61,805 bases of DNA from Oscillospiraceae bacterium. GTDB lineage: Bacteria > Bacillota > Clostridia > Oscillospirales > Oscillospiraceae. Where the stretch lies: positions 1-61,805 of the forward strand of contig SVME01000002.1 in the NCBI GenBank assembly GCA_015067605.1. The letters are read 5' to 3'. The notes beneath the pieces were generated by a model. It did not search any database. It was not told where the DNA came from and was given only the letters and a program-made list of their open reading frames with translations. Numbering within the stretch: the first letter of the stretch is position 1; each line of letters begins with the position of its first letter. Shown here in pieces: positions 1 through 61,805 of the stretch. Position numbers and translations under genes: made by a program.

Positions 1-62
1 TCCGCCGCAAGGTCAAGCCCGCCGATGCCCGAAAACAGGGATAGGTGGGTTAGTTCGCTCAT
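1..62 (-). CDS. DNA (cytosine-5) methyltransferase, N-terminal fragment (runs off left edge)
   Basis: Minus-strand translation from ATG at 60-62: MSELTHLSLFSGIGGLDLAA, matching motif I (LFSGIGG) of C5 methyltransferases. Confidence 0.8.
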   Translation of the reverse strand, partial: MSELTHLSLFSGIGGLDLAA

Positions 63-127
63 AGCCCCTCCATCCTGCACTGCATGGGTCCCCATTTACT
101 GCCGGGGTAATTGATCAGTGCGCTCAT
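59..127 (-). pseudogene. 22-codon remnant resembling the start of a D12-class DNA adenine methylase
   Basis: Minus-strand MSALINYPGSKWGPMQCRMEGL*; INYPGSKW resembles the N-terminus of phage D12 methylases; stops after 22 codons overlapping the Dcm start. Confidence 0.45.
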
Positions 128-222
128 TCTTCGCCCCTCCCAAACGGCATTTCCGGGTCATACTCCGTGATGATTGCCATCTGCTCCATTGCCGCCTGCG
201 CGTTTTTTCTTCGAACCTTCTT

Positions 223-1461
223 TCACTCATGGGTATACTTGTCCACCACTTCCTGTGTATTCTTCGCTTTGGAGAAGGTCTGTCGTTGCCCATCGAAGTC
301 AAGCTCGATCATAGCCCGGGCACCTTCCTTGTTTTTCGTGATAAACAGCTGCCGTGGGCCGGTCATTTTGGACTTTGCCTTCATCCGCAGCATCATAATC
401 ACATCCGCATCCTGCTCCAGCTGTCCGGATTCTCTCAGGTCAGAGTTTTCAGGCGTGTCCGAGTTTTCTTTTCTTTTCAGCTGGCTAAGCCCGATGACCG
501 TCACTTTCATATCCTGGGCCAACCGATGCAGCGCCAGAGAAATGTTCGTCACCTGCTCTGTCCGATTGAAGCCTTCGGCGCTGAGCAGTTGCACATAATC
601 GATGATAATCAGGTCATACCGCCGCATGGCAGTCACCGACCGTACCTGCGCCACCGTCATGCCGGAGGCCGGTATCAGCTCCAATTTCCTGGTAACGACT
701 CGTTCCACCATGCACCCGATTCGTTCCCAGTCCGAATCCGAAATCTGATTCAGTTTGATTTGCTCCATGGTTAGGCCCGTTTCTCCGGCCATCTTCCGGT
801 CAAAGAGTTTTTCCGAACTGGTCTCCAGACTGAAAAAGCCCACATTCATCCGTTCTGCCCAGTGCCAGCAGCACTGCAGCGCAAAGGCCGATTTACCGGC
901 GGAAGGATAGCCGCCCAGCAGAACGAAATCCCCCGGTTCGCAGTACAGCACCTTGTTCAGCGCAGGAATCGCCCAGCTCAGGTATTTCCGTTCCCCAACA
1001 TGCCGTTCCATGAAGGTACGCATTGCGTCCTCCATGGTGGTGATGCGCAAGGCGGACTTGTCCACCATCAGGGCGTTGGCTTCATCCAGCAGGATTCGCA
1101 GCTCCTCGCTGTTCTCAGCCGTGGATATCTGTACGCCAATGTCACGCAATGCCAACACCTTCGCCTGTTCCCGGCAAAGGCTGAGATAGTGATCCACATT
1201 GGCAGCCGTGGGAGTGATCTGCATCAGCTCCATCAGATAATTCCGATAGTCCGACCCCAGCGCGTTCGCCAGCGTCACCACGTCCACTGTTACACCATCG
1301 GCAAACAACCGACACATGGCGTTGTATACCGTTCTGGCAGGACCGGTGAAGTCTTCCTTCCGGGTCTGTTGGATCACCTTAGGAACCAATTGCGGCTCAA
1401 TGAGCGCAGACCCCAGCACCGCATGCTGTGCTTGTAGGTAATTTTCCATCGTCACAGACAT
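223..1461 (-). CDS. Replicative DNA helicase, DnaB family
   Basis: GGYPSAGKSAFALQ Walker A, DLIIIDYVQLL Walker B, GLSQLKR; DnaB N-terminal domain QAQHAVLGSALIEP. Confidence 0.93.
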   Translation of the reverse strand: MSVTMENYLQAQHAVLGSALIEPQLVPKVIQQTRKEDFTGPARTVYNAMCRLFADGVTVDVVTLANALGSDYRNYLMELMQITPTAANVDHYLSLCREQAKVLALRDIGVQISTAENSEELRILLDEANALMVDKSALRITTMEDAMRTFMERHVGERKYLSWAIPALNKVLYCEPGDFVLLGGYPSAGKSAFALQCCWHWAERMNVGFFSLETSSEKLFDRKMAGETGLTMEQIKLNQISDSDWERIGCMVERVVTRKLELIPASGMTVAQVRSVTAMRRYDLIIIDYVQLLSAEGFNRTEQVTNISLALHRLAQDMKVTVIGLSQLKRKENSDTPENSDLRESGQLEQDADVIMMLRMKAKSKMTGPRQLFITKNKEGARAMIELDFDGQRQTFSKAKNTQEVVDKYTHE

Positions 1462-2228
1462 ATGTACTCCCCCTCATCCACTGCAGCATTCATAGGCGCA
1501 TCCTTGCCGGCATAGACCGACTGCCAGCCGTTGACCGTAGCCGTGTCCAGCAGCTCAATCATTCTCTCCGTGTCCGCATAGGTCAGCTTTACCAGCCTGT
1601 TGCACAGGGCCGTCACAGCCGCCTTGCTTTTCATGGGCTTTTTCAGAGTCACCCGATTCTCCACGAACCGAGCCAAAGCCAGATACAGTCGATTCTTCAT
1701 CTCCGACGGCCTGTCCGTAAAGTTCCGCCGTATCCAGTCCTCGAACAGCGGCATCGGTTGAAAGCTTTCTTTTTCTTTTTTATTTTCTTTTTCTTTCTTA
1801 GTAGTATTATTACTTGTATTATTATCCTTATCATTTTTGATACCACCCTCCCTGTAAAATTGATAGGGGGTATTATCAAAATTGATATGTGGATGTGCGT
1901 CAGATGTGGACACCGATAGTCGGATTTTTCGCCGCACGACTTGTCCGGTATTGTCCTTCTCCAGCTCTCTAACGATGTAACCGGCCTTCTCCAGCTCACC
2001 TAACTGCCGAGCCACCGTCCCGATGGTGCATCCGTATAACCGAGCGAAATAGTCGTTGCTGGCAAAGCAAAACCCTTCCGCATTCGTCAGGGCAGAAATC
2101 TCCCCGTAAAGCAGTTTGGCCTTGTCCGGAAGTGCTTCGTCATAACGCACCTGAGCCGGAATTACCGCATAATATCCGGGTTTTACCTCTGCCTCTTGAC
2201 TTTCCACTTGATTTGTGTTATCATCCAT
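1452..2228 (-). CDS. Helix-turn-helix phage replication/primosome-like protein
   Basis: N-terminal winged HTH (KLLYGEISALTNAEGFCFASNDYFARLYGCTIGTVARQLGELEKAGYI) immediately upstream of the helicase. Confidence 0.75.
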   Translation of the reverse strand: MDDNTNQVESQEAEVKPGYYAVIPAQVRYDEALPDKAKLLYGEISALTNAEGFCFASNDYFARLYGCTIGTVARQLGELEKAGYIVRELEKDNTGQVVRRKIRLSVSTSDAHPHINFDNTPYQFYREGGIKNDKDNNTSNNTTKKEKENKKEKESFQPMPLFEDWIRRNFTDRPSEMKNRLYLALARFVENRVTLKKPMKSKAAVTALCNRLVKLTYADTERMIELLDTATVNGWQSVYAGKDAPMNAAVDEGEYICL

Positions 2229-2291
2229 TTGTGTACATCTCCATTCCAGTGGGGATCAGCGCCGACGTGTTCACCCACGCCGGCGCTCTTT

Positions 2292-2393
2292 TTATTCGCT
2301 GATTTCATGATAAACCTCCGGCGGCTCATGGCAATCGCACCGCTCATCCGGGTCTAAATATGCTCCACATTCCGGGCAACGTCTGCACCCCAT
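2292..2393 (-). CDS. Small zinc-ribbon-like protein (33 aa, not in ORF track)
   Basis: MGCRRCPECGAYLDPDERCDCHEPPEVYHEISE; CxxC/CxC cysteines, tightly packed between phage genes. Confidence 0.6.
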   Translation of the reverse strand: MGCRRCPECGAYLDPDERCDCHEPPEVYHEISE

Positions 2394-2396
2394 CCG

Positions 2397-2654
2397 TCAT
2401 TCCTCCTTTTTCTCAGGCCTTACGAACGCAAAACAGGTTCCCTGTACAACGGTGCCCCAGACAAGCCCTTTGTCTGAAGCAACGCATTTTTGAAAGTCCG
2501 ACTTAAAATCTTCCGCTCCTACCGGATCCACTTGCATCATTGATCGATAGATACAGGCAACAGCACAACAAAGCTCGATAAAAATCTCCGGCATTCTGCC
2601 ACCTGCGGTGACTACCGGTTCTCCGGCGTTCTCGTCAAATACGATTTTCAGCAT
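2397..2654 (-). CDS. Hypothetical phage protein
   Basis: MLKIVFDENAGEPVV..., overlaps the upstream stop by a few bases; operon packing. Confidence 0.6.
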   Translation of the reverse strand: MLKIVFDENAGEPVVTAGGRMPEIFIELCCAVACIYRSMMQVDPVGAEDFKSDFQKCVASDKGLVWGTVVQGTCFAFVRPEKKEE

Positions 2655-3124
2655 GCTCTTACCTCCATCCTGCTCCGCAGTTCTCGCATACATCTCCGGA
2701 TAAATGTGCCGGTGGATGGGATGCCCGTGGTATCGCTGATGCACCCGTCAAAGAAATCCAACAGTTGTGTACTGTTCCCTCTTCTGAACATGGTGGCAAT
2801 GCCGGTGTAAATATTCCGCTCCACGCGCTGCGGCAGAAGATTGCGCTCCTGTCCCACAGTAGAAAATACGCCTTGATACAGGCCGTCCAGCAGTCGGGGC
2901 TGTTCATAACCTAGTACCAGCACTCTGCTGGCCAGCTCAAAGCCCAATGACCCTTCAGGGAATCCCAACTCCTTCAGTAGCTGGGTCACAGTGTCCGCCA
3001 GTACCGGTGCCGGAATCAGCCCATCCATCAGCATCCGCAGCGTTTCCTTCCCCTTCTGCTTCATCCGAGGCGTTCCCATAGCTATCTGCACCAGCGCGTC
3101 CACCTTCATCTCCAATACTGTCAT
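2648..3124 (-). CDS. Spo0A C-terminal (effector/DNA-binding) domain-containing protein lacking a receiver domain
   Basis: By-eye alignment to the Spo0A C-terminal domain: VTQLLKELGFPEGSLGFELASRVLVLGY...RVERNIYTGIATMFRRGN...RRCMRELR vs [28 protein letters not shown]...RVERAIRHAIEVAWSRGN; start chosen at the internal ATG 3122-3124. Confidence 0.75.
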   Translation of the reverse strand: MTVLEMKVDALVQIAMGTPRMKQKGKETLRMLMDGLIPAPVLADTVTQLLKELGFPEGSLGFELASRVLVLGYEQPRLLDGLYQGVFSTVGQERNLLPQRVERNIYTGIATMFRRGNSTQLLDFFDGCISDTTGIPSTGTFIRRCMRELRSRMEVRAC

Positions 3125-3342
3125 ACCAGCATCCCCACCAGTACACCCAGTGCCGTCAGGGTCACTGCAGCAAGGGACAAATCCAGCACGATCAGCCGGT
3201 GCTGGCGGCGGTTTTCTGCGGCGATTCGGTTGCCCAGGCGCAGGATAGCCGCCTTCTTCGCCTGATGCTTGCGGTGGTTCGCGGCGGTCTTGGCGTTGAA
3301 CTCCTTGTAGTTGATCCAGTTCTGTTCTTCCATTGTGTACAT
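3121..3342 (-). CDS. Small single-pass membrane protein
   Basis: 73 aa with C-terminal hydrophobic segment; ATGA overlap with the next gene. Confidence 0.55.
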   Translation of the reverse strand: MYTMEEQNWINYKEFNAKTAANHRKHQAKKAAILRLGNRIAAENRRQHRLIVLDLSLAAVTLTALGVLVGMLV

Positions 3343-3448
3343 CTCCTTTGTTTGCGGTCATGAGTCGTCACCATCCGACGGAAGTCCGCAGCTCCGCCGG
3401 ATGGCGGCCCGTCTTACCGGGCTGTAGCGATTAAAGCGGCAACGCCGC

Positions 3449-3523
3449 TGGAGGGTAGAGCCGGAATCGAACCGGCAACCTGTGGCCGTGCAACCACCGT
3501 GCTTTCCAAAGCACCTCCCACCC
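3449..3523 (-). tRNA. tRNA-like gene, possibly tRNA-Cys(GCA); noncanonical
   Basis: Minus strand GGGTGGG-AG-GTGC-TTTGGAAA-GCAC-...GTGG TTGCACGG CCAC...-GCCGG TTCGATT CCGGC-TCTACCC-TCCA: good T arm and acceptor (G-U), encoded CCA, abnormal anticodon arm. Confidence 0.6.
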
Positions 3524-3539
3524 ATATTTCATGCGCCGT

Positions 3540-3605
3540 AGGCGCCTTGGCTCCCCTTTCAGGGGAGCTGGCACGGCGAACGCCGTGGCTGAGGGGTTTC
3601 CCTCG
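3540..3605. repeat. Palindromic dispersed repeat-like element
   Basis: CCTTGGCTCCCCTTTCAGGGGAGCTGGCACGGCGAACGCCGTGGCTGAGGGG: two nested hairpins, noncoding. Confidence 0.55.
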
Positions 3606-3856
3606 GATGGCCCCACCGTCATCCGTCTGCTACACTGCCTCCGCAGTCCGCTCCCGCCTGCGTAGAATGGCAAAAACGCAGGCACAACCTTTTCAGATAT
3701 TGCTTCCCCCATCTGACGTACTACTCGAATCCCGAGGTGTACCAGTTGATCAGATGGACTTTAGGGGTAATACGCACCGGGGGAAATTGCGCGCATTCAC
3801 CCCAGGGAAGCTCCAGCGGCAAAAGAATTACCACTGTTACCCCTCCTTTATTAATT

Positions 3857-3930
3857 TGGGACGGGCCGGACTTGAACCGACGACATCCTCCGATGCTGGA
3901 GCGCTCTATTTCCTACTGAGCTACCGTCCC
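3857..3930 (-). tRNA. tRNA-like gene, anticodon uncertain
   Basis: Minus strand GGGACGG-TA-GCTC-AGTAGGAAATA-GAGC-G-CTCC AGCATC GGAG-GATGTC-GTCGG TTCAAGT CCGGC-CCGTCCC-A: canonical acceptor, D and T arms, shortened anticodon loop. Confidence 0.7.
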
Positions 3931-3940
3931 ATATTCTTCT

Positions 3941-4055
3941 GTCATTGCGAGCCAGTGCGCACACTTGCGTAGCAATCCGTCCTCAGCGCCGCTGCCGCCT
4001 TGCCTCCCTCCTTGAGGGAGGTGGCATCGCCGCTAGGCGGTGACGGAGGGAGTGT
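3941..4055. repeat. Composite dispersed repeat-like element
   Basis: GTCATTGCGAGCCAGTGCGCACACTTGCGTAGCAATCC followed by CCTTGCCTCCCTCCTTGAGGGAGGTGGCATCGCCGCTAGGCGGTGACGGAGGGA; palindromic, related in layout to 3540-3605. Confidence 0.5.
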
Positions 4056-4062
4056 CCTTACG

Positions 4063-4260
4063 TTATGTACTGCCACCCTCCGCTGCTCGCCTTTCCCGCT
4101 CACGAATGTTCCGCTCCGTGGCGAGGATCATATCCACCGCAGCCTTCTTGATTCCTTCCATCCGTCTGGCCCGTTCCTCCGGAGTCAGTACAGGCCGGCG
4201 AATCGTGATTATAGCGTTTTCGGTTCTCATATGTGTGACAATCCATTCCGTATCTTCCAT
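4063..4260 (-). CDS. Hypothetical phage protein
   Basis: 65 aa charged ORF MEDTEWIVTHMRTENAIITIRRP... Confidence 0.45.
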   Translation of the reverse strand: MEDTEWIVTHMRTENAIITIRRPVLTPEERARRMEGIKKAAVDMILATERNIRERERRAAEGGST

Positions 4261-4320
4261 AGCGTACTGCCTCCTTTCCCTAAATCCTACGCCCCACAGC
4301 CCGTCCGTTATGCGACCGAA

Positions 4321-4530
4321 TCAGCCGCAAAAGAACAACTCATCCTGAGCCTCCGCGCTGCTGGTAATTCCAAGCCCTATGGCGATTGACCAGAACTCAT
4401 CCGGGGTAAAATCCTCATCACTGCCCAGCATCTCCACGAAGTAGTCCTCCTCAATGCCGCAGACTTCCGCAAAATGAGCCAAAGAATACCCTTCCTCATA
4501 AATTGCCTGAGTCAGTTTCTCGTAGCGCAT
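4321..4530 (-). CDS. Small HTH-like phage protein
   Basis: MRYEKLTQAIYEEGYSLAHFAEVCGIEEDYFVEMLGSDEDFTPDEFWSIAIGLGI, XRE-like pattern. Confidence 0.55.
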   Translation of the reverse strand: MRYEKLTQAIYEEGYSLAHFAEVCGIEEDYFVEMLGSDEDFTPDEFWSIAIGLGITSSAEAQDELFFCG

Positions 4531-4618
4531 ACACTATTCCTCTCCTGAATCATTCTGCATACCTCTTGCACCCCTCTCCAGAATCTGCTAAAATCGATTT
4601 GAAAGGAGTTTGATACAT

Positions 4619-5212
4619 ATGGATATCGAAATCTTAAAAGAATTGCTAAGCGAATATTTTGTTCCGGTGGATTCAATCAACTGGAAGCAGCTCCTCATTA
4701 ACGTTCTCCCCTCGGTAGTTGCAATCATCACTGTAATTGCATCTACAATCGTGCAACTTCGTTCGTCCAAGCGCGAAATGGAGAAGATTCGCATTCAGAT
4801 GGAGAAGCAAATTGAGCTTGAGCACATCCGTCAGGAGGAATTTAGAAGGAATGCCGCTCTCGAAAAACAACTCGAAAATCAGCAGAATATACAAAACTCT
4901 CGTTTTGCGGCATACAGCAAGATGATTGATACGTTATATGCATGCAGTATCGAAACTGCCTTAGCCACTGCAATGCAAACATTGAGAGCCAACACGGTGG
5001 AACTTCTCAGTTTGTGTTCCGGAGCAGATTCCTTATTGGACGCCGTTAGAGGCTTGCTAAAGTTGATTCCGACTCACGTCGATAGAAACACAGATTGCAT
5101 GCCACTATTAGAAACACTAAGAGTGCAAGCGCAAATTATTGGCGAGCAACTGCTTCCTCCTGGCTTTTGTTCCTCCACAGTAGAGCGTAGTGAACCAACT
5201 GCACAGCAGTGA
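4619..5212 (+). CDS. Membrane protein with N-terminal TM and coiled coil, unknown function
   Basis: RBS gaaaggag upstream; LLINVLPSVVAIITVIASTIV then charged coiled coil; opposite strand to the surrounding genes and AT-rich. Confidence 0.65.
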   Translation: MDIEILKELLSEYFVPVDSINWKQLLINVLPSVVAIITVIASTIVQLRSSKREMEKIRIQMEKQIELEHIRQEEFRRNAALEKQLENQQNIQNSRFAAYSKMIDTLYACSIETALATAMQTLRANTVELLSLCSGADSLLDAVRGLLKLIPTHVDRNTDCMPLLETLRVQAQIIGEQLLPPGFCSSTVERSEPTAQQ

Positions 5213-5396
5213 CAATAGTACAGATTCCCACCGTAATGGCACCGCCCGGATTATAGGGAAACAGAAATATAGCTATCGCTATGAATGCGACCGTCAGAAT
5301 GCCAAAAAGAATCGTTGCCCTGCGGTATGTATCCTTGCAACGCTTCACCGCAAGCGCATAACGCTCCTTTGCAAGCTCATAGTTCGTCAATCCCAC
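5136..5396 (-). CDS. Small two-TM membrane protein
   Basis: 86 aa, two hydrophobic segments (ATILFGILTVAFIAIAIFLF, GAITVGICTIVTAVQLVHYALL); overlaps the + ORF by ~77 bp. Confidence 0.5.
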   Translation of the reverse strand: MGLTNYELAKERYALAVKRCKDTYRRATILFGILTVAFIAIAIFLFPYNPGGAITVGICTIVTAVQLVHYALLWRNKSQEEAVARQ

Positions 5397-5406
5397 TCAC
5401 CTCCCC

Positions 5407-5556
5407 TCAGGCTCCCACGCCCTCCGGCGCACGCAACTGGTCTGCCATAGCGGCCATACCTTCCGCAAACCCGAGGAAGAACTGCTTTTTCTCCTCCGGG
5501 AGGATGACGATTGCCGCCTCAATGTTGCGAATAATCTGCTGATCGCTCTCTGCCAT
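5407..5556 (-). CDS. Small phage protein (49 aa, not in ORF track)
   Basis: MAESDQQIIRNIEAAIVILPEEKKQFFLGFAEGMAAMADQLRAPEGVGA*, first gene after the leftward promoter. Confidence 0.6.
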   Translation of the reverse strand: MAESDQQIIRNIEAAIVILPEEKKQFFLGFAEGMAAMADQLRAPEGVGA

Positions 5557-5588
5557 CGTGTTCACCTCCGATTTGTTTCTATGCAACT

Positions 5589-5617
5589 ATAATATGTTAC
5601 TCTGCGCCATTTGTCAA
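5589..5617 (-). promoter_or_regulatory. Sigma-A-type promoter for the leftward early genes
   Basis: Minus-strand TTGACA - 17 bp - TATTAT. Confidence 0.7.
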
Positions 5618-5647
5618 GACCTATTTTGTCACTTTGCAACATTTTTG

Positions 5648-5676
5648 TTGACTTTGTTTTTATTTGGTGCTAGTAT
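5648..5676 (+). promoter_or_regulatory. Sigma-A-type promoter for the repressor gene
   Basis: TTGACT - 17 bp - TAGTAT, followed by GGGAGGTGA and a GTG start. Confidence 0.65.
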
Positions 5677-5698
5677 GTATTCAAAGGGAGGTGACGAC

Positions 5699-6082
5699 GT
5701 GAACGATCGTATTAAGCAAATTCGCATATTACACAATCTAACCCAGCAGGAAGCCGCTGACAGGCTCGGCATTCCCCGCTCTAACATTGCTGGTTATGAA
5801 AAAGGAGTTCGTACTCCATCTGATGCCGTTGTTGCGCTTATTTGTCGTGAATTTGGTATCAATGAATCCTGGCTTCGCACCGGTGAAGGAGAGATGCTCC
5901 AGCCCGTTGACCGGGATGAAGAGATTGCAGCCTTTATGGGCGATGTCATGCGAGGAGAATCCCCCGACTTCCGCCGTCGGCTCATTGCCGTTCTGGCAAA
6001 GCTGGATTCTTCCGAATGGGAGCTGCTGGAGAAAATGGCCCTGAAGCTGGCCGCCGAGTGCAAAAAAGAAGACCAGGCATAA
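5699..6082 (+). CDS. XRE-family phage repressor
   Basis: VNDRIKQIRILHNLTQQEAADRLGIPRSNIAGYEKGVRTPSDAVVALICREFGI (HTH_3), GTG start with strong RBS. Confidence 0.88.
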   Translation: MNDRIKQIRILHNLTQQEAADRLGIPRSNIAGYEKGVRTPSDAVVALICREFGINESWLRTGEGEMLQPVDRDEEIAAFMGDVMRGESPDFRRRLIAVLAKLDSSEWELLEKMALKLAAECKKEDQA

Positions 6083-6103
6083 TCGCCCGGTCTCCCCTGC
6101 CAC

Positions 6104-6220
6104 TCATTTTTCCTTGCGAATCATGTGACGCACAAACGCCAGCACAACGCCCAGATCTCTGTCCGTTGCCTTGCGTAGCAGCTCCATGATTTCCGCAAGA
6201 ACCTTTTCTCTATGTAGCAT
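6104..6220 (-). CDS. Small protein (38 aa, not in ORF track)
   Basis: MLHREKVLAEIMELLRKATDRDLGVVLAFVRHMIRKEK* with GGAGG RBS on the minus strand. Confidence 0.5.
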   Translation of the reverse strand: MLHREKVLAEIMELLRKATDRDLGVVLAFVRHMIRKEK

Positions 6221-6301
6221 CCCATTCACCTCCTTTTGTTCGCTTTTTTATTTTTACTCAAAAGCAAACAAAAGTACATTTTTATTATAGGAGTGCTTCA
6301 G

Positions 6302-6604
6302 ATGAAAGAAAAATTGATAACCACCTTCGGTTGGTTTGGTGCAGTCTTGTATTATTTTATCCTAATGACCATCGTCATAATGCCGTTTTTAATGATAGAT
6401 CTTAATTTTTGGATTGAGTGCATTTTGATGGTTGTTTACTTTTTACTACCCATCACGACTCTTATCTTTTGGATTTGGGGTCTAGTTTGTACAATAATGG
6501 GCCCACAGGATATCCTAGCAATCATTTATTACATATTATTTGCCGTTCTTGCGCTACCATATATTGTCCTTACCTTAATATCATTGTTCACTCCGCATAA
6601 ATAA
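6302..6604 (+). CDS. Small multi-pass membrane protein, possible lysogenic cargo
   Basis: 100 aa with 3 hydrophobic segments; RBS ataggag; AT-rich. Confidence 0.6.
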   Translation: MKEKLITTFGWFGAVLYYFILMTIVIMPFLMIDLNFWIECILMVVYFLLPITTLIFWIWGLVCTIMGPQDILAIIYYILFAVLALPYIVLTLISLFTPHK

Positions 6605-6656
6605 CACTTAAAGCGCACGTAGCATTGCAACGGTTATATTTAAGGGGATCGAATAT

Positions 6657-7469
6657 ATGTTTTCGTTTCTGAAAAATCGCAAAGAAAAAATAGCCGCAGG
6701 TAAGGCTATCGATACAGCCGAAGCAATTATAGATTGTTTCTCCACAATCCTCTCTCTTTCCTCAGACCAAAAATCAATGCTTAAAGAGTTTACATATCCA
6801 TTTATGAAGAAAGTGTATGTAACACAATCTTTGGCAATTAAGGATATTGATATTTATATTGATTTTATATATTTATCGGGATATATCAATCCAAGCTTTT
6901 CACAATTTAAGAAGCACGGAATGTCGACCATATTGAAACGACGGATTTTTGTTCCTGTAGACGTTATGGCACAATTTGATGACTGGGATGGATTTAGGCA
7001 ATCAGCTCTTTGCGATGGATTGATGCTTACATCTGATGCAAGTGCCCCCACCATCGCAGATTGGAATAAGGAATTGTCGCTGTTTTTATATCCGCTATTT
7101 GATTCATCGAATTCAACTCCAGCCAAGGACATTCTCGAACGAATTGTGCAAATTACTAATGAAGCAAGATATGAGGCTTCGAGCATCCCTGAATACATTG
7201 CTCTGCTCGCAGATTTAGACTACAAACGCGAACTACCATATCTAAGCAAATTGGACGCAAAAATAGAAGAACTGTTATGTAATTATGTTAGGGATTTAGA
7301 AATCATCCCTGAGCAGCCACCAAGTGATTTAGTCGGTACATTAAAGCGAAAATCTGGTCATATTAACAGATGGGACTTTGTGCGGAGGCTTCGTATTCAG
7401 CATCTAATTGATGAGGAAATAGAATTCCAGAAACAGTTCTTCAGACAGGCAATAAAAGACCACCAGTAA
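6657..7469 (+). CDS. Hypothetical protein, prophage cargo
   Basis: 270 aa ORF, AT-rich, between repressor and integrase. Confidence 0.65.
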   Translation: MFSFLKNRKEKIAAGKAIDTAEAIIDCFSTILSLSSDQKSMLKEFTYPFMKKVYVTQSLAIKDIDIYIDFIYLSGYINPSFSQFKKHGMSTILKRRIFVPVDVMAQFDDWDGFRQSALCDGLMLTSDASAPTIADWNKELSLFLYPLFDSSNSTPAKDILERIVQITNEARYEASSIPEYIALLADLDYKRELPYLSKLDAKIEELLCNYVRDLEIIPEQPPSDLVGTLKRKSGHINRWDFVRRLRIQHLIDEEIEFQKQFFRQAIKDHQ

Positions 7470-7549
7470 TCATTTTCAATCTATTCAACAATAAAACCGC
7501 CCCGGTGGATTAACACCGGGGCAGCTTAGAAGAAAGGAGCTGGTCAGTC

Positions 7550-9124
7550 ATGTGGCAGCTTCCCAGATTATCAACGCAGGACATCCTCATATACCTCAGA
7601 AAATCCCGAACCGATGACCCGATGCTGACGGTGGAAGAAGTCCTATCCAAGCATGAACAGATGCTGAATGAATGGGTGGAGCGGAACCTTCCCGGCTGTG
7701 CGCCGGTGCCGGAGGAGAACCGCTACCGCGAGGTAGTATCCGGCGAGACCATCGAGAGCCGTCCGAAGGTGCAGGAGCTGCTGCGCCGTATCGAGTCTCC
7801 CAGAGTCAAGGCCGTCCTGATTGTCGAGCCCCAGCGTCTCAGCCGTGGCGATTTGGAGGACATCGGCCGGCTGGTCAAGATTCTCCGCTATACCAACACC
7901 CTCGCCATCACCCTCCAGTATTCCTATGACCTGAACGATGAGCGTGACCGGGATATCTTTGAACGGGAGCTGAAACGGGGAAACGAGTTTCTGGAATACC
8001 AGAAGCGCATCATGGGCAACGGCCGCATCCTGTCTGTCCAGAACGGTAACTTCATCGGCCAGCATCCACCCTACGGCTACCGGAAGATTCAAATCAAAGA
8101 AGGGAAACGCAAATGCCATACGCTGGAGCCAATTCCGGAGGAGGCCGAAATTGTCAAACTGGTTTTCCAGCTCTACGCCCAGGGCACCAATGCCCATGCC
8201 ATCGCCCGAACATTAAACGGAATGGGTGTCGCAGCCCCAGCCGGCGGAGCATGGTCGGCGGCCAGCGTCAAGCCTATGGTCACCAACGACCATTATATCG
8301 GTATGGTCCATTGGAACCGGCGAAAGACGGTCAAGGTAATTGAACAGGGCGAGCTAATCGCCACCCGACCTCGCCACAAGGAATATCTGGTCTACCCCGG
8401 CAAACATCCGGCCATCATCGATCAGGATCTTTGGGATGCGGTACAGGACATTCGTGGCAAAATGCCGCCGGTCAAAGATAAAGTCAAATATTCCAACGTG
8501 TTTTCCGGCCTGATTTATTGCAAATGCGGCGCTGCCATGAGCCGACGGCAATATAAGCGTGATGGCGTAGAACGCTCCGCCCCTCGGCTCCTTTGCCTGA
8601 ATCAAACATCCTGCTGTACCGCCTCCTGCACCGTAGAGGAAATGACTGCCGAAGTGATAAAGATTCTCAGAGCTGCTATTGCTGATATCGATCTCCAAAT
8701 CCAGCGAGGACCGTCCGACGCTGCGCTGATGCAGCGCCAACTCATCGCCCAACTAGAAAAGCATCTCGACGATTTGGAGCAGCAAGAGTACACCCTCTGG
8801 GATAAATACACCCAGGAAGCTATGCCCCAGCACATCTTCGCAAAGTTGAAAGACAAAATCTATCAGGAACGTCAGCAGACCCAGCAGGCCCTCGCCACTG
8901 CCCGGGAGAACGCTCCGGAGCAGGTGGATTATGAGCAACGCCGTGCTACTTTCCACGCTGCATTGGAACTTTTGCAAAGTCCGGACGCATCCGTCCGAGA
9001 AACCAATCTTATGCTCAAAAAGTGCATTAAGAAAATCACCTATAACCGAAAAATGAAAAACAACAATAATCGCCGCTTCGGGACTCCGGAACCCATCGAG
9101 CTGGAAGTCAGCCTAAACATCTGA
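7550..9124 (+). CDS. Large serine recombinase (integrase)
   Basis: DILIYLRKSRTDD N-terminal catalytic motif, VEPQRLSRGDLEDIGRLV, recombinase domain, zinc beta-ribbon CKCGAAMSRRQYKRDGVERSAPRLLCLNQTSC, C-terminal coiled coil. Confidence 0.95.
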   Translation: MWQLPRLSTQDILIYLRKSRTDDPMLTVEEVLSKHEQMLNEWVERNLPGCAPVPEENRYREVVSGETIESRPKVQELLRRIESPRVKAVLIVEPQRLSRGDLEDIGRLVKILRYTNTLAITLQYSYDLNDERDRDIFERELKRGNEFLEYQKRIMGNGRILSVQNGNFIGQHPPYGYRKIQIKEGKRKCHTLEPIPEEAEIVKLVFQLYAQGTNAHAIARTLNGMGVAAPAGGAWSAASVKPMVTNDHYIGMVHWNRRKTVKVIEQGELIATRPRHKEYLVYPGKHPAIIDQDLWDAVQDIRGKMPPVKDKVKYSNVFSGLIYCKCGAAMSRRQYKRDGVERSAPRLLCLNQTSCCTASCTVEEMTAEVIKILRAAIADIDLQIQRGPSDAALMQRQLIAQLEKHLDDLEQQEYTLWDKYTQEAMPQHIFAKLKDKIYQERQQTQQALATARENAPEQVDYEQRRATFHAALELLQSPDASVRETNLMLKKCIKKITYNRKMKNNNNRRFGTPEPIELEVSLNI

Positions 9125-9150
9125 CCCCACTCCCCCGGCCCCGAAAATAC

Positions 9151-9378
9151 TTAGACCCACCATGTCCAACATGGTGGGTCTAGTTCTTCGGTTCCAATAT
9201 CAGTCAATAATCCCTTCAATTCATCAAAGGGCATAGAGTAGCGCTGGGACAGATAACGCAGGGATGCGCCCAGTTCTCCGTCTGGGCCACCGTACTGGGA
9301 GATAATGATGGATGCCAGACGGGGGTTCGGACGTGCGATTTTTACCGGATACTGAAGCTTCTTATTATAGACAAACAT
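9151..9378 (-). pseudogene. cotJC: Spore coat protein CotJC (Mn catalase family), 5' fragment truncated at the element boundary
   Basis: MFVYNKKLQYPVKIARPNPRLASIIISQYGGPDGELGASLRYLSQRYSMPFDELKGLLTDIGTEEL matches the CotJC N-terminus, then changes abruptly to DPPCWTWWV* encoded by the integrase terminator hairpin. Confidence 0.85.
9153..9181. terminator. Hairpin downstream of the integrase
   Basis: AGACCCACCATG-TCCAA-CATGGTGGGTCT, perfect 12-bp stem. Confidence 0.75.
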
Positions 9379-9381
9379 CCT

Positions 9382-9825
9382 TTACCCCTCCTTATTTGCG
9401 CAGTATTCCCAAGGCCACGGATCATCCAGCCAACGGTATTCCCCTTCCGTCGGTGTCCCATGGTTAATGGGGCGGCACCCTTCGGAGTATTCCATCATGC
9501 AATTATGATATAGTTTTTGATAAGTGCGGTACATATCCAGTGCCACCGAATCATCCCGATGGGTATCCAAATACAGTGCAAGCTCCTGAAGGGCAAAGCC
9601 CAGCGTTTGCAGACGGGTCTTTGGGGTATCCGCTTTTTCCTGCTTATTGGCCATCCCTTTGAAGGGCAAATCCAGTCCGGGATACATGGTGCCCCGAATC
9701 AGACCCTTTGGCGGCTCATACATGGGCGGATCATCCGGCTGAAACGGAACGTAGGGATTGGCCAGCGGTGCCTTTTCTGGCAGGATGCCATATGCGCCGT
9801 TTGAATCCATTCTTTTACGCTGCAA
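9382..9825 (-). CDS. cotJB: CotJA-CotJB fusion spore coat protein
   Basis: N-terminal CotJA-like LANPYVPFQPDDPPMYEPPKGLIRGTMYPGLDLPFKG; C-terminal CotJB-like LQTLGFALQELALYLDTHRDDSVALDMYRTYQKLYHNCMMEYSEGCRPINHG. Confidence 0.8.
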   Translation of the reverse strand: MQRKRMDSNGAYGILPEKAPLANPYVPFQPDDPPMYEPPKGLIRGTMYPGLDLPFKGMANKQEKADTPKTRLQTLGFALQELALYLDTHRDDSVALDMYRTYQKLYHNCMMEYSEGCRPINHGTPTEGEYRWLDDPWPWEYCANKEG

Positions 9826-9945
9826 AAGTCATTCCTCCAATCACATAATCATTAGAGCTGTCGCTCCGGCTCATACTATGCAATCATTTGTCGATGTGTT
9901 CATTTCGCAGCGACGACAACATAATAATAAATGAGGTGATTGCAA

Positions 9946-10656
9946 ATGAAAGTGTGGAAGCTGATACCATTATATGTAATTGTAGTGGTGGGAGCGCTGG
10001 CCCTCGTCTTTGGAGGGAGCGAGGCTGTAACAGTGATGGTTTCCCGAACGCCGATTGCTGGACGTACCTGTGTCGTGATAGATGCAGGACACGGAGGTAT
10101 TGACGGCGGTGCCACCTCCTGCACTGGGGTTCTGGAGAGTCATATTAATTTAGAGATTGCCCTCCGTCTGAATGATTTGATGCGTTTTTTGGGCTATGAT
10201 ACTATGATGATTCGCACCTCTGATACATCTATATATACCGAAGGAAACACCATTGCTTCCCAAAAAGTTTCCGATTTGAAGAACCGTGTCAAACTTGTAA
10301 ATCAGCAGGAAGATGCGTTGCTGGTGAGCATCCATCAAAATACATTTTCCGATAGCCAGTATTCCGGCGCACAGGTTTTTTACGCCAAGGATGAGGCAAG
10401 CCGCACTCTGGCGCAGAAAATGCAATCCGCTTTCATCGCCACGATAAACCCATCCAGCAAACGAAAATGCAAGGCATCCGATGGAATATACCTGATGCAG
10501 AACATCAACAAGCCGGGAATCCTCATCGAGTGCGGCTTTCTAACGAATCCTCAGGAGGAAGCCCTGCTCCGCTCCCCTACCCATCAGCAAAAAATCGCCT
10601 GCGTCATTGCTACCTGCTTGAGTAATCACATAAATACGCCAAAAGCCTCCGGCTGA
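9946..10656 (+). CDS. cwlD: N-acetylmuramoyl-L-alanine amidase CwlD
   Basis: VVIDAGHGGIDGGA, INLEIALRLNDLM, VSIHQN, GILIECGFLTNPQEE; Amidase_3 family; N-terminal TM. Confidence 0.88.
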   Translation: MKVWKLIPLYVIVVVGALALVFGGSEAVTVMVSRTPIAGRTCVVIDAGHGGIDGGATSCTGVLESHINLEIALRLNDLMRFLGYDTMMIRTSDTSIYTEGNTIASQKVSDLKNRVKLVNQQEDALLVSIHQNTFSDSQYSGAQVFYAKDEASRTLAQKMQSAFIATINPSSKRKCKASDGIYLMQNINKPGILIECGFLTNPQEEALLRSPTHQQKIACVIATCLSNHINTPKASG

Positions 10657-10669
10657 TCCGGAGGCTTTT
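10641..10669. terminator. Rho-independent terminator
   Basis: AAAAGCCTCCGG-CTGAT-CCGGAGGCTTTT, usable on both strands. Confidence 0.85.
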
Positions 10670-10678
10670 AATGGTTAT

Positions 10679-11686
10679 TTACAGCAGCCGAATACCGGCC
10701 TTTTCACAGGCATCGATGGTGGTCTGATCCCAAACGCTGGACTGCACCTCACCGATGTGGGCGCAGCCCATCATCAGCATACTCAGTCGGGACTGGCCGA
10801 TACCGCCGCCGATGGTCAGGGGCAACTCACCGTTGAGAAGCGCCTTATGGAAAGGCAAATCTCTGCGGTAATCGCAGCCGGAAAGGGTCAGCTGACGATC
10901 CAGCGCCTCCGGATCCACACGGATACCCATAGAGGAAATCTCCAGGGATCTTCCCAGCACATCATCCCAGAAGAAGATATCGCAGTTCAGATTCCAATCA
11001 TCATAGTCCGGCGCACGACCATCATGGGGCTTGCCGGATTTCAGCTTGCCGCCAATCTGCATAATGCAAGCGGTCTGGTTCTCCCGAACGAAGGCATCCT
11101 CCCGCTCATGACCGCTCAAATCCGGATACATATACTCCAGCTCCTGAGTGGTCACAAAGGCCACTTCCCGCTTCAGCTCCACACGAAGCTGGGGATAGCG
11201 CACGTGCAGCCGGTCGTTGGTGTTGCAGATAGCGCTGACGATAGCCCGCACAATCAGCTTCAGGTAGTCCAGATTCCGGTTTTCCTTGGTGATGACCTTT
11301 TCCCAGTCCCACTGATCGACGTAGATGGAGTGAACGTTGTCCAGCTCCTCGTCACGGCGAATAGCGTTCATATCCGTATACAGGCCATTGCCGATGCCGA
11401 AGCCGTAACGCTTCAGCGCCAGCCGCTTCCACTTGGCCAGAGAATGAACCACCTGCGCATCGTTTCCAACCGCAGGAATATCGAAGGAAACGGGCCGCTC
11501 ATAGCCGTTCAGGTTATCGTTCAGGCCGGAATCCGCCGTAACAAACAGCGGTGCGGAAACACGTTTCAGATTCAGCGCACCGGAAAACTCATCCTGAAAG
11601 GTGGCCTTAATGTAGGCAATGGCTCGCTGGGTATCATATTCATCCAAAACGGGCTTGTAGCCCTCGGGAATGTAAATCTTGTTCAT
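10679..11686 (-). CDS. asnA: Aspartate--ammonia ligase
   Basis: Full-length AsnA: TQRAIAYIKATFQDEFSGALNLKRVSAPLFV, LTIGGGIGQSRLSMLMMG. Confidence 0.95.
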   Translation of the reverse strand: MNKIYIPEGYKPVLDEYDTQRAIAYIKATFQDEFSGALNLKRVSAPLFVTADSGLNDNLNGYERPVSFDIPAVGNDAQVVHSLAKWKRLALKRYGFGIGNGLYTDMNAIRRDEELDNVHSIYVDQWDWEKVITKENRNLDYLKLIVRAIVSAICNTNDRLHVRYPQLRVELKREVAFVTTQELEYMYPDLSGHEREDAFVRENQTACIMQIGGKLKSGKPHDGRAPDYDDWNLNCDIFFWDDVLGRSLEISSMGIRVDPEALDRQLTLSGCDYRRDLPFHKALLNGELPLTIGGGIGQSRLSMLMMGCAHIGEVQSSVWDQTTIDACEKAGIRLL

Positions 11687-11747
11687 AAAATCGCCGTCCT
11701 TTCTAACAGCCTATATCGTACCATATTTTCAAAAAAAATCAAGAATC

Positions 11748-12599
11748 TTATACGGTACGGCTGGTCAGACTTTGAGCCAGCGAAATCATGTAATCGGTAT
11801 CTTCAAATACAGCCAGGGCCTCGATGGCGATATTCGTGTATTTATCCACCAATTCCTCGCACTTTCCAAGGCCGTAAAGCCGCACAAAGGTGTTTTTTCC
11901 TTCGTCTACGCCCACAGCCTTGCCAAGTTCCTGAGCATTTCCAATCACGTCCAGCATATCGTCACGAATCTGGAACGCAAGGCCCAGCGCACCTGCAAAT
12001 CTTCCGGCGGCGGCAACCTGTTCCTCCGAAGCGCCGCCGGCCATGGCACCGGTAACGCAAGCCGCATTGATCAGCGCACCGGTTTTACGGGTCTGGATGT
12101 CAATGACCTCCTGCTCCGTCAACAATCGCTCTTCGCTCATGATATCCAGCACCTGACCGCCTACCATCCCCAGAGAGCCGGCACATTCCGCCAGCACGGC
12201 AATGGCATCAACAATCCCTGCGGTGGACGCCACTGCGAATGCATCGGTCAACAATGCGTCACCGGCCAAAATGGCCATCGCTTCGCCGTAAACCTTGTGA
12301 TTGGTCAGTCTGCCCCGCCGATAATCGTCATTATCCATGCAGGGAAGATCATCGTGGATTAGGCTGTAAGTATGAATCATCTCGATGGCGGCGGCAAAGG
12401 GCGCAGCCTTTTTCCAGTCCGCACCACACATCCGGCAAAACTCGAAGGCAAACACCGGACGCAGCCGCTTGCCACCGGCCTGTAGGCTATACTCCATGGC
12501 TTCAAACAGCTTCGATTGGGGTTCGCTGCTGAACCTGCCGTACCAATCCTTCAAATACTGTTCGATATATGCTTTATATTCACCCGTTCTGTCATTCAT
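11748..12599 (-). CDS. ispA: Farnesyl/geranyl diphosphate synthase (polyprenyl synthetase)
   Basis: GGKRLRP, SLIHDDLPCMDNDDYRRGRLTNHKVYGEAMAILAGDALL, FQIRDDMLD. Confidence 0.94.
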   Translation of the reverse strand: MNDRTGEYKAYIEQYLKDWYGRFSSEPQSKLFEAMEYSLQAGGKRLRPVFAFEFCRMCGADWKKAAPFAAAIEMIHTYSLIHDDLPCMDNDDYRRGRLTNHKVYGEAMAILAGDALLTDAFAVASTAGIVDAIAVLAECAGSLGMVGGQVLDIMSEERLLTEQEVIDIQTRKTGALINAACVTGAMAGGASEEQVAAAGRFAGALGLAFQIRDDMLDVIGNAQELGKAVGVDEGKNTFVRLYGLGKCEELVDKYTNIAIEALAVFEDTDYMISLAQSLTSRTV

Positions 12600-12822
12600 T
12601 TGGCATATCCTCCAGTACCGGACTGCCATCAGGGGCAGTCATCACCTTTTGCACCTGCAGCTGAGCATCATCCAGCAGCTTACCGCAGCTGCGCACCAGC
12701 TCGGTTCCCTCCTGAAAGAGCTTCAAAGACTCCTCCAGCGCCACATCGCCCCGCTCCATGGCACGGACAATTTGCTCCAGACGCTGCATATTGGATTCAA
12801 AAGTTGCATTTTGCTGATTCAT
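12592..12822 (-). CDS. xseB: Exodeoxyribonuclease VII small subunit
   Basis: ATFESNMQRLEQIVRAMERGDVALEESLKLFQEGTELVRSC. Confidence 0.95.
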   Translation of the reverse strand: MNQQNATFESNMQRLEQIVRAMERGDVALEESLKLFQEGTELVRSCGKLLDDAQLQVQKVMTAPDGSPVLEDMPNE

Positions 12823-14036
12823 AAGGCATCCTCCTCAATATGAGTGACCACGGCAGAAATACTGCCGTCTGCCAACGAAAGGCGAAGGGCATCTCCCGCG
12901 GCCACCTGCCGTACAGAGCGCAGAACGGTTCCATCGTCCTTGCGAGCCATGGCATAGCCCCGTGTTAATACCTTCAAAGGGCTCATGGCATCCAGCTTTG
13001 CAGTTAGGCCGATATAGCCCTGTTTTTTTCTATCAATCAAGCGAATTTCCGCCGCTGTCAGTCGTTCCTGCAGCGCAGAAAGATCCTTGCGTCGCCGCTC
13101 CAGATAACCCGTAGGCGAGCAGAGCGCCGGACTGGAGGACAGGATTTTCAAATGTTGACGGGCAGATTTCAGCTGTCTGGACAGTGCAGCTGCCATGGCA
13201 GCGGAGTGAGCATCCAGTCCTTGCCGTAGCGCATCCTGATCCGGCACCGCCAATTCAGCAGCGTTGGACGGGGTCGCCGCCCGCAAATCCGCCACATAGT
13301 CAGAAATGGTCACGTCCGGCTCATGTCCAACGGCGGAGATAATTGGAATCTGGGAATCAAAAATGGCATGGGCAACCAACTCGTCATTGAAAGCCCAGAG
13401 ATCCTCGATGGAGCCACCGCCCCGACCCACAATCAGCAAGTCCGCAAGACGATAGTGGTTTGCGTAACGAATCGCCCCAGCGATTTCTGCCGGAGCTTCC
13501 GCCCCCTGCACCCGCACCGGTAACAAACGAACCTGCGTCAGCGGATAGCGCTTACGAAGAATACGCAGCATATCATGCAGCGCCGCACCGGCGGAGCTGG
13601 TCACGATGCCAATCACGCCGGGATAGCGGGGAATAGGCTTTTTATGGGCGGGATCGAATAATCCCTGCGCCGCCAGCTTTGCCTTTAGCTGCTCAAAGGC
13701 GGCGTGCAAATCGCCCACTCCGTCCACTGCCATCGCCGTGCAATAGAGCTGGTAGGCGCCATCCCGTGGATAAACGGAAATCTTACCCATGGCGATGACC
13801 TTCATGCCGTTCTCGGGCCGAAAACGCAGGCGCATAGCGTTACCCTTAAACATAACCGCCTTCAATGCGCCGCCCTCGTCTTTCAGCGTAAAATAGTGAT
13901 GGCCCGAGGGATACTGCTTGTAGTTGCTGATTTCGCCACGCACCGCCACCTGCGTCAGTAATGGATCTGCATCCATGCGGGAGCGGATGTATTCATTGAT
14001 TTGCGAAATGGACAGAATATTCTGCGCCATCATCAT
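12819..14036 (-). CDS. xseA: Exodeoxyribonuclease VII large subunit
   Basis: LSISQINEYIRSRMDADPLL, RGEISNYKQYPSGHHYFTLKD, GRGGGSIEDLWAFNDE. Confidence 0.96.
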   Translation of the reverse strand: MMMAQNILSISQINEYIRSRMDADPLLTQVAVRGEISNYKQYPSGHHYFTLKDEGGALKAVMFKGNAMRLRFRPENGMKVIAMGKISVYPRDGAYQLYCTAMAVDGVGDLHAAFEQLKAKLAAQGLFDPAHKKPIPRYPGVIGIVTSSAGAALHDMLRILRKRYPLTQVRLLPVRVQGAEAPAEIAGAIRYANHYRLADLLIVGRGGGSIEDLWAFNDELVAHAIFDSQIPIISAVGHEPDVTISDYVADLRAATPSNAAELAVPDQDALRQGLDAHSAAMAAALSRQLKSARQHLKILSSSPALCSPTGYLERRRKDLSALQERLTAAEIRLIDRKKQGYIGLTAKLDAMSPLKVLTRGYAMARKDDGTVLRSVRQVAAGDALRLSLADGSISAVVTHIEEDAL

Positions 14037-14956
14037 CCCTCCTGCATCCGATGGGCCAAAATGGCCACTCCCATGGCATTGTCGGTAGAATACTGGGGTT
14101 GGGCAAAAATGCCGCCCACGGGCTGCATCACGCTACGCAGCATGGAATTAGAGGCTACACCGCCGGAGAAAATCACAGGCAGACCCGGGTACGCCTTCAA
14201 GGCGTTTCGGGTTGCAGTCTGAACCGCTGTGGCCACACACCGCAGCGCATAGGCAGCGGTTTCGGCAGCATCACCGCTCTTTTCATAAAACTGCAGCACC
14301 TTATTTTGCACGCCGGAGAGAGAAAACTCCATTTCCGGACATTTTACCTTAAAGACTTCCCCGCCCTTTGCCGCCTGACTAAGCTGATCCAGATGCTCTC
14401 CGGAGGGAAAGGGCAGCTTCAGCAACTGCCCAGTTCTGTCAATCAACTGACCGGCAGAAATATCCGAGGTGCCGCCAATACGCCGACAGGCGACATTTTT
14501 ACCTTCTGGTTCGATAAAGAGCAGCTCGGTGGTGCCGCCGGAAAGATGCCATCCCAGATGGGGCTGATCCAATAAATCCAGCCGACCGGCGCTCCATGCT
14601 GCAGCGGCAATATGTCCTTGCTGGTGAGAAACTTCAATTAAGGGCACGTTCAGCGCCTCTGCCAGCATTTTTCCGTGGGAATAGCCCACCATAAAGCAAG
14701 GCATATAGCTGCCCTCAACCGCTCTAGGGCGGGTGCTGACGCCTACCGCCCGAATGCTCGAAGGCTGGGCATTGGAAAACAGCCTGCCGGACAGCTCCGG
14801 CAGGCTTTTAATATGACTAAATACCGCATCGGATTGACGCAGACCAAGTTCCCCTTCCTTAACGGGCAAAAGCTTGGAAACGTTTACACCATCAGAGCCA
14901 TCAAAAATAGCGATGGAAGTAGTGTAATTGCTGGTATCGAACCCGATGACGCTCAT
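14033..14956 (-). CDS. TsaD/Kae1-like (peptidase M22 family) protein, divergent paralog
   Basis: IGFDTSNYTTSIAIFDG, SHQQGHIAAAAW, HLSGGTTELL, FSGGVASNSMLR. Confidence 0.85.
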   Translation of the reverse strand: MSVIGFDTSNYTTSIAIFDGSDGVNVSKLLPVKEGELGLRQSDAVFSHIKSLPELSGRLFSNAQPSSIRAVGVSTRPRAVEGSYMPCFMVGYSHGKMLAEALNVPLIEVSHQQGHIAAAAWSAGRLDLLDQPHLGWHLSGGTTELLFIEPEGKNVACRRIGGTSDISAGQLIDRTGQLLKLPFPSGEHLDQLSQAAKGGEVFKVKCPEMEFSLSGVQNKVLQFYEKSGDAAETAAYALRCVATAVQTATRNALKAYPGLPVIFSGGVASNSMLRSVMQPVGGIFAQPQYSTDNAMGVAILAHRMQEG

Positions 14957-15411
14957 TGGACTTCCTCAGCAGGCAGGCTACGGGCAAAGGAACCCAGAAT
15001 ACCATTGACAAAGGAGCCGGTGTCATCACCGTCGTACTTCTTTGCCAGCCGGACAGCCTCGGATACTGCCACGCCCGTGGGCACATCCTCTACATACAGA
15101 ATCTCAAAGATTGCAAGCTGCATGATAGCACGGGTCAGGCGTGAAATACGACTGACATCCCAATCGATAGAAAACTTCTGAATCTCAGAATTCAAATCCT
15201 CGGCACGATTTGCCACGCCGGAAACCACCTTATCCAGATATGCCATCTGGGCACGGCTGGGGCGCTCGGCGTAGACATCATTCTCCTGAGAAAGCTGGGC
15301 ATAGTATTCCTTGGCCAGCCGAACAGCCACCACCTGCTCCGGCTCCTCACCGGTGAAGTCACGTCCGTAAATCAAATGAACCGCCAGCTCTCTGGCATTT
15401 GCTCTGGTCAT
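14953..15411 (-). CDS. nusB: Transcription antitermination factor NusB
   Basis: MTRANARELAVHLIYGRDF..., ISRLTRAIMQLAIFEILYVEDVPTGVAVSEAVRLAKKYDGDDTGSFVNGILGS. Confidence 0.92.
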   Translation of the reverse strand: MTRANARELAVHLIYGRDFTGEEPEQVVAVRLAKEYYAQLSQENDVYAERPSRAQMAYLDKVVSGVANRAEDLNSEIQKFSIDWDVSRISRLTRAIMQLAIFEILYVEDVPTGVAVSEAVRLAKKYDGDDTGSFVNGILGSFARSLPAEEVQ

Positions 15412-15416
15412 GGGCA

Positions 15417-15785
15417 TTACTTGCGAACGATGCCGCAGACGTTGACATTGACATCCACAACAGAGATGCCAGTCATAGAATCCAGAGCAGAAACGGCAGC
15501 CTCCTGAATTGCCTTGGCAACGGAGATAACGCTGGTGCCGTAGGTGACAATCACATTGCAATCGATGGTAATCTCGTCGTTTTCAGAGATGACCACCTTA
15601 ATACCCTTGCCCCAGTTCTTCTTACCCACGATATCGGCATAATCGGCACCGGGCTTGTTGCTCAAGGTCACAAAGCCTTCGATTTCGGTCAGGGACTGGG
15701 CGACGATGGTAGCAATGACCTCCTCGGAAATCAGCACGCGGCCGTTATCCTGCACCTGCGTGATGTACTGCTTATTATCGGCCAT
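15417..15785 (-). CDS. Asp23/Gls24 family envelope stress response protein
   Basis: ISEEVIATIVAQSLTEIEGFVTLSNKPG...VTIDC-type Gls24 motif; located between spoIIIAH and nusB. Confidence 0.9.
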   Translation of the reverse strand: MADNKQYITQVQDNGRVLISEEVIATIVAQSLTEIEGFVTLSNKPGADYADIVGKKNWGKGIKVVISENDEITIDCNVIVTYGTSVISVAKAIQEAAVSALDSMTGISVVDVNVNVCGIVRK

Positions 15786-15882
15786 GGAAAAACCTCCTGT
15801 ATCATCGCTGCGCATACTACGCAGCATATTTTTACTCATTATACCACAGCCAAGCAAGAATTACAACAGATTTTTCACACAG

Positions 15883-16431
15883 TTATTTCACTTCTACCAC
15901 ACGAATTTGTTCATAGGTCTGGCCGGACTGGGTCATAACGATATCCGCAATCAGCGCCACATCCTGCTGTTGCAGTCCCCCTTCCGGCGATGCCACTGCC
16001 ACAGAGATTCCCTCCTCGTTCATATAGGCCACGCAATCCGTATATCCCTTGGCAATGACCAGGCTTTCGATCTGCGCTTCACATAGAGCCGTCTGAACGA
16101 TTTCCTCCAACTGATTATTGGACGTAGACACCTCTGCGTCCGTGCCGGAGGCCATGGTTTCCTGCAAAAGCGTCACAGCGCTGTCCCGTGCTTGCTGTCT
16201 GGACAGCCGCACAGCGGAGAAATAGTCCGTAGCGGTATCCAATTGCGTCCCCACTTCAACGGTACCGTCCAGAATCAGCATATCATCGGACATAACTTTT
16301 TGGGCATCGAGAGTATCATTCAAATCCTTCGCCTCGCCTCCACTGTAAAGCCAGTTCAGATAAATACCAGCACATACCGTCACCAGCACGCCGGCGGCAA
16401 TGAGGTTTTTCTTCCAATTCTTCGATTTCAT
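15883..16431 (-). CDS. spoIIIAH: Stage III sporulation protein AH
   Basis: Synteny and SpoIIIAH C-terminal domain (ARDSAVTLLQETMASGTDAEVSTSNNQLEEIVQTALCEAQIESLVIAKGYTDCVAYMNEEGISVAV). Confidence 0.9.
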   Translation of the reverse strand: MKSKNWKKNLIAAGVLVTVCAGIYLNWLYSGGEAKDLNDTLDAQKVMSDDMLILDGTVEVGTQLDTATDYFSAVRLSRQQARDSAVTLLQETMASGTDAEVSTSNNQLEEIVQTALCEAQIESLVIAKGYTDCVAYMNEEGISVAVASPEGGLQQQDVALIADIVMTQSGQTYEQIRVVEVK

Positions 16432-16445
16432 AATGATTCCTCCAC

Positions 16446-16973
16446 TCATTTCATTTTTAATACCGAAATATGGTCAGTGCTTAAGCCTGTGGCATCTGAT
16501 ACTGCTTCCACCACCGCCAGTCGTACCGAGGCATCTCCGGCCCCCTGACATATGACGATTGCTCCACGGTATTGGGGTGCCAGCACCTGTTGTACCATTC
16601 CTGATTGGTTTCTGTCCGAATCGGTGATTATCACCGTTTCGGTATCCATCGATCCGTCCGCAGCTACCTTTTGATTGGATTGATATACAGTCTGCTCCCC
16701 GCTGTGGAGCGTCAAAAGGATGCGTACCCTGCCGACCCCCTGAATGGATGACAGGATATCTGCCAAATCCTTTGTAGGGTCAACGAAATCTGTCGATTGT
16801 ATCTGAGGGGATGAAGATTCTTTTTTGCTAAAATCCGGCATCAGCATCAATCCAATGCCAATGAGCAGCACAATCACAACATAGCGATATTTCTTTGCTA
16901 ATTCCCCTGCTTTGCTGCCTATTTTTTCAGATCCACGACTGTTCCTCCTTTGAAACCCCCAGATCCTTTTCAA
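16446..16973 (-). CDS. spoIIIAG: Stage III sporulation protein AG
   Basis: DLADILSSIQGVGRVRILLTLHSGEQTVYQSNQK, APQYRGAIVICQGAGDASVRLAVVEAVSDATGLSTDHISV. Confidence 0.92.
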   Translation of the reverse strand: MKRIWGFQRRNSRGSEKIGSKAGELAKKYRYVVIVLLIGIGLMLMPDFSKKESSSPQIQSTDFVDPTKDLADILSSIQGVGRVRILLTLHSGEQTVYQSNQKVAADGSMDTETVIITDSDRNQSGMVQQVLAPQYRGAIVICQGAGDASVRLAVVEAVSDATGLSTDHISVLKMK

Positions 16974-17391
16974 TCAAATCGCTGAGCTTTGTTTTTGCAT
17001 TTGGTGAAACACGCCCTCGCAGCCGCACCGAAACAGGAATCGGAATCGGGTCATCTGATACGGTCACCTCCACTTCCAGTGCAACATCCAGCCCTCGGGC
17101 TTTGTCCAAGATATATGCTTCGCAGCTTTGTTTTATGCTTTGCTGCAAGGCCGATTTGGTTTGCGCCTCCCCTGCTGCTACGGCTTCCTGTGCAGCAACA
17201 GTGTAAGAATCCGGTAAATTCGTCCAGTCATCAATCGAAACAGCCCGAATGGGTGAGATTACAGTAAATGTCAAAAACAAACCCACAACCAGCTTCCCCA
17301 CTGCCCCACGGCTCCCTTTGTCGCCCATTAGCTTTAGCACAACGGCGCTGATGATTGCCGCTGACAGCACACTGAGTAAATACTGCTTCAA
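16927..17391 (-). CDS. spoIIIAF: Stage III sporulation protein AF
   Basis: LLSVLSAAIISAVVLKLMGDKGSRGAVGKLVVGLFLTFTVISPI; position in operon. Confidence 0.88.
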   Translation of the reverse strand: MKQYLLSVLSAAIISAVVLKLMGDKGSRGAVGKLVVGLFLTFTVISPIRAVSIDDWTNLPDSYTVAAQEAVAAGEAQTKSALQQSIKQSCEAYILDKARGLDVALEVEVTVSDDPIPIPVSVRLRGRVSPNAKTKLSDLIEKDLGVSKEEQSWI

Positions 17392-18432
17392 TCACCCCAC
17401 TCCCTTCAGGAAGCACACCGTACTAATCATTAAAAGCAGACACATAGTTCCAGTCATGGCCAGCAGCAATCCCATGGCGCCGGATACATCGCTGACCAGA
17501 CCGGTGATGCGCTTGGAACCGAAAATCTCACAAACTGAGGCTGTAATCTTTAGCATCAAGTATTGGATGCCGATTCGCAAGAAGGGACCGATGGCCACAG
17601 CTATCAACGCCAGCAGGCCATAAATTCCAACTGCATTTTTGACCGTTCCTGCACTGATCAGAATCGTTTCAGAAGCGTCCGAAAGCATACCGCCCACCAC
17701 CGGCACCATGCCGGAAATCGTCATCTTTGTGGCCTTCAGCGTTGCTTGATCTGCAGTGCCACTGATCACGCCGGTAACAGTCATGTAGCCTGTAAATATG
17801 TATATGATGATTTTCAACCCCCAGGATGTTAACCACTTGAGAAATTTCTGCATTTTCCCCAGCAAATCGATTTCCAAAGCCGCTGCCGCAACAGAAAGCA
17901 CCAAATAAGCATAAATAACCGGAAGCAAAAGCCATGAAATCAGGGAGCCGAGAATGGTGTCAAAAAATGCCGTACCTGTGTATAGAGCTGTGGCGCTGGT
18001 CAAACCGCCCTGCGCTGCCACAGCAGTGGTCATTGCCGGCAACAGAAGTTTTCCGTAGTCGCTGAGCTGCTGAACCGTCTCCGCTGCGGCGGAAATTGAC
18101 CCGTAGGCAGATCCCAGAAGCAGACAGGCTACCGCAACCGCTCCGGCCAGCTCCGTAACCGATTTTGACTTGCCTGGAAAGCTGCCCAAAATAGAGATCA
18201 TCATTACCGTTCCAATCACGCACAGACAGATTCCACTGCATTGAGCAATATCCGGCTCCAGTGCTTCAACGGCGCTGCAAATCACATGCCAAAGATCCTC
18301 CCCAAAGGTTTTTTGTTCCACAGGCATCAAAGCCGCTGCGGAATCCGGAGCCTCCGGCGCGGTAATTTCCGTGGCATATACCGGCTGCGCCATGGTTACG
18401 ATTAGAATTGCCACCAAAATCCACTTCTTCAT
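17392..18432 (-). CDS. spoIIIAE: Stage III sporulation protein AE
   Basis: Multi-pass membrane protein, signal peptide MKKWILVAILIVTMAQPVYA, FFDTILGSLISWLLLPVIYAYLVLSVAA; operon position. Confidence 0.93.
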   Translation of the reverse strand: MKKWILVAILIVTMAQPVYATEITAPEAPDSAAALMPVEQKTFGEDLWHVICSAVEALEPDIAQCSGICLCVIGTVMMISILGSFPGKSKSVTELAGAVAVACLLLGSAYGSISAAAETVQQLSDYGKLLLPAMTTAVAAQGGLTSATALYTGTAFFDTILGSLISWLLLPVIYAYLVLSVAAAALEIDLLGKMQKFLKWLTSWGLKIIIYIFTGYMTVTGVISGTADQATLKATKMTISGMVPVVGGMLSDASETILISAGTVKNAVGIYGLLALIAVAIGPFLRIGIQYLMLKITASVCEIFGSKRITGLVSDVSGAMGLLLAMTGTMCLLLMISTVCFLKGVG

Positions 18433-18824
18433 ATTTCCCCCAGAATACTTTGGATCAACTCCAACAGACTGGTGAGCAGCGGGAGCGACAGCCATAGAAT
18501 TGCAGAAGTGGTCAGCATTTGAATTGCCTTTCCCAAAGCCCCGTTGCCGGCATCCGAGCATATCAAGGATGCGATTTCTCCGACCATGCCGATTCCAACC
18601 GCTTTCAGTAAGATGCGTAGCATCTCATTGTCCAGCTGTCCCACGTCCTGCAGCTGCCGCACAAAGGATATCACCGGCTTCAGATACCACATCGCCCCGC
18701 AGGCCACCATACAGCAAACCGTAACGCCCAAAAGAACCCTTGTTTCACCGCCGTTTTTACGAAGGGTTGACCCCAATATCACCGCAAGCAGCACTGCCGC
18801 TGCTCCTTGCCAGAATACCTCCAT
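18429..18824 (-). CDS. spoIIIAD: Stage III sporulation protein AD
   Basis: MLRILLKAVGIGMVGEIASLICSDAGNGALGKAIQMLTTSAILWLSLPLLTSLLELI. Confidence 0.93.
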   Translation of the reverse strand: MEVFWQGAAAVLLAVILGSTLRKNGGETRVLLGVTVCCMVACGAMWYLKPVISFVRQLQDVGQLDNEMLRILLKAVGIGMVGEIASLICSDAGNGALGKAIQMLTTSAILWLSLPLLTSLLELIQSILGEI

Positions 18825-19018
18825 CAGAAATCAAACAGCCCCTTGACCAAATCAAACAGCTCAGCAATCTTTTGCGCCAGCATCATCAGCACCACAACCA
18901 AACCGGCCAGTGTGGTCATGGTGGCCTGCTCCTCCCGACCGGAACGGGAAAGCACCTGATTCAAAATGGAAACGATGATACCAATTGCGGCGATTTTGAA
19001 TATTAAATCAATATCCAT
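18824..19018 (-). CDS. spoIIIAC: Stage III sporulation protein AC
   Basis: MDIDLIFKIAAIGIIVSILNQVLSRSGREEQATMTTLAGLVVVLMML. Confidence 0.95.
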   Translation of the reverse strand: MDIDLIFKIAAIGIIVSILNQVLSRSGREEQATMTTLAGLVVVLMMLAQKIAELFDLVKGLFDF

Positions 19019-19023
19019 AAGCG

Positions 19024-19536
19024 TTACAAAAACAGGATGGCCAAAGCGCATCCAGCGCAGAGTCCAAGGGTCTGATAGCTGCGAATCCGTGCATCCCGAT
19101 TCAAAGTCAGTGCCTCTAAATCCGTCCGGCATTGGATGCGAACCGCCTCAATTCCACGCATCTGGCCTTGCAGATCATATCGTCCAAGAGAGGTCCCAAG
19201 CACCAGCAAATTTTTCCGCACACTGGTCGGAAGCTTTCCTACCTTATCCACCGCCGCACGCATACAACTGGCGGCATCCGGAGCCACCTGCGACTCCAGC
19301 TCCTCCGTCAGCCGCAGTAGTACCTGTCCAACCACATCACGGGTATCCTCACAGGCCGTGCGACACAGCTCCGGCAAGGGTGTCAGCCGATATTGCAGCT
19401 CGCAGCCCATATGATCCAAAACCTGAATCAGATGACGTAATGCGGACTCTTCTTTCCGATGGGCTGCAGCCATAGAGAATCCCATACCGCCGCAGGCACA
19501 AATAATGCAAACAGCACCCAACAATTTTATGCTCAT
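19024..19536 (-). CDS. spoIIIAB: Stage III sporulation protein AB
   Basis: LRHLIQVLDHMGCELQYRLTPLPELCRTAC..., LGTSLGRYDLQGQ. Confidence 0.92.
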   Translation of the reverse strand: MSIKLLGAVCIICACGGMGFSMAAAHRKEESALRHLIQVLDHMGCELQYRLTPLPELCRTACEDTRDVVGQVLLRLTEELESQVAPDAASCMRAAVDKVGKLPTSVRKNLLVLGTSLGRYDLQGQMRGIEAVRIQCRTDLEALTLNRDARIRSYQTLGLCAGCALAILFL

Positions 19537-20363
19537 TGTCCCATCCTTTCCGTCCGCCAGGACCTATCCGCTTGTAAAACAACCGCCGTTTCAAACAATC
19601 CGCAGCGAATCAGCGGCTGATATACCGGCCTTTTTTTTAAATCTGAAACCGATGCCGCATGAGCAGTGGCCAGCAGCGTCACACCGCACCAGCCTGTCCG
19701 AATCAAAGCATCACAATCTGCCTGGGAGGTGATTTCATCTACTGCGATGGTGTCCGGTCCCATAACTCGCAGCAGCATTTCGATTCCTTGCGGCTTCGGA
19801 CAGCCACTCAAAACATCAATCCGTGCCCCCATATGAAACGCCCCCTGAGGAAACAGCTCCCCACGCTCGTCCACCACGGCCACCGTTTCACGCCTCCCCC
19901 GCAAGCGAATCAAATCCCGTAAAAGCGTGGTTTTCCCTGCTCCTGGTCTTCCAATAATCAGCATGGAGCCGGTAAAGGAGCGTAAATCATCTCCAATTCC
20001 AACAAAATCCCTTGCCACCCGAATACACAGAGAATCAACACGACGAACCCCTTTCATCGCTCCCTCGTGTACTACCGCTTCGCCGCAAAGGCCGATACGG
20101 TGTCCACCCTGCGCCGTGATGTAACCATGGCGAACCGTTTCTGCCGCCCAAGGAGAATACTGAGAGGCTGTATTGACGATATAGCGCAAGTCCTCCTCCG
20201 AAACCACCCGTTTCAAATGAACGCAGTTCTCCTGACGTTTCAGCTCCGGCGGATATCCCGCCCGCAAGCGCAGCTCCAGAAGCGTCTGCCGGCCAAGCTC
20301 GTCCACCGATTGCCGCATCCATACTGGCAGTATATTCAGCAATTCATTCCACGCACACTTCAT
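19533..20363 (-). CDS. spoIIIAA: Stage III sporulation protein AA (ATPase)
   Basis: MLIIGRPGAGKTTLLRDLIRL Walker A, VAVVDERGEL; start chosen at MKCAWNELLN. Confidence 0.94.
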   Translation of the reverse strand: MKCAWNELLNILPVWMRQSVDELGRQTLLELRLRAGYPPELKRQENCVHLKRVVSEEDLRYIVNTASQYSPWAAETVRHGYITAQGGHRIGLCGEAVVHEGAMKGVRRVDSLCIRVARDFVGIGDDLRSFTGSMLIIGRPGAGKTTLLRDLIRLRGRRETVAVVDERGELFPQGAFHMGARIDVLSGCPKPQGIEMLLRVMGPDTIAVDEITSQADCDALIRTGWCGVTLLATAHAASVSDLKKRPVYQPLIRCGLFETAVVLQADRSWRTERMGQ

Positions 20364-20426
20364 TTGCATCAACTCCTGTGCAAGTCTATGCTCCGGATGC
20401 CGATACATTCCTGCACCGCAAAAAAA

Positions 20427-20451
20427 GACAGCCGTCAAACGACGACTGTCC
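20427..20451. terminator. Hairpin between coaX and spoIIIAA
   Basis: GACAG(c)CGTC-AAAC-GACG(a)CTGTC. Confidence 0.45.
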
Positions 20452-20456
20452 AATGG

Positions 20457-21224
20457 TTACTTCTTATTCTTTTTGTAGATGATGTTCAGCCCCTTCAGCA
20501 GCAAATCCTTTTCCAGAATGATTTCATGACTGCAAAGGGGAATGATAAATTGTGCCAAGCCGCCAGTGGCGATAATGGTAGAACTGTGTCCCAGCTCCTG
20601 CCCGATTTTGTCAATCAGGCCATCAATCATGGCGGCAGTGCCATACATCATACCGCTGCGCATACAATCCACGGTGTTTTTTCCAATAACCTGTTTCGGC
20701 TGATCCAGGCTGATACCGGGCAGCTGCGCCGCACGACTGGTCAGAGCATCCAGAGAAAGCCGCACACCAGGGAAAATGACACCGCCCAAATAACGATTCT
20801 CCGGCTCCACCACCTCAATGGTGGTAGCAGTGCCCATATCCATCAAAATCAGCGGCGCTTTGTATTCCGCCAGCGCAGCCACAGCAATCACGATTCGGTC
20901 ACTGCCCACCTGCGATGGCACATCCATGTGGATATTCAGGCCGGTTTTCAGTCCGGGGCCAACCACCATAGGCTGTTTTCCGATGATTTTGATGACACCT
21001 GTCTTGACTGAGTTAAAAACCGGCGGCACCACCGACGAAATAATGCAGTCGGAAATGTCCCCCACCGATACGCCAAAGGCTTCAATCATGTTTTTGATTT
21101 CCACACCGTATTGGTCGGAGGTGCGGGTTCGGTCCGTTGCAATGCGTGCCTTAAATAGAATTTTATCATCCTTCAGGCAACCAATCACCAGATTGGTATT
21201 ACCAATGTCGATAGCTAGCAGCAT
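20457..21224 (-). CDS. coaX: Type III pantothenate kinase
   Basis: MLLAIDIGNTNLVIGCL, MDMGTATTIEVV, GGVIFPGVRLSLDAL, IATGGLA. Confidence 0.96.
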   Translation of the reverse strand: MLLAIDIGNTNLVIGCLKDDKILFKARIATDRTRTSDQYGVEIKNMIEAFGVSVGDISDCIISSVVPPVFNSVKTGVIKIIGKQPMVVGPGLKTGLNIHMDVPSQVGSDRIVIAVAALAEYKAPLILMDMGTATTIEVVEPENRYLGGVIFPGVRLSLDALTSRAAQLPGISLDQPKQVIGKNTVDCMRSGMMYGTAAMIDGLIDKIGQELGHSSTIIATGGLAQFIIPLCSHEIILEKDLLLKGLNIIYKKNKK

Positions 21225-21225
21225 T

Positions 21226-21879
21226 TTATCTCCTCCGTTTTTGGGTGTGCGCGATCAAAGTAAGCAGCGCCTTTCCCACAGCCGTCACAATGATAATTGC
21301 GGCGATGGCCTCCGGTATGCCGGAAGTGGCGACCACACCCATAGCAACTGCGAAAACGGTATCCATGGGGATGCCCTTCGCCTGTGCGAACTGTCCGCTG
21401 AACAGCAGGCCAATGCTACCCATCACCAGCAGTGAATGCATGATGGTGGACACGCCGGCGGCCACAGGCAGCGCTGCCACATCCGTCACCTTGACCTTTT
21501 TCAGCAACTTCCACAGCCATCCAGCAATGACGCCCAGCAAAATCCGGCATCCCAACGCCGTCCAAACGGCGCTGACCGCACCACCGGCACCGCACATTTC
21601 CCCCGCCAAAACCGGCGAAAAAGCAAACGCCAACACACTGCTGGAAGAAGTGGTGTTTGTCCAGATGGAGAACAATCCAAACTCCGCACCCAGAATACCT
21701 CCGGCGGTGGGTCCTAATAGTATAGCCCCGAGAATCACCGGAATATGCATGGTGGTTGCATTGATGAACGGAAGAGGCACCAAACCGATTCCCGTCATCT
21801 GCAGCACCAGCATAATGGCGCAAAGCATGGCAAGTATAACGAAATATCGTGTATCAAACCCTTTTTTCTTCATATTCAA
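21226..21879 (-). CDS. ECF transporter S component, probable pantothenate transporter
   Basis: ECF S-component TM pattern (ATTMHIPVILGAILLGPTAGGILGAEFGLFSIW); flanked by coaX and coaBC. Confidence 0.8.
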   Translation of the reverse strand: MNMKKKGFDTRYFVILAMLCAIMLVLQMTGIGLVPLPFINATTMHIPVILGAILLGPTAGGILGAEFGLFSIWTNTTSSSSVLAFAFSPVLAGEMCGAGGAVSAVWTALGCRILLGVIAGWLWKLLKKVKVTDVAALPVAAGVSTIMHSLLVMGSIGLLFSGQFAQAKGIPMDTVFAVAMGVVATSGIPEAIAAIIIVTAVGKALLTLIAHTQKRRR

Positions 21880-22030
21880 TTACCTCCTGCTGCCGTTCCT
21901 CCCCAGAGGATACAGCGCAAATTTAGCCATAGGCTGTCCCGATTATAGCACGAACGGAATAAAAAAACAAGCACTTTACATCATTGAGATTTCAAGCTAT
22001 AATAACTACACGAATTAAGGAGGCGATTTT

Positions 22031-23221
22031 ATGCTGCAAGGAAAGACGATTCTGCTGGGCGTGTCCGGCGGCATCGCTGCATATAAGGCTGCATCGCTGG
22101 CATCGTTGCTGGTAAAGCAAGGGGCTACGGTAGAAGTTGTCATGACCGAAAACGCCACAAAATTTATCACACCCCTGACCTTCGAGCAGTTGACCGGCCG
22201 CCGGGTCATGGTGGATACCTTCGACCGGAACTATACTCATCAGGTGGAGCATATCTCTCTGGCGGAGCGGACGGATTTGATTATCATCGCACCAGCTACC
22301 GCCAATGTTTGCGCCAAGCTGGCACATGGTTTGGCGGACGATATGCTAACAACCACCGTTTTGGCCTGCAAGTGCCCAAAGCTGATTGCCCCCTCCATGA
22401 ACACCAACATGTATGAAAATCCAGTAACGCAGGATAATCTTCAAATTCTCCGCCGTTATGGTTGGGAAATCATCGAACCGGCCAGCGGACGACTGGCCTG
22501 CGGTGCAGTGGGCAAGGGAAAGCTTCCGGAGCCGGAGCAAATTCTGGAGCATATTCTGTACCAAATTGCCTGCGATAAGGATTTTGCCGGCAAAAAGGTT
22601 CTGGTCACCGCCGGCCCGACGCAGGAAGCGCTGGATCCGGTGCGATACCTGACCAACCACTCTACCGGCAAGATGGGCTACGCCATTGCCAAAGCCGCCA
22701 TGCTCCGTGGTGCGCAGGTCACGCTGATTTCCGGCCCCACCGACATCCAGCCTCCACCCTTTGTCAGGGTGATTAACGTAGTGTCCGCTCGGGATATGTT
22801 TGATACTGTTGCCCGCTGCGCCCCCGAGGCGGATTTCATATTCAAAGCGGCTGCGGTTGCTGACTACACCCCTACAGCGTATCAGGACAACAAGATGAAG
22901 AAATCCGATGGTGCCCTGTCTATTCCCCTCTCCCGCACGCAGGATATTTTGAAGTATCTTGGCACTACCCGAAAAAAAGGACAAATCATCTGTGGTTTCT
23001 CTATGGAAACGGAGAACATGGTGGAAAACAGTCGCGAAAAGTTGCTGAAAAAGAATATTGACATGATATGTGCTAACAATTTAAAACAACCGGGAGCAGG
23101 CTTCGGCGTAGATACCAACGTCATCACCATCATCACCCCCACAGATACGCAGCAGCTCCCCCTCCAAAGCAAAGATGCCGTAGCCTCGGCCATTCTTGAC
23201 AAAGCAATCTCTCTGATATAA
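22031..23221 (+). CDS. coaBC: Bifunctional phosphopantothenoylcysteine decarboxylase/phosphopantothenate--cysteine ligase
   Basis: ILLGVSGGIAAYKAASLASLLVKQGATVEVVMTENATKFI, TAGPTQEALDPVRYLTNHSTGKMGYAIAKAA. Confidence 0.96.
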   Translation: MLQGKTILLGVSGGIAAYKAASLASLLVKQGATVEVVMTENATKFITPLTFEQLTGRRVMVDTFDRNYTHQVEHISLAERTDLIIIAPATANVCAKLAHGLADDMLTTTVLACKCPKLIAPSMNTNMYENPVTQDNLQILRRYGWEIIEPASGRLACGAVGKGKLPEPEQILEHILYQIACDKDFAGKKVLVTAGPTQEALDPVRYLTNHSTGKMGYAIAKAAMLRGAQVTLISGPTDIQPPPFVRVINVVSARDMFDTVARCAPEADFIFKAAAVADYTPTAYQDNKMKKSDGALSIPLSRTQDILKYLGTTRKKGQIICGFSMETENMVENSREKLLKKNIDMICANNLKQPGAGFGVDTNVITIITPTDTQQLPLQSKDAVASAILDKAISLI

Positions 23222-23225
23222 ATAA

Positions 23226-23255
23226 TACAGGCGGTTCAAAAGCGAACCGCCTGTA
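23226..23255. terminator. Bidirectional terminator
   Basis: TACAGGCGGTTC-AAAAGC-GAACCGCCTGTA. Confidence 0.8.
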
Positions 23256-23264
23256 TATTATTTA

Positions 23265-25331
23265 TCACTGTTTTTTCTTAATAATCACAAATGCAACCGC
23301 ACCAGCCGCAACAACAACCACGGCGACAATGATCCAAACAATGGGGCTGATTCCATCAGGCTCATTCTTACCTGTATTCTTTTCAGTTTCGGTGGTGCTG
23401 TCGGATTTGGTATCTTCCGTGGGCTGGGTATTCACCGTACCCTCATCCTCAGGCTTTTCGGTATCTGGCTTCTCTGTATCATCGGGCGTATCGGGAGTCA
23501 CGGGCTCATCTGGCTTCTCGATTTCGCCGTAGGTGCTCCACTCACCGGTAGCATAATCATACAGATTCTGACCGGTAGACTCTGCGGGCAGGGACAAATC
23601 ATCGGTCTGAGTGCCGTTGGTGTCATTAAAGATAATATTGGGGATGTCAACAGGCACCACGCAGGAATAAATATCACCCTCCACATGAGTCATGGGATTG
23701 CCAGGCCAGGCGTTGGTGTAGATATCCACGGCATCATACCAAGAATAGAAGTTGACGGTGTTCCACTTTCCGGTATTGGCAAAGTACACCGTTCTCTCAG
23801 AGGTCAGCACAGCGCCGCAAGCGCAGGTACGATTGTCGTCGTAGCTATGGCCCACATTGGCACGGCAGGCGGTGCAATAGCCATCCGCATCATGCTGGGC
23901 ATGGGCACAGCTCTCGCACTGGTAAACCACAGCGATACCGGTGCTGCCGATGGAGCCGGAAATCTTGCCGTTGGCAACGGTGAAGGTGTTGCCGGTAATC
24001 TGGTCGGTGTAGGTACCATCAGCCATTGCATGAGCAGTTACATTGACCTCAGCCTCTGCGCCCTTGCAGTTGACCAGTACCACACCAGCGTTGCCACGCT
24101 CCACATAAGCGATATCGCCCTCGTTAGCAACATACTCCGGCTGGCCGATGAAGCTGGTATGGAACTTGTTGGCCGCAGCTACCTCAGGATAGCCCCAAGC
24201 CGTATCGGAGGCTGCACCAAGTAGCTGGGAGATATTGGCCGGACGAGCCAGATACAGGCTCATCGCATCCGCACGGGCAGCAATCAGCGCCCAAGTCTTG
24301 TTGATATTATTCTCGGAAACATCGGCAGTGGAGCCATCCGCATAGGTATCGTGGGACTCTGCCCACAGCACCAGCTGGGATGCGTCATCGCTCTTGCGAT
24401 AATTTGCAAAGAACCCGCTGGCAGAGCCGCCGGAAATGGCACCCAGAGCGCTGGCGCTCCAGATATTGTCGGTGACGCTCATGTACTTGGTGTAAGCACC
24501 AACACCGCCGTTACCGGCAGTATCATCCAGCAGCTCACCGTAGCAGTACAGCTCAATGCCACGGCTGGACTGGGCATACTCGGTGGCACCGTTGATAACG
24601 GTGGGCCAGAAATCGCTGGCCAAATCTCCATCTTCAGGGGTTTCGATGTGCTTGGCAGCGTCAAAACGGAAGCCATCGGCACCGGCATCAATACACTCCT
24701 TCAGATACTCCAGTACATAATTCTGAACCTTCTTATTGGCAGTGTTCAAATCTGGCAGACCGGCCATGCAATACTGGGTCACTTCCAGCCGGCTGCTGTA
24801 ATTGGAGGTGTTTTTATTCACATCATGCCAGCAGCTGGCATCATCCCGCAGGTCGGCAACAATAGTGGAAGCCAGACCATTCGTACCGGTTTCGGTGTTA
24901 CCCATGTGGTTTGCGACAACGTCAACAATAACCTTGATGCCATACTCATGTGCAGTCTTGCACATACTCTGGAACTCAGTTTTGGTACCCAGAGCGCTGC
25001 TTTCGCTGTTTTCAATACGAAAATCCGCCGGCTGATAGTACACCCACCAGTCGTTGGAGGGGTAGCCCGCAGTGGCCTGTTTCGCCTTCTGGATGGGCGA
25101 GGTCTGGATGGAAGTGTAGCCAAGACTGGCGATAATCTCCATATTGGCCTCGATTTCTTCGAAAGACCAGTTCCAGCAATGCAAGGTCACGCCATCCTGA
25201 ATACTGATATCTAAAGTATCCTCAGCTTCTGGGGCTGCGAACACCTGCGCAGTAGGCAGGAAAACCAGCACCGTAGCCAGCAAGGAAAGCATCAAAAGCA
25301 ATGCGATAGGTTTGCGTAATCTCATTTTCAT
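23265..25331 (-). CDS. Secreted, membrane-anchored alpha-amylase (GH13 + CBM26-like module)
   Basis: Signal peptide; VIVDVVANHMGN, DGFRFDAAKHIE, YGELLDD, WAESHDTYA; YFANTGKWNTVNFYSWYD starch-binding module; C-terminal TM then KKKQ. Confidence 0.93.
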   Translation of the reverse strand: MKMRLRKPIALLLMLSLLATVLVFLPTAQVFAAPEAEDTLDISIQDGVTLHCWNWSFEEIEANMEIIASLGYTSIQTSPIQKAKQATAGYPSNDWWVYYQPADFRIENSESSALGTKTEFQSMCKTAHEYGIKVIVDVVANHMGNTETGTNGLASTIVADLRDDASCWHDVNKNTSNYSSRLEVTQYCMAGLPDLNTANKKVQNYVLEYLKECIDAGADGFRFDAAKHIETPEDGDLASDFWPTVINGATEYAQSSRGIELYCYGELLDDTAGNGGVGAYTKYMSVTDNIWSASALGAISGGSASGFFANYRKSDDASQLVLWAESHDTYADGSTADVSENNINKTWALIAARADAMSLYLARPANISQLLGAASDTAWGYPEVAAANKFHTSFIGQPEYVANEGDIAYVERGNAGVVLVNCKGAEAEVNVTAHAMADGTYTDQITGNTFTVANGKISGSIGSTGIAVVYQCESCAHAQHDADGYCTACRANVGHSYDDNRTCACGAVLTSERTVYFANTGKWNTVNFYSWYDAVDIYTNAWPGNPMTHVEGDIYSCVVPVDIPNIIFNDTNGTQTDDLSLPAESTGQNLYDYATGEWSTYGEIEKPDEPVTPDTPDDTEKPDTEKPEDEGTVNTQPTEDTKSDSTTETEKNTGKNEPDGISPIVWIIVAVVVVAAGAVAFVIIKKKQ

Positions 25332-25404
25332 AATCGTCCTCCTTATTTTGATTATACGCTTGTCATTATAGCAGAGTTTTCCTGATTTGTCCAGAAAATA
25401 TGTA

Positions 25405-25432
25405 AAACAGGGGCACAACACCGCCCCTGTTC
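25405..25432 (-). terminator. Terminator of the HprK-like gene
   Basis: Minus-strand AACAGGGGC...GCCCCTGTTTT. Confidence 0.65.
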
Positions 25433-25433
25433 A

Positions 25434-26303
25434 TCATATCATATTCAATGCATTTTCCAGTGCGACCACTGCAGACTCATCCGGCGTACAAGCAAGGAAA
25501 AAAACCGGTATATTTTCAACAATGGCACTGACAGTATCGGTGCTAAGCGTCACATCTTCCCGATTCCAGACATTGATACTGCACCCTTCCCAGATACGCC
25601 GGAATGCATTCACGCCCATCAGCGGCTGAATTTCCGTAACCGGATTCTGATTTAAGTACACGATAGCAGCCAACGGCAGAGTTTGATCCTTGCATACACC
25701 GGAGCTGCCGGAAAAGGGCACCCCCATCGCCTGAATGCCCCGCTCAGTCACCATAATCGCAGAGCGATCTCCATTAATCAGCTCTGCCCCACGATATCGG
25801 CACCACAGCTCCGCCTGCGTAGACTTTCCCGTACCGGAAGGAGCGGTAAATAAGATGGCCTTACTGCCATAGCGAATATAGGAGGCATGAAGTAAGATGC
25901 CTCGATTGGTGGCAATGATGTGCTCAGCCTCCATGGCATTGAGTACCAGTCTGGCCGTGATAGATTCCCGAATAGAATCCTCCCGAATCTGAACATGACT
26001 GTAATTTCCCTTGCGGGCAATCCGAATATAGGCACCATCCAGCGAATCGGACACCGTTCCCTCGTAACGAACGCTGGTATCCCCCGAAACATAAATTTTC
26101 TTGGTCTGCTCAGAATAAACCAGCTCGCCGTCAGCATTTGACAATCGGGGTACAATGGCAAATTCCAATGTAATATCCCACGGCGAGGGATTCACCGCAT
26201 ACATCCTCAATGCACTGTCATTGCAGTCCATCCGGTTTTTCGGCCCGATGACCCTTATGATTCGACCGGCCAGCCGGTAAAACAATTCCGTCATATCACT
26301 CAC
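25434..26303 (-). CDS. HPr-kinase/PEPCK-like P-loop protein
   Basis: KAILFTAPSGTGKSTQAELWCRYRGAELINGDRSAIM. Confidence 0.75.
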   Translation of the reverse strand: MSDMTELFYRLAGRIIRVIGPKNRMDCNDSALRMYAVNPSPWDITLEFAIVPRLSNADGELVYSEQTKKIYVSGDTSVRYEGTVSDSLDGAYIRIARKGNYSHVQIREDSIRESITARLVLNAMEAEHIIATNRGILLHASYIRYGSKAILFTAPSGTGKSTQAELWCRYRGAELINGDRSAIMVTERGIQAMGVPFSGSSGVCKDQTLPLAAIVYLNQNPVTEIQPLMGVNAFRRIWEGCSINVWNREDVTLSTDTVSAIVENIPVFFLACTPDESAVVALENALNMI

Positions 26304-27064
26304 CCGTAGTTAATCATCAAGAGGCGGCTTCCTTTTTCGTGGTAGTGGGAGGCAGGAAGTGACTTGGACTCCCCTGCTTTCAAGCCTCCCTCCACCTTGA
26401 TTCGATAAGTAATGCCACCATAAAACAAATCAGAGGAGCAATTCTTGTAATAGATATAAATATCTCCGGTAATATCCTTGTCAGTAATGTTCTTGATGGT
26501 GATTGTATTCGTAACACTGGTAACGCTAAAAATATCCGGACGCATACTCATAGGCTCATCAAAGAAAACTACATCTTTCATTTCAATGGACTGATATTTT
26601 TCTTCCGGCAAGGGCTTTTTATTCTGTTCCAGCAGTACAACCGATCCACCCGCCGGCAGATTGGTAATCTGGAATTGGGCGGTAAAGTCCTTATAGGCCA
26701 CATGGATACGGGCAAGTTGAATATCCTGCACGTTGGTGTTCTTGACAATCAGCATCATCACGTCGGAAATCTGCGAATTGGATCCATCCTCCATGTACTT
26801 ACCGGAGTAGGAACGCATATCCGTAATGATAAGGCCCTGATTGAGCACGATTTCATCAAAATCATCTGGCTGTGTCACATAATCAGAGTTGCTAAGAGTA
26901 TTGGCTGTGGGGGTAGTGGTATTACCGGCATCCTCACTGCGGAGAATCTCAATGCTGAGATAAACAATGCCGGCAATCACAGCCGCAGCGATAAAAAAGA
27001 TTACCACCCAGACCCAGGGCTTGCGCAACAAATCCGGTGATTTTTTCTTTTGTTTTTTAGCCAT
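26300..27064 (-). CDS. Single-pass membrane protein of unknown function
   Basis: N-terminal TM (VWVVIFFIAAAVIAGIVYLSI), beta-rich extracellular domain; ATGA overlap with the HprK-like gene. Confidence 0.7.
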   Translation of the reverse strand: MAKKQKKKSPDLLRKPWVWVVIFFIAAAVIAGIVYLSIEILRSEDAGNTTTPTANTLSNSDYVTQPDDFDEIVLNQGLIITDMRSYSGKYMEDGSNSQISDVMMLIVKNTNVQDIQLARIHVAYKDFTAQFQITNLPAGGSVVLLEQNKKPLPEEKYQSIEMKDVVFFDEPMSMRPDIFSVTSVTNTITIKNITDKDITGDIYIYYKNCSSDLFYGGITYRIKVEGGLKAGESKSLPASHYHEKGSRLLMINYG

Positions 27065-27150
27065 GATATATTCTCCATGTAAAAAAGTAATGCGTTAATT
27101 ATATAAACTTTACACAGGATTTTCAAGCAAAATTTTCGTTGGATATGATT

Positions 27151-27178
27151 GAACTGCCCTGCAGATGCAGGGCAGTTC
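27151..27178. terminator. Hairpin downstream of the GH25 gene
   Basis: GAACTGCCCTGC-AGAT-GCAGGGCAGTTC, 12-bp perfect stem, no clear U-tract. Confidence 0.55.
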
Positions 27179-27185
27179 ACGAAAC

Positions 27186-30100
27186 TCATTTTTGCAGGGA
27201 TGCGAAATAGGCTTTTGCGTAGTAGCCATAAACGGCTGTGCGGGCCGCAAGGCTGTTCGGATCGTTGGATTCCTTAGCAGCAGCTTGCTTGCAATATTGC
27301 CCCAAAGAATAGCAAATAACTCCGGTGCAATAGTTTACGCCACCGCTTTGATATACAACGGAAATAAACACCGGCTGATCCACTTGTTTGGCAGCGATTC
27401 CGGTGATTTCGGTGGTAAAGATGTCATCTCCATCATCAGCCATGATAACGATTTTAGAAGCATTGTGCTTAGAAAGCTGCGACGCATTGTTATACCGATC
27501 CAGACTCCAGCAATACAGGGTCACATCGCCATCCGGCAAGTGGGTTGGATCAACATAGAAATTGATAGCAAACGCGCCTTCAAAGGAAACGGTCGGATAG
27601 AATTGGTCAAATCCGCCTTTTTTCGGGAAATTATAGCCCTTGAACGAATCCACAGTGACAAGAGGCGCAACCATCGAAGCGTCATACGCATCCACAAAGC
27701 CTCGCTGCTCTGCGGTTAAACCGCTGTTCATTAAATCATATGGCTTATAGTTGAAGTATGTCTGCGCAGCCGCACCATAATCCAGCATTGCTACACACAG
27801 AGCACGAATTTCCGGAGAAGCGGTTTCATTTTTAGCGATGCTAAGAGCATAAGACTTGGGACTGGTGGAGTACATACTGCTGTAAACCACCGTTCCATCG
27901 CTCAGCTTGGCATAGATTTTGAAGTAAACCAAATCACCCAGCTTCTTTGCGGGAATTCCCTGGGTGTGGACCATATATTTCCCGCCTTCGTAAGCAGCTC
28001 CGGGAATTACCGTTTCGGCGGTTTCAAGGGTTCCTTCAGACCGCGGGGATGACCACGTAAGCAATCCCATCTGCGCAAGGGTGACCTCACTGCTATCAGA
28101 TACGGTGAAATAGATGTTCATCTGAACTTGTCCCTCAAAGGATACCGTCGGGTAGCTGGGAGCGATGGTGGGCGTAGGCAGTGTTTTTCCACAAACAATA
28201 CAAACGCGATTGACGTAGCTGTGCTCCACCTGTTCTGCACATTTTTCACAAACGCCATCGGTGTTATGGCTTGTGTGCATACAGATATCCGTTTCTCCAC
28301 AAATAGAACACACGCCGTCTATAAAGCTGTGATTCCCCAGCAGTGCCCCGTTGTTTCGATAAACGGTTCTGGATTCAACCTGTCTGGAAGCGGAGGATGT
28401 CGCCGGCTCTGCAGACCAATCGGTCCAAGGTGTCCAACCCTCATAGGAATAGGATGCCCGATAGGTGGTATAATCCTGTGCATAAACCGGGATATAGTAC
28501 CACCACCAGCTATCTTTGCAGGCAGAACCATAGCTGTGCGTGATGCTACCGTCGGAGGCAGGCGTCAGAGCGGTGGGATCTAAGGTCTGCGAATCCAGAT
28601 AGTAGCCATGGAATGTGTTATGGGTGCTGTCCTTGGTGGCAGAGGTGGTGCGGTTTATGGGGCCTGCTGTATAGGAGTTGCGGCACCAGTGATAATACAC
28701 ATATCCAACAAGGCGACTCTCCCCTGCCACGGTTTTCTCGGAAGTAGTCTCGACAGAGCTTTTGGGCGCTTGATTGTACTTGCTGTACAGGCTGTTGGAG
28801 GTGTCAAAGCCTGTGGGCCAATTCTTGACATATTGAACTGTGCCGGTGCCGATCTGAGCCCATTCCTTTCCGATGGCAGTAAATCCGTCGGGAACGGTGG
28901 TCTGGCCTGAAAGGGAAACAAAATCACGGTAGCGATACTCAACCCTCGTTTCCAGCAGCGCCTCGTCTGCATCTTCGGGCTTCGTTTCTGTCCATAAATC
29001 ATCCGGATCTGTAGCATAAATGCTGTATTTGTCACCACATTGGATGCAGGTATAGCTAATTTTTGCGTAATCCCGACAGTTCGCAGGAATATTGGTGCTA
29101 ACATAGCTGTGACCCGTGGCCTTGATGACCGTTTGTGCCGTCAAAACCAGCCCGCATTTGGAGCAGTGACTGCCATCGGTCAGGCCATCGGCAGTGCAGG
29201 TGGCGTCACGCCCTGGATCCACCACCACGTTGTGGTCACAAGCCACTGTGGCGGGGGGCTCTACCGATGCGTTCCCTACTGTAAACGGCTTCGTCCAAAG
29301 CACTACGTTTTCCGTTTTGCTGACAAGTGTGCCATTACTTACATAGTAGTTGGTCGCATCCACGGACAGCTCATAGGTGTAGTAACCCACTGGCAAATTG
29401 CTAAAAATCAGATTGTCGCAAACCTTACTGTAATGCAGGCAATACTCCTTGCTGTTAGGCGAGTCGGAGCTGGTCATCAGTGGCGAGGAAAGCGTGTCCT
29501 CCTCGGCGTAGACCTTGGCGTTGATCTTACCCAGATTATTGTATTTTGACGCCAACCTGCCGTTGAGAGAATACCCACTCTTCAACGCCAAATCTGCCAT
29601 AGTCGGATCTATAACAGATATGTCATCAAAGCGGTGGTTGGTAACAGTAACATAGCCAGCATCGATATATCCGGTTGTACCGTTTCGGTCAACCTGATAC
29701 CAGTAATTGCCGTAGGTATTTTTGTAAACACCGGTCACATGTAGCTGAGTGCCCGCATTCAGCGTTTCCAAAACAGAGTGATTTGTGCTGGGATACTGCC
29801 GCAGATTCACGTTGGAATCAAGCGTCACATCCAGATTGGCCGGATAATAATCGCAGCTGCCAAGATAACTTTTGTCCGTATTTTTTCCGGGAAACTCGCC
29901 ATAATAGTAATTGCAGTCCACATCGCCGCTGATTCCGGAGAAGGAGCCGGTCCAAGAGTATTGCCAAACGGTAAGACCCTTGGCATAGGAACAGCTGTTC
30001 ACGTTGACATTCGCTACCCACTTAGGCATCGTGCTGTAATAGCTGCCGCCAAAATAGGAATTATACCAGCTCAAGAAAGTATATAGTCCCGGTTCATAGC

Positions 30101-31184
30101 CTGCATCTCTGATGGTATCGCAAAATGCTTTGACGATATTCTGCAAAGCGGTCGCACCAAGAGATGCCTGTGAGCTATCCTCAATATCGAAGAACACCGG
30201 TAAATCCACATCGTAGTTTTTCAAAACGGAAATAACAAATTCCGCCTCTGCCACCGCTTCCGCTTCATTTACGGCATAGGAGTACAGATACACACCAAAA
30301 GGCACGCCATTGGCATTACAGCCGGACGCATAGTTCTTGAACTGAGAGTCAATGGATGTGGAGTAGCCAATGCGAAGAATGGCAAAATCAATCTGGGGAG
30401 CAACGGCCGCCCAATTGATGTTCCCCTGCCAAAAGCTTACGTCGATTCCCTTGGCAACCACAGGATTAGGAGCGCTGGGGTTGGTGATGATCAGAGGCTT
30501 ATTGTCCAGCACCACCAGCTGCGTATGGGACTGCAAGCTGCCGGAATCGTCAATGTAGTAGCTGATGGCCTCAACACTCAGCAGAAACGTGTAGGAGCCT
30601 GCTGCCAAATCGCTGAATATCAAATTCTCGTCCAGCTTACTGCCGGTAATATTGTAGGATTTCCCGTTAACGGTATCGGAGGAAACAATGGCCGGAGCGG
30701 CGGTAATATTGGAGCTGTAATGAACAGCAGCAGTAACCACTCCCAGCTTGTTCACAGAGGAGGAAATCTTGCCGCCCAAAGGGAAACCTGCTTTATAACC
30801 CAAAGCCGCCGGAGTCATCAAATCGGAACCGGTCACATCGCCAGTCAGATGCTCGACCATCGTAGCCGCAGTTGCTTCGACGTAAAGGGTCATCCGGTAA
30901 TAGGAAACCTCATACCAGTAAACTCCCTGCGCATCCAGATGCAAGGCGTTTACAGTCAGCATAGTTCCCTCAGGCAAAGTATACTTCACCTCCGCTGACG
31001 AAAGAGGGGTTTGCTTTAAACCGGCTACCCGTGTGGTTTTGACGCGAAGGCTGGACTCATAGCTGGCGACAATGCCGGTGGGGGCTGTGGCGGCGTTAGA
31101 ATCCGCCACAGGCCCCAAATACATCATCGATGCCAGCATGACCAGCGAAAGCGTTAAAGACAGAATCCGTTTTAGTTGCTTCAT
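27186..31184 (-). CDS. Secreted multidomain GH25 lysozyme with SH3-like domains, CxxC repeats and a C-terminal repeated module
   Basis: Signal peptide; GIDVSFWQGNINWAAV...FAILRIGYS...VFFDIEDSSQ (GH25); SH3-like VNLRQYPSTNHSVLETLNAGTQLHVTG; CxxC modules; duplicated YPTVSFEG module. Confidence 0.9.
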   Translation of the reverse strand: MKQLKRILSLTLSLVMLASMMYLGPVADSNAATAPTGIVASYESSLRVKTTRVAGLKQTPLSSAEVKYTLPEGTMLTVNALHLDAQGVYWYEVSYYRMTLYVEATAATMVEHLTGDVTGSDLMTPAALGYKAGFPLGGKISSSVNKLGVVTAAVHYSSNITAAPAIVSSDTVNGKSYNITGSKLDENLIFSDLAAGSYTFLLSVEAISYYIDDSGSLQSHTQLVVLDNKPLIITNPSAPNPVVAKGIDVSFWQGNINWAAVAPQIDFAILRIGYSTSIDSQFKNYASGCNANGVPFGVYLYSYAVNEAEAVAEAEFVISVLKNYDVDLPVFFDIEDSSQASLGATALQNIVKAFCDTIRDAGYEPGLYTFLSWYNSYFGGSYYSTMPKWVANVNVNSCSYAKGLTVWQYSWTGSFSGISGDVDCNYYYGEFPGKNTDKSYLGSCDYYPANLDVTLDSNVNLRQYPSTNHSVLETLNAGTQLHVTGVYKNTYGNYWYQVDRNGTTGYIDAGYVTVTNHRFDDISVIDPTMADLALKSGYSLNGRLASKYNNLGKINAKVYAEEDTLSSPLMTSSDSPNSKEYCLHYSKVCDNLIFSNLPVGYYTYELSVDATNYYVSNGTLVSKTENVVLWTKPFTVGNASVEPPATVACDHNVVVDPGRDATCTADGLTDGSHCSKCGLVLTAQTVIKATGHSYVSTNIPANCRDYAKISYTCIQCGDKYSIYATDPDDLWTETKPEDADEALLETRVEYRYRDFVSLSGQTTVPDGFTAIGKEWAQIGTGTVQYVKNWPTGFDTSNSLYSKYNQAPKSSVETTSEKTVAGESRLVGYVYYHWCRNSYTAGPINRTTSATKDSTHNTFHGYYLDSQTLDPTALTPASDGSITHSYGSACKDSWWWYYIPVYAQDYTTYRASYSYEGWTPWTDWSAEPATSSASRQVESRTVYRNNGALLGNHSFIDGVCSICGETDICMHTSHNTDGVCEKCAEQVEHSYVNRVCIVCGKTLPTPTIAPSYPTVSFEGQVQMNIYFTVSDSSEVTLAQMGLLTWSSPRSEGTLETAETVIPGAAYEGGKYMVHTQGIPAKKLGDLVYFKIYAKLSDGTVVYSSMYSTSPKSYALSIAKNETASPEIRALCVAMLDYGAAAQTYFNYKPYDLMNSGLTAEQRGFVDAYDASMVAPLVTVDSFKGYNFPKKGGFDQFYPTVSFEGAFAINFYVDPTHLPDGDVTLYCWSLDRYNNASQLSKHNASKIVIMADDGDDIFTTEITGIAAKQVDQPVFISVVYQSGGVNYCTGVICYSLGQYCKQAAAKESNDPNSLAARTAVYGYYAKAYFASLQK

Positions 31185-31211
31185 GTTGTATCGCCCTTTC
31201 TGGAACAGGAA

Positions 31212-34200
31212 TTAGAGGTTTGCGAAATAGGTTTTTGCGTAGTATCCATAGACGGCGGTAGCTGCGCCGAAGGAATTACCATTGGCGGCGATGCCCTCAC
31301 AGTATTTGCCAATGCTGTAAGGAATCACTTTTGAGGTGTAGGCGGTGCCACCAGACTTGTAAATGGCCACCACATAAATGGTCTTATCCATGTCCTTGGC
31401 GGCGATGCCCTTCACTGCTGCGGTCCACTGGCTGCCATCTCTGGTCATGGGCATCATACCGGTGGCATTTGCAGTGGTCAGCTTGTCCACGGTGTTGTAG
31501 GTGTCAGCGTCCCAGTAGACGAAGGTAAGGCTGCTGTCCACGGTCTTGCCGGGAGTGAAGTAGTAGTTGATGGAGAATGCGCCCTCAAAAGAAACCGTGG
31601 GGAAGATGCCAGTAAAGGAGCCGGACTGCATCACGAAGTGACCGGCCTTGGTGCTGCTGGCAGCCACCACATCGTCCACCATAGATTCGTTATAGGGCTG
31701 TACCAGATTCTGTGCCGGTGCCTTCAGGAAGGCGTTCATCAGATCGTCGGTTTTATAACCAAAGTTCAGTTGTGCCTCAGCACCATAGTTCAACATGGCC
31801 ACCATCAAACGCTTGGCATCCATAGAGGTGGTAGAGCTGCTCAAAATGGTCTTGGCGTATGCAACGGCGTTATAGCCGGCAACATCGGTGTAGATATAGC
31901 TACCATCAGTCAGCTTGGCATAGACCTTAAAGTACAAAGCATCGCCAAGATTCTTGGCAGGGATGCCGTGAGTGTGAGCAATATAGCTGGAGCCAGAGGT
32001 GGTATAGCCGGGAATCACGTCCACTGCATTCGCAATGGTGCCATTTGTCAGCTTGGATTCAAAGGTAATCAAGCCCATCTCATTCACGTTGGTCATATCG
32101 GACAGCGTGAAGTATACATTATATTGAATCTGATCCTCAAAGCTCAAGGTCGGATAGCTCAGGGTGATAGTGGGCTTAGTAATCACATTATAATTAGGAT
32201 CTGCCACACCGCAAACCGTGCAGGTGCCCTTCGCATAGCTGTGCCCCGTGGCATTGACGACAGCATCATTGTAGCTGATGCCACAAGAAGTACAGGTATA
32301 TGTGGTATATCCACTGGTGGTGCAGGTTGGAGCTACCACCTTGGAGTTGAAGCTGTGCCCCGTAGCGGAAACACGATTGCTCACATAGGAGTGTCCACAA
32401 GCGGTGCAGGTGTAAGTGGTATAGCCATCGTCGTCGCAGGTAGCAGCCTTCACCACGGACCTGTATTGGTGACGGGTGGCCGTCACCAGGCTGCTGGTGT
32501 AGCTGTATCCACAAACAGTGCAGGTATTGACGGTGTAGCCGTCGGTGGTACAGGTGGGAGCAAGCGTTTCGCTGCGATAATCGTGACTTACCACTGCACC
32601 GCAGGAGCTGCACTTACCGGAAACATCATGGCTCTTATGGGTGCATTTGATAATGGTATAGCTCAGTTGGAAGGTATCGTCGCCGTTATCCTCCAGCGTA
32701 AAGATAACCTCAGTGCCTCCGGGCACATAAAGCTTGTCTGCATTGGAAACAACGCTTGTGTTGTAGAGGGTTGCAGATTTAGACTCAAAGCCTTGCCAGC
32801 CGTTGGTCATATACCAGTTCTGATTATCACCGGACTTGACAGCCACATAGCTGTCCTGCTCAAAGGCTGCGGTAAGGATACCATCCTCAAACAGGTAAAC
32901 GCCCATATCCTGATAGTTTTCCTCACAGGCGTAATTGCTGCCGTTGATAAAGCCAAACAGGTAGTAATCGGTCATGGGCTCCACGAATCCACAAATCGTG
33001 CAAACGCCATCAACATAGCTATGCTCACAGGCCAAATCACAAATGGTACAGATACCCTCGCTCCAGCTGTGGTCACCCAACTGGGGATTGGCGTAGCGAT
33101 AGACAGTTCTGGACTCAACTTTACGGGTGCTGGAGGGTGTCAGCACAGAATCCGTCCATGCGGACCAGTCCTTCCAACGCTCATGGGTGTAGACCGCCTC
33201 GTAATCCGTGTAGGACTGCTCGTACACGGGGATGTAATACCACCACCAGCTATCCGTACAGGCAGAAGCCACTGCGTAAGTGATACTGCTGTCCGAGGCG
33301 GGGGTCAGCGTGGTGGGATCTTGAGTAGAAATGCTCGCATAATGGGCATGGAAGGTACTATGGGTACCATCGTTGGTTTTGGAGGTGGTTCTGTTGATTG
33401 GGCCGTAGAGATAGGTACCGTAGCACCAGTGGTAATAGACATAACCAATCAGCTTCTTACCCCCTACTTCCCTTTTGGCGTTGGCTGTTTCGGTGGCACT
33501 CGGCGCTCCCTGATTGTACTTGGAATACAGAGAATGGGAACTCTGGAAGCCTTCCGGCCATGAGGACACGAACTGCTTCGAACCAGAACCGCTCTGCTTC
33601 CAGCTTTTGCCGATTTGGGTATAGCCCGCCAGAGATGCCTCCTTGGAGGTGATGGTTTCGTAATCGCTGTAGCGGTACTGAGTCTTGGATTCCCACAGGG
33701 ACGGGTCAACGCCCTCCGGAATCTCCACCGACCACTCGCTCATGAGCTCATCGGCGTACAAGCTGTACTGGTGTCCACAGGTAGTGCAAGTATACTCAAC
33801 CCGCTCGAATTCTATACAGGTGGCCTCAAAAACTTTTTGGGTATAGGTGTGACCAGTCGCAGGAGTCTTCCGCTCCTCCACATAGCCACAGGCCTTGCAG
33901 GTGCGGCTCTCACGGCCTTCGGTGACGCAGTTGGGCTTGGAATGAATCGTCCAGGAACCGAAGGAATGCGCGCCGGTGGTCACATTTTTGGTAACCTTGC
34001 CGCAGGTGCTGCAAATGGTAACGCTGGCACCATTGCTGGTGCAGGTGGAGGAAAATAGCTCGTAGGTGGTATTTTTATGGGCACAGGACGATTGATTCAC
34101 AGCCGAGGGAATGACCGCAAAAATATCCTCCATCAATGTAATTGTGCCTGTATTGCTTTTCAACGTGGTGGCATCAGTGCAGTAGTAATTGGCATAGGAG

Positions 34201-35675
34201 GCGTACAGGCCGTAGGTGTAGTTGCCAACATCCAGTGCGCCAAGCCAGGTCGCATCATCCACAGCACTGTATTCCAGCGTGTAGGAATTGGTTGCGGGGT
34301 CTTCACTAGCACCGGTAACCGGCGTTGCAGAGGTGTCGAAATCATCATAAATATAGCAGGCCACAGAGGTCAGCTCATTGTATTTCGACTTGATGGTGCC
34401 GTTCACATAGAAAGTTGCGCCTTTCACATGGCCGTTGGGCACTGTGGCCCCGGTCAACACGATATCAGAGATATCATCATCTATGTATTTAGCGTTTTCG
34501 CCATAGATAAAGCCCTGATCACCGTTGGGTGCAATGACCTCATACCAGTAATTGCCGTAGAGGTTTTTGTAGAGGCCGATTGCCTTCAGCTTATCTCCGA
34601 CCTCCAGGTTATCAATCAACGTAGAGCTGGAGTCAGAGCCGGCGCTACAGGGAGCGCCACGCAGCTCGCACTGATCATAAGTGACCTCCAGTGTGCAATT
34701 GGATGCAAATCTCTCACACCGATCCACATAATCCATGGAGAAACCAGCGTTATTCTTTGCGGTGGTAGACTTAGCGGTGATATTATTCAAAGCCGTGGAG
34801 GTATACAGCTCAATCAGGGAACCGCTGCCGAAATCCTTGCCGTTAATGTCCATTTTGGCCAGCTGACGGTCCAGAACATAGTATCCTTTGGTGATACCAG
34901 AGGAAATGGTATTGAAGGACTTATTGTAGTAATCCAGCCAGACATTATAGTTAATGCCGGCAACCACTTTCATAAACTGATTGAACTCATTGCCAGTGTA
35001 AACGCCGGAGCCAATGAGCTGACAGCCCAAAGACCAGGACCAGCCGGCACTGTGACCACCGCAGGCGTTACCGGAGCGGGTGTGAATATTCAAACCGCTG
35101 GCGCCCAGAGAATAGCCGTTGGGTGCGGCGTTGGGCGTATAGTAGCCGGTGCCGCAGTTCAGCTGGAAAGCGCCGTAGGGGCCGGTGTGGTTGGTAGTAT
35201 AGAAGGAGTAAATACCGTCCATAACCGTAGTAGCGCCGGAATAGCCCACATTGTAGGTACACAGCGTGGGATCATCGGGAACGGAAGAACAGTTCTCACA
35301 GTTGAAAGCAACATAGGGCAAGCCGTTGGCATCCAGCTTAACAACGATAACCACAGCCTGATTCCGGATATCGCCCTGCACATCATTGTAAACGCTTCCG
35401 TTCCAGTAATTGTCCGAGCCGCCTTCAAACATGAACACCACGGAATTGCCCGCACTCAGCGTAGACTGCAGGCTGGAATTGTTGTTGATATAATACTTCA
35501 TCATGGTGTCGATGTACCTCTGGGCAATGGAATTGGAAATAAAGCCCGAGCAGGTCAGACTGCTGACATCGATAGCAGCCTCGACTTCGACAGTCTGAAA
35601 CACCGGAATCAACGCAAGTAGCAAACAAACAGTCAAAACCATTGCGATAATTTTTTTACCGTCACACTTTTTCAT
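31212..35675 (-). CDS. Large secreted modular surface protein of unknown catalytic function
   Basis: Signal peptide; N-terminal domain VVFMFEGGSDNYW...; SH3-like; WWWYY module; YYLFGFINGSNY module; three PTCTxxGYTTYTCxxCG repeats; duplicated YPTVSFEG C-terminal module. Confidence 0.85.
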   Translation of the reverse strand: MKKCDGKKIIAMVLTVCLLLALIPVFQTVEVEAAIDVSSLTCSGFISNSIAQRYIDTMMKYYINNNSSLQSTLSAGNSVVFMFEGGSDNYWNGSVYNDVQGDIRNQAVVIVVKLDANGLPYVAFNCENCSSVPDDPTLCTYNVGYSGATTVMDGIYSFYTTNHTGPYGAFQLNCGTGYYTPNAAPNGYSLGASGLNIHTRSGNACGGHSAGWSWSLGCQLIGSGVYTGNEFNQFMKVVAGINYNVWLDYYNKSFNTISSGITKGYYVLDRQLAKMDINGKDFGSGSLIELYTSTALNNITAKSTTAKNNAGFSMDYVDRCERFASNCTLEVTYDQCELRGAPCSAGSDSSSTLIDNLEVGDKLKAIGLYKNLYGNYWYEVIAPNGDQGFIYGENAKYIDDDISDIVLTGATVPNGHVKGATFYVNGTIKSKYNELTSVACYIYDDFDTSATPVTGASEDPATNSYTLEYSAVDDATWLGALDVGNYTYGLYASYANYYCTDATTLKSNTGTITLMEDIFAVIPSAVNQSSCAHKNTTYELFSSTCTSNGASVTICSTCGKVTKNVTTGAHSFGSWTIHSKPNCVTEGRESRTCKACGYVEERKTPATGHTYTQKVFEATCIEFERVEYTCTTCGHQYSLYADELMSEWSVEIPEGVDPSLWESKTQYRYSDYETITSKEASLAGYTQIGKSWKQSGSGSKQFVSSWPEGFQSSHSLYSKYNQGAPSATETANAKREVGGKKLIGYVYYHWCYGTYLYGPINRTTSKTNDGTHSTFHAHYASISTQDPTTLTPASDSSITYAVASACTDSWWWYYIPVYEQSYTDYEAVYTHERWKDWSAWTDSVLTPSSTRKVESRTVYRYANPQLGDHSWSEGICTICDLACEHSYVDGVCTICGFVEPMTDYYLFGFINGSNYACEENYQDMGVYLFEDGILTAAFEQDSYVAVKSGDNQNWYMTNGWQGFESKSATLYNTSVVSNADKLYVPGGTEVIFTLEDNGDDTFQLSYTIIKCTHKSHDVSGKCSSCGAVVSHDYRSETLAPTCTTDGYTVNTCTVCGYSYTSSLVTATRHQYRSVVKAATCDDDGYTTYTCTACGHSYVSNRVSATGHSFNSKVVAPTCTTSGYTTYTCTSCGISYNDAVVNATGHSYAKGTCTVCGVADPNYNVITKPTITLSYPTLSFEDQIQYNVYFTLSDMTNVNEMGLITFESKLTNGTIANAVDVIPGYTTSGSSYIAHTHGIPAKNLGDALYFKVYAKLTDGSYIYTDVAGYNAVAYAKTILSSSTTSMDAKRLMVAMLNYGAEAQLNFGYKTDDLMNAFLKAPAQNLVQPYNESMVDDVVAASSTKAGHFVMQSGSFTGIFPTVSFEGAFSINYYFTPGKTVDSSLTFVYWDADTYNTVDKLTTANATGMMPMTRDGSQWTAAVKGIAAKDMDKTIYVVAIYKSGGTAYTSKVIPYSIGKYCEGIAANGNSFGAATAVYGYYAKTYFANL

Positions 35676-35896
35676 AGAGTTACCCTCCCTTATGATTTGT
35701 ATACTTCTTCATATAATAAATATTACAATAACTTCATACAAAAATCAAGCTTTTCTTTGGGAATATTCAACAAATACTGATTAATTTCAATCAGCGAAAC
35801 TAAAATAATTTACAAACCAACCCCCCGGGGGGCTTGTGAAGCAGATGCCAAGCAGATAAAATATGGTTAGTAAAGCATTGCATAAGGAGGCAATCC

Positions 35897-36454
35897 ATGA
35901 AACGTTCATTCTCTGTAAGAAATATTGCTGTTTGCGGCGTATGTATCGCCCTGTGTTACATCCTGCCACTGGCGCTGCATCCCTTTGAATTGGGCACAGC
36001 CCTCTCCCCTATGCACATTCCCGTACTACTTTGCGGGCTGGTGTGTGGCGGCGGATACGGACTTGTCTGCGGCATTGCGGGTCCGATTCTGTCATATCTT
36101 CTTTCTGGAATGCCCGCCCCACCCTATTTGTTCACCATGATTCCCGAACTGGCGGTGTACGGTCTGGCCTCCGGACTGCTGATGAAGCTGGTCCGCACCC
36201 GATTCACCATTGCTGATTTGTACATTTCTCTGCTAAGTGCCATGGTTCTTGGACGCATCGTGGGCGGCGTAGTAAAGGTTCTGTTTTACACCGGCGGACA
36301 AGCTTACGGCCTTTCCATGTGGGTCAGCGCCTACTTTATCAGCACCTTACCCGGCATCATCTGCCATATCATCCTTCTGCCCCTTCTGTATCTGACCCTG
36401 TCCAAGGCAAAACTGATTCCCTGCCGTTACCCCAAAGGAGCAACCCATGGATAA
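35897..36454 (+). CDS. ECF transporter S component
   Basis: 6-TM S-component pattern, FELGTALSPMHIPVLLCGLVCGGGYGLVCGIAGPILSYLL. Confidence 0.85.
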   Translation: MKRSFSVRNIAVCGVCIALCYILPLALHPFELGTALSPMHIPVLLCGLVCGGGYGLVCGIAGPILSYLLSGMPAPPYLFTMIPELAVYGLASGLLMKLVRTRFTIADLYISLLSAMVLGRIVGGVVKVLFYTGGQAYGLSMWVSAYFISTLPGIICHIILLPLLYLTLSKAKLIPCRYPKGATHG

Positions 36455-37022
36455 GAACAAAGTCATTACTTTTTTCGACAATTGCGCCGGTTGGTGGGAT
36501 GAAGACATGATTCGCAATGAGCCGGTTATCTCCACCATCTTGGACAATGCCGGAGTTCGTGCCGACATCGACGTGCTGGATGTTGCCTGCGGTACCGGCG
36601 TTCTGTTCCCAGATTATCTGAGCCGAGGCGTTGCCTCGCTGACCGGAATCGATATTTCCCCGGAAATGGTTCGTATCGCCCAATCCAAATTCCCCGATAT
36701 CCAAATCATATGTGATGACGTGGAAACCAGACAATTTCCCAACAAATTCGACGTCATTATGGTCTACAATGCGTTCCCCCACTTCCCTGACCCCGCCCAT
36801 CTGGTAGAGGTTTTGGCACAATGGGTAAAACCCGGTGGAACGCTATCCGTAGCCCATGGCATGAGCCGTGCGGCATTGATTCAGCATCACGAAAGAGCCA
36901 GCGAAGTGTCCATCGATTTGCTGGAAGAGAATCAGCTTGCGGCGCTGTTTGCTCCGTGGTTTGATGTAGATGTCATCATATCCAATGACCAAATGTATCA
37001 AGTCTGCGGAATCCGTCGATAA
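36447..37022 (+). CDS. Class I SAM-dependent methyltransferase
   Basis: DVLDVACGTGVLFPDYLSRGVASLTGIDISPEMV; overlaps the S component. Confidence 0.9.
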   Translation: MDKNKVITFFDNCAGWWDEDMIRNEPVISTILDNAGVRADIDVLDVACGTGVLFPDYLSRGVASLTGIDISPEMVRIAQSKFPDIQIICDDVETRQFPNKFDVIMVYNAFPHFPDPAHLVEVLAQWVKPGGTLSVAHGMSRAALIQHHERASEVSIDLLEENQLAALFAPWFDVDVIISNDQMYQVCGIRR

Positions 37023-37029
37023 TAACGAG

Positions 37030-37055
37030 AGCCGGTGCGATTTGCACCGGCTTTT
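37030..37055 (+). terminator. Rho-independent terminator
   Basis: AGCCGGTGC-GATTT-GCACCGGCT-TTT. Confidence 0.8.
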
Positions 37056-37065
37056 CCTATAAATT

Positions 37066-37093
37066 CAGGGCGGTGACATTCATCACCGCCCTG
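37066..37093. terminator. Terminator hairpin for the leftward cohesin-like gene
   Basis: CAGGGCGGTGA-CATTCA-TCACCGCCCTG. Confidence 0.65.
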
Positions 37094-37097
37094 TCGT

Positions 37098-37913
37098 TCA
37101 TTTATATTTCTTTTTGCGAATCAGAATCACCGATGCCGCACCACCCATAATAACCAAAATCGTAATAACGATCCAAGCCACCGGTGATTGCTCTTTGTCC
37201 GGTGCATAACCGCAAATATCGCAACGTCCGTCCTCATTCTCATCGGCATGAACCTCCAAGCGAGACAGTCCGCAAGCGCTGCAGTCATACCAGTGGCCAT
37301 CCGAATCTCCTGATTCAGGCTTCTTCCAGTCATGTTCGGACACCGCGCCATCTGCTGCACCGCAAAGGTCGCAGATTTTAGGTGCCGTGCAGTCCGCATT
37401 CCTCCATTGATGATTGCAAGGCTCATCCACAGAAATCGCCGCATCAGCGATTGTATAAGGAATATTGTTGTACTCCCCGTCAAAGACATTCTCTGGATCG
37501 ATTTCAAAGTGAACGACCTTCAAACCGGAGGTATCAGCATCTACCGTACACTGGAATTGCATCAAAACCGTATCAAACTCACTGGAGTATTCGCAGGAAC
37601 CGACAATCAACACCAGCGTTTCTTCAATAAACTCCGCCTTTGCTGCATTCATCGTTTCAGAAAGTCCCTCAGAAATCTGGCCGGATCCTTCCACATATTT
37701 AAGCCCCTCAGGCACGGCGATTTTCAGTTTCATGCCATACAGATTCTCCACCGCCCCTAGGCTTACGGTGTAAGTGACCGTATCGCCGGGGCTAACGTTG
37801 GTTATGTCTGCTGTCATCTTAAAGCAGGTAGGCTCGGCCGCAAAGCAAGGGTATGCCCAAAGTGACGCAACAAAAATTATCATCACAATCGCAACAATTC
37901 GTTTCACAGCCAA
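37098..37913 (-). CDS. Membrane-anchored cohesin-like domain protein with CxxC repeats
   Basis: Signal peptide; NVSPGDTVTYTVSLGAVENLYGMKLKIAVPEGLKYV...VLMQFQCTVDADTSG (cohesin-like); CxxC modules; C-terminal TM plus IRKKKYK. Confidence 0.72.
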   Translation of the reverse strand: MAVKRIVAIVMIIFVASLWAYPCFAAEPTCFKMTADITNVSPGDTVTYTVSLGAVENLYGMKLKIAVPEGLKYVEGSGQISEGLSETMNAAKAEFIEETLVLIVGSCEYSSEFDTVLMQFQCTVDADTSGLKVVHFEIDPENVFDGEYNNIPYTIADAAISVDEPCNHQWRNADCTAPKICDLCGAADGAVSEHDWKKPESGDSDGHWYDCSACGLSRLEVHADENEDGRCDICGYAPDKEQSPVAWIVITILVIMGGAASVILIRKKKYK

Positions 37914-37926
37914 ACTCCTTTCTCAT

Positions 37927-40900
37927 TTACCACAGAGGATTCGTTTCGCTGACATGGTCGTACAGTCGATTCCAGTCCTTCATATTCACCTTACCGTCGC
38001 TATTGACATCACCACACTCATAGCGATAATCGGTCAGGGGCGTTTTTTCGCTGACGTGCTCGTACATCACATTCCAGTCCTTCATATTTACCTTGCCGTC
38101 CCCATTCACATCGCCAATCAGGCAGATTTCAGCATCCTGCGACACATCGGCGCTGGCAACAGTGATTTCATAGGTTCTGGCAATGTGGTTAGCCTTGGAC
38201 ACACGCAGCGTATAGCTGCCATCAGCAACATCCGTAAAGACGTAGGCACCATCCGCAGCAGTGGTGGTGTACACAACGCTGTCACCCAGCAACAGTTCCA
38301 CGGTCACATCGCCTTCCGTGGCCGCACTTTCAACCGTACCGCTGACATAAGAACCGTCATCGTCATTTTCAAAAACGGTGGTGTAGTAAACCGTACCCGC
38401 CGCGCCATCGAGCATATACAGCTGGGGCAGCAACATGCTGGTGTTAGTGTTGGAGGTGTAGGTCAGGAATCTGGGGCTATTGACGTTATACAGGAAACGG
38501 CCGTTTGCTGCGGCGGTATTCTGAATGGTAGCGTTAAAGTCCTCATCCACAGTAATGCTCCAAGTAGTGACACCGGTATCCCAATTCACATTCTTCACAG
38601 CAACGCCACCCAGTTGCTGGCCAGAAGCGTTGGTCAGAGTCCACTGTCCCGCAGTTCCGCCAAGTGTGAAGATAACTGCATCCTCAGGTAGCGTGGTGAT
38701 GGTAGAATAATCGTTAGAGAACACTGCTCCGACACTGGTCAGATACTTGCTATTCAGAGAACCAGCCACTGTGCCCTTCACATTGGAGGCCAGAACCAGC
38801 TCCGCACCGGAAGTGAGGTCAGCAGCATCTGTAACCAGCTTCCACTCGCCGGAGCCCATGCCCTCAGGGGCATAGCTGTACAGAGCGTAAAGCGTTACGG
38901 CCGAATCAGTATTAAAGGTGCTGCCAGCGGAATAGTAATCAGGCTTGCTGTCGCTGTTGTCAACCTGCTGGGTAACCCAACCAACAAAATAATACTCATA
39001 TTCCCCGGTGGGCACACCCGCGGTGGGCAGTGTAATACCAGCCTTGCCACAATCCATGCCGGTCACAGGGGTAACGCCCCGAGGAACCACAAAGCTAACT
39101 CTGAACTGCTCACCCAGTGCGTCCACATAATCGTCCACATAACTGTCACCGCACACGGTGCAGGTGTAGGTAGTATAGCCCTGCTCTGTGGCAGTAGGTT
39201 CGGTCACAACACTGTCATAGTCATGGCCAAGAGCAGCCTGCAACTCATGACCGCTGATATAGGACTTGCAGTCCTCGCAGTACACGCCAGCTGAATAGCC
39301 ATAATTGGTGCAATCCGGCAGCTGCTCAGGAACCTCGGCGGTATGGATATGCTCACAAGTAGCGCAGGAGGTGCTGTAATAAACAGTTCCGTTGGACATT
39401 TTGTACAAGGTAATTCCACTACCGGTGCTGGGCGAATAGCAGGCAAAGCCGAAGTTGGAGTTTCTACGCAGCGTATAAGTAACACCCTTCGTCTTGTTGC
39501 CATAATTCTCAAAGACCTGATCAGCAGAAATGCTCCATTTTGCGTAATCCGTCACGCTATCCAGTAATTTACCCTTGCTGGCAGCGCCGCTGCCGCCGGC
39601 ATACATACCAACACCTTCATTATATACCGTGAAGTAGTTTCCGGCAGGCGCGATATGCCAGATGATAGACGCACTGGGGTTCATGATGGTGTTATCGGTG
39701 ATGATAACATCCTTGTAATCGAAGCGACCCTTGTCAGAAACCACAGCTTCCATAGCACCGCCATCGGACACAATTAGATAATCGCCCTCCACCGGCAGGC
39801 CGGTATAGGCTTCGTAGACACTGCTTAGACCGGAGCCGTTGCTGTCCACCCGAGAGTACAGGGCATAGAAGGTAACGTCACCGGTAACGATGTACTGCTG
39901 ACCGGCACGCAATATGGAAGCAGGCGCTGCGGTGGTTTGATCCACAGGGGCAGTTACCCATCCAAGGAAGGTGTAGCCCGCAGCAGGTGTACCACTGTGC
40001 GACGGCATCATGATGCCGTCATCTACATAAACGGTGGAGGTGGACGCTATGGTACCATCTTCGGAGAAACAGACAGTACCAGTGGTTCTGGCAACGAAAT
40101 TGATTTGAATCTCGCAATCGGAGCTGGCTATGACAGTGAACACGTTACCGTCACGGGTCACAGTGGCGTCACCACTGAGGAGGGTGTATCCAGAAATAAT
40201 GTAACCGTCCGCCGGAGTAGCGTTGATATTTTTACCGTTGACAGAAACCGTTCCGTGGGCGTTGTTGCTGGAGGTAGCGGTGATGGTGAATCCACCCTTG
40301 GCTGCCTCGCCGGAGGGTGTATCCATGACGGGAATCTCCTCCCCAAACAGAACAAACACCAACTCAGGATAATCTACAAACACATTGCGTGTACCGGTGA
40401 TGGACTCAACGGAGTCGTTTCTTCCCAGCTCCCATGTATCCACAGGGTCTTCCTTCATCCACTTCAGCAGGATTTCCTTATTCTCGATGACGCCATCGGT
40501 ACCCCACAGGTTGGTATTGCCCCAACGAACATAAACGTACAGCATGGTGCGAGCCACATCGCCCCGCAGGTGATACTTACCGTTGGAATCCGAATCCGGA
40601 TCAAAATAGCTGGAGCTTTCACCATAGGCCTTGTTGCCACGGGCGCTATTTTCGCTCTTAGATGTGGGACGGAGCATCATGATGTCGTTTTCATCGCTGC
40701 CATTCAATCCCTTACTGTTAGGCCAAGTATGTTCCCGATTCCAAGTCGCACCGCCATCCCAGTCAGGGCCAACGCCAATACCGGTGTAGAAGGAGGAGAT
40801 AGAACCCTTCGCAGTATTGCTGGAATTCTGACAGTCCGTAAAGCGGTACAAATCTCTGGTCTGATTGTAAGTAGTGATGATCTTGTGATTGTCCTTCATC

Positions 40901-41208
40901 AGCTCAGCCAGTTCCTTATACAGCGGGCTGTTGGGCACACTGCTGGTATTGGAGGAGCCGGACAAGGCAGACAGCTCCGCATAGGAGGTATGGTTGTCCT
41001 GATAAAAATCGATTGCATTGGGAGAAAGGAAGGTGGCAAGGGTACCACGGCTGCCCCAATTCAGAATCACATTGCTAAAGCCGTCAGCGTTGCCGGTTTT
41101 GTATGTGACCGTTGCGGCCGTGCCGGTAAACACCAGTCCAGACAGCAGACTCACGCACATAACCAAAGCAAGTAGCAATGATAATCCACGTTTTGCACAG
41201 GTTCTCAT
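37927..41208 (-). CDS. Secreted endonuclease I family nuclease with C-terminal type I-like dockerin
   Basis: Signal peptide; WNREHTWPNSKGL...ENDIMMLRPT...RGNKAYGESS...DVARTMLYVYVRW (endonuclease I); carboxypeptidase regulatory-like domain; dockerin GDVNGDGKVNMKDWNVMYEHVSE...GDVNSDGKVNMKDWNRLYDHVSE. Confidence 0.9.
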   Translation of the reverse strand: MRTCAKRGLSLLLALVMCVSLLSGLVFTGTAATVTYKTGNADGFSNVILNWGSRGTLATFLSPNAIDFYQDNHTSYAELSALSGSSNTSSVPNSPLYKELAELMKDNHKIITTYNQTRDLYRFTDCQNSSNTAKGSISSFYTGIGVGPDWDGGATWNREHTWPNSKGLNGSDENDIMMLRPTSKSENSARGNKAYGESSSYFDPDSDSNGKYHLRGDVARTMLYVYVRWGNTNLWGTDGVIENKEILLKWMKEDPVDTWELGRNDSVESITGTRNVFVDYPELVFVLFGEEIPVMDTPSGEAAKGGFTITATSSNNAHGTVSVNGKNINATPADGYIISGYTLLSGDATVTRDGNVFTVIASSDCEIQINFVARTTGTVCFSEDGTIASTSTVYVDDGIMMPSHSGTPAAGYTFLGWVTAPVDQTTAAPASILRAGQQYIVTGDVTFYALYSRVDSNGSGLSSVYEAYTGLPVEGDYLIVSDGGAMEAVVSDKGRFDYKDVIITDNTIMNPSASIIWHIAPAGNYFTVYNEGVGMYAGGSGAASKGKLLDSVTDYAKWSISADQVFENYGNKTKGVTYTLRRNSNFGFACYSPSTGSGITLYKMSNGTVYYSTSCATCEHIHTAEVPEQLPDCTNYGYSAGVYCEDCKSYISGHELQAALGHDYDSVVTEPTATEQGYTTYTCTVCGDSYVDDYVDALGEQFRVSFVVPRGVTPVTGMDCGKAGITLPTAGVPTGEYEYYFVGWVTQQVDNSDSKPDYYSAGSTFNTDSAVTLYALYSYAPEGMGSGEWKLVTDAADLTSGAELVLASNVKGTVAGSLNSKYLTSVGAVFSNDYSTITTLPEDAVIFTLGGTAGQWTLTNASGQQLGGVAVKNVNWDTGVTTWSITVDEDFNATIQNTAAANGRFLYNVNSPRFLTYTSNTNTSMLLPQLYMLDGAAGTVYYTTVFENDDDGSYVSGTVESAATEGDVTVELLLGDSVVYTTTAADGAYVFTDVADGSYTLRVSKANHIARTYEITVASADVSQDAEICLIGDVNGDGKVNMKDWNVMYEHVSEKTPLTDYRYECGDVNSDGKVNMKDWNRLYDHVSETNPLW

Positions 41209-41326
41209 AAAGTCAACTCCGTTTCTACATAATATCACATGGGCATTATACCACAACAACCCCCGAATATCAATCTTGAATTCTGTACATTTCGATGATA
41301 AAATGAAGAAAATAGGAGGTGTCGCC

Positions 41327-42112
41327 ATGAAAAAAAGTCCTATCGCCCTCAAATCCGACCATTTCCCCGATGCACTGCGCCCATTTCTGGATGGAGGCAC
41401 CATTTTTGACAGCAGCAGCTCCCCTGACGCGCGGGTATTTTTTATCGAAAACCAAGGACAATACTTTTTAAAGGTCGCTCCCAAAGGTAGCCTTTCCTCC
41501 GAAGCGCAAATGACACGCTACTTTCACACTTTGAGTCTATCCACTCAGGTTCTGTACTATATCAGCACCGACAAGGATTATCTTCTGACCGCCCGACTTC
41601 ATGGCGAAGATTGCCTTGATGCCAAATACATATCCCAGCCCACCCGCCTGTGCGATATCACAGCACAGCTGCTGCGCCAGCTTCACGACACCCCTCCCCT
41701 TCACTGCCCCGCCCCCCATCAAACCGCAATGCGCATCCGCCGTGCCGCCGAAAACTACCACACCAGCTGTTTCGATTCCTCCCTATTCCCTGATAACTGG
41801 GGCTATGCCTCCGCCGAGGATGCCTTCCGGGTCATCGAACAGGATGCGCCCTGCCTACACGCCGACACCCTGCTCCACGGCGATTATTGCCTGCCCAATA
41901 TTATATTGAATGATTGGCGCTTCAGCGGTTTCATCGATTTGGGTGCAGCAGGTATTGGTGACCGTCATATGGATCTGTTTTGGGGTCTGTGGTCATTGGA
42001 ATTCAACCTGAAAACCAACCGCTACAATGGGCGATTCCTGGATGTTTACGGCCGTGACAAGATTATCATGGATGTATTTCCTGTTATCGCCGCGCTGGAG
42101 GTGTTTTCATAA
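41327..42112 (+). CDS. APH(3')-like phosphotransferase
   Basis: LLHGDYCLPNIILNDWRFSGFIDLGAAGIGDRHMDLFWGLW (Brenner-type motif and DxG/D equivalents). Confidence 0.82.
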   Translation: MKKSPIALKSDHFPDALRPFLDGGTIFDSSSSPDARVFFIENQGQYFLKVAPKGSLSSEAQMTRYFHTLSLSTQVLYYISTDKDYLLTARLHGEDCLDAKYISQPTRLCDITAQLLRQLHDTPPLHCPAPHQTAMRIRRAAENYHTSCFDSSLFPDNWGYASAEDAFRVIEQDAPCLHADTLLHGDYCLPNIILNDWRFSGFIDLGAAGIGDRHMDLFWGLWSLEFNLKTNRYNGRFLDVYGRDKIIMDVFPVIAALEVFS

Positions 42113-42165
42113 CGGACCCAGCCACGAAGAAAGCTTAAAAATTGTGGAAATGATTAATTTTCGGA

Positions 42166-42194
42166 TTGTCAAACCCTTGTGATTATGCTATAAT
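42166..42194 (+). promoter_or_regulatory. Promoter of the DHH/SurE operon
   Basis: TTGTCA - 17 bp - TATAAT with TG extension (TGC TATAAT). Confidence 0.75.
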
Positions 42195-42247
42195 AGATAA
42201 AATTCAGCATGCTTTACATTAATTGGCAGAGAGGTTGTGATTACTTG

Positions 42248-43183
42248 ATGTTTGAACGTATATTGTCTGAGATTCAAAAGGCCGATACCATCATCATCCA
42301 CCGGCATAATCGTCCGGACGGAGATGCTCTGGGAAGCCAGCTTGGCATGAAGCATATTATCCTTGAAAACTTCCCCGGAAAGACAGTCTATACCGTAGGC
42401 GACGATGCTCGGTTCTTTTCATTTATGACAGATTCCGCTATGGATGAAATTCCCGATTCTACCTACGAAAATGCGCTGGCAATCATATTGGATACCGCCT
42501 CACGGCCCCTTATCAGCGATGACCGCTATGCTCTGGCTCCCCGCTCTGTCCGCATGGATCATCACATTTTCTGCGAAAAGATTGCCGATGAAGAAGTGGT
42601 GGATACCAGCTTTGAAAGCTGCTGTGGACTGGTGACCCAGTTTGCGGTGGAGAGCGGCCTGAAAATCAATCCCATCGCAGCCAGAAGCCTGTATACCGGC
42701 ATGGTCACTGACTCCGGCCGCTTCCGCTATGACGGTACCAGCGCCCGTACCTTCCATCTGGCCTCTGTACTGATGGAAGCCGGCATCGATACCAACGAGC
42801 TGTTCCGAAATCTCTACGCAGACGATTTCGCCAGCAAACAACTGAAGGCGAAGTTTATCCTGAAAATCCAGTTCAGCCCGGACAACGTAGCCTATATCTA
42901 CACCGACAAGGAAGAATTTGATTCCCTTGGGGTGGACGTGTTCACAGTATCCCGAGCCATGACCAATACCATGGCAGATATCAAAGGCGTAGATATCTGG
43001 GTCAACTTCACAGAAACAGAAAAGGGTGTTCTGTGCGAGATTCGCTCTAACCGCTATAACATCAACCCCATCGCCGTAAAGTACGGAGGCGGCGGACACG
43101 CCAAGGCCAGCGGCGCAACAGTCCCCGACCGTGCCACCGCCATGGCCATGCTGGCCGATTTGGGTGCTATAAAAGGAGAATGA
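42248..43183 (+). CDS. DHH-family phosphoesterase (NrnA-like), copy 1
   Basis: IIHRHNRPDGDALGSQLG, ILDTASRPL, RMDHHI, TGMVTDSGRFRYDGTSARTF, KYGGGGHAKASGA. Confidence 0.92.
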   Translation: MFERILSEIQKADTIIIHRHNRPDGDALGSQLGMKHIILENFPGKTVYTVGDDARFFSFMTDSAMDEIPDSTYENALAIILDTASRPLISDDRYALAPRSVRMDHHIFCEKIADEEVVDTSFESCCGLVTQFAVESGLKINPIAARSLYTGMVTDSGRFRYDGTSARTFHLASVLMEAGIDTNELFRNLYADDFASKQLKAKFILKIQFSPDNVAYIYTDKEEFDSLGVDVFTVSRAMTNTMADIKGVDIWVNFTETEKGVLCEIRSNRYNINPIAVKYGGGGHAKASGATVPDRATAMAMLADLGAIKGE

Positions 43184-43186
43184 TAT

Positions 43187-44173
43187 ATGAATCGAGAGAT
43201 AAAAGAAAAGATTTTGCAGAAGATTAAAGATTACGACCGGATTATGCTGTTCCGTCATATCCGCAACGACGGCGACTGCGTTGGTGCCACCAAGGGCTTC
43301 AAACGGATTTTGCAGCTGTCCTTCCCCGAAAAGGAGATTTATCTGATTGACGCGGATACCGCCAAATATCTGGAGTTCATGGGTCCCGAAGACGAGCCTG
43401 TTGCGGACGAGCTGTACACCGATGCCCTTGGCATCGTCATCGATACCGCCACCGAAAACCGCATCTCCAACAAAAAGTATACCCTCTGCAAAGAGATTAT
43501 CAAAATTGACCACCACATCCCCCTGACGGATTATGGTTGTCTTGTCTGGGTAGAAGAGGAGCGCTCCTCCGCCTGTGAGATGATTGTAGACTTCTACAAC
43601 ACCTTCAAGGATGAGCTGAAAATCGACTCCGAGGCGGCCACCCACCTGTATACCGGCATGGTCACCGACTCCGGTCGTTTCAAATATGACGGCGTATCCG
43701 GCGATACTCTGCGCAATGCCGCCACCCTGCTGGACGTGGGTGTGGATACCCAGACCCTGTTCGCCCGACTATATCTGGAAGCCTTCGAGTATCTGAAATT
43801 CAAGGCCCAAATCTATCAGAGGATGCAGATTACCGAAAATGGCGTTGCCTATATTTATATTGATAAAGCCATGCAGGAGGAGTTCAACCTGACGCTGGAG
43901 CAGGCCAGTGCCTGCGTGGGCACACTGGATTCCATCCGTGGATGCATCTGTTGGATGGTATTCATCGATAATAACGACGAAGAAGGCTCAATCCGTGTCC
44001 GTCTGCGTTCCCGGTTCGTCCACGTAAATCCCATTGCTGAGAAATACCGTGGCGGCGGTCATGCCTGTGCCTGCGGTGCCACGGTTTACAGTGTGGAAGA
44101 AATGAATGCTCTTCTGCGTGATGCCGACGCTCTGGTCAAGGAGTATAAGCAGACCCACGAGGATTGGCTATGA
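43187..44173 (+). CDS. DHH-family phosphoesterase (NrnA-like), copy 2
   Basis: LFRHIRNDGDCVGATKGF, IDTATENRI, KIDHHIP, TGMVTDSGRFKYDGVSGDTL, RGGGHACACGA. Confidence 0.92.
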   Translation: MNREIKEKILQKIKDYDRIMLFRHIRNDGDCVGATKGFKRILQLSFPEKEIYLIDADTAKYLEFMGPEDEPVADELYTDALGIVIDTATENRISNKKYTLCKEIIKIDHHIPLTDYGCLVWVEEERSSACEMIVDFYNTFKDELKIDSEAATHLYTGMVTDSGRFKYDGVSGDTLRNAATLLDVGVDTQTLFARLYLEAFEYLKFKAQIYQRMQITENGVAYIYIDKAMQEEFNLTLEQASACVGTLDSIRGCICWMVFIDNNDEEGSIRVRLRSRFVHVNPIAEKYRGGGHACACGATVYSVEEMNALLRDADALVKEYKQTHEDWL

Positions 44174-44886
44174 GAATACTGATAACCAATGACGACAGCG
44201 TTTCCGCCAGCCAGCTGCTGCCGCTGATTCGCTGGTGTCAGCAGCTGGGAGAAGTAACCACCGTTGTTCCAGCCTTTGAGCAGAGCGGGAAAAGCCACAG
44301 CATCGAGCTGCACAAGCCCTTCACGGTTGGTCAGCGGGAGCTTTCCCCCGGCATCACCGTTCACACAGTAGATTCCTCCCCTGCCGATTGCGTTCGCTAT
44401 GCGCTGTTTGGCTTAGGTCTTGAATTTGACCTAGTCATTTCCGGCATCAACCGTGGCTTCAATATCGGTACGGATGTGATGTACTCCGGTACGGTAGCAG
44501 CTATTTTCGAAGCAGCGCTGCTGGGCATACCGGCGGTTGCTTTCTCCACCAGCCCCGGCTATTATGAGCAGGCCGTAACCCATCTGGATCAAATATTGGA
44601 ATATATCCGCCAAAACCGGCTGATGGATATCCACAGCCTCTACAATATCAATATTCCTCCGGAGCCAAAAAGCATCCTGATTACCCGTCAGGGCGGGGCC
44701 TATTACTCCGACGATTTCCATATCAATGACGGGCTTTGCACCCCCTGCGGCAAATGTGTCTTTGTTCCCTCCGGTGATTTGACGCTGGATACGGACGCTG
44801 TCATGGAAGGCTATATCTCCATCACACCGCTGACAATCGTCCGCACCCACATGGATATCTTCCGCAAACTCACCGAACAAAAATAA
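44170..44886 (+). CDS. surE: 5'/3'-nucleotidase SurE
   Basis: MRILITNDDSVSASQLLPL, SPADCVRYAL, VISGINRGFNIGTDVMYSGTVAAIFEAALLGIPAVAFS. Confidence 0.93.
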   Translation: MRILITNDDSVSASQLLPLIRWCQQLGEVTTVVPAFEQSGKSHSIELHKPFTVGQRELSPGITVHTVDSSPADCVRYALFGLGLEFDLVISGINRGFNIGTDVMYSGTVAAIFEAALLGIPAVAFSTSPGYYEQAVTHLDQILEYIRQNRLMDIHSLYNINIPPEPKSILITRQGGAYYSDDFHINDGLCTPCGKCVFVPSGDLTLDTDAVMEGYISITPLTIVRTHMDIFRKLTEQK

Positions 44887-44896
44887 AGGAGTTGCT

Positions 44897-46036
44897 ATGC
44901 ACAGAAGCTTTCGATTATCCACCGCGCTGGACATCGATGATTTGCTGCTGGAGTGCGTCCCCTACGCCATCCGGCTGGCCAATGAAAAATACAAATTCGA
45001 CCCACCGCTCAGCATCTACGAGGTAGACCGATGGGGAAAGCTGGGCACTCGTGCGGACGTGATTTTTGAATTCATGAACGACCCCGAATTCTTCAAAAAC
45101 CAGCCAGCAATCAAGGGAGCAAGAGAATTCGTCCAGAAACTGTCCCAGATGACGGAGGTATTCGTTTCCACCGCCGTCTGGCCCCAGTATATGAGCATCC
45201 GGTTCCAGCGAATTCTAGAGCAATTTCCGGAGATTCCGTCGGATCATATTCTGATGGGCTCCCGTAAAGATAAAATCGATGTGGACATCCTATTTGACGA
45301 TGGAATGCACAACATCCTCAATTCCAATGCCGCCTACCCCATTCTGATGCGCCGCCCGTGGAACCGAGAGGCAACGGGCATTCTGGCGGTGAATACCTAC
45401 GATGAATTCTTGAAATTAGTTGAAATCATCGCAGACAGCTACAGCATCAAGCCAGAAAAACTGATTCTGTGTGAACCCAGTATCGTAGTACTGGTTGGCC
45501 CCTCCGGCAGCGGAAAGAACGACGTGGCCCGTGGCTTGCTGGAAAGAACGGATTGCTTTGAAAAGCTGATTAGCTATACCACCGATAAAAACGCTCCGGC
45601 ACAGCAGGATGGCTGGTACCATTATGTGCCGGAGGCCGACTTTCACGCCATGTGTGAATCCGGCCAGATGTTCGAGTCAACTACCTATGCCAACCATTCC
45701 TACGGCTCGAAGAAAAGCGATGTGGAGCGAATCTTATCCAGCGGAAAACACGTTTTAACTGTCATGGACATCTGTGGTGCCATGGCCATGAAAACCCACT
45801 TCGACCATGTGATAACCATATATATCAAGCGGGACAAACGGTCACTGCTGACCTCCATTTTGGAAAAGGATTCGGTAACAGCTGATAAGGTCAATCGCTT
45901 GCTTTCCATCGAGGCAGAAACCAAAAACGCCCAGATATGCGATTATGTGATTCGCCATCACAGTCGCAGCCAGACGGTAGAGCAGATATGCAGACGGCTG
46001 GACATCAGCTTTTCCCGCATTGCGGAAAATAGCTAA
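44897..46036 (+). CDS. Fusion of HAD 5'(3')-deoxyribonucleotidase-like (NT5C) and guanylate kinase-like domains
   Basis: N-terminus ALDIDDLLLECVPYAIRLANEKY...EVFVSTA...VDILFDDGMHN; C-terminus VVLVGPSGSGKNDVARGLLERTDCFEKLISYTT...YVPEADFHAMCESGQMFESTTYANHSYGSKKSDVE. Confidence 0.82.
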   Translation: MHRSFRLSTALDIDDLLLECVPYAIRLANEKYKFDPPLSIYEVDRWGKLGTRADVIFEFMNDPEFFKNQPAIKGAREFVQKLSQMTEVFVSTAVWPQYMSIRFQRILEQFPEIPSDHILMGSRKDKIDVDILFDDGMHNILNSNAAYPILMRRPWNREATGILAVNTYDEFLKLVEIIADSYSIKPEKLILCEPSIVVLVGPSGSGKNDVARGLLERTDCFEKLISYTTDKNAPAQQDGWYHYVPEADFHAMCESGQMFESTTYANHSYGSKKSDVERILSSGKHVLTVMDICGAMAMKTHFDHVITIYIKRDKRSLLTSILEKDSVTADKVNRLLSIEAETKNAQICDYVIRHHSRSQTVEQICRRLDISFSRIAENS

Positions 46037-46177
46037 TTGGTTAGTACGCCGTATGCAGACAGCTAAAATTGTTCAAAATATAGAATGTTGCCATATCAGA
46101 TAAATTTTTGTGGAAATTTGACAAAGAATATGCTATAATATCTGGACAGAGATTATGCGCATTGCAAAAAGGAGTGG

Positions 46178-46951
46178 ATGCCGATGATAACAGACATACA
46201 AAAGGCAAGCCTTCTCAAGCGAGTCGCCGCCGGAATTTTCGACGGAATCCTGCTATGTATACTAGCCGTAGGCTTTGCATGGTTGCTGACCAGTGCGATG
46301 GATTACGATGGCAACAGCGCAAAGCTTTTAGATAGCAAGCGTCAGTACGAACAGGCGTATGGTGTCAGCTTTGATATCACGCAGGAACAGTACGATGCAC
46401 TTTCCGAAGCGGAGCGTGCGAATTATGATGCCGCCAGTAAGGCTTGCAACGCTGACCCTGCTGTACAGCAGACCTTCAATCTTCTGTACAACATCATTTT
46501 GCTGAGCATTACCTTCAGCATACTACTGGCCGTAGCAGTGCTTGAGTTTTTCATCCCGCTCATCCTGAAAAACGGCCAGACCGTCGGCAAGAAGATATTC
46601 AGCATCGGTCTTATCCGGGTGGACAGTGTCCAGTTGACCACATTGCAGCTGTTCGTCCGATCCATTCTCGGCAAGTACACCATTGAGTTGATGATTCCGG
46701 TGTATCTGATTCTGATGATGTTCGTCGGAATGCCGGTGGGCGCCATTGGTGTGTTTATCATCGGTGCGATTGTACTTGCTCAAATCATTCTGCTCATCGT
46801 CACCCCTACAAACTCCATGATTCACGATAAGATGGCCGGAACGGTTGCCGTAGACCTTGCAAGCCAAATGGTATTCCGGACCACCCAAGACCTGATTGCG
46901 TATAAAGCAAAAATCCATGCGGAGCAAGCGGCCCGCTCAAATTACAAATAA
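46178..46951 (+). CDS. RDD family membrane protein
   Basis: ASLLKRVAAGIFDGILLCILAVGFAWLL (RDD motif variant), TVGKKIFSIGLIRVD. Confidence 0.85.
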   Translation: MPMITDIQKASLLKRVAAGIFDGILLCILAVGFAWLLTSAMDYDGNSAKLLDSKRQYEQAYGVSFDITQEQYDALSEAERANYDAASKACNADPAVQQTFNLLYNIILLSITFSILLAVAVLEFFIPLILKNGQTVGKKIFSIGLIRVDSVQLTTLQLFVRSILGKYTIELMIPVYLILMMFVGMPVGAIGVFIIGAIVLAQIILLIVTPTNSMIHDKMAGTVAVDLASQMVFRTTQDLIAYKAKIHAEQAARSNYK

Positions 46952-46972
46952 AAATTTTGGAAGGGAATCAGT

Positions 46973-48076
46973 ATGAAAGTAGTATTGGAAAATCTGACAA
47001 AAATTTTTCCCAGCCGGGACAAAAAATCCGGCAAAGAGGTCGTTGCGGTCAACAACTTCACCTTTGAGATTCCGGACGGTAAGCTGATTGGCTTGCTGGG
47101 CCCCTCCGGCTGCGGCAAGAGCACTACGCTGTACATGATTAGCGGACTGCAGAAGCCCACCAGCGGCAAAATCTTCTTCGGTGAGGACGATGTCACGGAG
47201 CTGTCCACCGAAAATCGCGGCATTGGTCTAGTGTTCCAGAACTATGCGCTGTACCCCCACATGACCGTCAAGCAGAACATCCTGTTCCCTCTGCAAAACC
47301 TGAAAGGCAAGGATAAGCTGCCCAAAAACGAAATGCTGGAACGTGCCCACCACGCTGCCGCTCTGGTTCAAATCGACGAGCTGATGGAGCGTAAGCCCAG
47401 CGAGCTGTCCGGCGGTCAGCAGCAACGTGTGGCCATTGCCCGCGCGCTGGTTAAGATGCCCCGTGTGTTGCTACTGGACGAGCCTTTGTCCAATCTGGAC
47501 GCTCGCCTGCGTCTGCAGACCCGTGAGGAGATTCGTCGTATCCAGAAGGAAACCGGTATCACCACCGTTTTTGTTACCCACGATCAGGAAGAGGCCATGT
47601 CCATCTCCGATTTGATTGTGGTTATGAAGCTGGGTGTTGTGCAGCAGATTGGCCAGCCTCAGGAGGTTTACGACAACCCCAGCAACCTGTTCGTCGCTAA
47701 ATTCTTGGGCACTCCCCCCATCAATGTGTTCACCGGCTCCGTCCAAAACGGTAAGCTGTATCTGGGCGAGGAAGCCGTTCTGGATGTCCCCGGCGTTGCC
47801 GACCAGCCTGTTATTGTTGGCATCCGTCCCGAGGGCTTTGAGCTTTCCAACAACGGTGCCCTTACCTGCGGTCTGAACAATGTAGAGGTCATGGGGCGTG
47901 ATGTAAGCATCGTATCCACGCACGCCGCCTCTGTCAACCCCGTTGTCCGCTCCATCATCAATGCAGACAACCGTATCGATACATCCTCCGCTACCGTCCG
48001 CTACAACCTCAAGCCTCATAAGGTGTTCCTGTTCAACAGCGAAACCGAGGAACGGATTCAATTCGAGGTGAAATAA
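46973..48076 (+). CDS. ABC transporter ATP-binding protein (MalK/UgpC/MsmX-like)
   Basis: GPSGCGKSTTLYMISGL, LSGGQQQRVAIARALVKMPRVLLLDEPLSNLDARLR, C-terminal TOBE. Confidence 0.95.
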   Translation: MKVVLENLTKIFPSRDKKSGKEVVAVNNFTFEIPDGKLIGLLGPSGCGKSTTLYMISGLQKPTSGKIFFGEDDVTELSTENRGIGLVFQNYALYPHMTVKQNILFPLQNLKGKDKLPKNEMLERAHHAAALVQIDELMERKPSELSGGQQQRVAIARALVKMPRVLLLDEPLSNLDARLRLQTREEIRRIQKETGITTVFVTHDQEEAMSISDLIVVMKLGVVQQIGQPQEVYDNPSNLFVAKFLGTPPINVFTGSVQNGKLYLGEEAVLDVPGVADQPVIVGIRPEGFELSNNGALTCGLNNVEVMGRDVSIVSTHAASVNPVVRSIINADNRIDTSSATVRYNLKPHKVFLFNSETEERIQFEVK

Positions 48077-48078
48077 TT

Positions 48079-49014
48079 ATGGTAGATAGTAAACAGCACT
48101 GGAAAGCATGGCTATACTTGGCACCAGCCATCGTATTGCTGCTCATCTTTACCGTATGGCCCATTTTCAATACCGTTGCGATGGCATTCCAGAATGGTTA
48201 CAGATCTCTTGGCAGTATCGCTCAGGTGGAATACTCTTGGGGCGTTGAAAACTTCCAGAAGGTCATAGAATACAGCGACTTTAAGATTTGTCTTCAGAAT
48301 ACCATTCTGCTCTGTGTCACCACTGTTCCGATTTCTACGATTCTGGCTCTGCTGATTGCCGTGGCTCTGAACTCCATCAAGCCCCTGCAAAAGATTCTGC
48401 AGACCATCTTCTTCCTGCCCTATGTTACCAACTCCATCGCCATCGGCATGGTCTTCGCCGCAATGTTTAATATTGTCGGCCTGAAACCCGAGGGTGTGCC
48501 AGATACTTGGGGTATCATAAACAACGTTGTCATGTTTTTCGGGGGCGAGCCAATCAACTGGATGAACCCTGGCTCCTCCTACGTAGCAAACATGGCAGTC
48601 ATGATTATTTATATTGTATGGAACGCCCTCCCCTTCAAGATTTTGATTTTGCTGGGCGGCCTCCAGAGCATCAACAAGCAGTACTATGATGCGGCTAAGG
48701 TCGATGGCACCCCCCGCAGAAGAGTATTCACCAAAATCACCGTACCGCTGCTGTCCCCCATGCTGGCCTATGTTATCATCACCGGCTTCATCGGTGGCTT
48801 CAAGGAATACTCCAGCATCATCGGTATATTTGGCGACAAAATGGGACCTGCAGACGATGCCGGCCGTTTGAACACCATGGTTGGATACATCTACTCCTCC
48901 ATGGCCGACAGCAGACAGGGTCTTGCCAGTGCGGCAGCGCTGATTCTGTTCGGTATTATTCTTGTTGTTACCACGATTAATAATCAGGTCATCAAGAAGC
49001 GCGTTCATTATTGA
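48079..49014 (+). CDS. ABC transporter permease (MalF-like)
   Basis: YYDAAKVDGTPRRRVFTKITVPLLSPMLAY (EAA motif). Confidence 0.93.
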   Translation: MVDSKQHWKAWLYLAPAIVLLLIFTVWPIFNTVAMAFQNGYRSLGSIAQVEYSWGVENFQKVIEYSDFKICLQNTILLCVTTVPISTILALLIAVALNSIKPLQKILQTIFFLPYVTNSIAIGMVFAAMFNIVGLKPEGVPDTWGIINNVVMFFGGEPINWMNPGSSYVANMAVMIIYIVWNALPFKILILLGGLQSINKQYYDAAKVDGTPRRRVFTKITVPLLSPMLAYVIITGFIGGFKEYSSIIGIFGDKMGPADDAGRLNTMVGYIYSSMADSRQGLASAAALILFGIILVVTTINNQVIKKRVHY

Positions 49015-49027
49015 GAGGTGACCATGT

Positions 49028-49972
49028 ATGGCTAATAATCAAAATATGAATGTTATGCAGGCCCGTGATATCCAAAAGATATCCACCGGTCAAAAGATTG
49101 GTCAGTTTCTTGTAAAGGCGGGCACCTATCTGTTCCTGTGCATCATGGCGCTGATTGTTCTGTTCCCCTTCTATTGGATGATTATCTCCTCCCTGAAGAC
49201 CCTAGCGGAATACCGTCAGGCTGTCCCCACCTTCTGGCCCAAGCAGTTGATGTTTGAAAACTACGCCACCGCTTTCGACACCGCAAGCCTTGGCACACTG
49301 TTTATGAACACCCTGTACGTTGGCGTAGTATCCACCCTTCTGAGTCTGGTCATTACCGTCCTGAGCGCCTTTGCCTTTGCCCGTCTGGAGTTCAAGGGTA
49401 AAAATCTGCTCTTTGGTGCCCTGATGGCCACCATGATGCTCCCCGGCGAAATGTTCACCATCACCAACTACATCACCGTCACCAGTTTGATGGAGCCTTG
49501 GCAGATGGACATTGGCGGGAATATCATTGAATTCGCCCCCATGGACATCTGGGGTGCGTTGATTATCCCCTTCCTTGTAAGCATTTTCTATATCTACCTT
49601 CTGCGTCAGAATTTCATGCAGATTCCCAACGAGCTATATCTGGCCGCCAAGGTCGATGGTACGTCAGATTTGAAGTATCTGTGGAAGGTTATGATTCCTC
49701 TGTCCATGCCCACGTTGATTTCCATCACCATTCTGAAGATGATGGGCGCATGGAACTCCTATATCTGGCCCAACCTGATCACCAAGTCCCATAAGGAATA
49801 CCAGCTGATTACCAACGGTCTGCGTAATGCCTTCTCGGACACCAGCGGACAGGTTAACTTCCCTGTGCAGATGGCTGCGGTTGCAATCGTTTCCGCTCCC
49901 CTGTTCATGGTGTTCCTGTTCCTGAGAAAGTATATCATGTCCGGCGTCAGCCGTAGCGGCATCAAGGGATAA
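49028..49972 (+). CDS. ABC transporter permease (MalG-like)
   Basis: ELYLAAKVDGTSDLKYLWKVMIPLSMPTLISI (EAA motif). Confidence 0.93.
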   Translation: MANNQNMNVMQARDIQKISTGQKIGQFLVKAGTYLFLCIMALIVLFPFYWMIISSLKTLAEYRQAVPTFWPKQLMFENYATAFDTASLGTLFMNTLYVGVVSTLLSLVITVLSAFAFARLEFKGKNLLFGALMATMMLPGEMFTITNYITVTSLMEPWQMDIGGNIIEFAPMDIWGALIIPFLVSIFYIYLLRQNFMQIPNELYLAAKVDGTSDLKYLWKVMIPLSMPTLISITILKMMGAWNSYIWPNLITKSHKEYQLITNGLRNAFSDTSGQVNFPVQMAAVAIVSAPLFMVFLFLRKYIMSGVSRSGIKG

Positions 49973-50022
49973 CTGGCGAACCATCGCCTGATATATCAAA
50001 AACAAGAAAGGACGAAATCGTT

Positions 50023-51447
50023 ATGAGCAAGAAAATCATTTCCCTCCTGCTGGTTCTGGTAATGCTGCTGAGCGTCGTCGCGATGACTGGCTGCTCTAAG
50101 AAGCAAACCGGTAATACCACCAACGTAATTGCAAAAGAGGACATTACTTTTAGCATGGATGAAGAGGTAAACATCACCTTCACCCATACCATGGGCGCCA
50201 AGCTGCAGGGCATCCTTGACACCTATATCAAGGAGTTCAACAAAATTTACCCCAATATCCACATCACCCACCAGTCCGCTGGTGGCTGGGCTGATATCAA
50301 CGGCCAGATTAACACTGAGATTGCCGGCGGCAAGCAGCCCAACATCGCTTACTGCTACCCCGACCACGTTGCTACCTACAACATTGCTAAGTCCGTCATC
50401 GTGCTGGACACCCTGATTGAAAGCGACGTTGCCATCGGCGACACCGGTATGATTATCGGCCTGACCAACGAAGAGAAGGCCGACTTCATCGAGAGCTACT
50501 ACAACGAAGGCACCGTATATGGCGATGGCAAGATGTACACCATGCCTCTGAGCAAATCCACCGAGGTTCTGTACTACGACAAGACCTTCTTCGAAGCCAA
50601 TAACCTGACCGTCCCCACCACTTGGGACGAGATGTGGGATGTCTGCGCCAAGATTAAAGCCATTGATTCCGAGTGCTATCCTCTGGGCTACGATGCTGAG
50701 GACAACTGGTTCATCACCCTGTGTGAGCAGAACCAGACCGGCTTCACCAGCGCTGAGGACGGCGGCAAATTCCTGTTCAACAACGATGCCAACAAGGCAA
50801 TGGTGAAGGAACTGCGCGAGTACTACCAGAAGGGTTACTTCACCACCCAGGAGCTGTACGGCAGCTATACCTCCAACCTGTTCGTCGAGACCACCGATAC
50901 CCGCTGCTATATGTGTGTCGGCTCCTCCGGCGGTGCATCCTACCAGATGTCCAACAACGATACCAGCGACGGCAGCTTTGCCTTCGAAGTCGGTGTTGCT
51001 CCTATCCCTCAGGCCGATGCCAACAATCAGAAAACCATTTCTCAAGGTCCCAGCCTGTGTATCCTGCAGGGCGCTGACACCACTAATCAGGAAATCGTTG
51101 CATCCTGGCTGTTCGTCAAGTTCCTGTGCACCAATGTTGATTTCCAGGCCGAGTTCTCCATGGAGTCCGGCTATATGCCCGTGCTGAAGTCCGTCACCGA
51201 AAACGAAGCCTACGCCAAGTGGCTGGCAAAGGGCAACGGTTACGAGTATCTGGTCGCCAAGTGCGTACAGATTGGTATCGAGGGTCGTGACAACTACTTT
51301 GTTTCCCCTGCTTTCGATGGCTCCTCCACCGCCCGTTCCGAGGCTGGCTCTCTGCTGCTGAAGTGTCTGAGTGGTAAGCCCTCCGGTTCTCTGGATGACT
51401 TCATCGATCAGGCTTTCAAGGAAGCAATTGAAGAGTGTGAATATTAA
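50023..51447 (+). CDS. Extracellular solute-binding lipoprotein (family 1)
   Basis: Lipobox LLSVVAMTGCSKK; ITFTHTMGAKLQGILDTYIKEFNKIYPNI, TEVLYYDKTFFEANNLTVPTTWDEMWD. Confidence 0.93.
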   Translation: MSKKIISLLLVLVMLLSVVAMTGCSKKQTGNTTNVIAKEDITFSMDEEVNITFTHTMGAKLQGILDTYIKEFNKIYPNIHITHQSAGGWADINGQINTEIAGGKQPNIAYCYPDHVATYNIAKSVIVLDTLIESDVAIGDTGMIIGLTNEEKADFIESYYNEGTVYGDGKMYTMPLSKSTEVLYYDKTFFEANNLTVPTTWDEMWDVCAKIKAIDSECYPLGYDAEDNWFITLCEQNQTGFTSAEDGGKFLFNNDANKAMVKELREYYQKGYFTTQELYGSYTSNLFVETTDTRCYMCVGSSGGASYQMSNNDTSDGSFAFEVGVAPIPQADANNQKTISQGPSLCILQGADTTNQEIVASWLFVKFLCTNVDFQAEFSMESGYMPVLKSVTENEAYAKWLAKGNGYEYLVAKCVQIGIEGRDNYFVSPAFDGSSTARSEAGSLLLKCLSGKPSGSLDDFIDQAFKEAIEECEY

Positions 51448-51451
51448 TGCC

Positions 51452-52828
51452 ATGAAAATTAAAAGAATTTTTGCTCTAATTTTAGTCCTCTGTCTGGCAG
51501 CCGGTTGTTTTACCGGCTGCCAGCAGGAGGAAACTCCTGACGCTACTACTGCGTCCGGCAATGGCGACAAGAATACAATTCCTGAAAACGTTGACTATGT
51601 GGCCCAGACCAAGCTGGACATGAACTCCGACACTCTGAAGCTGGAGGTTACCGTCCGCAGCTACATCGACGGAGATACCACCCACTTCAACGTTCCCCAC
51701 GATGTCAGCGATAACGGCGTTTTGAAGGCCCGTTACCTGTGCGTCAACACCCCCGAGTCCACCGGCAAGATTGAGGAGTGGGGCAAAAAAGCCTCCAACT
51801 TCACCAAGGAAAAGCTGAAAAGCGCCAGCTCCATCATCATCGAATCCAACGATGGCAAGTGGAATGCTGACTCCACCGGCGGTCGTTATCTGGTCTGGGT
51901 TTGGTATAAGCCCGCCGACGGCAACGATTATCGTTGCCTGAATCTGGAGTTGATTCAGAACGGTCTTTCCATCTCTTGTGGCACGGTTGCTGAGCGCTAT
52001 GGCCAAGTGGCCACCGACGCTTTCCAGCAGGCCAAGGCTCAGAAGCTCCATGTGTTCTCCAACGAGGACGACCCGGACTTCTACTACGGCGATGCCTACG
52101 AAATCGACCTAAAAGGTCTGCGCACCAACATCGCTCTCTATGAAAATACCACCGTTGCCTTCGAAGGCGTTGTGACCAACAACTTCAACAACTCCGTTTA
52201 CGTAGAAAGCTATGATGCAGAAACCGATATGTACTATGGCGTTTCTGTGTACTATGGCTTTGAGACAGGCGAACTGCTGAACAACCTGAAGGTTGGTAAT
52301 ATGGTTCGTGTGGTCGGCTCCGTCCAGTATTACGAAGCCGGCGGTACATGGCAGATTTCCGATGTCAGCTACCGTGAATTCAAGCCTGACGACCCCACCA
52401 ATACCGTTATGCTCAGCTCTGGTCACGAGGCCGGTAACCGTCTGACTGCCCCTGACCTCTTTGCCAATGGCACTGTGGAAGTGGAAGTACTGTCGGACAT
52501 TTCCGGCGAAGAAACCGAAACCAAGACCTTTAAGTATGCAGATCTTTGCATGAGCACCACCATTTCCATGGAGAATCTGTACGTCAGCGAAATCTACACT
52601 ACCAACAACGGCGGCGACAGCGATGGCGCTATGACCCTGACCTGTATTGCCGAAGGCGGTGTAGAAATCGATGTGCGTACCGCCGTGCTTTATGACGAAA
52701 ACGGTGAAATGATTTCCGCTGCCGACTACCGCTATAAGACCATCAACGTCACCGGCGTAGTGGATTATTTCAGCGGCAGCTATCAGATTAAGGTGTTCAA
52801 TGCCGACGCAATCACCGTTCAGGAATAA
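51452..52828 (+). CDS. Thermonuclease (SNase)-domain lipoprotein with OB-like C-terminus
   Basis: Lipobox CLAAGCFTGC; VTVRSYIDGDTTHFNVP...LKARYLCVNTPESTGKIEEWGKKASNFTKEKL; 4-bp gap to the SBP gene. Confidence 0.9.
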   Translation: MKIKRIFALILVLCLAAGCFTGCQQEETPDATTASGNGDKNTIPENVDYVAQTKLDMNSDTLKLEVTVRSYIDGDTTHFNVPHDVSDNGVLKARYLCVNTPESTGKIEEWGKKASNFTKEKLKSASSIIIESNDGKWNADSTGGRYLVWVWYKPADGNDYRCLNLELIQNGLSISCGTVAERYGQVATDAFQQAKAQKLHVFSNEDDPDFYYGDAYEIDLKGLRTNIALYENTTVAFEGVVTNNFNNSVYVESYDAETDMYYGVSVYYGFETGELLNNLKVGNMVRVVGSVQYYEAGGTWQISDVSYREFKPDDPTNTVMLSSGHEAGNRLTAPDLFANGTVEVEVLSDISGEETETKTFKYADLCMSTTISMENLYVSEIYTTNNGGDSDGAMTLTCIAEGGVEIDVRTAVLYDENGEMISAADYRYKTINVTGVVDYFSGSYQIKVFNADAITVQE

Positions 52829-52846
52829 TTAGAAAGGAAGTATGAT

Positions 52847-55615
52847 ATGAAAAGAATAATTTCCCTTCTGTTGCTGCTGGCTATTTGTTTGTCCGTCTTT
52901 GTCGGATGTAATAACGAAGAAGCCAAGGATAGTGGTAAGGAAACCACCAAGCCCACCTCCGGCAACACCTCCGACGATAATACCGCAGAAGAAAGCGACA
53001 TCCCCAGCGCCATTGCTTTCTTGGAGAATCAGTACCCCGAAGCCAGCAAGGGTAAAGTGCAGGTCCTTTCCAACGACATCGACCTGCTGTCCGTGGTTGT
53101 TGTTGGCCGTGTCAGCTACACCGTCGAATGGACTGTGTCCGTCACCGAGGGCTCCTCTGACGCCGCCAAGATTGGCGAATCCTCCAAGGAAAATCACGTC
53201 CTGCTGGACATCAACGAAACCCCCGAGACCGATGTTACGTTCATTGCTACCGCTACCGTGAAGGATCCCGCCGGCGATTCCAAGACCGCCGCTTTCAACT
53301 TCCAGATTGTTGCCTCCGCTACTGCTGGCATGACCGACGAAGAAATCGTCGAGTTGGCCTACCAGCTAGCCGAGGGCGAGATTATGAACGGCAGCTCCAC
53401 CCTGACTGGTGTCATCAAGATGATTAAGTCCCCCTGGGACCCCGACTTCCAGAACATCACTGTTGTCATTCAGATTGGTGATTTGGCCGACAAGCGCATT
53501 GAGTGCTACCGCATGACCGGCGAAGGCGCTAAAGATTTGGCCATCGGTGACACCATCACCGTCACCGGCGTTCTGAAAAACTACAACGGCACCATCGAAT
53601 TCGATGCTGGCTGTGTTGTTTCCAACATTGTCAAGGGTGAAACTGTTGAAGTGCCCACCGATCCCAAGGCCATTGTAGATGCCGCCTATGCTCTGCCCGC
53701 TGGCGAAGCACTGCCCTACTCCGCAACCCTGACCGGCATGATTTATGCCATCAACTCCCCCTACGATGAGGGCTATCAGAACATCACCGTCACCATTGTT
53801 GTGGATGGCTACGAAGCAAAGCCCATCCTGGTCTACCGCTTGAAGGGCGAAGGCGCTGATAAGCTGGAGCTGGGCGACACCATCACTGTCACCGGCTACA
53901 TCGTCAACTACAACGGCACCATCGAGTACACCTCCGGCTGCACTCTGGATAGCTTCAAGAAGGGTGACGGCGCTCCCGACAATATTCCCGATAAGGAAGT
54001 TGACATTGTGGATGCCGCCTACAAGCTGGCAGAAGGCAACGCCCTTCCCTACAGCGCTACCCTGACCGGTAAGGTCACCGAGGTTAACGATGCATATAGT
54101 GCCGAGTACGGCAACATCACCGTTACCATTACCATCCCCGGTCGTGAGAAGAAGCCCATCAAGTGTTACCGTCTGAAGGGCCCCGGCGTTGACAAGGTAG
54201 CCATTGGTGATACCCTGACTGTTAGTGGCATTCTGAAGAACTTCTATGGTGAAATTGAGTTTGACGCAGGTTGCACTTTGATTAAGCGCGACGCAGGCGG
54301 TAACGCCCCCATTAAGCAGGAAACTGATCCTCTGAAGATTGTTGACGCTGCTTATAAACTGAAGGAAAACACTGATCTGGGCTACGATGTCACCCTGACC
54401 GGTAAGGTCGTGGAAGTCGTTGATGCCTACGATTCCGAGTACAAGAACATCACTGTAACCATTCAGATTTCCGGTCGTGAGAAGAAGCCCATTATCTGCT
54501 ACCGTCTGAAAGGCGAAGGCGTTGAGAAGGTTGCTAAGGGTGATACCATCACCGTTACCGGTCGTCTGAAGAACTACTATGGCGATATCGAATTTGACAA
54601 CGGCTGCAAAATGACCAAGCGTGTTTCCGGTGGTGGCGAGGTTGTTAAGGTAGAAACCGACCCCAAGAAGATTGTTGATGCTGCTTTCAAGCTGAAGGAC
54701 GGCGAGCAGCTGGCCTACGACGCAACCCTGACCGGCAAGGTCACCTCTATTAAGACTCCCTATGATGCCGAGCACAGCAACATTAGTGTAATTATCACTG
54801 TTGAGGGTAAGTCCATCGTCTGTTTCCGCATGAAGGGTACCGGCGTTGATAAGATTACGGTGGATGATACCATCACTGTAAAGGGTCGTCTGAAGAATTA
54901 CGGCGGTACGGTGGAGTTTGATGCCAACTGCGAAATGACCAAGCGCGTTTCCGGCGGCGTTGAAACCCAGACCGACTTTAAGAAAATCGTTGAAGAGGCA
55001 TACGCCCTGAAAGATGGCGAGCAGCTGAAGTACACCGCCACCCTCACCGGCAAGGTCGTCAAGCTGGATGTTCCCTACGACGAATCCTTCAAGAACATGA
55101 ATCTGACGATTGCTGTTGCTGGCTGCGAGGATAAGCCCATCCTGTGCTACCGTCTGAAGGGCGACGGTCTGAGCAACAATATCTGTGTTGGAGATACCAT
55201 CACCGTCAAGGGTACTATCAAGAATTACAAAGGCACCATCGAGTTTGATACCGGTTGCACTGCCAGCAACATTAAGTCCGGCGGCGTGAAGAAGCCCACC
55301 GATCCCAAAAAGATTGTTGATGCGGCGTTTGCACTGGCTGGCGGCGATTCTTTGAAGTACTTCGCCACTCTGACCGGTAAGGTTACAGAGATTAATACCG
55401 CCTACGACAGCTCGTACAAGAACATCACCATCACCATTGAGGTCGAGGGTTCCGATGGCATGAAGGAGCTGAAGTGCTACCGCCTGAAGGGCGAAGGCGC
55501 TGATAAGATTAAGGTTGGCGATACCGTCACTGTCACTGGTGTTATCAAGAACTATGTACATAGCTCTTCCGGCGATTCTGAAATTGAATTCGACGCAGGT
55601 TGTGTCCTCGGATAA
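52847..55615 (+). CDS. Lipoprotein with seven tandem OB-fold-like repeats
   Basis: Lipobox CLSVFVGC; seven ~110-aa units of (I)VDAAYxLxxGxxLxYxATLTGxV...NITVTIxVxGxxxKPIxCYRLKGxGxDKxxxGDTITVxGxxKNYxGxIEFDxGCxL. Confidence 0.85.
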   Translation: MKRIISLLLLLAICLSVFVGCNNEEAKDSGKETTKPTSGNTSDDNTAEESDIPSAIAFLENQYPEASKGKVQVLSNDIDLLSVVVVGRVSYTVEWTVSVTEGSSDAAKIGESSKENHVLLDINETPETDVTFIATATVKDPAGDSKTAAFNFQIVASATAGMTDEEIVELAYQLAEGEIMNGSSTLTGVIKMIKSPWDPDFQNITVVIQIGDLADKRIECYRMTGEGAKDLAIGDTITVTGVLKNYNGTIEFDAGCVVSNIVKGETVEVPTDPKAIVDAAYALPAGEALPYSATLTGMIYAINSPYDEGYQNITVTIVVDGYEAKPILVYRLKGEGADKLELGDTITVTGYIVNYNGTIEYTSGCTLDSFKKGDGAPDNIPDKEVDIVDAAYKLAEGNALPYSATLTGKVTEVNDAYSAEYGNITVTITIPGREKKPIKCYRLKGPGVDKVAIGDTLTVSGILKNFYGEIEFDAGCTLIKRDAGGNAPIKQETDPLKIVDAAYKLKENTDLGYDVTLTGKVVEVVDAYDSEYKNITVTIQISGREKKPIICYRLKGEGVEKVAKGDTITVTGRLKNYYGDIEFDNGCKMTKRVSGGGEVVKVETDPKKIVDAAFKLKDGEQLAYDATLTGKVTSIKTPYDAEHSNISVIITVEGKSIVCFRMKGTGVDKITVDDTITVKGRLKNYGGTVEFDANCEMTKRVSGGVETQTDFKKIVEEAYALKDGEQLKYTATLTGKVVKLDVPYDESFKNMNLTIAVAGCEDKPILCYRLKGDGLSNNICVGDTITVKGTIKNYKGTIEFDTGCTASNIKSGGVKKPTDPKKIVDAAFALAGGDSLKYFATLTGKVTEINTAYDSSYKNITITIEVEGSDGMKELKCYRLKGEGADKIKVGDTVTVTGVIKNYVHSSSGDSEIEFDAGCVLG
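53330..55612 (+). repeat. Seven ~330-bp tandem coding repeats (OB-fold units)
   Basis: Units begin near 53341, 53673, 54005, 54338, 54670, 54988 and 55314; protein-level similarity strong. Confidence 0.85.
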
Positions 55616-55630
55616 TTCCCATATCTAGCA

Positions 55631-55658
55631 AACAGGAGCGGGTCCCCCGCTCCTGTTT
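55631..55658 (+). terminator. Rho-independent terminator
   Basis: AACAGGAGCGGG-TCCC-CCGCTCCTGTT-TTA. Confidence 0.8.
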
Positions 55659-55665
55659 TATCGAA

Positions 55666-55695
55666 ATACGCCCCAACCATTTCGGTCGGGGCGTA
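55666..55695 (-). terminator. Terminator of the FAD oxidoreductase gene
   Basis: ATACGCCCCaACC-ATTTC-GGTcGGGGCGTAT followed on the minus strand by TTTCG. Confidence 0.55.
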
Positions 55696-55699
55696 TCTA

Positions 55700-57073
55700 T
55701 TAACTAAGCATACATCTGGCAACGTGAATACCGCTGGCAGAAGCGTGAGAAAGAGAATGTGTGATGCCGCTGCCGTCACCGATAATATATAGTCCACTCA
55801 GGCAACTCTGCAAGGATGCATCCACCGCAACTTCCATGTTGTAAAATTTCACCTCAACGCCATAAAGCAGCGTATCGTCATTGGCTGTACCGGGCGCAAT
55901 CTTATCCAGTGCATAAATCATCTCGATGATTCCGTCCAGCAGCCGCTTGGGCAGCACCAGACTCAAATCGCCAGGCGTAGCATTCATGGTCGGGGTTGTG
56001 AAGGACTCCTCAATGCGTTTTGCAGTGCTACGCTGACCGCGAATCAGGTCGCCAAACCGCTGCACCATAACGCCGCCGCCCAGCATATTGCTCAGACGTG
56101 CAATGGACTCCGCATAACCGGTAGAATCCTTAAAGGGTTCTGAGAAATGTTTAGATACCAAGAGCGCAAAATTGGTGTTCTGGGTTTGCTTTTCCGGATC
56201 CTCGTAGCTGTGACCATTCACCGTAACAATACCATTGGTATTTTCGCTAACCACAGAGCCTTTGGGGTTCATGCAGAAGGTACGCACCCGATCACCATAT
56301 TTGGGAGTTCGGTAAACAATTTTGCTTTCGTACAGCTCATCGGTCAAATGAGAAAATACCTCCGCCGGAAGCTCAACACGAACGCCAATGTCCACTCTGT
56401 TAGACTGGGTGGGGATATTCAGCTCCTTGCATATTTTCTCCATCCATTTGCTGCCGCTACGTCCCACGGAAACGATGCACTTTTCACTGGTGTAAATTCC
56501 ACAGGCGCAGTGTACAGCATATCCACCTTCAATCACCGAAATGGATTCCACCGGTGTGTCAAAGAAAAACGTCACCTTGTCCTTCAGGTTCTCATACAAA
56601 TTCCCAAGCACAACATAGTTGATGTCGGTTCCCAAATGCCGAACCGACGCATCCAGCAGATGCAAATCATTTTGCATACAAATCTTCTTGAACTTACTGC
56701 CAGCAGTGGAATAGAGTTTCGTACCCTCACCGCCAAAGCGCATATTGATGTCATCCACATAACGCATCAGCTCCAGCGCCCGCTGTTTACCGATGTATTC
56801 ATACAGCGTTCCGCCGAAATCATTGGTGATGTTGTATTTTCCATCGGAAAAGGCACCGGCTCCGCCAAATCCGCTCATAATAGAGCAGCTTTTACAGCCA
56901 ATGCAGTGCTTGACCTTTTCGCCGTCAATGGGACAACGACGCTTTTCCAGCGGATGTCCCGCCTCAAAAACACCAATCTTCAGCGATGAATCCAGATTAA
57001 TCAATTCATAAGCAGAAAAAATACCACCCGGACCAGCACCAATAATAATCACATCAAAATCCATTATCAACAC
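55700..57073 (-). CDS. FAD-dependent oxidoreductase (NAD(P)/FAD-binding)
   Basis: FDVIIIGAGPGGIFSAYELI, HCIGCKSCSIMSGFGGAGAFSDGKYNITNDFGG, GLYIIGDGSGITHSLSHASASGI. Confidence 0.88.
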   Translation of the reverse strand: MLIMDFDVIIIGAGPGGIFSAYELINLDSSLKIGVFEAGHPLEKRRCPIDGEKVKHCIGCKSCSIMSGFGGAGAFSDGKYNITNDFGGTLYEYIGKQRALELMRYVDDINMRFGGEGTKLYSTAGSKFKKICMQNDLHLLDASVRHLGTDINYVVLGNLYENLKDKVTFFFDTPVESISVIEGGYAVHCACGIYTSEKCIVSVGRSGSKWMEKICKELNIPTQSNRVDIGVRVELPAEVFSHLTDELYESKIVYRTPKYGDRVRTFCMNPKGSVVSENTNGIVTVNGHSYEDPEKQTQNTNFALLVSKHFSEPFKDSTGYAESIARLSNMLGGGVMVQRFGDLIRGQRSTAKRIEESFTTPTMNATPGDLSLVLPKRLLDGIIEMIYALDKIAPGTANDDTLLYGVEVKFYNMEVAVDASLQSCLSGLYIIGDGSGITHSLSHASASGIHVARCMLS

Positions 57074-57242
57074 TCCTCCCTCACACCTTGATCATCAACC
57101 CAAACGCGAGGATCAAATAATTGCACAAATAGCTCTGCGCATTTTGTATATTGTAACACATAGCACTAAAAGTCGCAAGCACCAAAATATGTTTTTGTGC
57201 ATTTTGTGTAACGCCTCAGAAATTTGGAACCAATATTTCCTG

Positions 57243-57271
57243 TTGAATTATTGACTTACATGATGTATAAT
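57243..57271 (+). promoter_or_regulatory. Promoter of the 5'-nucleotidase gene
   Basis: TTGAAT - 17 bp - TATAAT, 37 bp upstream of the start. Confidence 0.7.
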
Positions 57272-57307
57272 TAGTTAAATAAAATACATTTATAGAAGGT
57301 GTAAACC

Positions 57308-58906
57308 ATGCTGAAAGCAATCTTCGCTCTGCTGCTGATAATATCTCTCTTGATAAGTGGATGCGGAAATGCTCCTACTCCCGATTCCCCTGCCGATTCA
57401 CCAACAAAGCCTACCACCGGATCGTCTACCACTCCACAGGTGCCAAACCACCCCAGTAACCCCGGTACATGCTCACAGCACGTCGATGACGACAATAATA
57501 CCGTCTGTGATTTGTGTTCCAGTACGGTATTTGTTTATTTTGATTTTTACGCCATCAACGACCTTCATGGCAAGCTTGCCGATGGCAGCAACCACCCCGG
57601 TGTAGACGAGCTGACTACTTACTTAAAAAACGCCAAAAAGAATGACGAAAACGCCATTTTCATTTCCTCCGGCGATATGTGGCAGGGTGCTTCCGAATCC
57701 AATTTGACCAGCGGCAAGATTGTGACAGATTGGATGAATGAAATGGACTTCGCCGGCATGGCTCTTGGCAACCACGAGTTCGACTGGGGCACCGATGCAA
57801 TCAAAGAAAATCACAAGATTGCCGACTTTCCCTTCTTGGCCATCAACATCTACGACCGAGACACCAATAAGCGTGTTGATTACTGTGCCCCCTCTGTTGT
57901 GGTGGAGGGCGATGGCCTCCAAATCGGAATCATCGGTGCCATTGGCGATTGCTATTCCTCTATCGCCGTGGATAAATGTCAGGACGTGTACTTTAAAACC
58001 GGCAGAGAATTGACAAATCTGGTCAAAGCAGAGGCCCAGCGGCTTCGTGACGATGGTGTAGATTTCATCGTCTACACCATCCATGACGGCTACGGGCAGA
58101 CCCGAAACGGTCCTGTGGTTCCAGTCACCGGCTCTCAAATCTCCTCTTATTACGACACTTCCCTGTCCGATGGCTACATCGACCTAGTATTTGAAGGTCA
58201 TACCCATCAGGGCTACCGCCTTCAGGACGAGTACGGTGTCTACCACCTGCAACACCGTGGCGACAATAAGGGCGGCATATCTCATGTGGAAGTCGCAATC
58301 AATACCGTAACCAATACTCCCTCCGTGCGCCTTGCGGAGCTGGTTACCACCAGCGAATACGATGACTTGGACGACGACCCCATTGTAGAATCGCTTCTGG
58401 AAAAATACGAGGACCAGATTTCGATTGCTAATCAGGTGGTGGGCTTCAATGGCAAACGCCGTTCCGGCGATGAAATGCGTCAGTTGGTGGCCGATATGTA
58501 TTACCAAACCGGTATCGAGCGCTGGGGGCAGGAATATGATATCGTCCTTGGCGGTGGATTCATTTCCGTTCGTAGCCCTGGATATCTTGCCTATGGCGAT
58601 GTGACCTATGGAATGCTCCAAGCCCTGTTCCCCTTTGACAATCAATTGACACTCTGTTCTGTTAAGGGGCGGGATTTATGGAAGAAATTCCTGAATACGG
58701 ACAACGATAACTATTTCATCAGCTATGGTGACTATGGTGCTGAAGTCTATAATAATATCGACATGAACGCCACCTACTATATCATCACCGACACCTATTC
58801 CGCCTACTACGCTTCCAACAAGTTGACCGTCGTTGCGGAGTATGATGCAGGTGTATATGCCCGGGATTTGCTCGCCGATTATATGACTGCCGGCGGATTG
58901 GAGTAA
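57308..58906 (+). CDS. Secreted 5'-nucleotidase/UshA-like metallophosphoesterase lipoprotein
   Basis: Lipobox LLISGCGN; FYAINDLHGKLAD, ISSGDMWQGASESNLTSGK, ALGNHEFDWG, VFEGHTHQGY; C-terminal 5_nucleotid_C (GGGFISVRSPGYLAYGDVTYGMLQALFPFDNQLTLCSVKG). Confidence 0.92.
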   Translation: MLKAIFALLLIISLLISGCGNAPTPDSPADSPTKPTTGSSTTPQVPNHPSNPGTCSQHVDDDNNTVCDLCSSTVFVYFDFYAINDLHGKLADGSNHPGVDELTTYLKNAKKNDENAIFISSGDMWQGASESNLTSGKIVTDWMNEMDFAGMALGNHEFDWGTDAIKENHKIADFPFLAINIYDRDTNKRVDYCAPSVVVEGDGLQIGIIGAIGDCYSSIAVDKCQDVYFKTGRELTNLVKAEAQRLRDDGVDFIVYTIHDGYGQTRNGPVVPVTGSQISSYYDTSLSDGYIDLVFEGHTHQGYRLQDEYGVYHLQHRGDNKGGISHVEVAINTVTNTPSVRLAELVTTSEYDDLDDDPIVESLLEKYEDQISIANQVVGFNGKRRSGDEMRQLVADMYYQTGIERWGQEYDIVLGGGFISVRSPGYLAYGDVTYGMLQALFPFDNQLTLCSVKGRDLWKKFLNTDNDNYFISYGDYGAEVYNNIDMNATYYIITDTYSAYYASNKLTVVAEYDAGVYARDLLADYMTAGGLE

Positions 58907-58979
58907 AAATTTACATCTGTTTTCAATAATTGTAATAGCTTTATCTTGGTTTTTATGTTATAATTAGGAATAGCGGTCA

Positions 58980-59005
58980 GTTGGGGATGCCGTAGCATCC
59001 CCAAC
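58980..59005 (+). promoter_or_regulatory. Leader hairpin/possible terminator upstream of the amylase
   Basis: GTTGGGGATGC-CGTA-GCATCCCCAAC followed by ATTTTT; lies after a TGT-TATAAT extended -10 at 58959-58964. Confidence 0.55.
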
Positions 59006-59032
59006 ATTTTTACGAAATCAGGAGGAAGAATC

Positions 59033-61805
59033 ATGCAGAAAAACATCCAAAGATTGCTTGGATGGATCCTGGCCATTGCGATTATCGCAGCGCAAGTGCT
59101 GGTATCTGTCCCCGTAAAAGCGGATGCTGTTGAAATCAACATCAACACCGCATCTACACTCACCCCCGCAGCCACCGATATCCAGAATGGTGTCACCCTC
59201 CATTGCTGGAATTGGAGCTACAACAACATCATCGAAAACCTTCCCAGAATTGCCGCTCAGGGCTATACCGCCATTCAGGTATCTCCCATCCAAAAGGCCA
59301 AGCAGCCCACCATGGGCGCACCCGGTACCGACTGGTGGGTGGCCTATCAGCCTGCTGATTTTGCCATTGACAACACCGGCGTAAACTTTCTGGGTACCAA
59401 GGCTGAATTCATGAATTTGTGTGAGACTGCCCATGAGTACGGCATTTACGTCATCGTGGACGTGGTGGCCAACCACATGGCTCAGCTCAACGGCACCACC
59501 CGTTCTCCTGAGATTATTGCGGATATTCTCAATGACAATTCCTGCTGGCACAACAAGAATCAGAGTATCGGCTCCAATTACTCCAGCCGTGAGCGGATTA
59601 CCCAGTACGATTTGGATTCCGTTCTTGACCTGAACACTGGTAGCAAGAAGGTGCAGAACTATGTTCTGAACTACCTGAAGGAGCTGATTGATGCCGGTGT
59701 CGACGGCTTCCGCTTCGATGCCGTCAAGCACATCGAAACGCCTGACGATGCCGCCTCCTTCGCCAGCGATTTCTGGCCCACAGTTATCTTTGGTGCAGAG
59801 GATTACGCCGAGAGCAAGGGGCTAGATCTGTACTGCTACGGCGAACTGTTAGATCATCCCGATGAATCCGGCACTCTGCCTGACAGCGCTTACACCAAGT
59901 ATTTCAGCATCACCGACAACTCCTGGGGCAACACCGTGCGCTCCAATGTTGTTGCAGGCGGCAACGCCAGCGCCTTCAGCTCCGGCTACCATAAGAATGC
60001 CAGTGGTAATCAGCTCGTTCTGTGGGCTGAATCCCACGACACCTATACCAACAAATCTTCCAGCGGTGTCTCCGTTGAAAATATCAACAAGACCTGGGCC
60101 CTGGTTGCTTCCCGTGCCGATGCCATGAGCCTGTATCTGGCCCGTATGGAGGGCTTCACGCCACCCTATGGTCTAGGTGTCGCCTATGACATTGGCTGGC
60201 ATGAAGCCTCTGTTGCGGCGGTCAACAAGTTCCATAACACCTTCGTGGGCCAGAGTGAGTACCTGGCCAGCTCCGGCAGCATCGCTTATGTGGAGCGCGG
60301 CACCTCCGGTGTCGTTCTGGTCAATGTGGGCGGCAACGGTGCCAGCGTCAATGTGCCTGCCAATACCATTAAGAACGGCACCTATAAGGATCAGATTTCT
60401 GGCAACACCTTCACCGTCTCCGGCGGCAAGATTAAGGGCACCATCGGCAGCACGGGCATCGCCGTTGTTTACAATGTGGCTTCCTGCTCTCACAGCAGCC
60501 ACTACATTGCAGGGCTGTGTGCTACCTGCGGTGCCACCGTCAGCCATAAATATGTCAGCGGCGTCTGTGCCTGCGGTAAGACCCAGCCTGTCACCGGCAC
60601 CTGCACCCATACCGAGCATCGATATAACGGTGTCTGCCGTGGCTGTGGCACCAACGTGGGCCACAACTATGAAAAAGGCATCTGCACAATCTGTGGCGTT
60701 GAGCAGCCTGTGGATACCTTCGCCTACTATCTGACCGGCTTCATCAACGGCTCCAACGTCAACGAGGTCAACGAGAACTACCGCTTCAAAGACGGTAAGC
60801 TGGTACTCCAGTCCAGCAGTGATGCCTGGATTAGTGTCCGCACCTACAACGGCATCTACTATCAGACCACTTCCGACCAGCAGTACAAAGATACCGTCAC
60901 GCTGCACAATGCTTCCATGGGAGGCGGCAACAACGCTCAGATGCGTGTTCCCGGCGGTCAGACCGTGACCCTGTACCTGCAGAGTAACTACAATGGCACC
61001 TACACCCTGAGCTACGCCGAGGGCGGCATTGTCACTCCTGAGACTCCAGCCGGTAGTCCCAATGACTACTATCTGGTGGGCTACATCAACGGTGCCAACT
61101 ACGGCTGCGAGGAAGATTACCAAAATTTGGGTAGCTACAAGTTCGTAGACGGCAAGCTGACGGCCACTTTTGCTCAGGACAGTTATGTGTTCGTCAAGAA
61201 CGGCGATAACAGCAAGTGGCTGCTGGCAGACAGCTACTGCACCGATACCACCTGCACCTTCTCCGAGGGAAAGGATGAGAAGATGTTCGTCCCCGGCGGC
61301 GTGGAACTGACCTTCGCCCTGACCCAGAATGCCAACGGTTCCGTCACTGTCAGCTACACCACCGGCGGTTCCGGCGGCGATGTTGGCGAAACCAAAACCC
61401 AGACCATCTATTATGATAACTCTGGCACCAAATGGAGTAAAGTAAATGTCTACACATGGGATGTCAATAATACCAACTATACCGGTCAGTGGCCCGGCTC
61501 TGCCATGACTCTGGTCAGCGGTAGCATCTATTCCTTTGAGGTCCCCACCGGCGCTGCCAGCATCATCTTTAACGACGGCACTAATCAGTCGAAAGATTTG
61601 ACCATCCCCACTAACGGCAATAACCTGTATAACTCTTCCACCAACACTTGGAGCGTATATACCGCTCCTTGCAGCCACAGCTACACCTCCAAGGTGACTG
61701 CCCCCACCTGCACCGCTGGCGGCTACACCACCTATACCTGCTCTGCCTGTGGCGACAGCTACACCGACAACAATACTGCTGCCGCCGGCCATAAGTTCTC
61801 CAACG
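59033..61805 (+). CDS. Secreted alpha-amylase GH13 with CxxC repeats and starch-binding modules, truncated by the window end
   Basis: Signal peptide MQKNIQRLLGWILAIAIIAAQVLVSVPVKA; VIVDVVANHMAQ, DGFRFDAVKHIE, YGELLDHP, WAESHDTY; two YYLxGxINGxN modules; CBM26-like IYYDNSGTKWSKVNVYTWD; no stop before 61805. Confidence 0.92.
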   Translation, partial: MQKNIQRLLGWILAIAIIAAQVLVSVPVKADAVEININTASTLTPAATDIQNGVTLHCWNWSYNNIIENLPRIAAQGYTAIQVSPIQKAKQPTMGAPGTDWWVAYQPADFAIDNTGVNFLGTKAEFMNLCETAHEYGIYVIVDVVANHMAQLNGTTRSPEIIADILNDNSCWHNKNQSIGSNYSSRERITQYDLDSVLDLNTGSKKVQNYVLNYLKELIDAGVDGFRFDAVKHIETPDDAASFASDFWPTVIFGAEDYAESKGLDLYCYGELLDHPDESGTLPDSAYTKYFSITDNSWGNTVRSNVVAGGNASAFSSGYHKNASGNQLVLWAESHDTYTNKSSSGVSVENINKTWALVASRADAMSLYLARMEGFTPPYGLGVAYDIGWHEASVAAVNKFHNTFVGQSEYLASSGSIAYVERGTSGVVLVNVGGNGASVNVPANTIKNGTYKDQISGNTFTVSGGKIKGTIGSTGIAVVYNVASCSHSSHYIAGLCATCGATVSHKYVSGVCACGKTQPVTGTCTHTEHRYNGVCRGCGTNVGHNYEKGICTICGVEQPVDTFAYYLTGFINGSNVNEVNENYRFKDGKLVLQSSSDAWISVRTYNGIYYQTTSDQQYKDTVTLHNASMGGGNNAQMRVPGGQTVTLYLQSNYNGTYTLSYAEGGIVTPETPAGSPNDYYLVGYINGANYGCEEDYQNLGSYKFVDGKLTATFAQDSYVFVKNGDNSKWLLADSYCTDTTCTFSEGKDEKMFVPGGVELTFALTQNANGSVTVSYTTGGSGGDVGETKTQTIYYDNSGTKWSKVNVYTWDVNNTNYTGQWPGSAMTLVSGSIYSFEVPTGAASIIFNDGTNQSKDLTIPTNGNNLYNSSTNTWSVYTAPCSHSYTSKVTAPTCTAGGYTTYTCSACGDSYTDNNTAAAGHKFSN

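Follow-up and report, generated by a model that had tools for sequence, protein, structure and literature searches.

In a 61,805-nucleotide stretch of DNA from an Oscillospiraceae bacterium (hereafter, the window), a secreted nuclease of the endonuclease I family that ends in a dockerin is encoded directly upstream of a membrane-anchored, cohesin-like protein. We consider it probable that the two proteins form a two-piece surface anchor, with a socket shared among several proteins of the same genome, which would hold a DNA-degrading enzyme for nucleic-acid scavenging. The domains, the cohesin fold, the operon layout, the shared dockerin class, the recurrence of such pairs across the genus and the co-variation of their modules were established by computation, and the binding, its calcium dependence, the surface location, the nuclease activity and the use of its products are inferred from these.

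Results

Layout of the gene pair

The cohesin-like gene lies directly downstream of the nuclease gene on the same strand, with a gap of 19 bp. The features discussed below are as follows.

41245..41273, minus strand: sigma-70-like promoter TTGATA-17-TATAAT, matching the consensus at 11 of 12 positions, with TG (regional promoter counts are not above those in shuffled sequence)
37927..41208, minus strand: nuclease gene, 1093 aa, ATG at 41208 to stop at 37927 (open reading frame and Pfam)
N-terminus of the nuclease, minus strand: signal peptide MRTCAKRGLSLLLALVMCVSLLSGLVFTGTAA (read from the sequence)
40300..41091, minus strand: nuclease domain with the NREHTWP catalytic motif, RxN motif and DPVDTWE block (homologue alignment, PDB match)
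38180..38361, minus strand: X-module-like, CarboxypepD_reg-like beta-sandwich directly N-terminal of the dockerin (identity, AF2, Foldseek)
37927..38120, minus strand: type I dockerin with two near-identical calcium-binding NMKDWN repeats (Pfam, PDB match)
37098..37907, minus strand: membrane-anchored cohesin-like protein, probable GTG start (open reading frame 37098-37913; start read from the sequence)
37420..37835, minus strand: cohesin domain (AF2, Foldseek, HMM, hhalign)
37101..37190, minus strand: C-terminal transmembrane helix VAWIVITILVIMGGAASVILI followed by RKKKYK (sequence)
37066..37093, no strand assigned: GC-rich hairpin with an 11-pair stem immediately beyond the cohesin gene, a possible terminator (a T-rich tail was called for the plus strand only)

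The likely start of the cohesin-like gene is the GTG at 37907, which is preceded by AGGAG at a distance of 7 nt and by the nuclease stop at 19 nt. The promoter-like site before the nuclease gene and the strong hairpin after the cohesin gene, both of them matches to consensus patterns only, fit a two-gene operon.

A nuclease with a type I dockerin

The nuclease scores 67.7 bits against Endonuclease_1 (PF04231; E 1.6e-18, residues 113-282; Pfam cut-off 25 bits), and a sequence comparison of the domain with the PDB identifies Endonuclease I (1oup/1ouo, E 4e-4). The motif residues typical of the family are in place and invariant across 11 homologues, among them E120 and H121, within NREHTWP, and N153; these relate to the active-site Glu, His and Asn known from Vvn and endonuclease I. 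The family score and the catalytic residues place the protein in the Endonuclease I family, with nuclease activity predicted.

At the C-terminus, residues 1032-1082 score 38.6 bits against Dockerin_1 (E 1.3e-9; 43.1 bits in the genome search), compared to a cut-off of 22.9 bits, and match a dockerin of known structure (2ccl_B, E 2.8e-5). The two repeats, GDVNGDGKVNMKDWN and GDVNSDGKVNMKDWN, both contain D1, N3, D5 and D12. With two F-hand repeats above the Pfam cut-off, this is a type I dockerin, and the preliminary description of a secreted EndA/endonuclease I-type nuclease with two dockerin repeats holds, coordinates included.

The beta-sandwich and the dockerin together are 51-55% identical to those of three other dockerin proteins from the same genome, and the AF2 blocks of the beta-sandwich have pLDDT values of 68-94. 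A comparison with type II X-dockerin dyads yielded Foldseek matches to 2b59_B, 4u3s_B and 5g5d_B at E 3e-6 to 6e-6 with poor rmsd; overall, the matches span E 3e-6 to 7e-5, but the rmsd is 7-10 and the pLDDT of the dockerin half is below 50. Because the dockerin half of the model is too weak, we do not claim an X-dockerin dyad.

The downstream protein as an anchored cohesin

The downstream open reading frame encodes a signal peptide, a cohesin-like domain, segments with paired cysteines and, at the C-terminus, a hydrophobic helix, which bears out the transmembrane anchor originally proposed. The Pfam cohesin model gives 13.5 bits, short of the 24.1-bit cut-off, and the sequence criterion is reached only by a genus-specific profile; we therefore refer to the protein as cohesin-like. 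A phmmer search of the PDB with the domain found no relative, and the fold was accordingly modeled. The AF2 model, obtained from an input of 15 genus sequences, has a pLDDT of 85.4 and a pTM of 0.82, and the 28 PDB structures that Foldseek ranks highest against it are cohesins (TM 0.57-0.71), led by 6kgf_A (E 1.7e-8, TM 0.71) and also including 5n5p_C and 1aoh_A; cohesins of OlpA, OlpC, CipA and R. flavefaciens are among the matches. A profile built only from other cohesins of the genus, with the window sequence excluded to avoid circularity, matches residues 36-165, the full length of the domain (E 3.8e-6), and profile-profile alignment with hhalign against the genus cohesins gives a probability of 96.5% over 124 columns. 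The jelly-roll cohesin fold, already suspected in the preliminary description, is thus well supported by the model.

The sub-threshold Pfam score would also be expected if the domain were a generic Ig-like surface module of the DUF11 type rather than a working cohesin, with the dockerin binding elsewhere, and the DUF11-type model TIGR01451 does score 22.5 bits on the first half of the window domain and 25.8 bits on a homologue from the same genome (C84, see below), respectively below and above its cut-off of 24. However, the former match is limited to about 47 residues, Pfam DUF11 gives no match at E values up to 1, and both the fold matches and the full-length match to the independent genus profile identify a cohesin, so that we regard the generic module as quite improbable.

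With respect to the mode of anchoring, no LPXTG motif is present in the window cohesin protein and no PF04203 sortase match was found in its genome, and sortase anchoring was accordingly rejected.

A binding class shared within the genome

The genome assembly (1.84 Mb in 115 contigs, 85% complete) encodes five dockerin proteins above the Pfam cut-off, the nuclease and four others, namely a 3030-residue LRR protein and three proteins without a recognized enzyme domain. All ten repeats of these five dockerins are of the NMKDW type and contain [ML]KDW, compared to none among 38 two-repeat dockerins from the examined loci of other genomes. The genus cohesin profile detects three anchored proteins with a single cohesin-like domain: the window protein; C84, which is membrane-anchored and 60% identical to the window cohesin in the domain, and whose membrane helix is preceded by an IPQTAD motif; and C46, which is divergent and has a Cys-pair region as well as a helix with a KKKKQ tail. 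An additional cohesin match (G000:C9), weak, partial and located in a redoxin-like protein, was discarded, as were sub-threshold dockerin matches on C58.

The preliminary description predicted a complex with a single enzyme. This part of the prediction is not supported, because near-identical dockerins of the same class occur on four other proteins of the genome, which also encodes two or more further cohesin-like proteins with a membrane anchor. Instead, the presence of this dockerin type on four further exported proteins, together with another same-class cohesin, suggests a socket common to a small family of surface proteins, and such a family with one binding class suits the data better than a one-enzyme complex. 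The predicted departure from plant-polysaccharide cellulosomes is borne out: none of the five dockerin proteins is recognizable as a plant-polysaccharide enzyme, and only single-cohesin proteins, without a multi-cohesin scaffoldin, were found in the 85% complete genome, from which one could be missing. By its cohesin proteins and its cargo, this system does not fit the definition of a cellulosome.

The sharing raises the question of which cohesin the nuclease uses. Its main partner could be C84 or another anchor, with the adjacency of the two window genes reflecting co-regulation only. The similarity of C84 to the window cohesin and the ratio of five dockerin proteins to only two same-class cohesins are in line with such an arrangement, and so are the only two other dockerin-bearing nucleases (L136 and L151) among 77 loci of related nucleases detected in a scan of GTDB, mostly in MAGs from ruminant and deer guts. 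Neither of these has an adjoining cohesin gene, and their genomes encode 32 dockerins with 14 cohesins and 21 dockerins with 7 cohesins, respectively. Nevertheless, matched dockerin and cohesin classes adjoin repeatedly across the genus, as described below, and we consider a main partner other than the adjacent cohesin unlikely, if a serious contender. Most probably, the nuclease dockerin would bind the two cohesins of its class alike, that of the window and C84. No close homologue of the window cohesin was found in the genomes of 59 relatives, and the pairing in the window is therefore argued by analogy with the other pairs of the genus.

Recurrent and co-varying pairs across the genus

Among 101 genomes of the genus, 45 encode both dockerins and cohesins, 48 encode neither and 8 are split (45/7/1/48), a co-occurrence with p = 7e-20 that is inflated by relatedness. 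Ordered, same-strand neighbors within 350 bp, with the dockerin gene followed by the cohesin gene, were detected 31 times in 24 genomes, compared to 0.05 expected from gene density alone. In most of the 28 pairs that were extracted, the downstream gene encodes a signal peptide, a cohesin, a linker and a C-terminal membrane helix. The upstream cargo, typed with Pfam for 19 proteins, includes no match to a cellulase or xylanase family. The commonest annotated cargo is the GH24-type Phage_lysozyme, with seven cases identified by Pfam and an eighth by a shared reading frame in G101; the remainder include an M23 peptidase with a lectin, a CHAP domain under the cut-off, two LRR_5 proteins, a SASA esterase, a CBM_X2 protein and several proteins without a recognized enzyme domain. 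The recurrence of the gene pair across the genus, often with a lysozyme, implies that cohesin-dockerin modules serve more than plant digestion.

The distances between dockerins and those between the adjacent cohesins are correlated across the 28 pairs (r 0.72; 0.66 after removal of near-duplicates; p 1e-4), including the strong, non-redundant pairs (r 0.71, p 1e-4), and in 13 of the 28 the dockerin and the cohesin share their nearest neighbor, compared to a null mean of 1.0 and a maximum of 6. Common descent of related species inflates this co-variation and could explain part of it. In two cases, similar dockerin-cohesin pairs are associated with different cargo, a lysozyme in G072 as opposed to an LRR protein in G090, and likewise a lysozyme in G119 as opposed to an LRR protein in G091; the retention of the match while the cargo changes argues for matched specificity.

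Proteins with PF04231 are encoded in 24 of the 101 genomes and, by comparison of coordinates, are joined to a dockerin only in the window genome. By a hydropathy rule, 38 of the 72 complete nucleases in the 77 loci from the GTDB scan end in a membrane helix of their own, 2 in a dockerin and 32 in neither. Surface retention thus appears to be common in this family, and a dockerin, as one of several routes to it, can stand in for the helix. Such replacement of the anchor is not a general rule: of 20 non-dockerin lysozymes examined, 19 have a complete C-terminus, and a terminal membrane helix is absent from all 19. Most end in an SH3-like domain instead, and the idea is accordingly retained for the nuclease alone.

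Discussion

The results presented here suggest a simple model in which a small operon would encode the exported nuclease first and the membrane-anchored cohesin second. Outside the cell, the dockerin would bind the cohesin in a calcium-dependent manner, probably together with its X-module-like neighbor, so that the nuclease would be kept on the surface of the cell that produced it and would cut nucleic acids there, using a socket that serves a small set of surface proteins. The surface tether envisaged in the preliminary description remains the likeliest reading. The likely benefit would be the release of nucleotides from extracellular nucleic acids next to the cell. The gene content of the window suggests that nucleic acids and debris from cells are recycled: a secreted SNase (51.4-52.8 kb) and a 5'-nucleotidase (57.3-58.9 kb), both lipoproteins, are encoded 10-17 kb from the pair, and the window also contains genes for a lipoprotein with OB-fold repeats and, at 27.2-31.2 kb, for a GH25 lysozyme.

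A surface nuclease could also function in defense or competition rather than in nutrition, with phage DNA, the DNA of biofilms or DNA-based traps as its target. Pathogens are known to use surface nucleases in these ways (for example, PMC9294136), and the cassettes of the genus often include a wall-cutting lysozyme. However, no defense genes were seen beside the nuclease gene, and the nearby SNase and 5'-nucleotidase genes suit the recovery of nucleotides; we therefore view a defensive role as rather unlikely and prefer nutrition.

The presence of cohesins and dockerins is usually taken as a sign of a fiber-degrading cellulosome. Here, these modules look like a general two-piece anchor, encoded in matched gene pairs and loaded with a nuclease or a lysozyme. 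Extending this view to the entire genus, we tentatively propose, as a possibility that falls somewhat short of an even chance, that these Oscillospiraceae (Clostridia) of herbivore guts carry many gene pairs with one cargo and one anchor, each with matched specificity, that display enzymes dismantling bacteria (lysozymes, wall peptidases and a nuclease) instead of plant-fiber enzymes and so build a modular bacteriolytic, nucleic-acid-recycling surface from cellulosome parts. If cohesins and dockerins do serve as such a general anchor, their genes in gut genomes would have to be read differently, a large natural set of apparently matched pairs would be available for engineering, and gut bacteria that feed on what is left of other microbes would be the subject of a testable claim.

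Several elements of this arrangement resemble known systems. ScaE, the holder of a multi-enzyme cellulosome, uses a sortase motif, and OlpA is a single anchored cohesin that works with cellulosome enzymes. As in ScaE of Ruminococcus flavefaciens, where a single cohesin on an anchored protein retains dockerin partners (PMC2930009), and in OlpA and OlpC of Clostridium thermocellum, the window protein has one cohesin on an anchored protein; unlike in ScaE and OlpA, this cohesin is borne by a plain membrane helix and the nuclease gene is directly upstream. The lone cohesin of Ruminococcus albus has been proposed to be a surface anchor for isolated dockerin enzymes without a cellulosome (PMC6118326), similarly to the window pair, but is fused to a dockerin and has plant-fiber enzymes as cargo (PMC4081043). 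Assemblies of cohesins and dockerins that act on substrates besides cellulose include the amylosome of R. bromii, with starch enzymes as opposed to the nuclease of the window, and the mucinolysome of Limousia, which consists of multi-cohesin scaffoldins and mucin enzymes, with no nuclease or lysozyme mentioned in that source (PMC12997984). The single-cohesin proteins of Clostridium perfringens are non-cellulosomal and form multi-toxin complexes that act on animal tissue (PMC12997984); unlike the window pair, they are not described there as a gene pair of an enzyme and a membrane anchor.

The nuclease itself shares the fold family (PF04231) and the motif residues with endonuclease I and Vvn. 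The solved members that it matches by sequence are simple secreted or periplasmic enzymes, whereas the window protein has long tails, an X-like module and a dockerin. In the open-access literature that was searched, we found no description of a dockerin-bearing endonuclease I or other nuclease cargo, nor of a genus-wide pattern of matched two-gene pairs of cargo and anchor. Cargo that is not directed at plants has precedent, as the dockerin proteins of R. flavefaciens include LRR proteins and peptidases (PMC2930009), and a tabulation of dockerin-related CAZymes from ruminococci lists GH24 and GH25 (PMC4081043).

Dockerin and cohesin genes in the genus sample and at endonuclease I loci

Among the sampled genomes of the genus, the loci of G010, G025, G035 and G066 encode many very large dockerin proteins (2000-4000 aa), with a cohesin about 3 kb from the dockerin and often in the same frame; the dockerin-cohesin spacing at these loci is oddly uniform, near 2950-3070 bp. 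In a second recurring layout, seen in 4 genomes (contigs G001:C2, G008:C22, G069:C94 and G108:C50), the dockerin gene lies on one strand and the cohesin gene on the other, with about 460-490 bp between them.

At the endonuclease I locus L101 (G011:C13, 6171-12312), two nuclease genes of this family come after the gene for a protein that has two cohesin matches; the first of these nucleases has a membrane helix of its own and lacks a dockerin. The nuclease genes at L208 (7682-8464) and L212 (7844-8764), also without a dockerin, each have a weak cohesin-like protein encoded immediately downstream (E 0.0027).

Other genes in the window

Close to the nuclease gene, positions 27186-31184 encode a GH25 lysozyme of 1332 residues, with an SH3 domain and a long, repeat-rich C-terminus. 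Two mutually related alpha-amylases are present (23265-25421 and 59033-61804); the former, which has no dockerin, contains a CBM26 that binds starch and has a membrane helix at its C-terminal end.

A sugar-type ABC transporter directly precedes three lipoprotein genes at 51371-58906, encoding a secreted SNase-domain protein, an OB-fold repeat protein and a 5'-nucleotidase, which together look like a set for extracellular nucleic-acid recycling.
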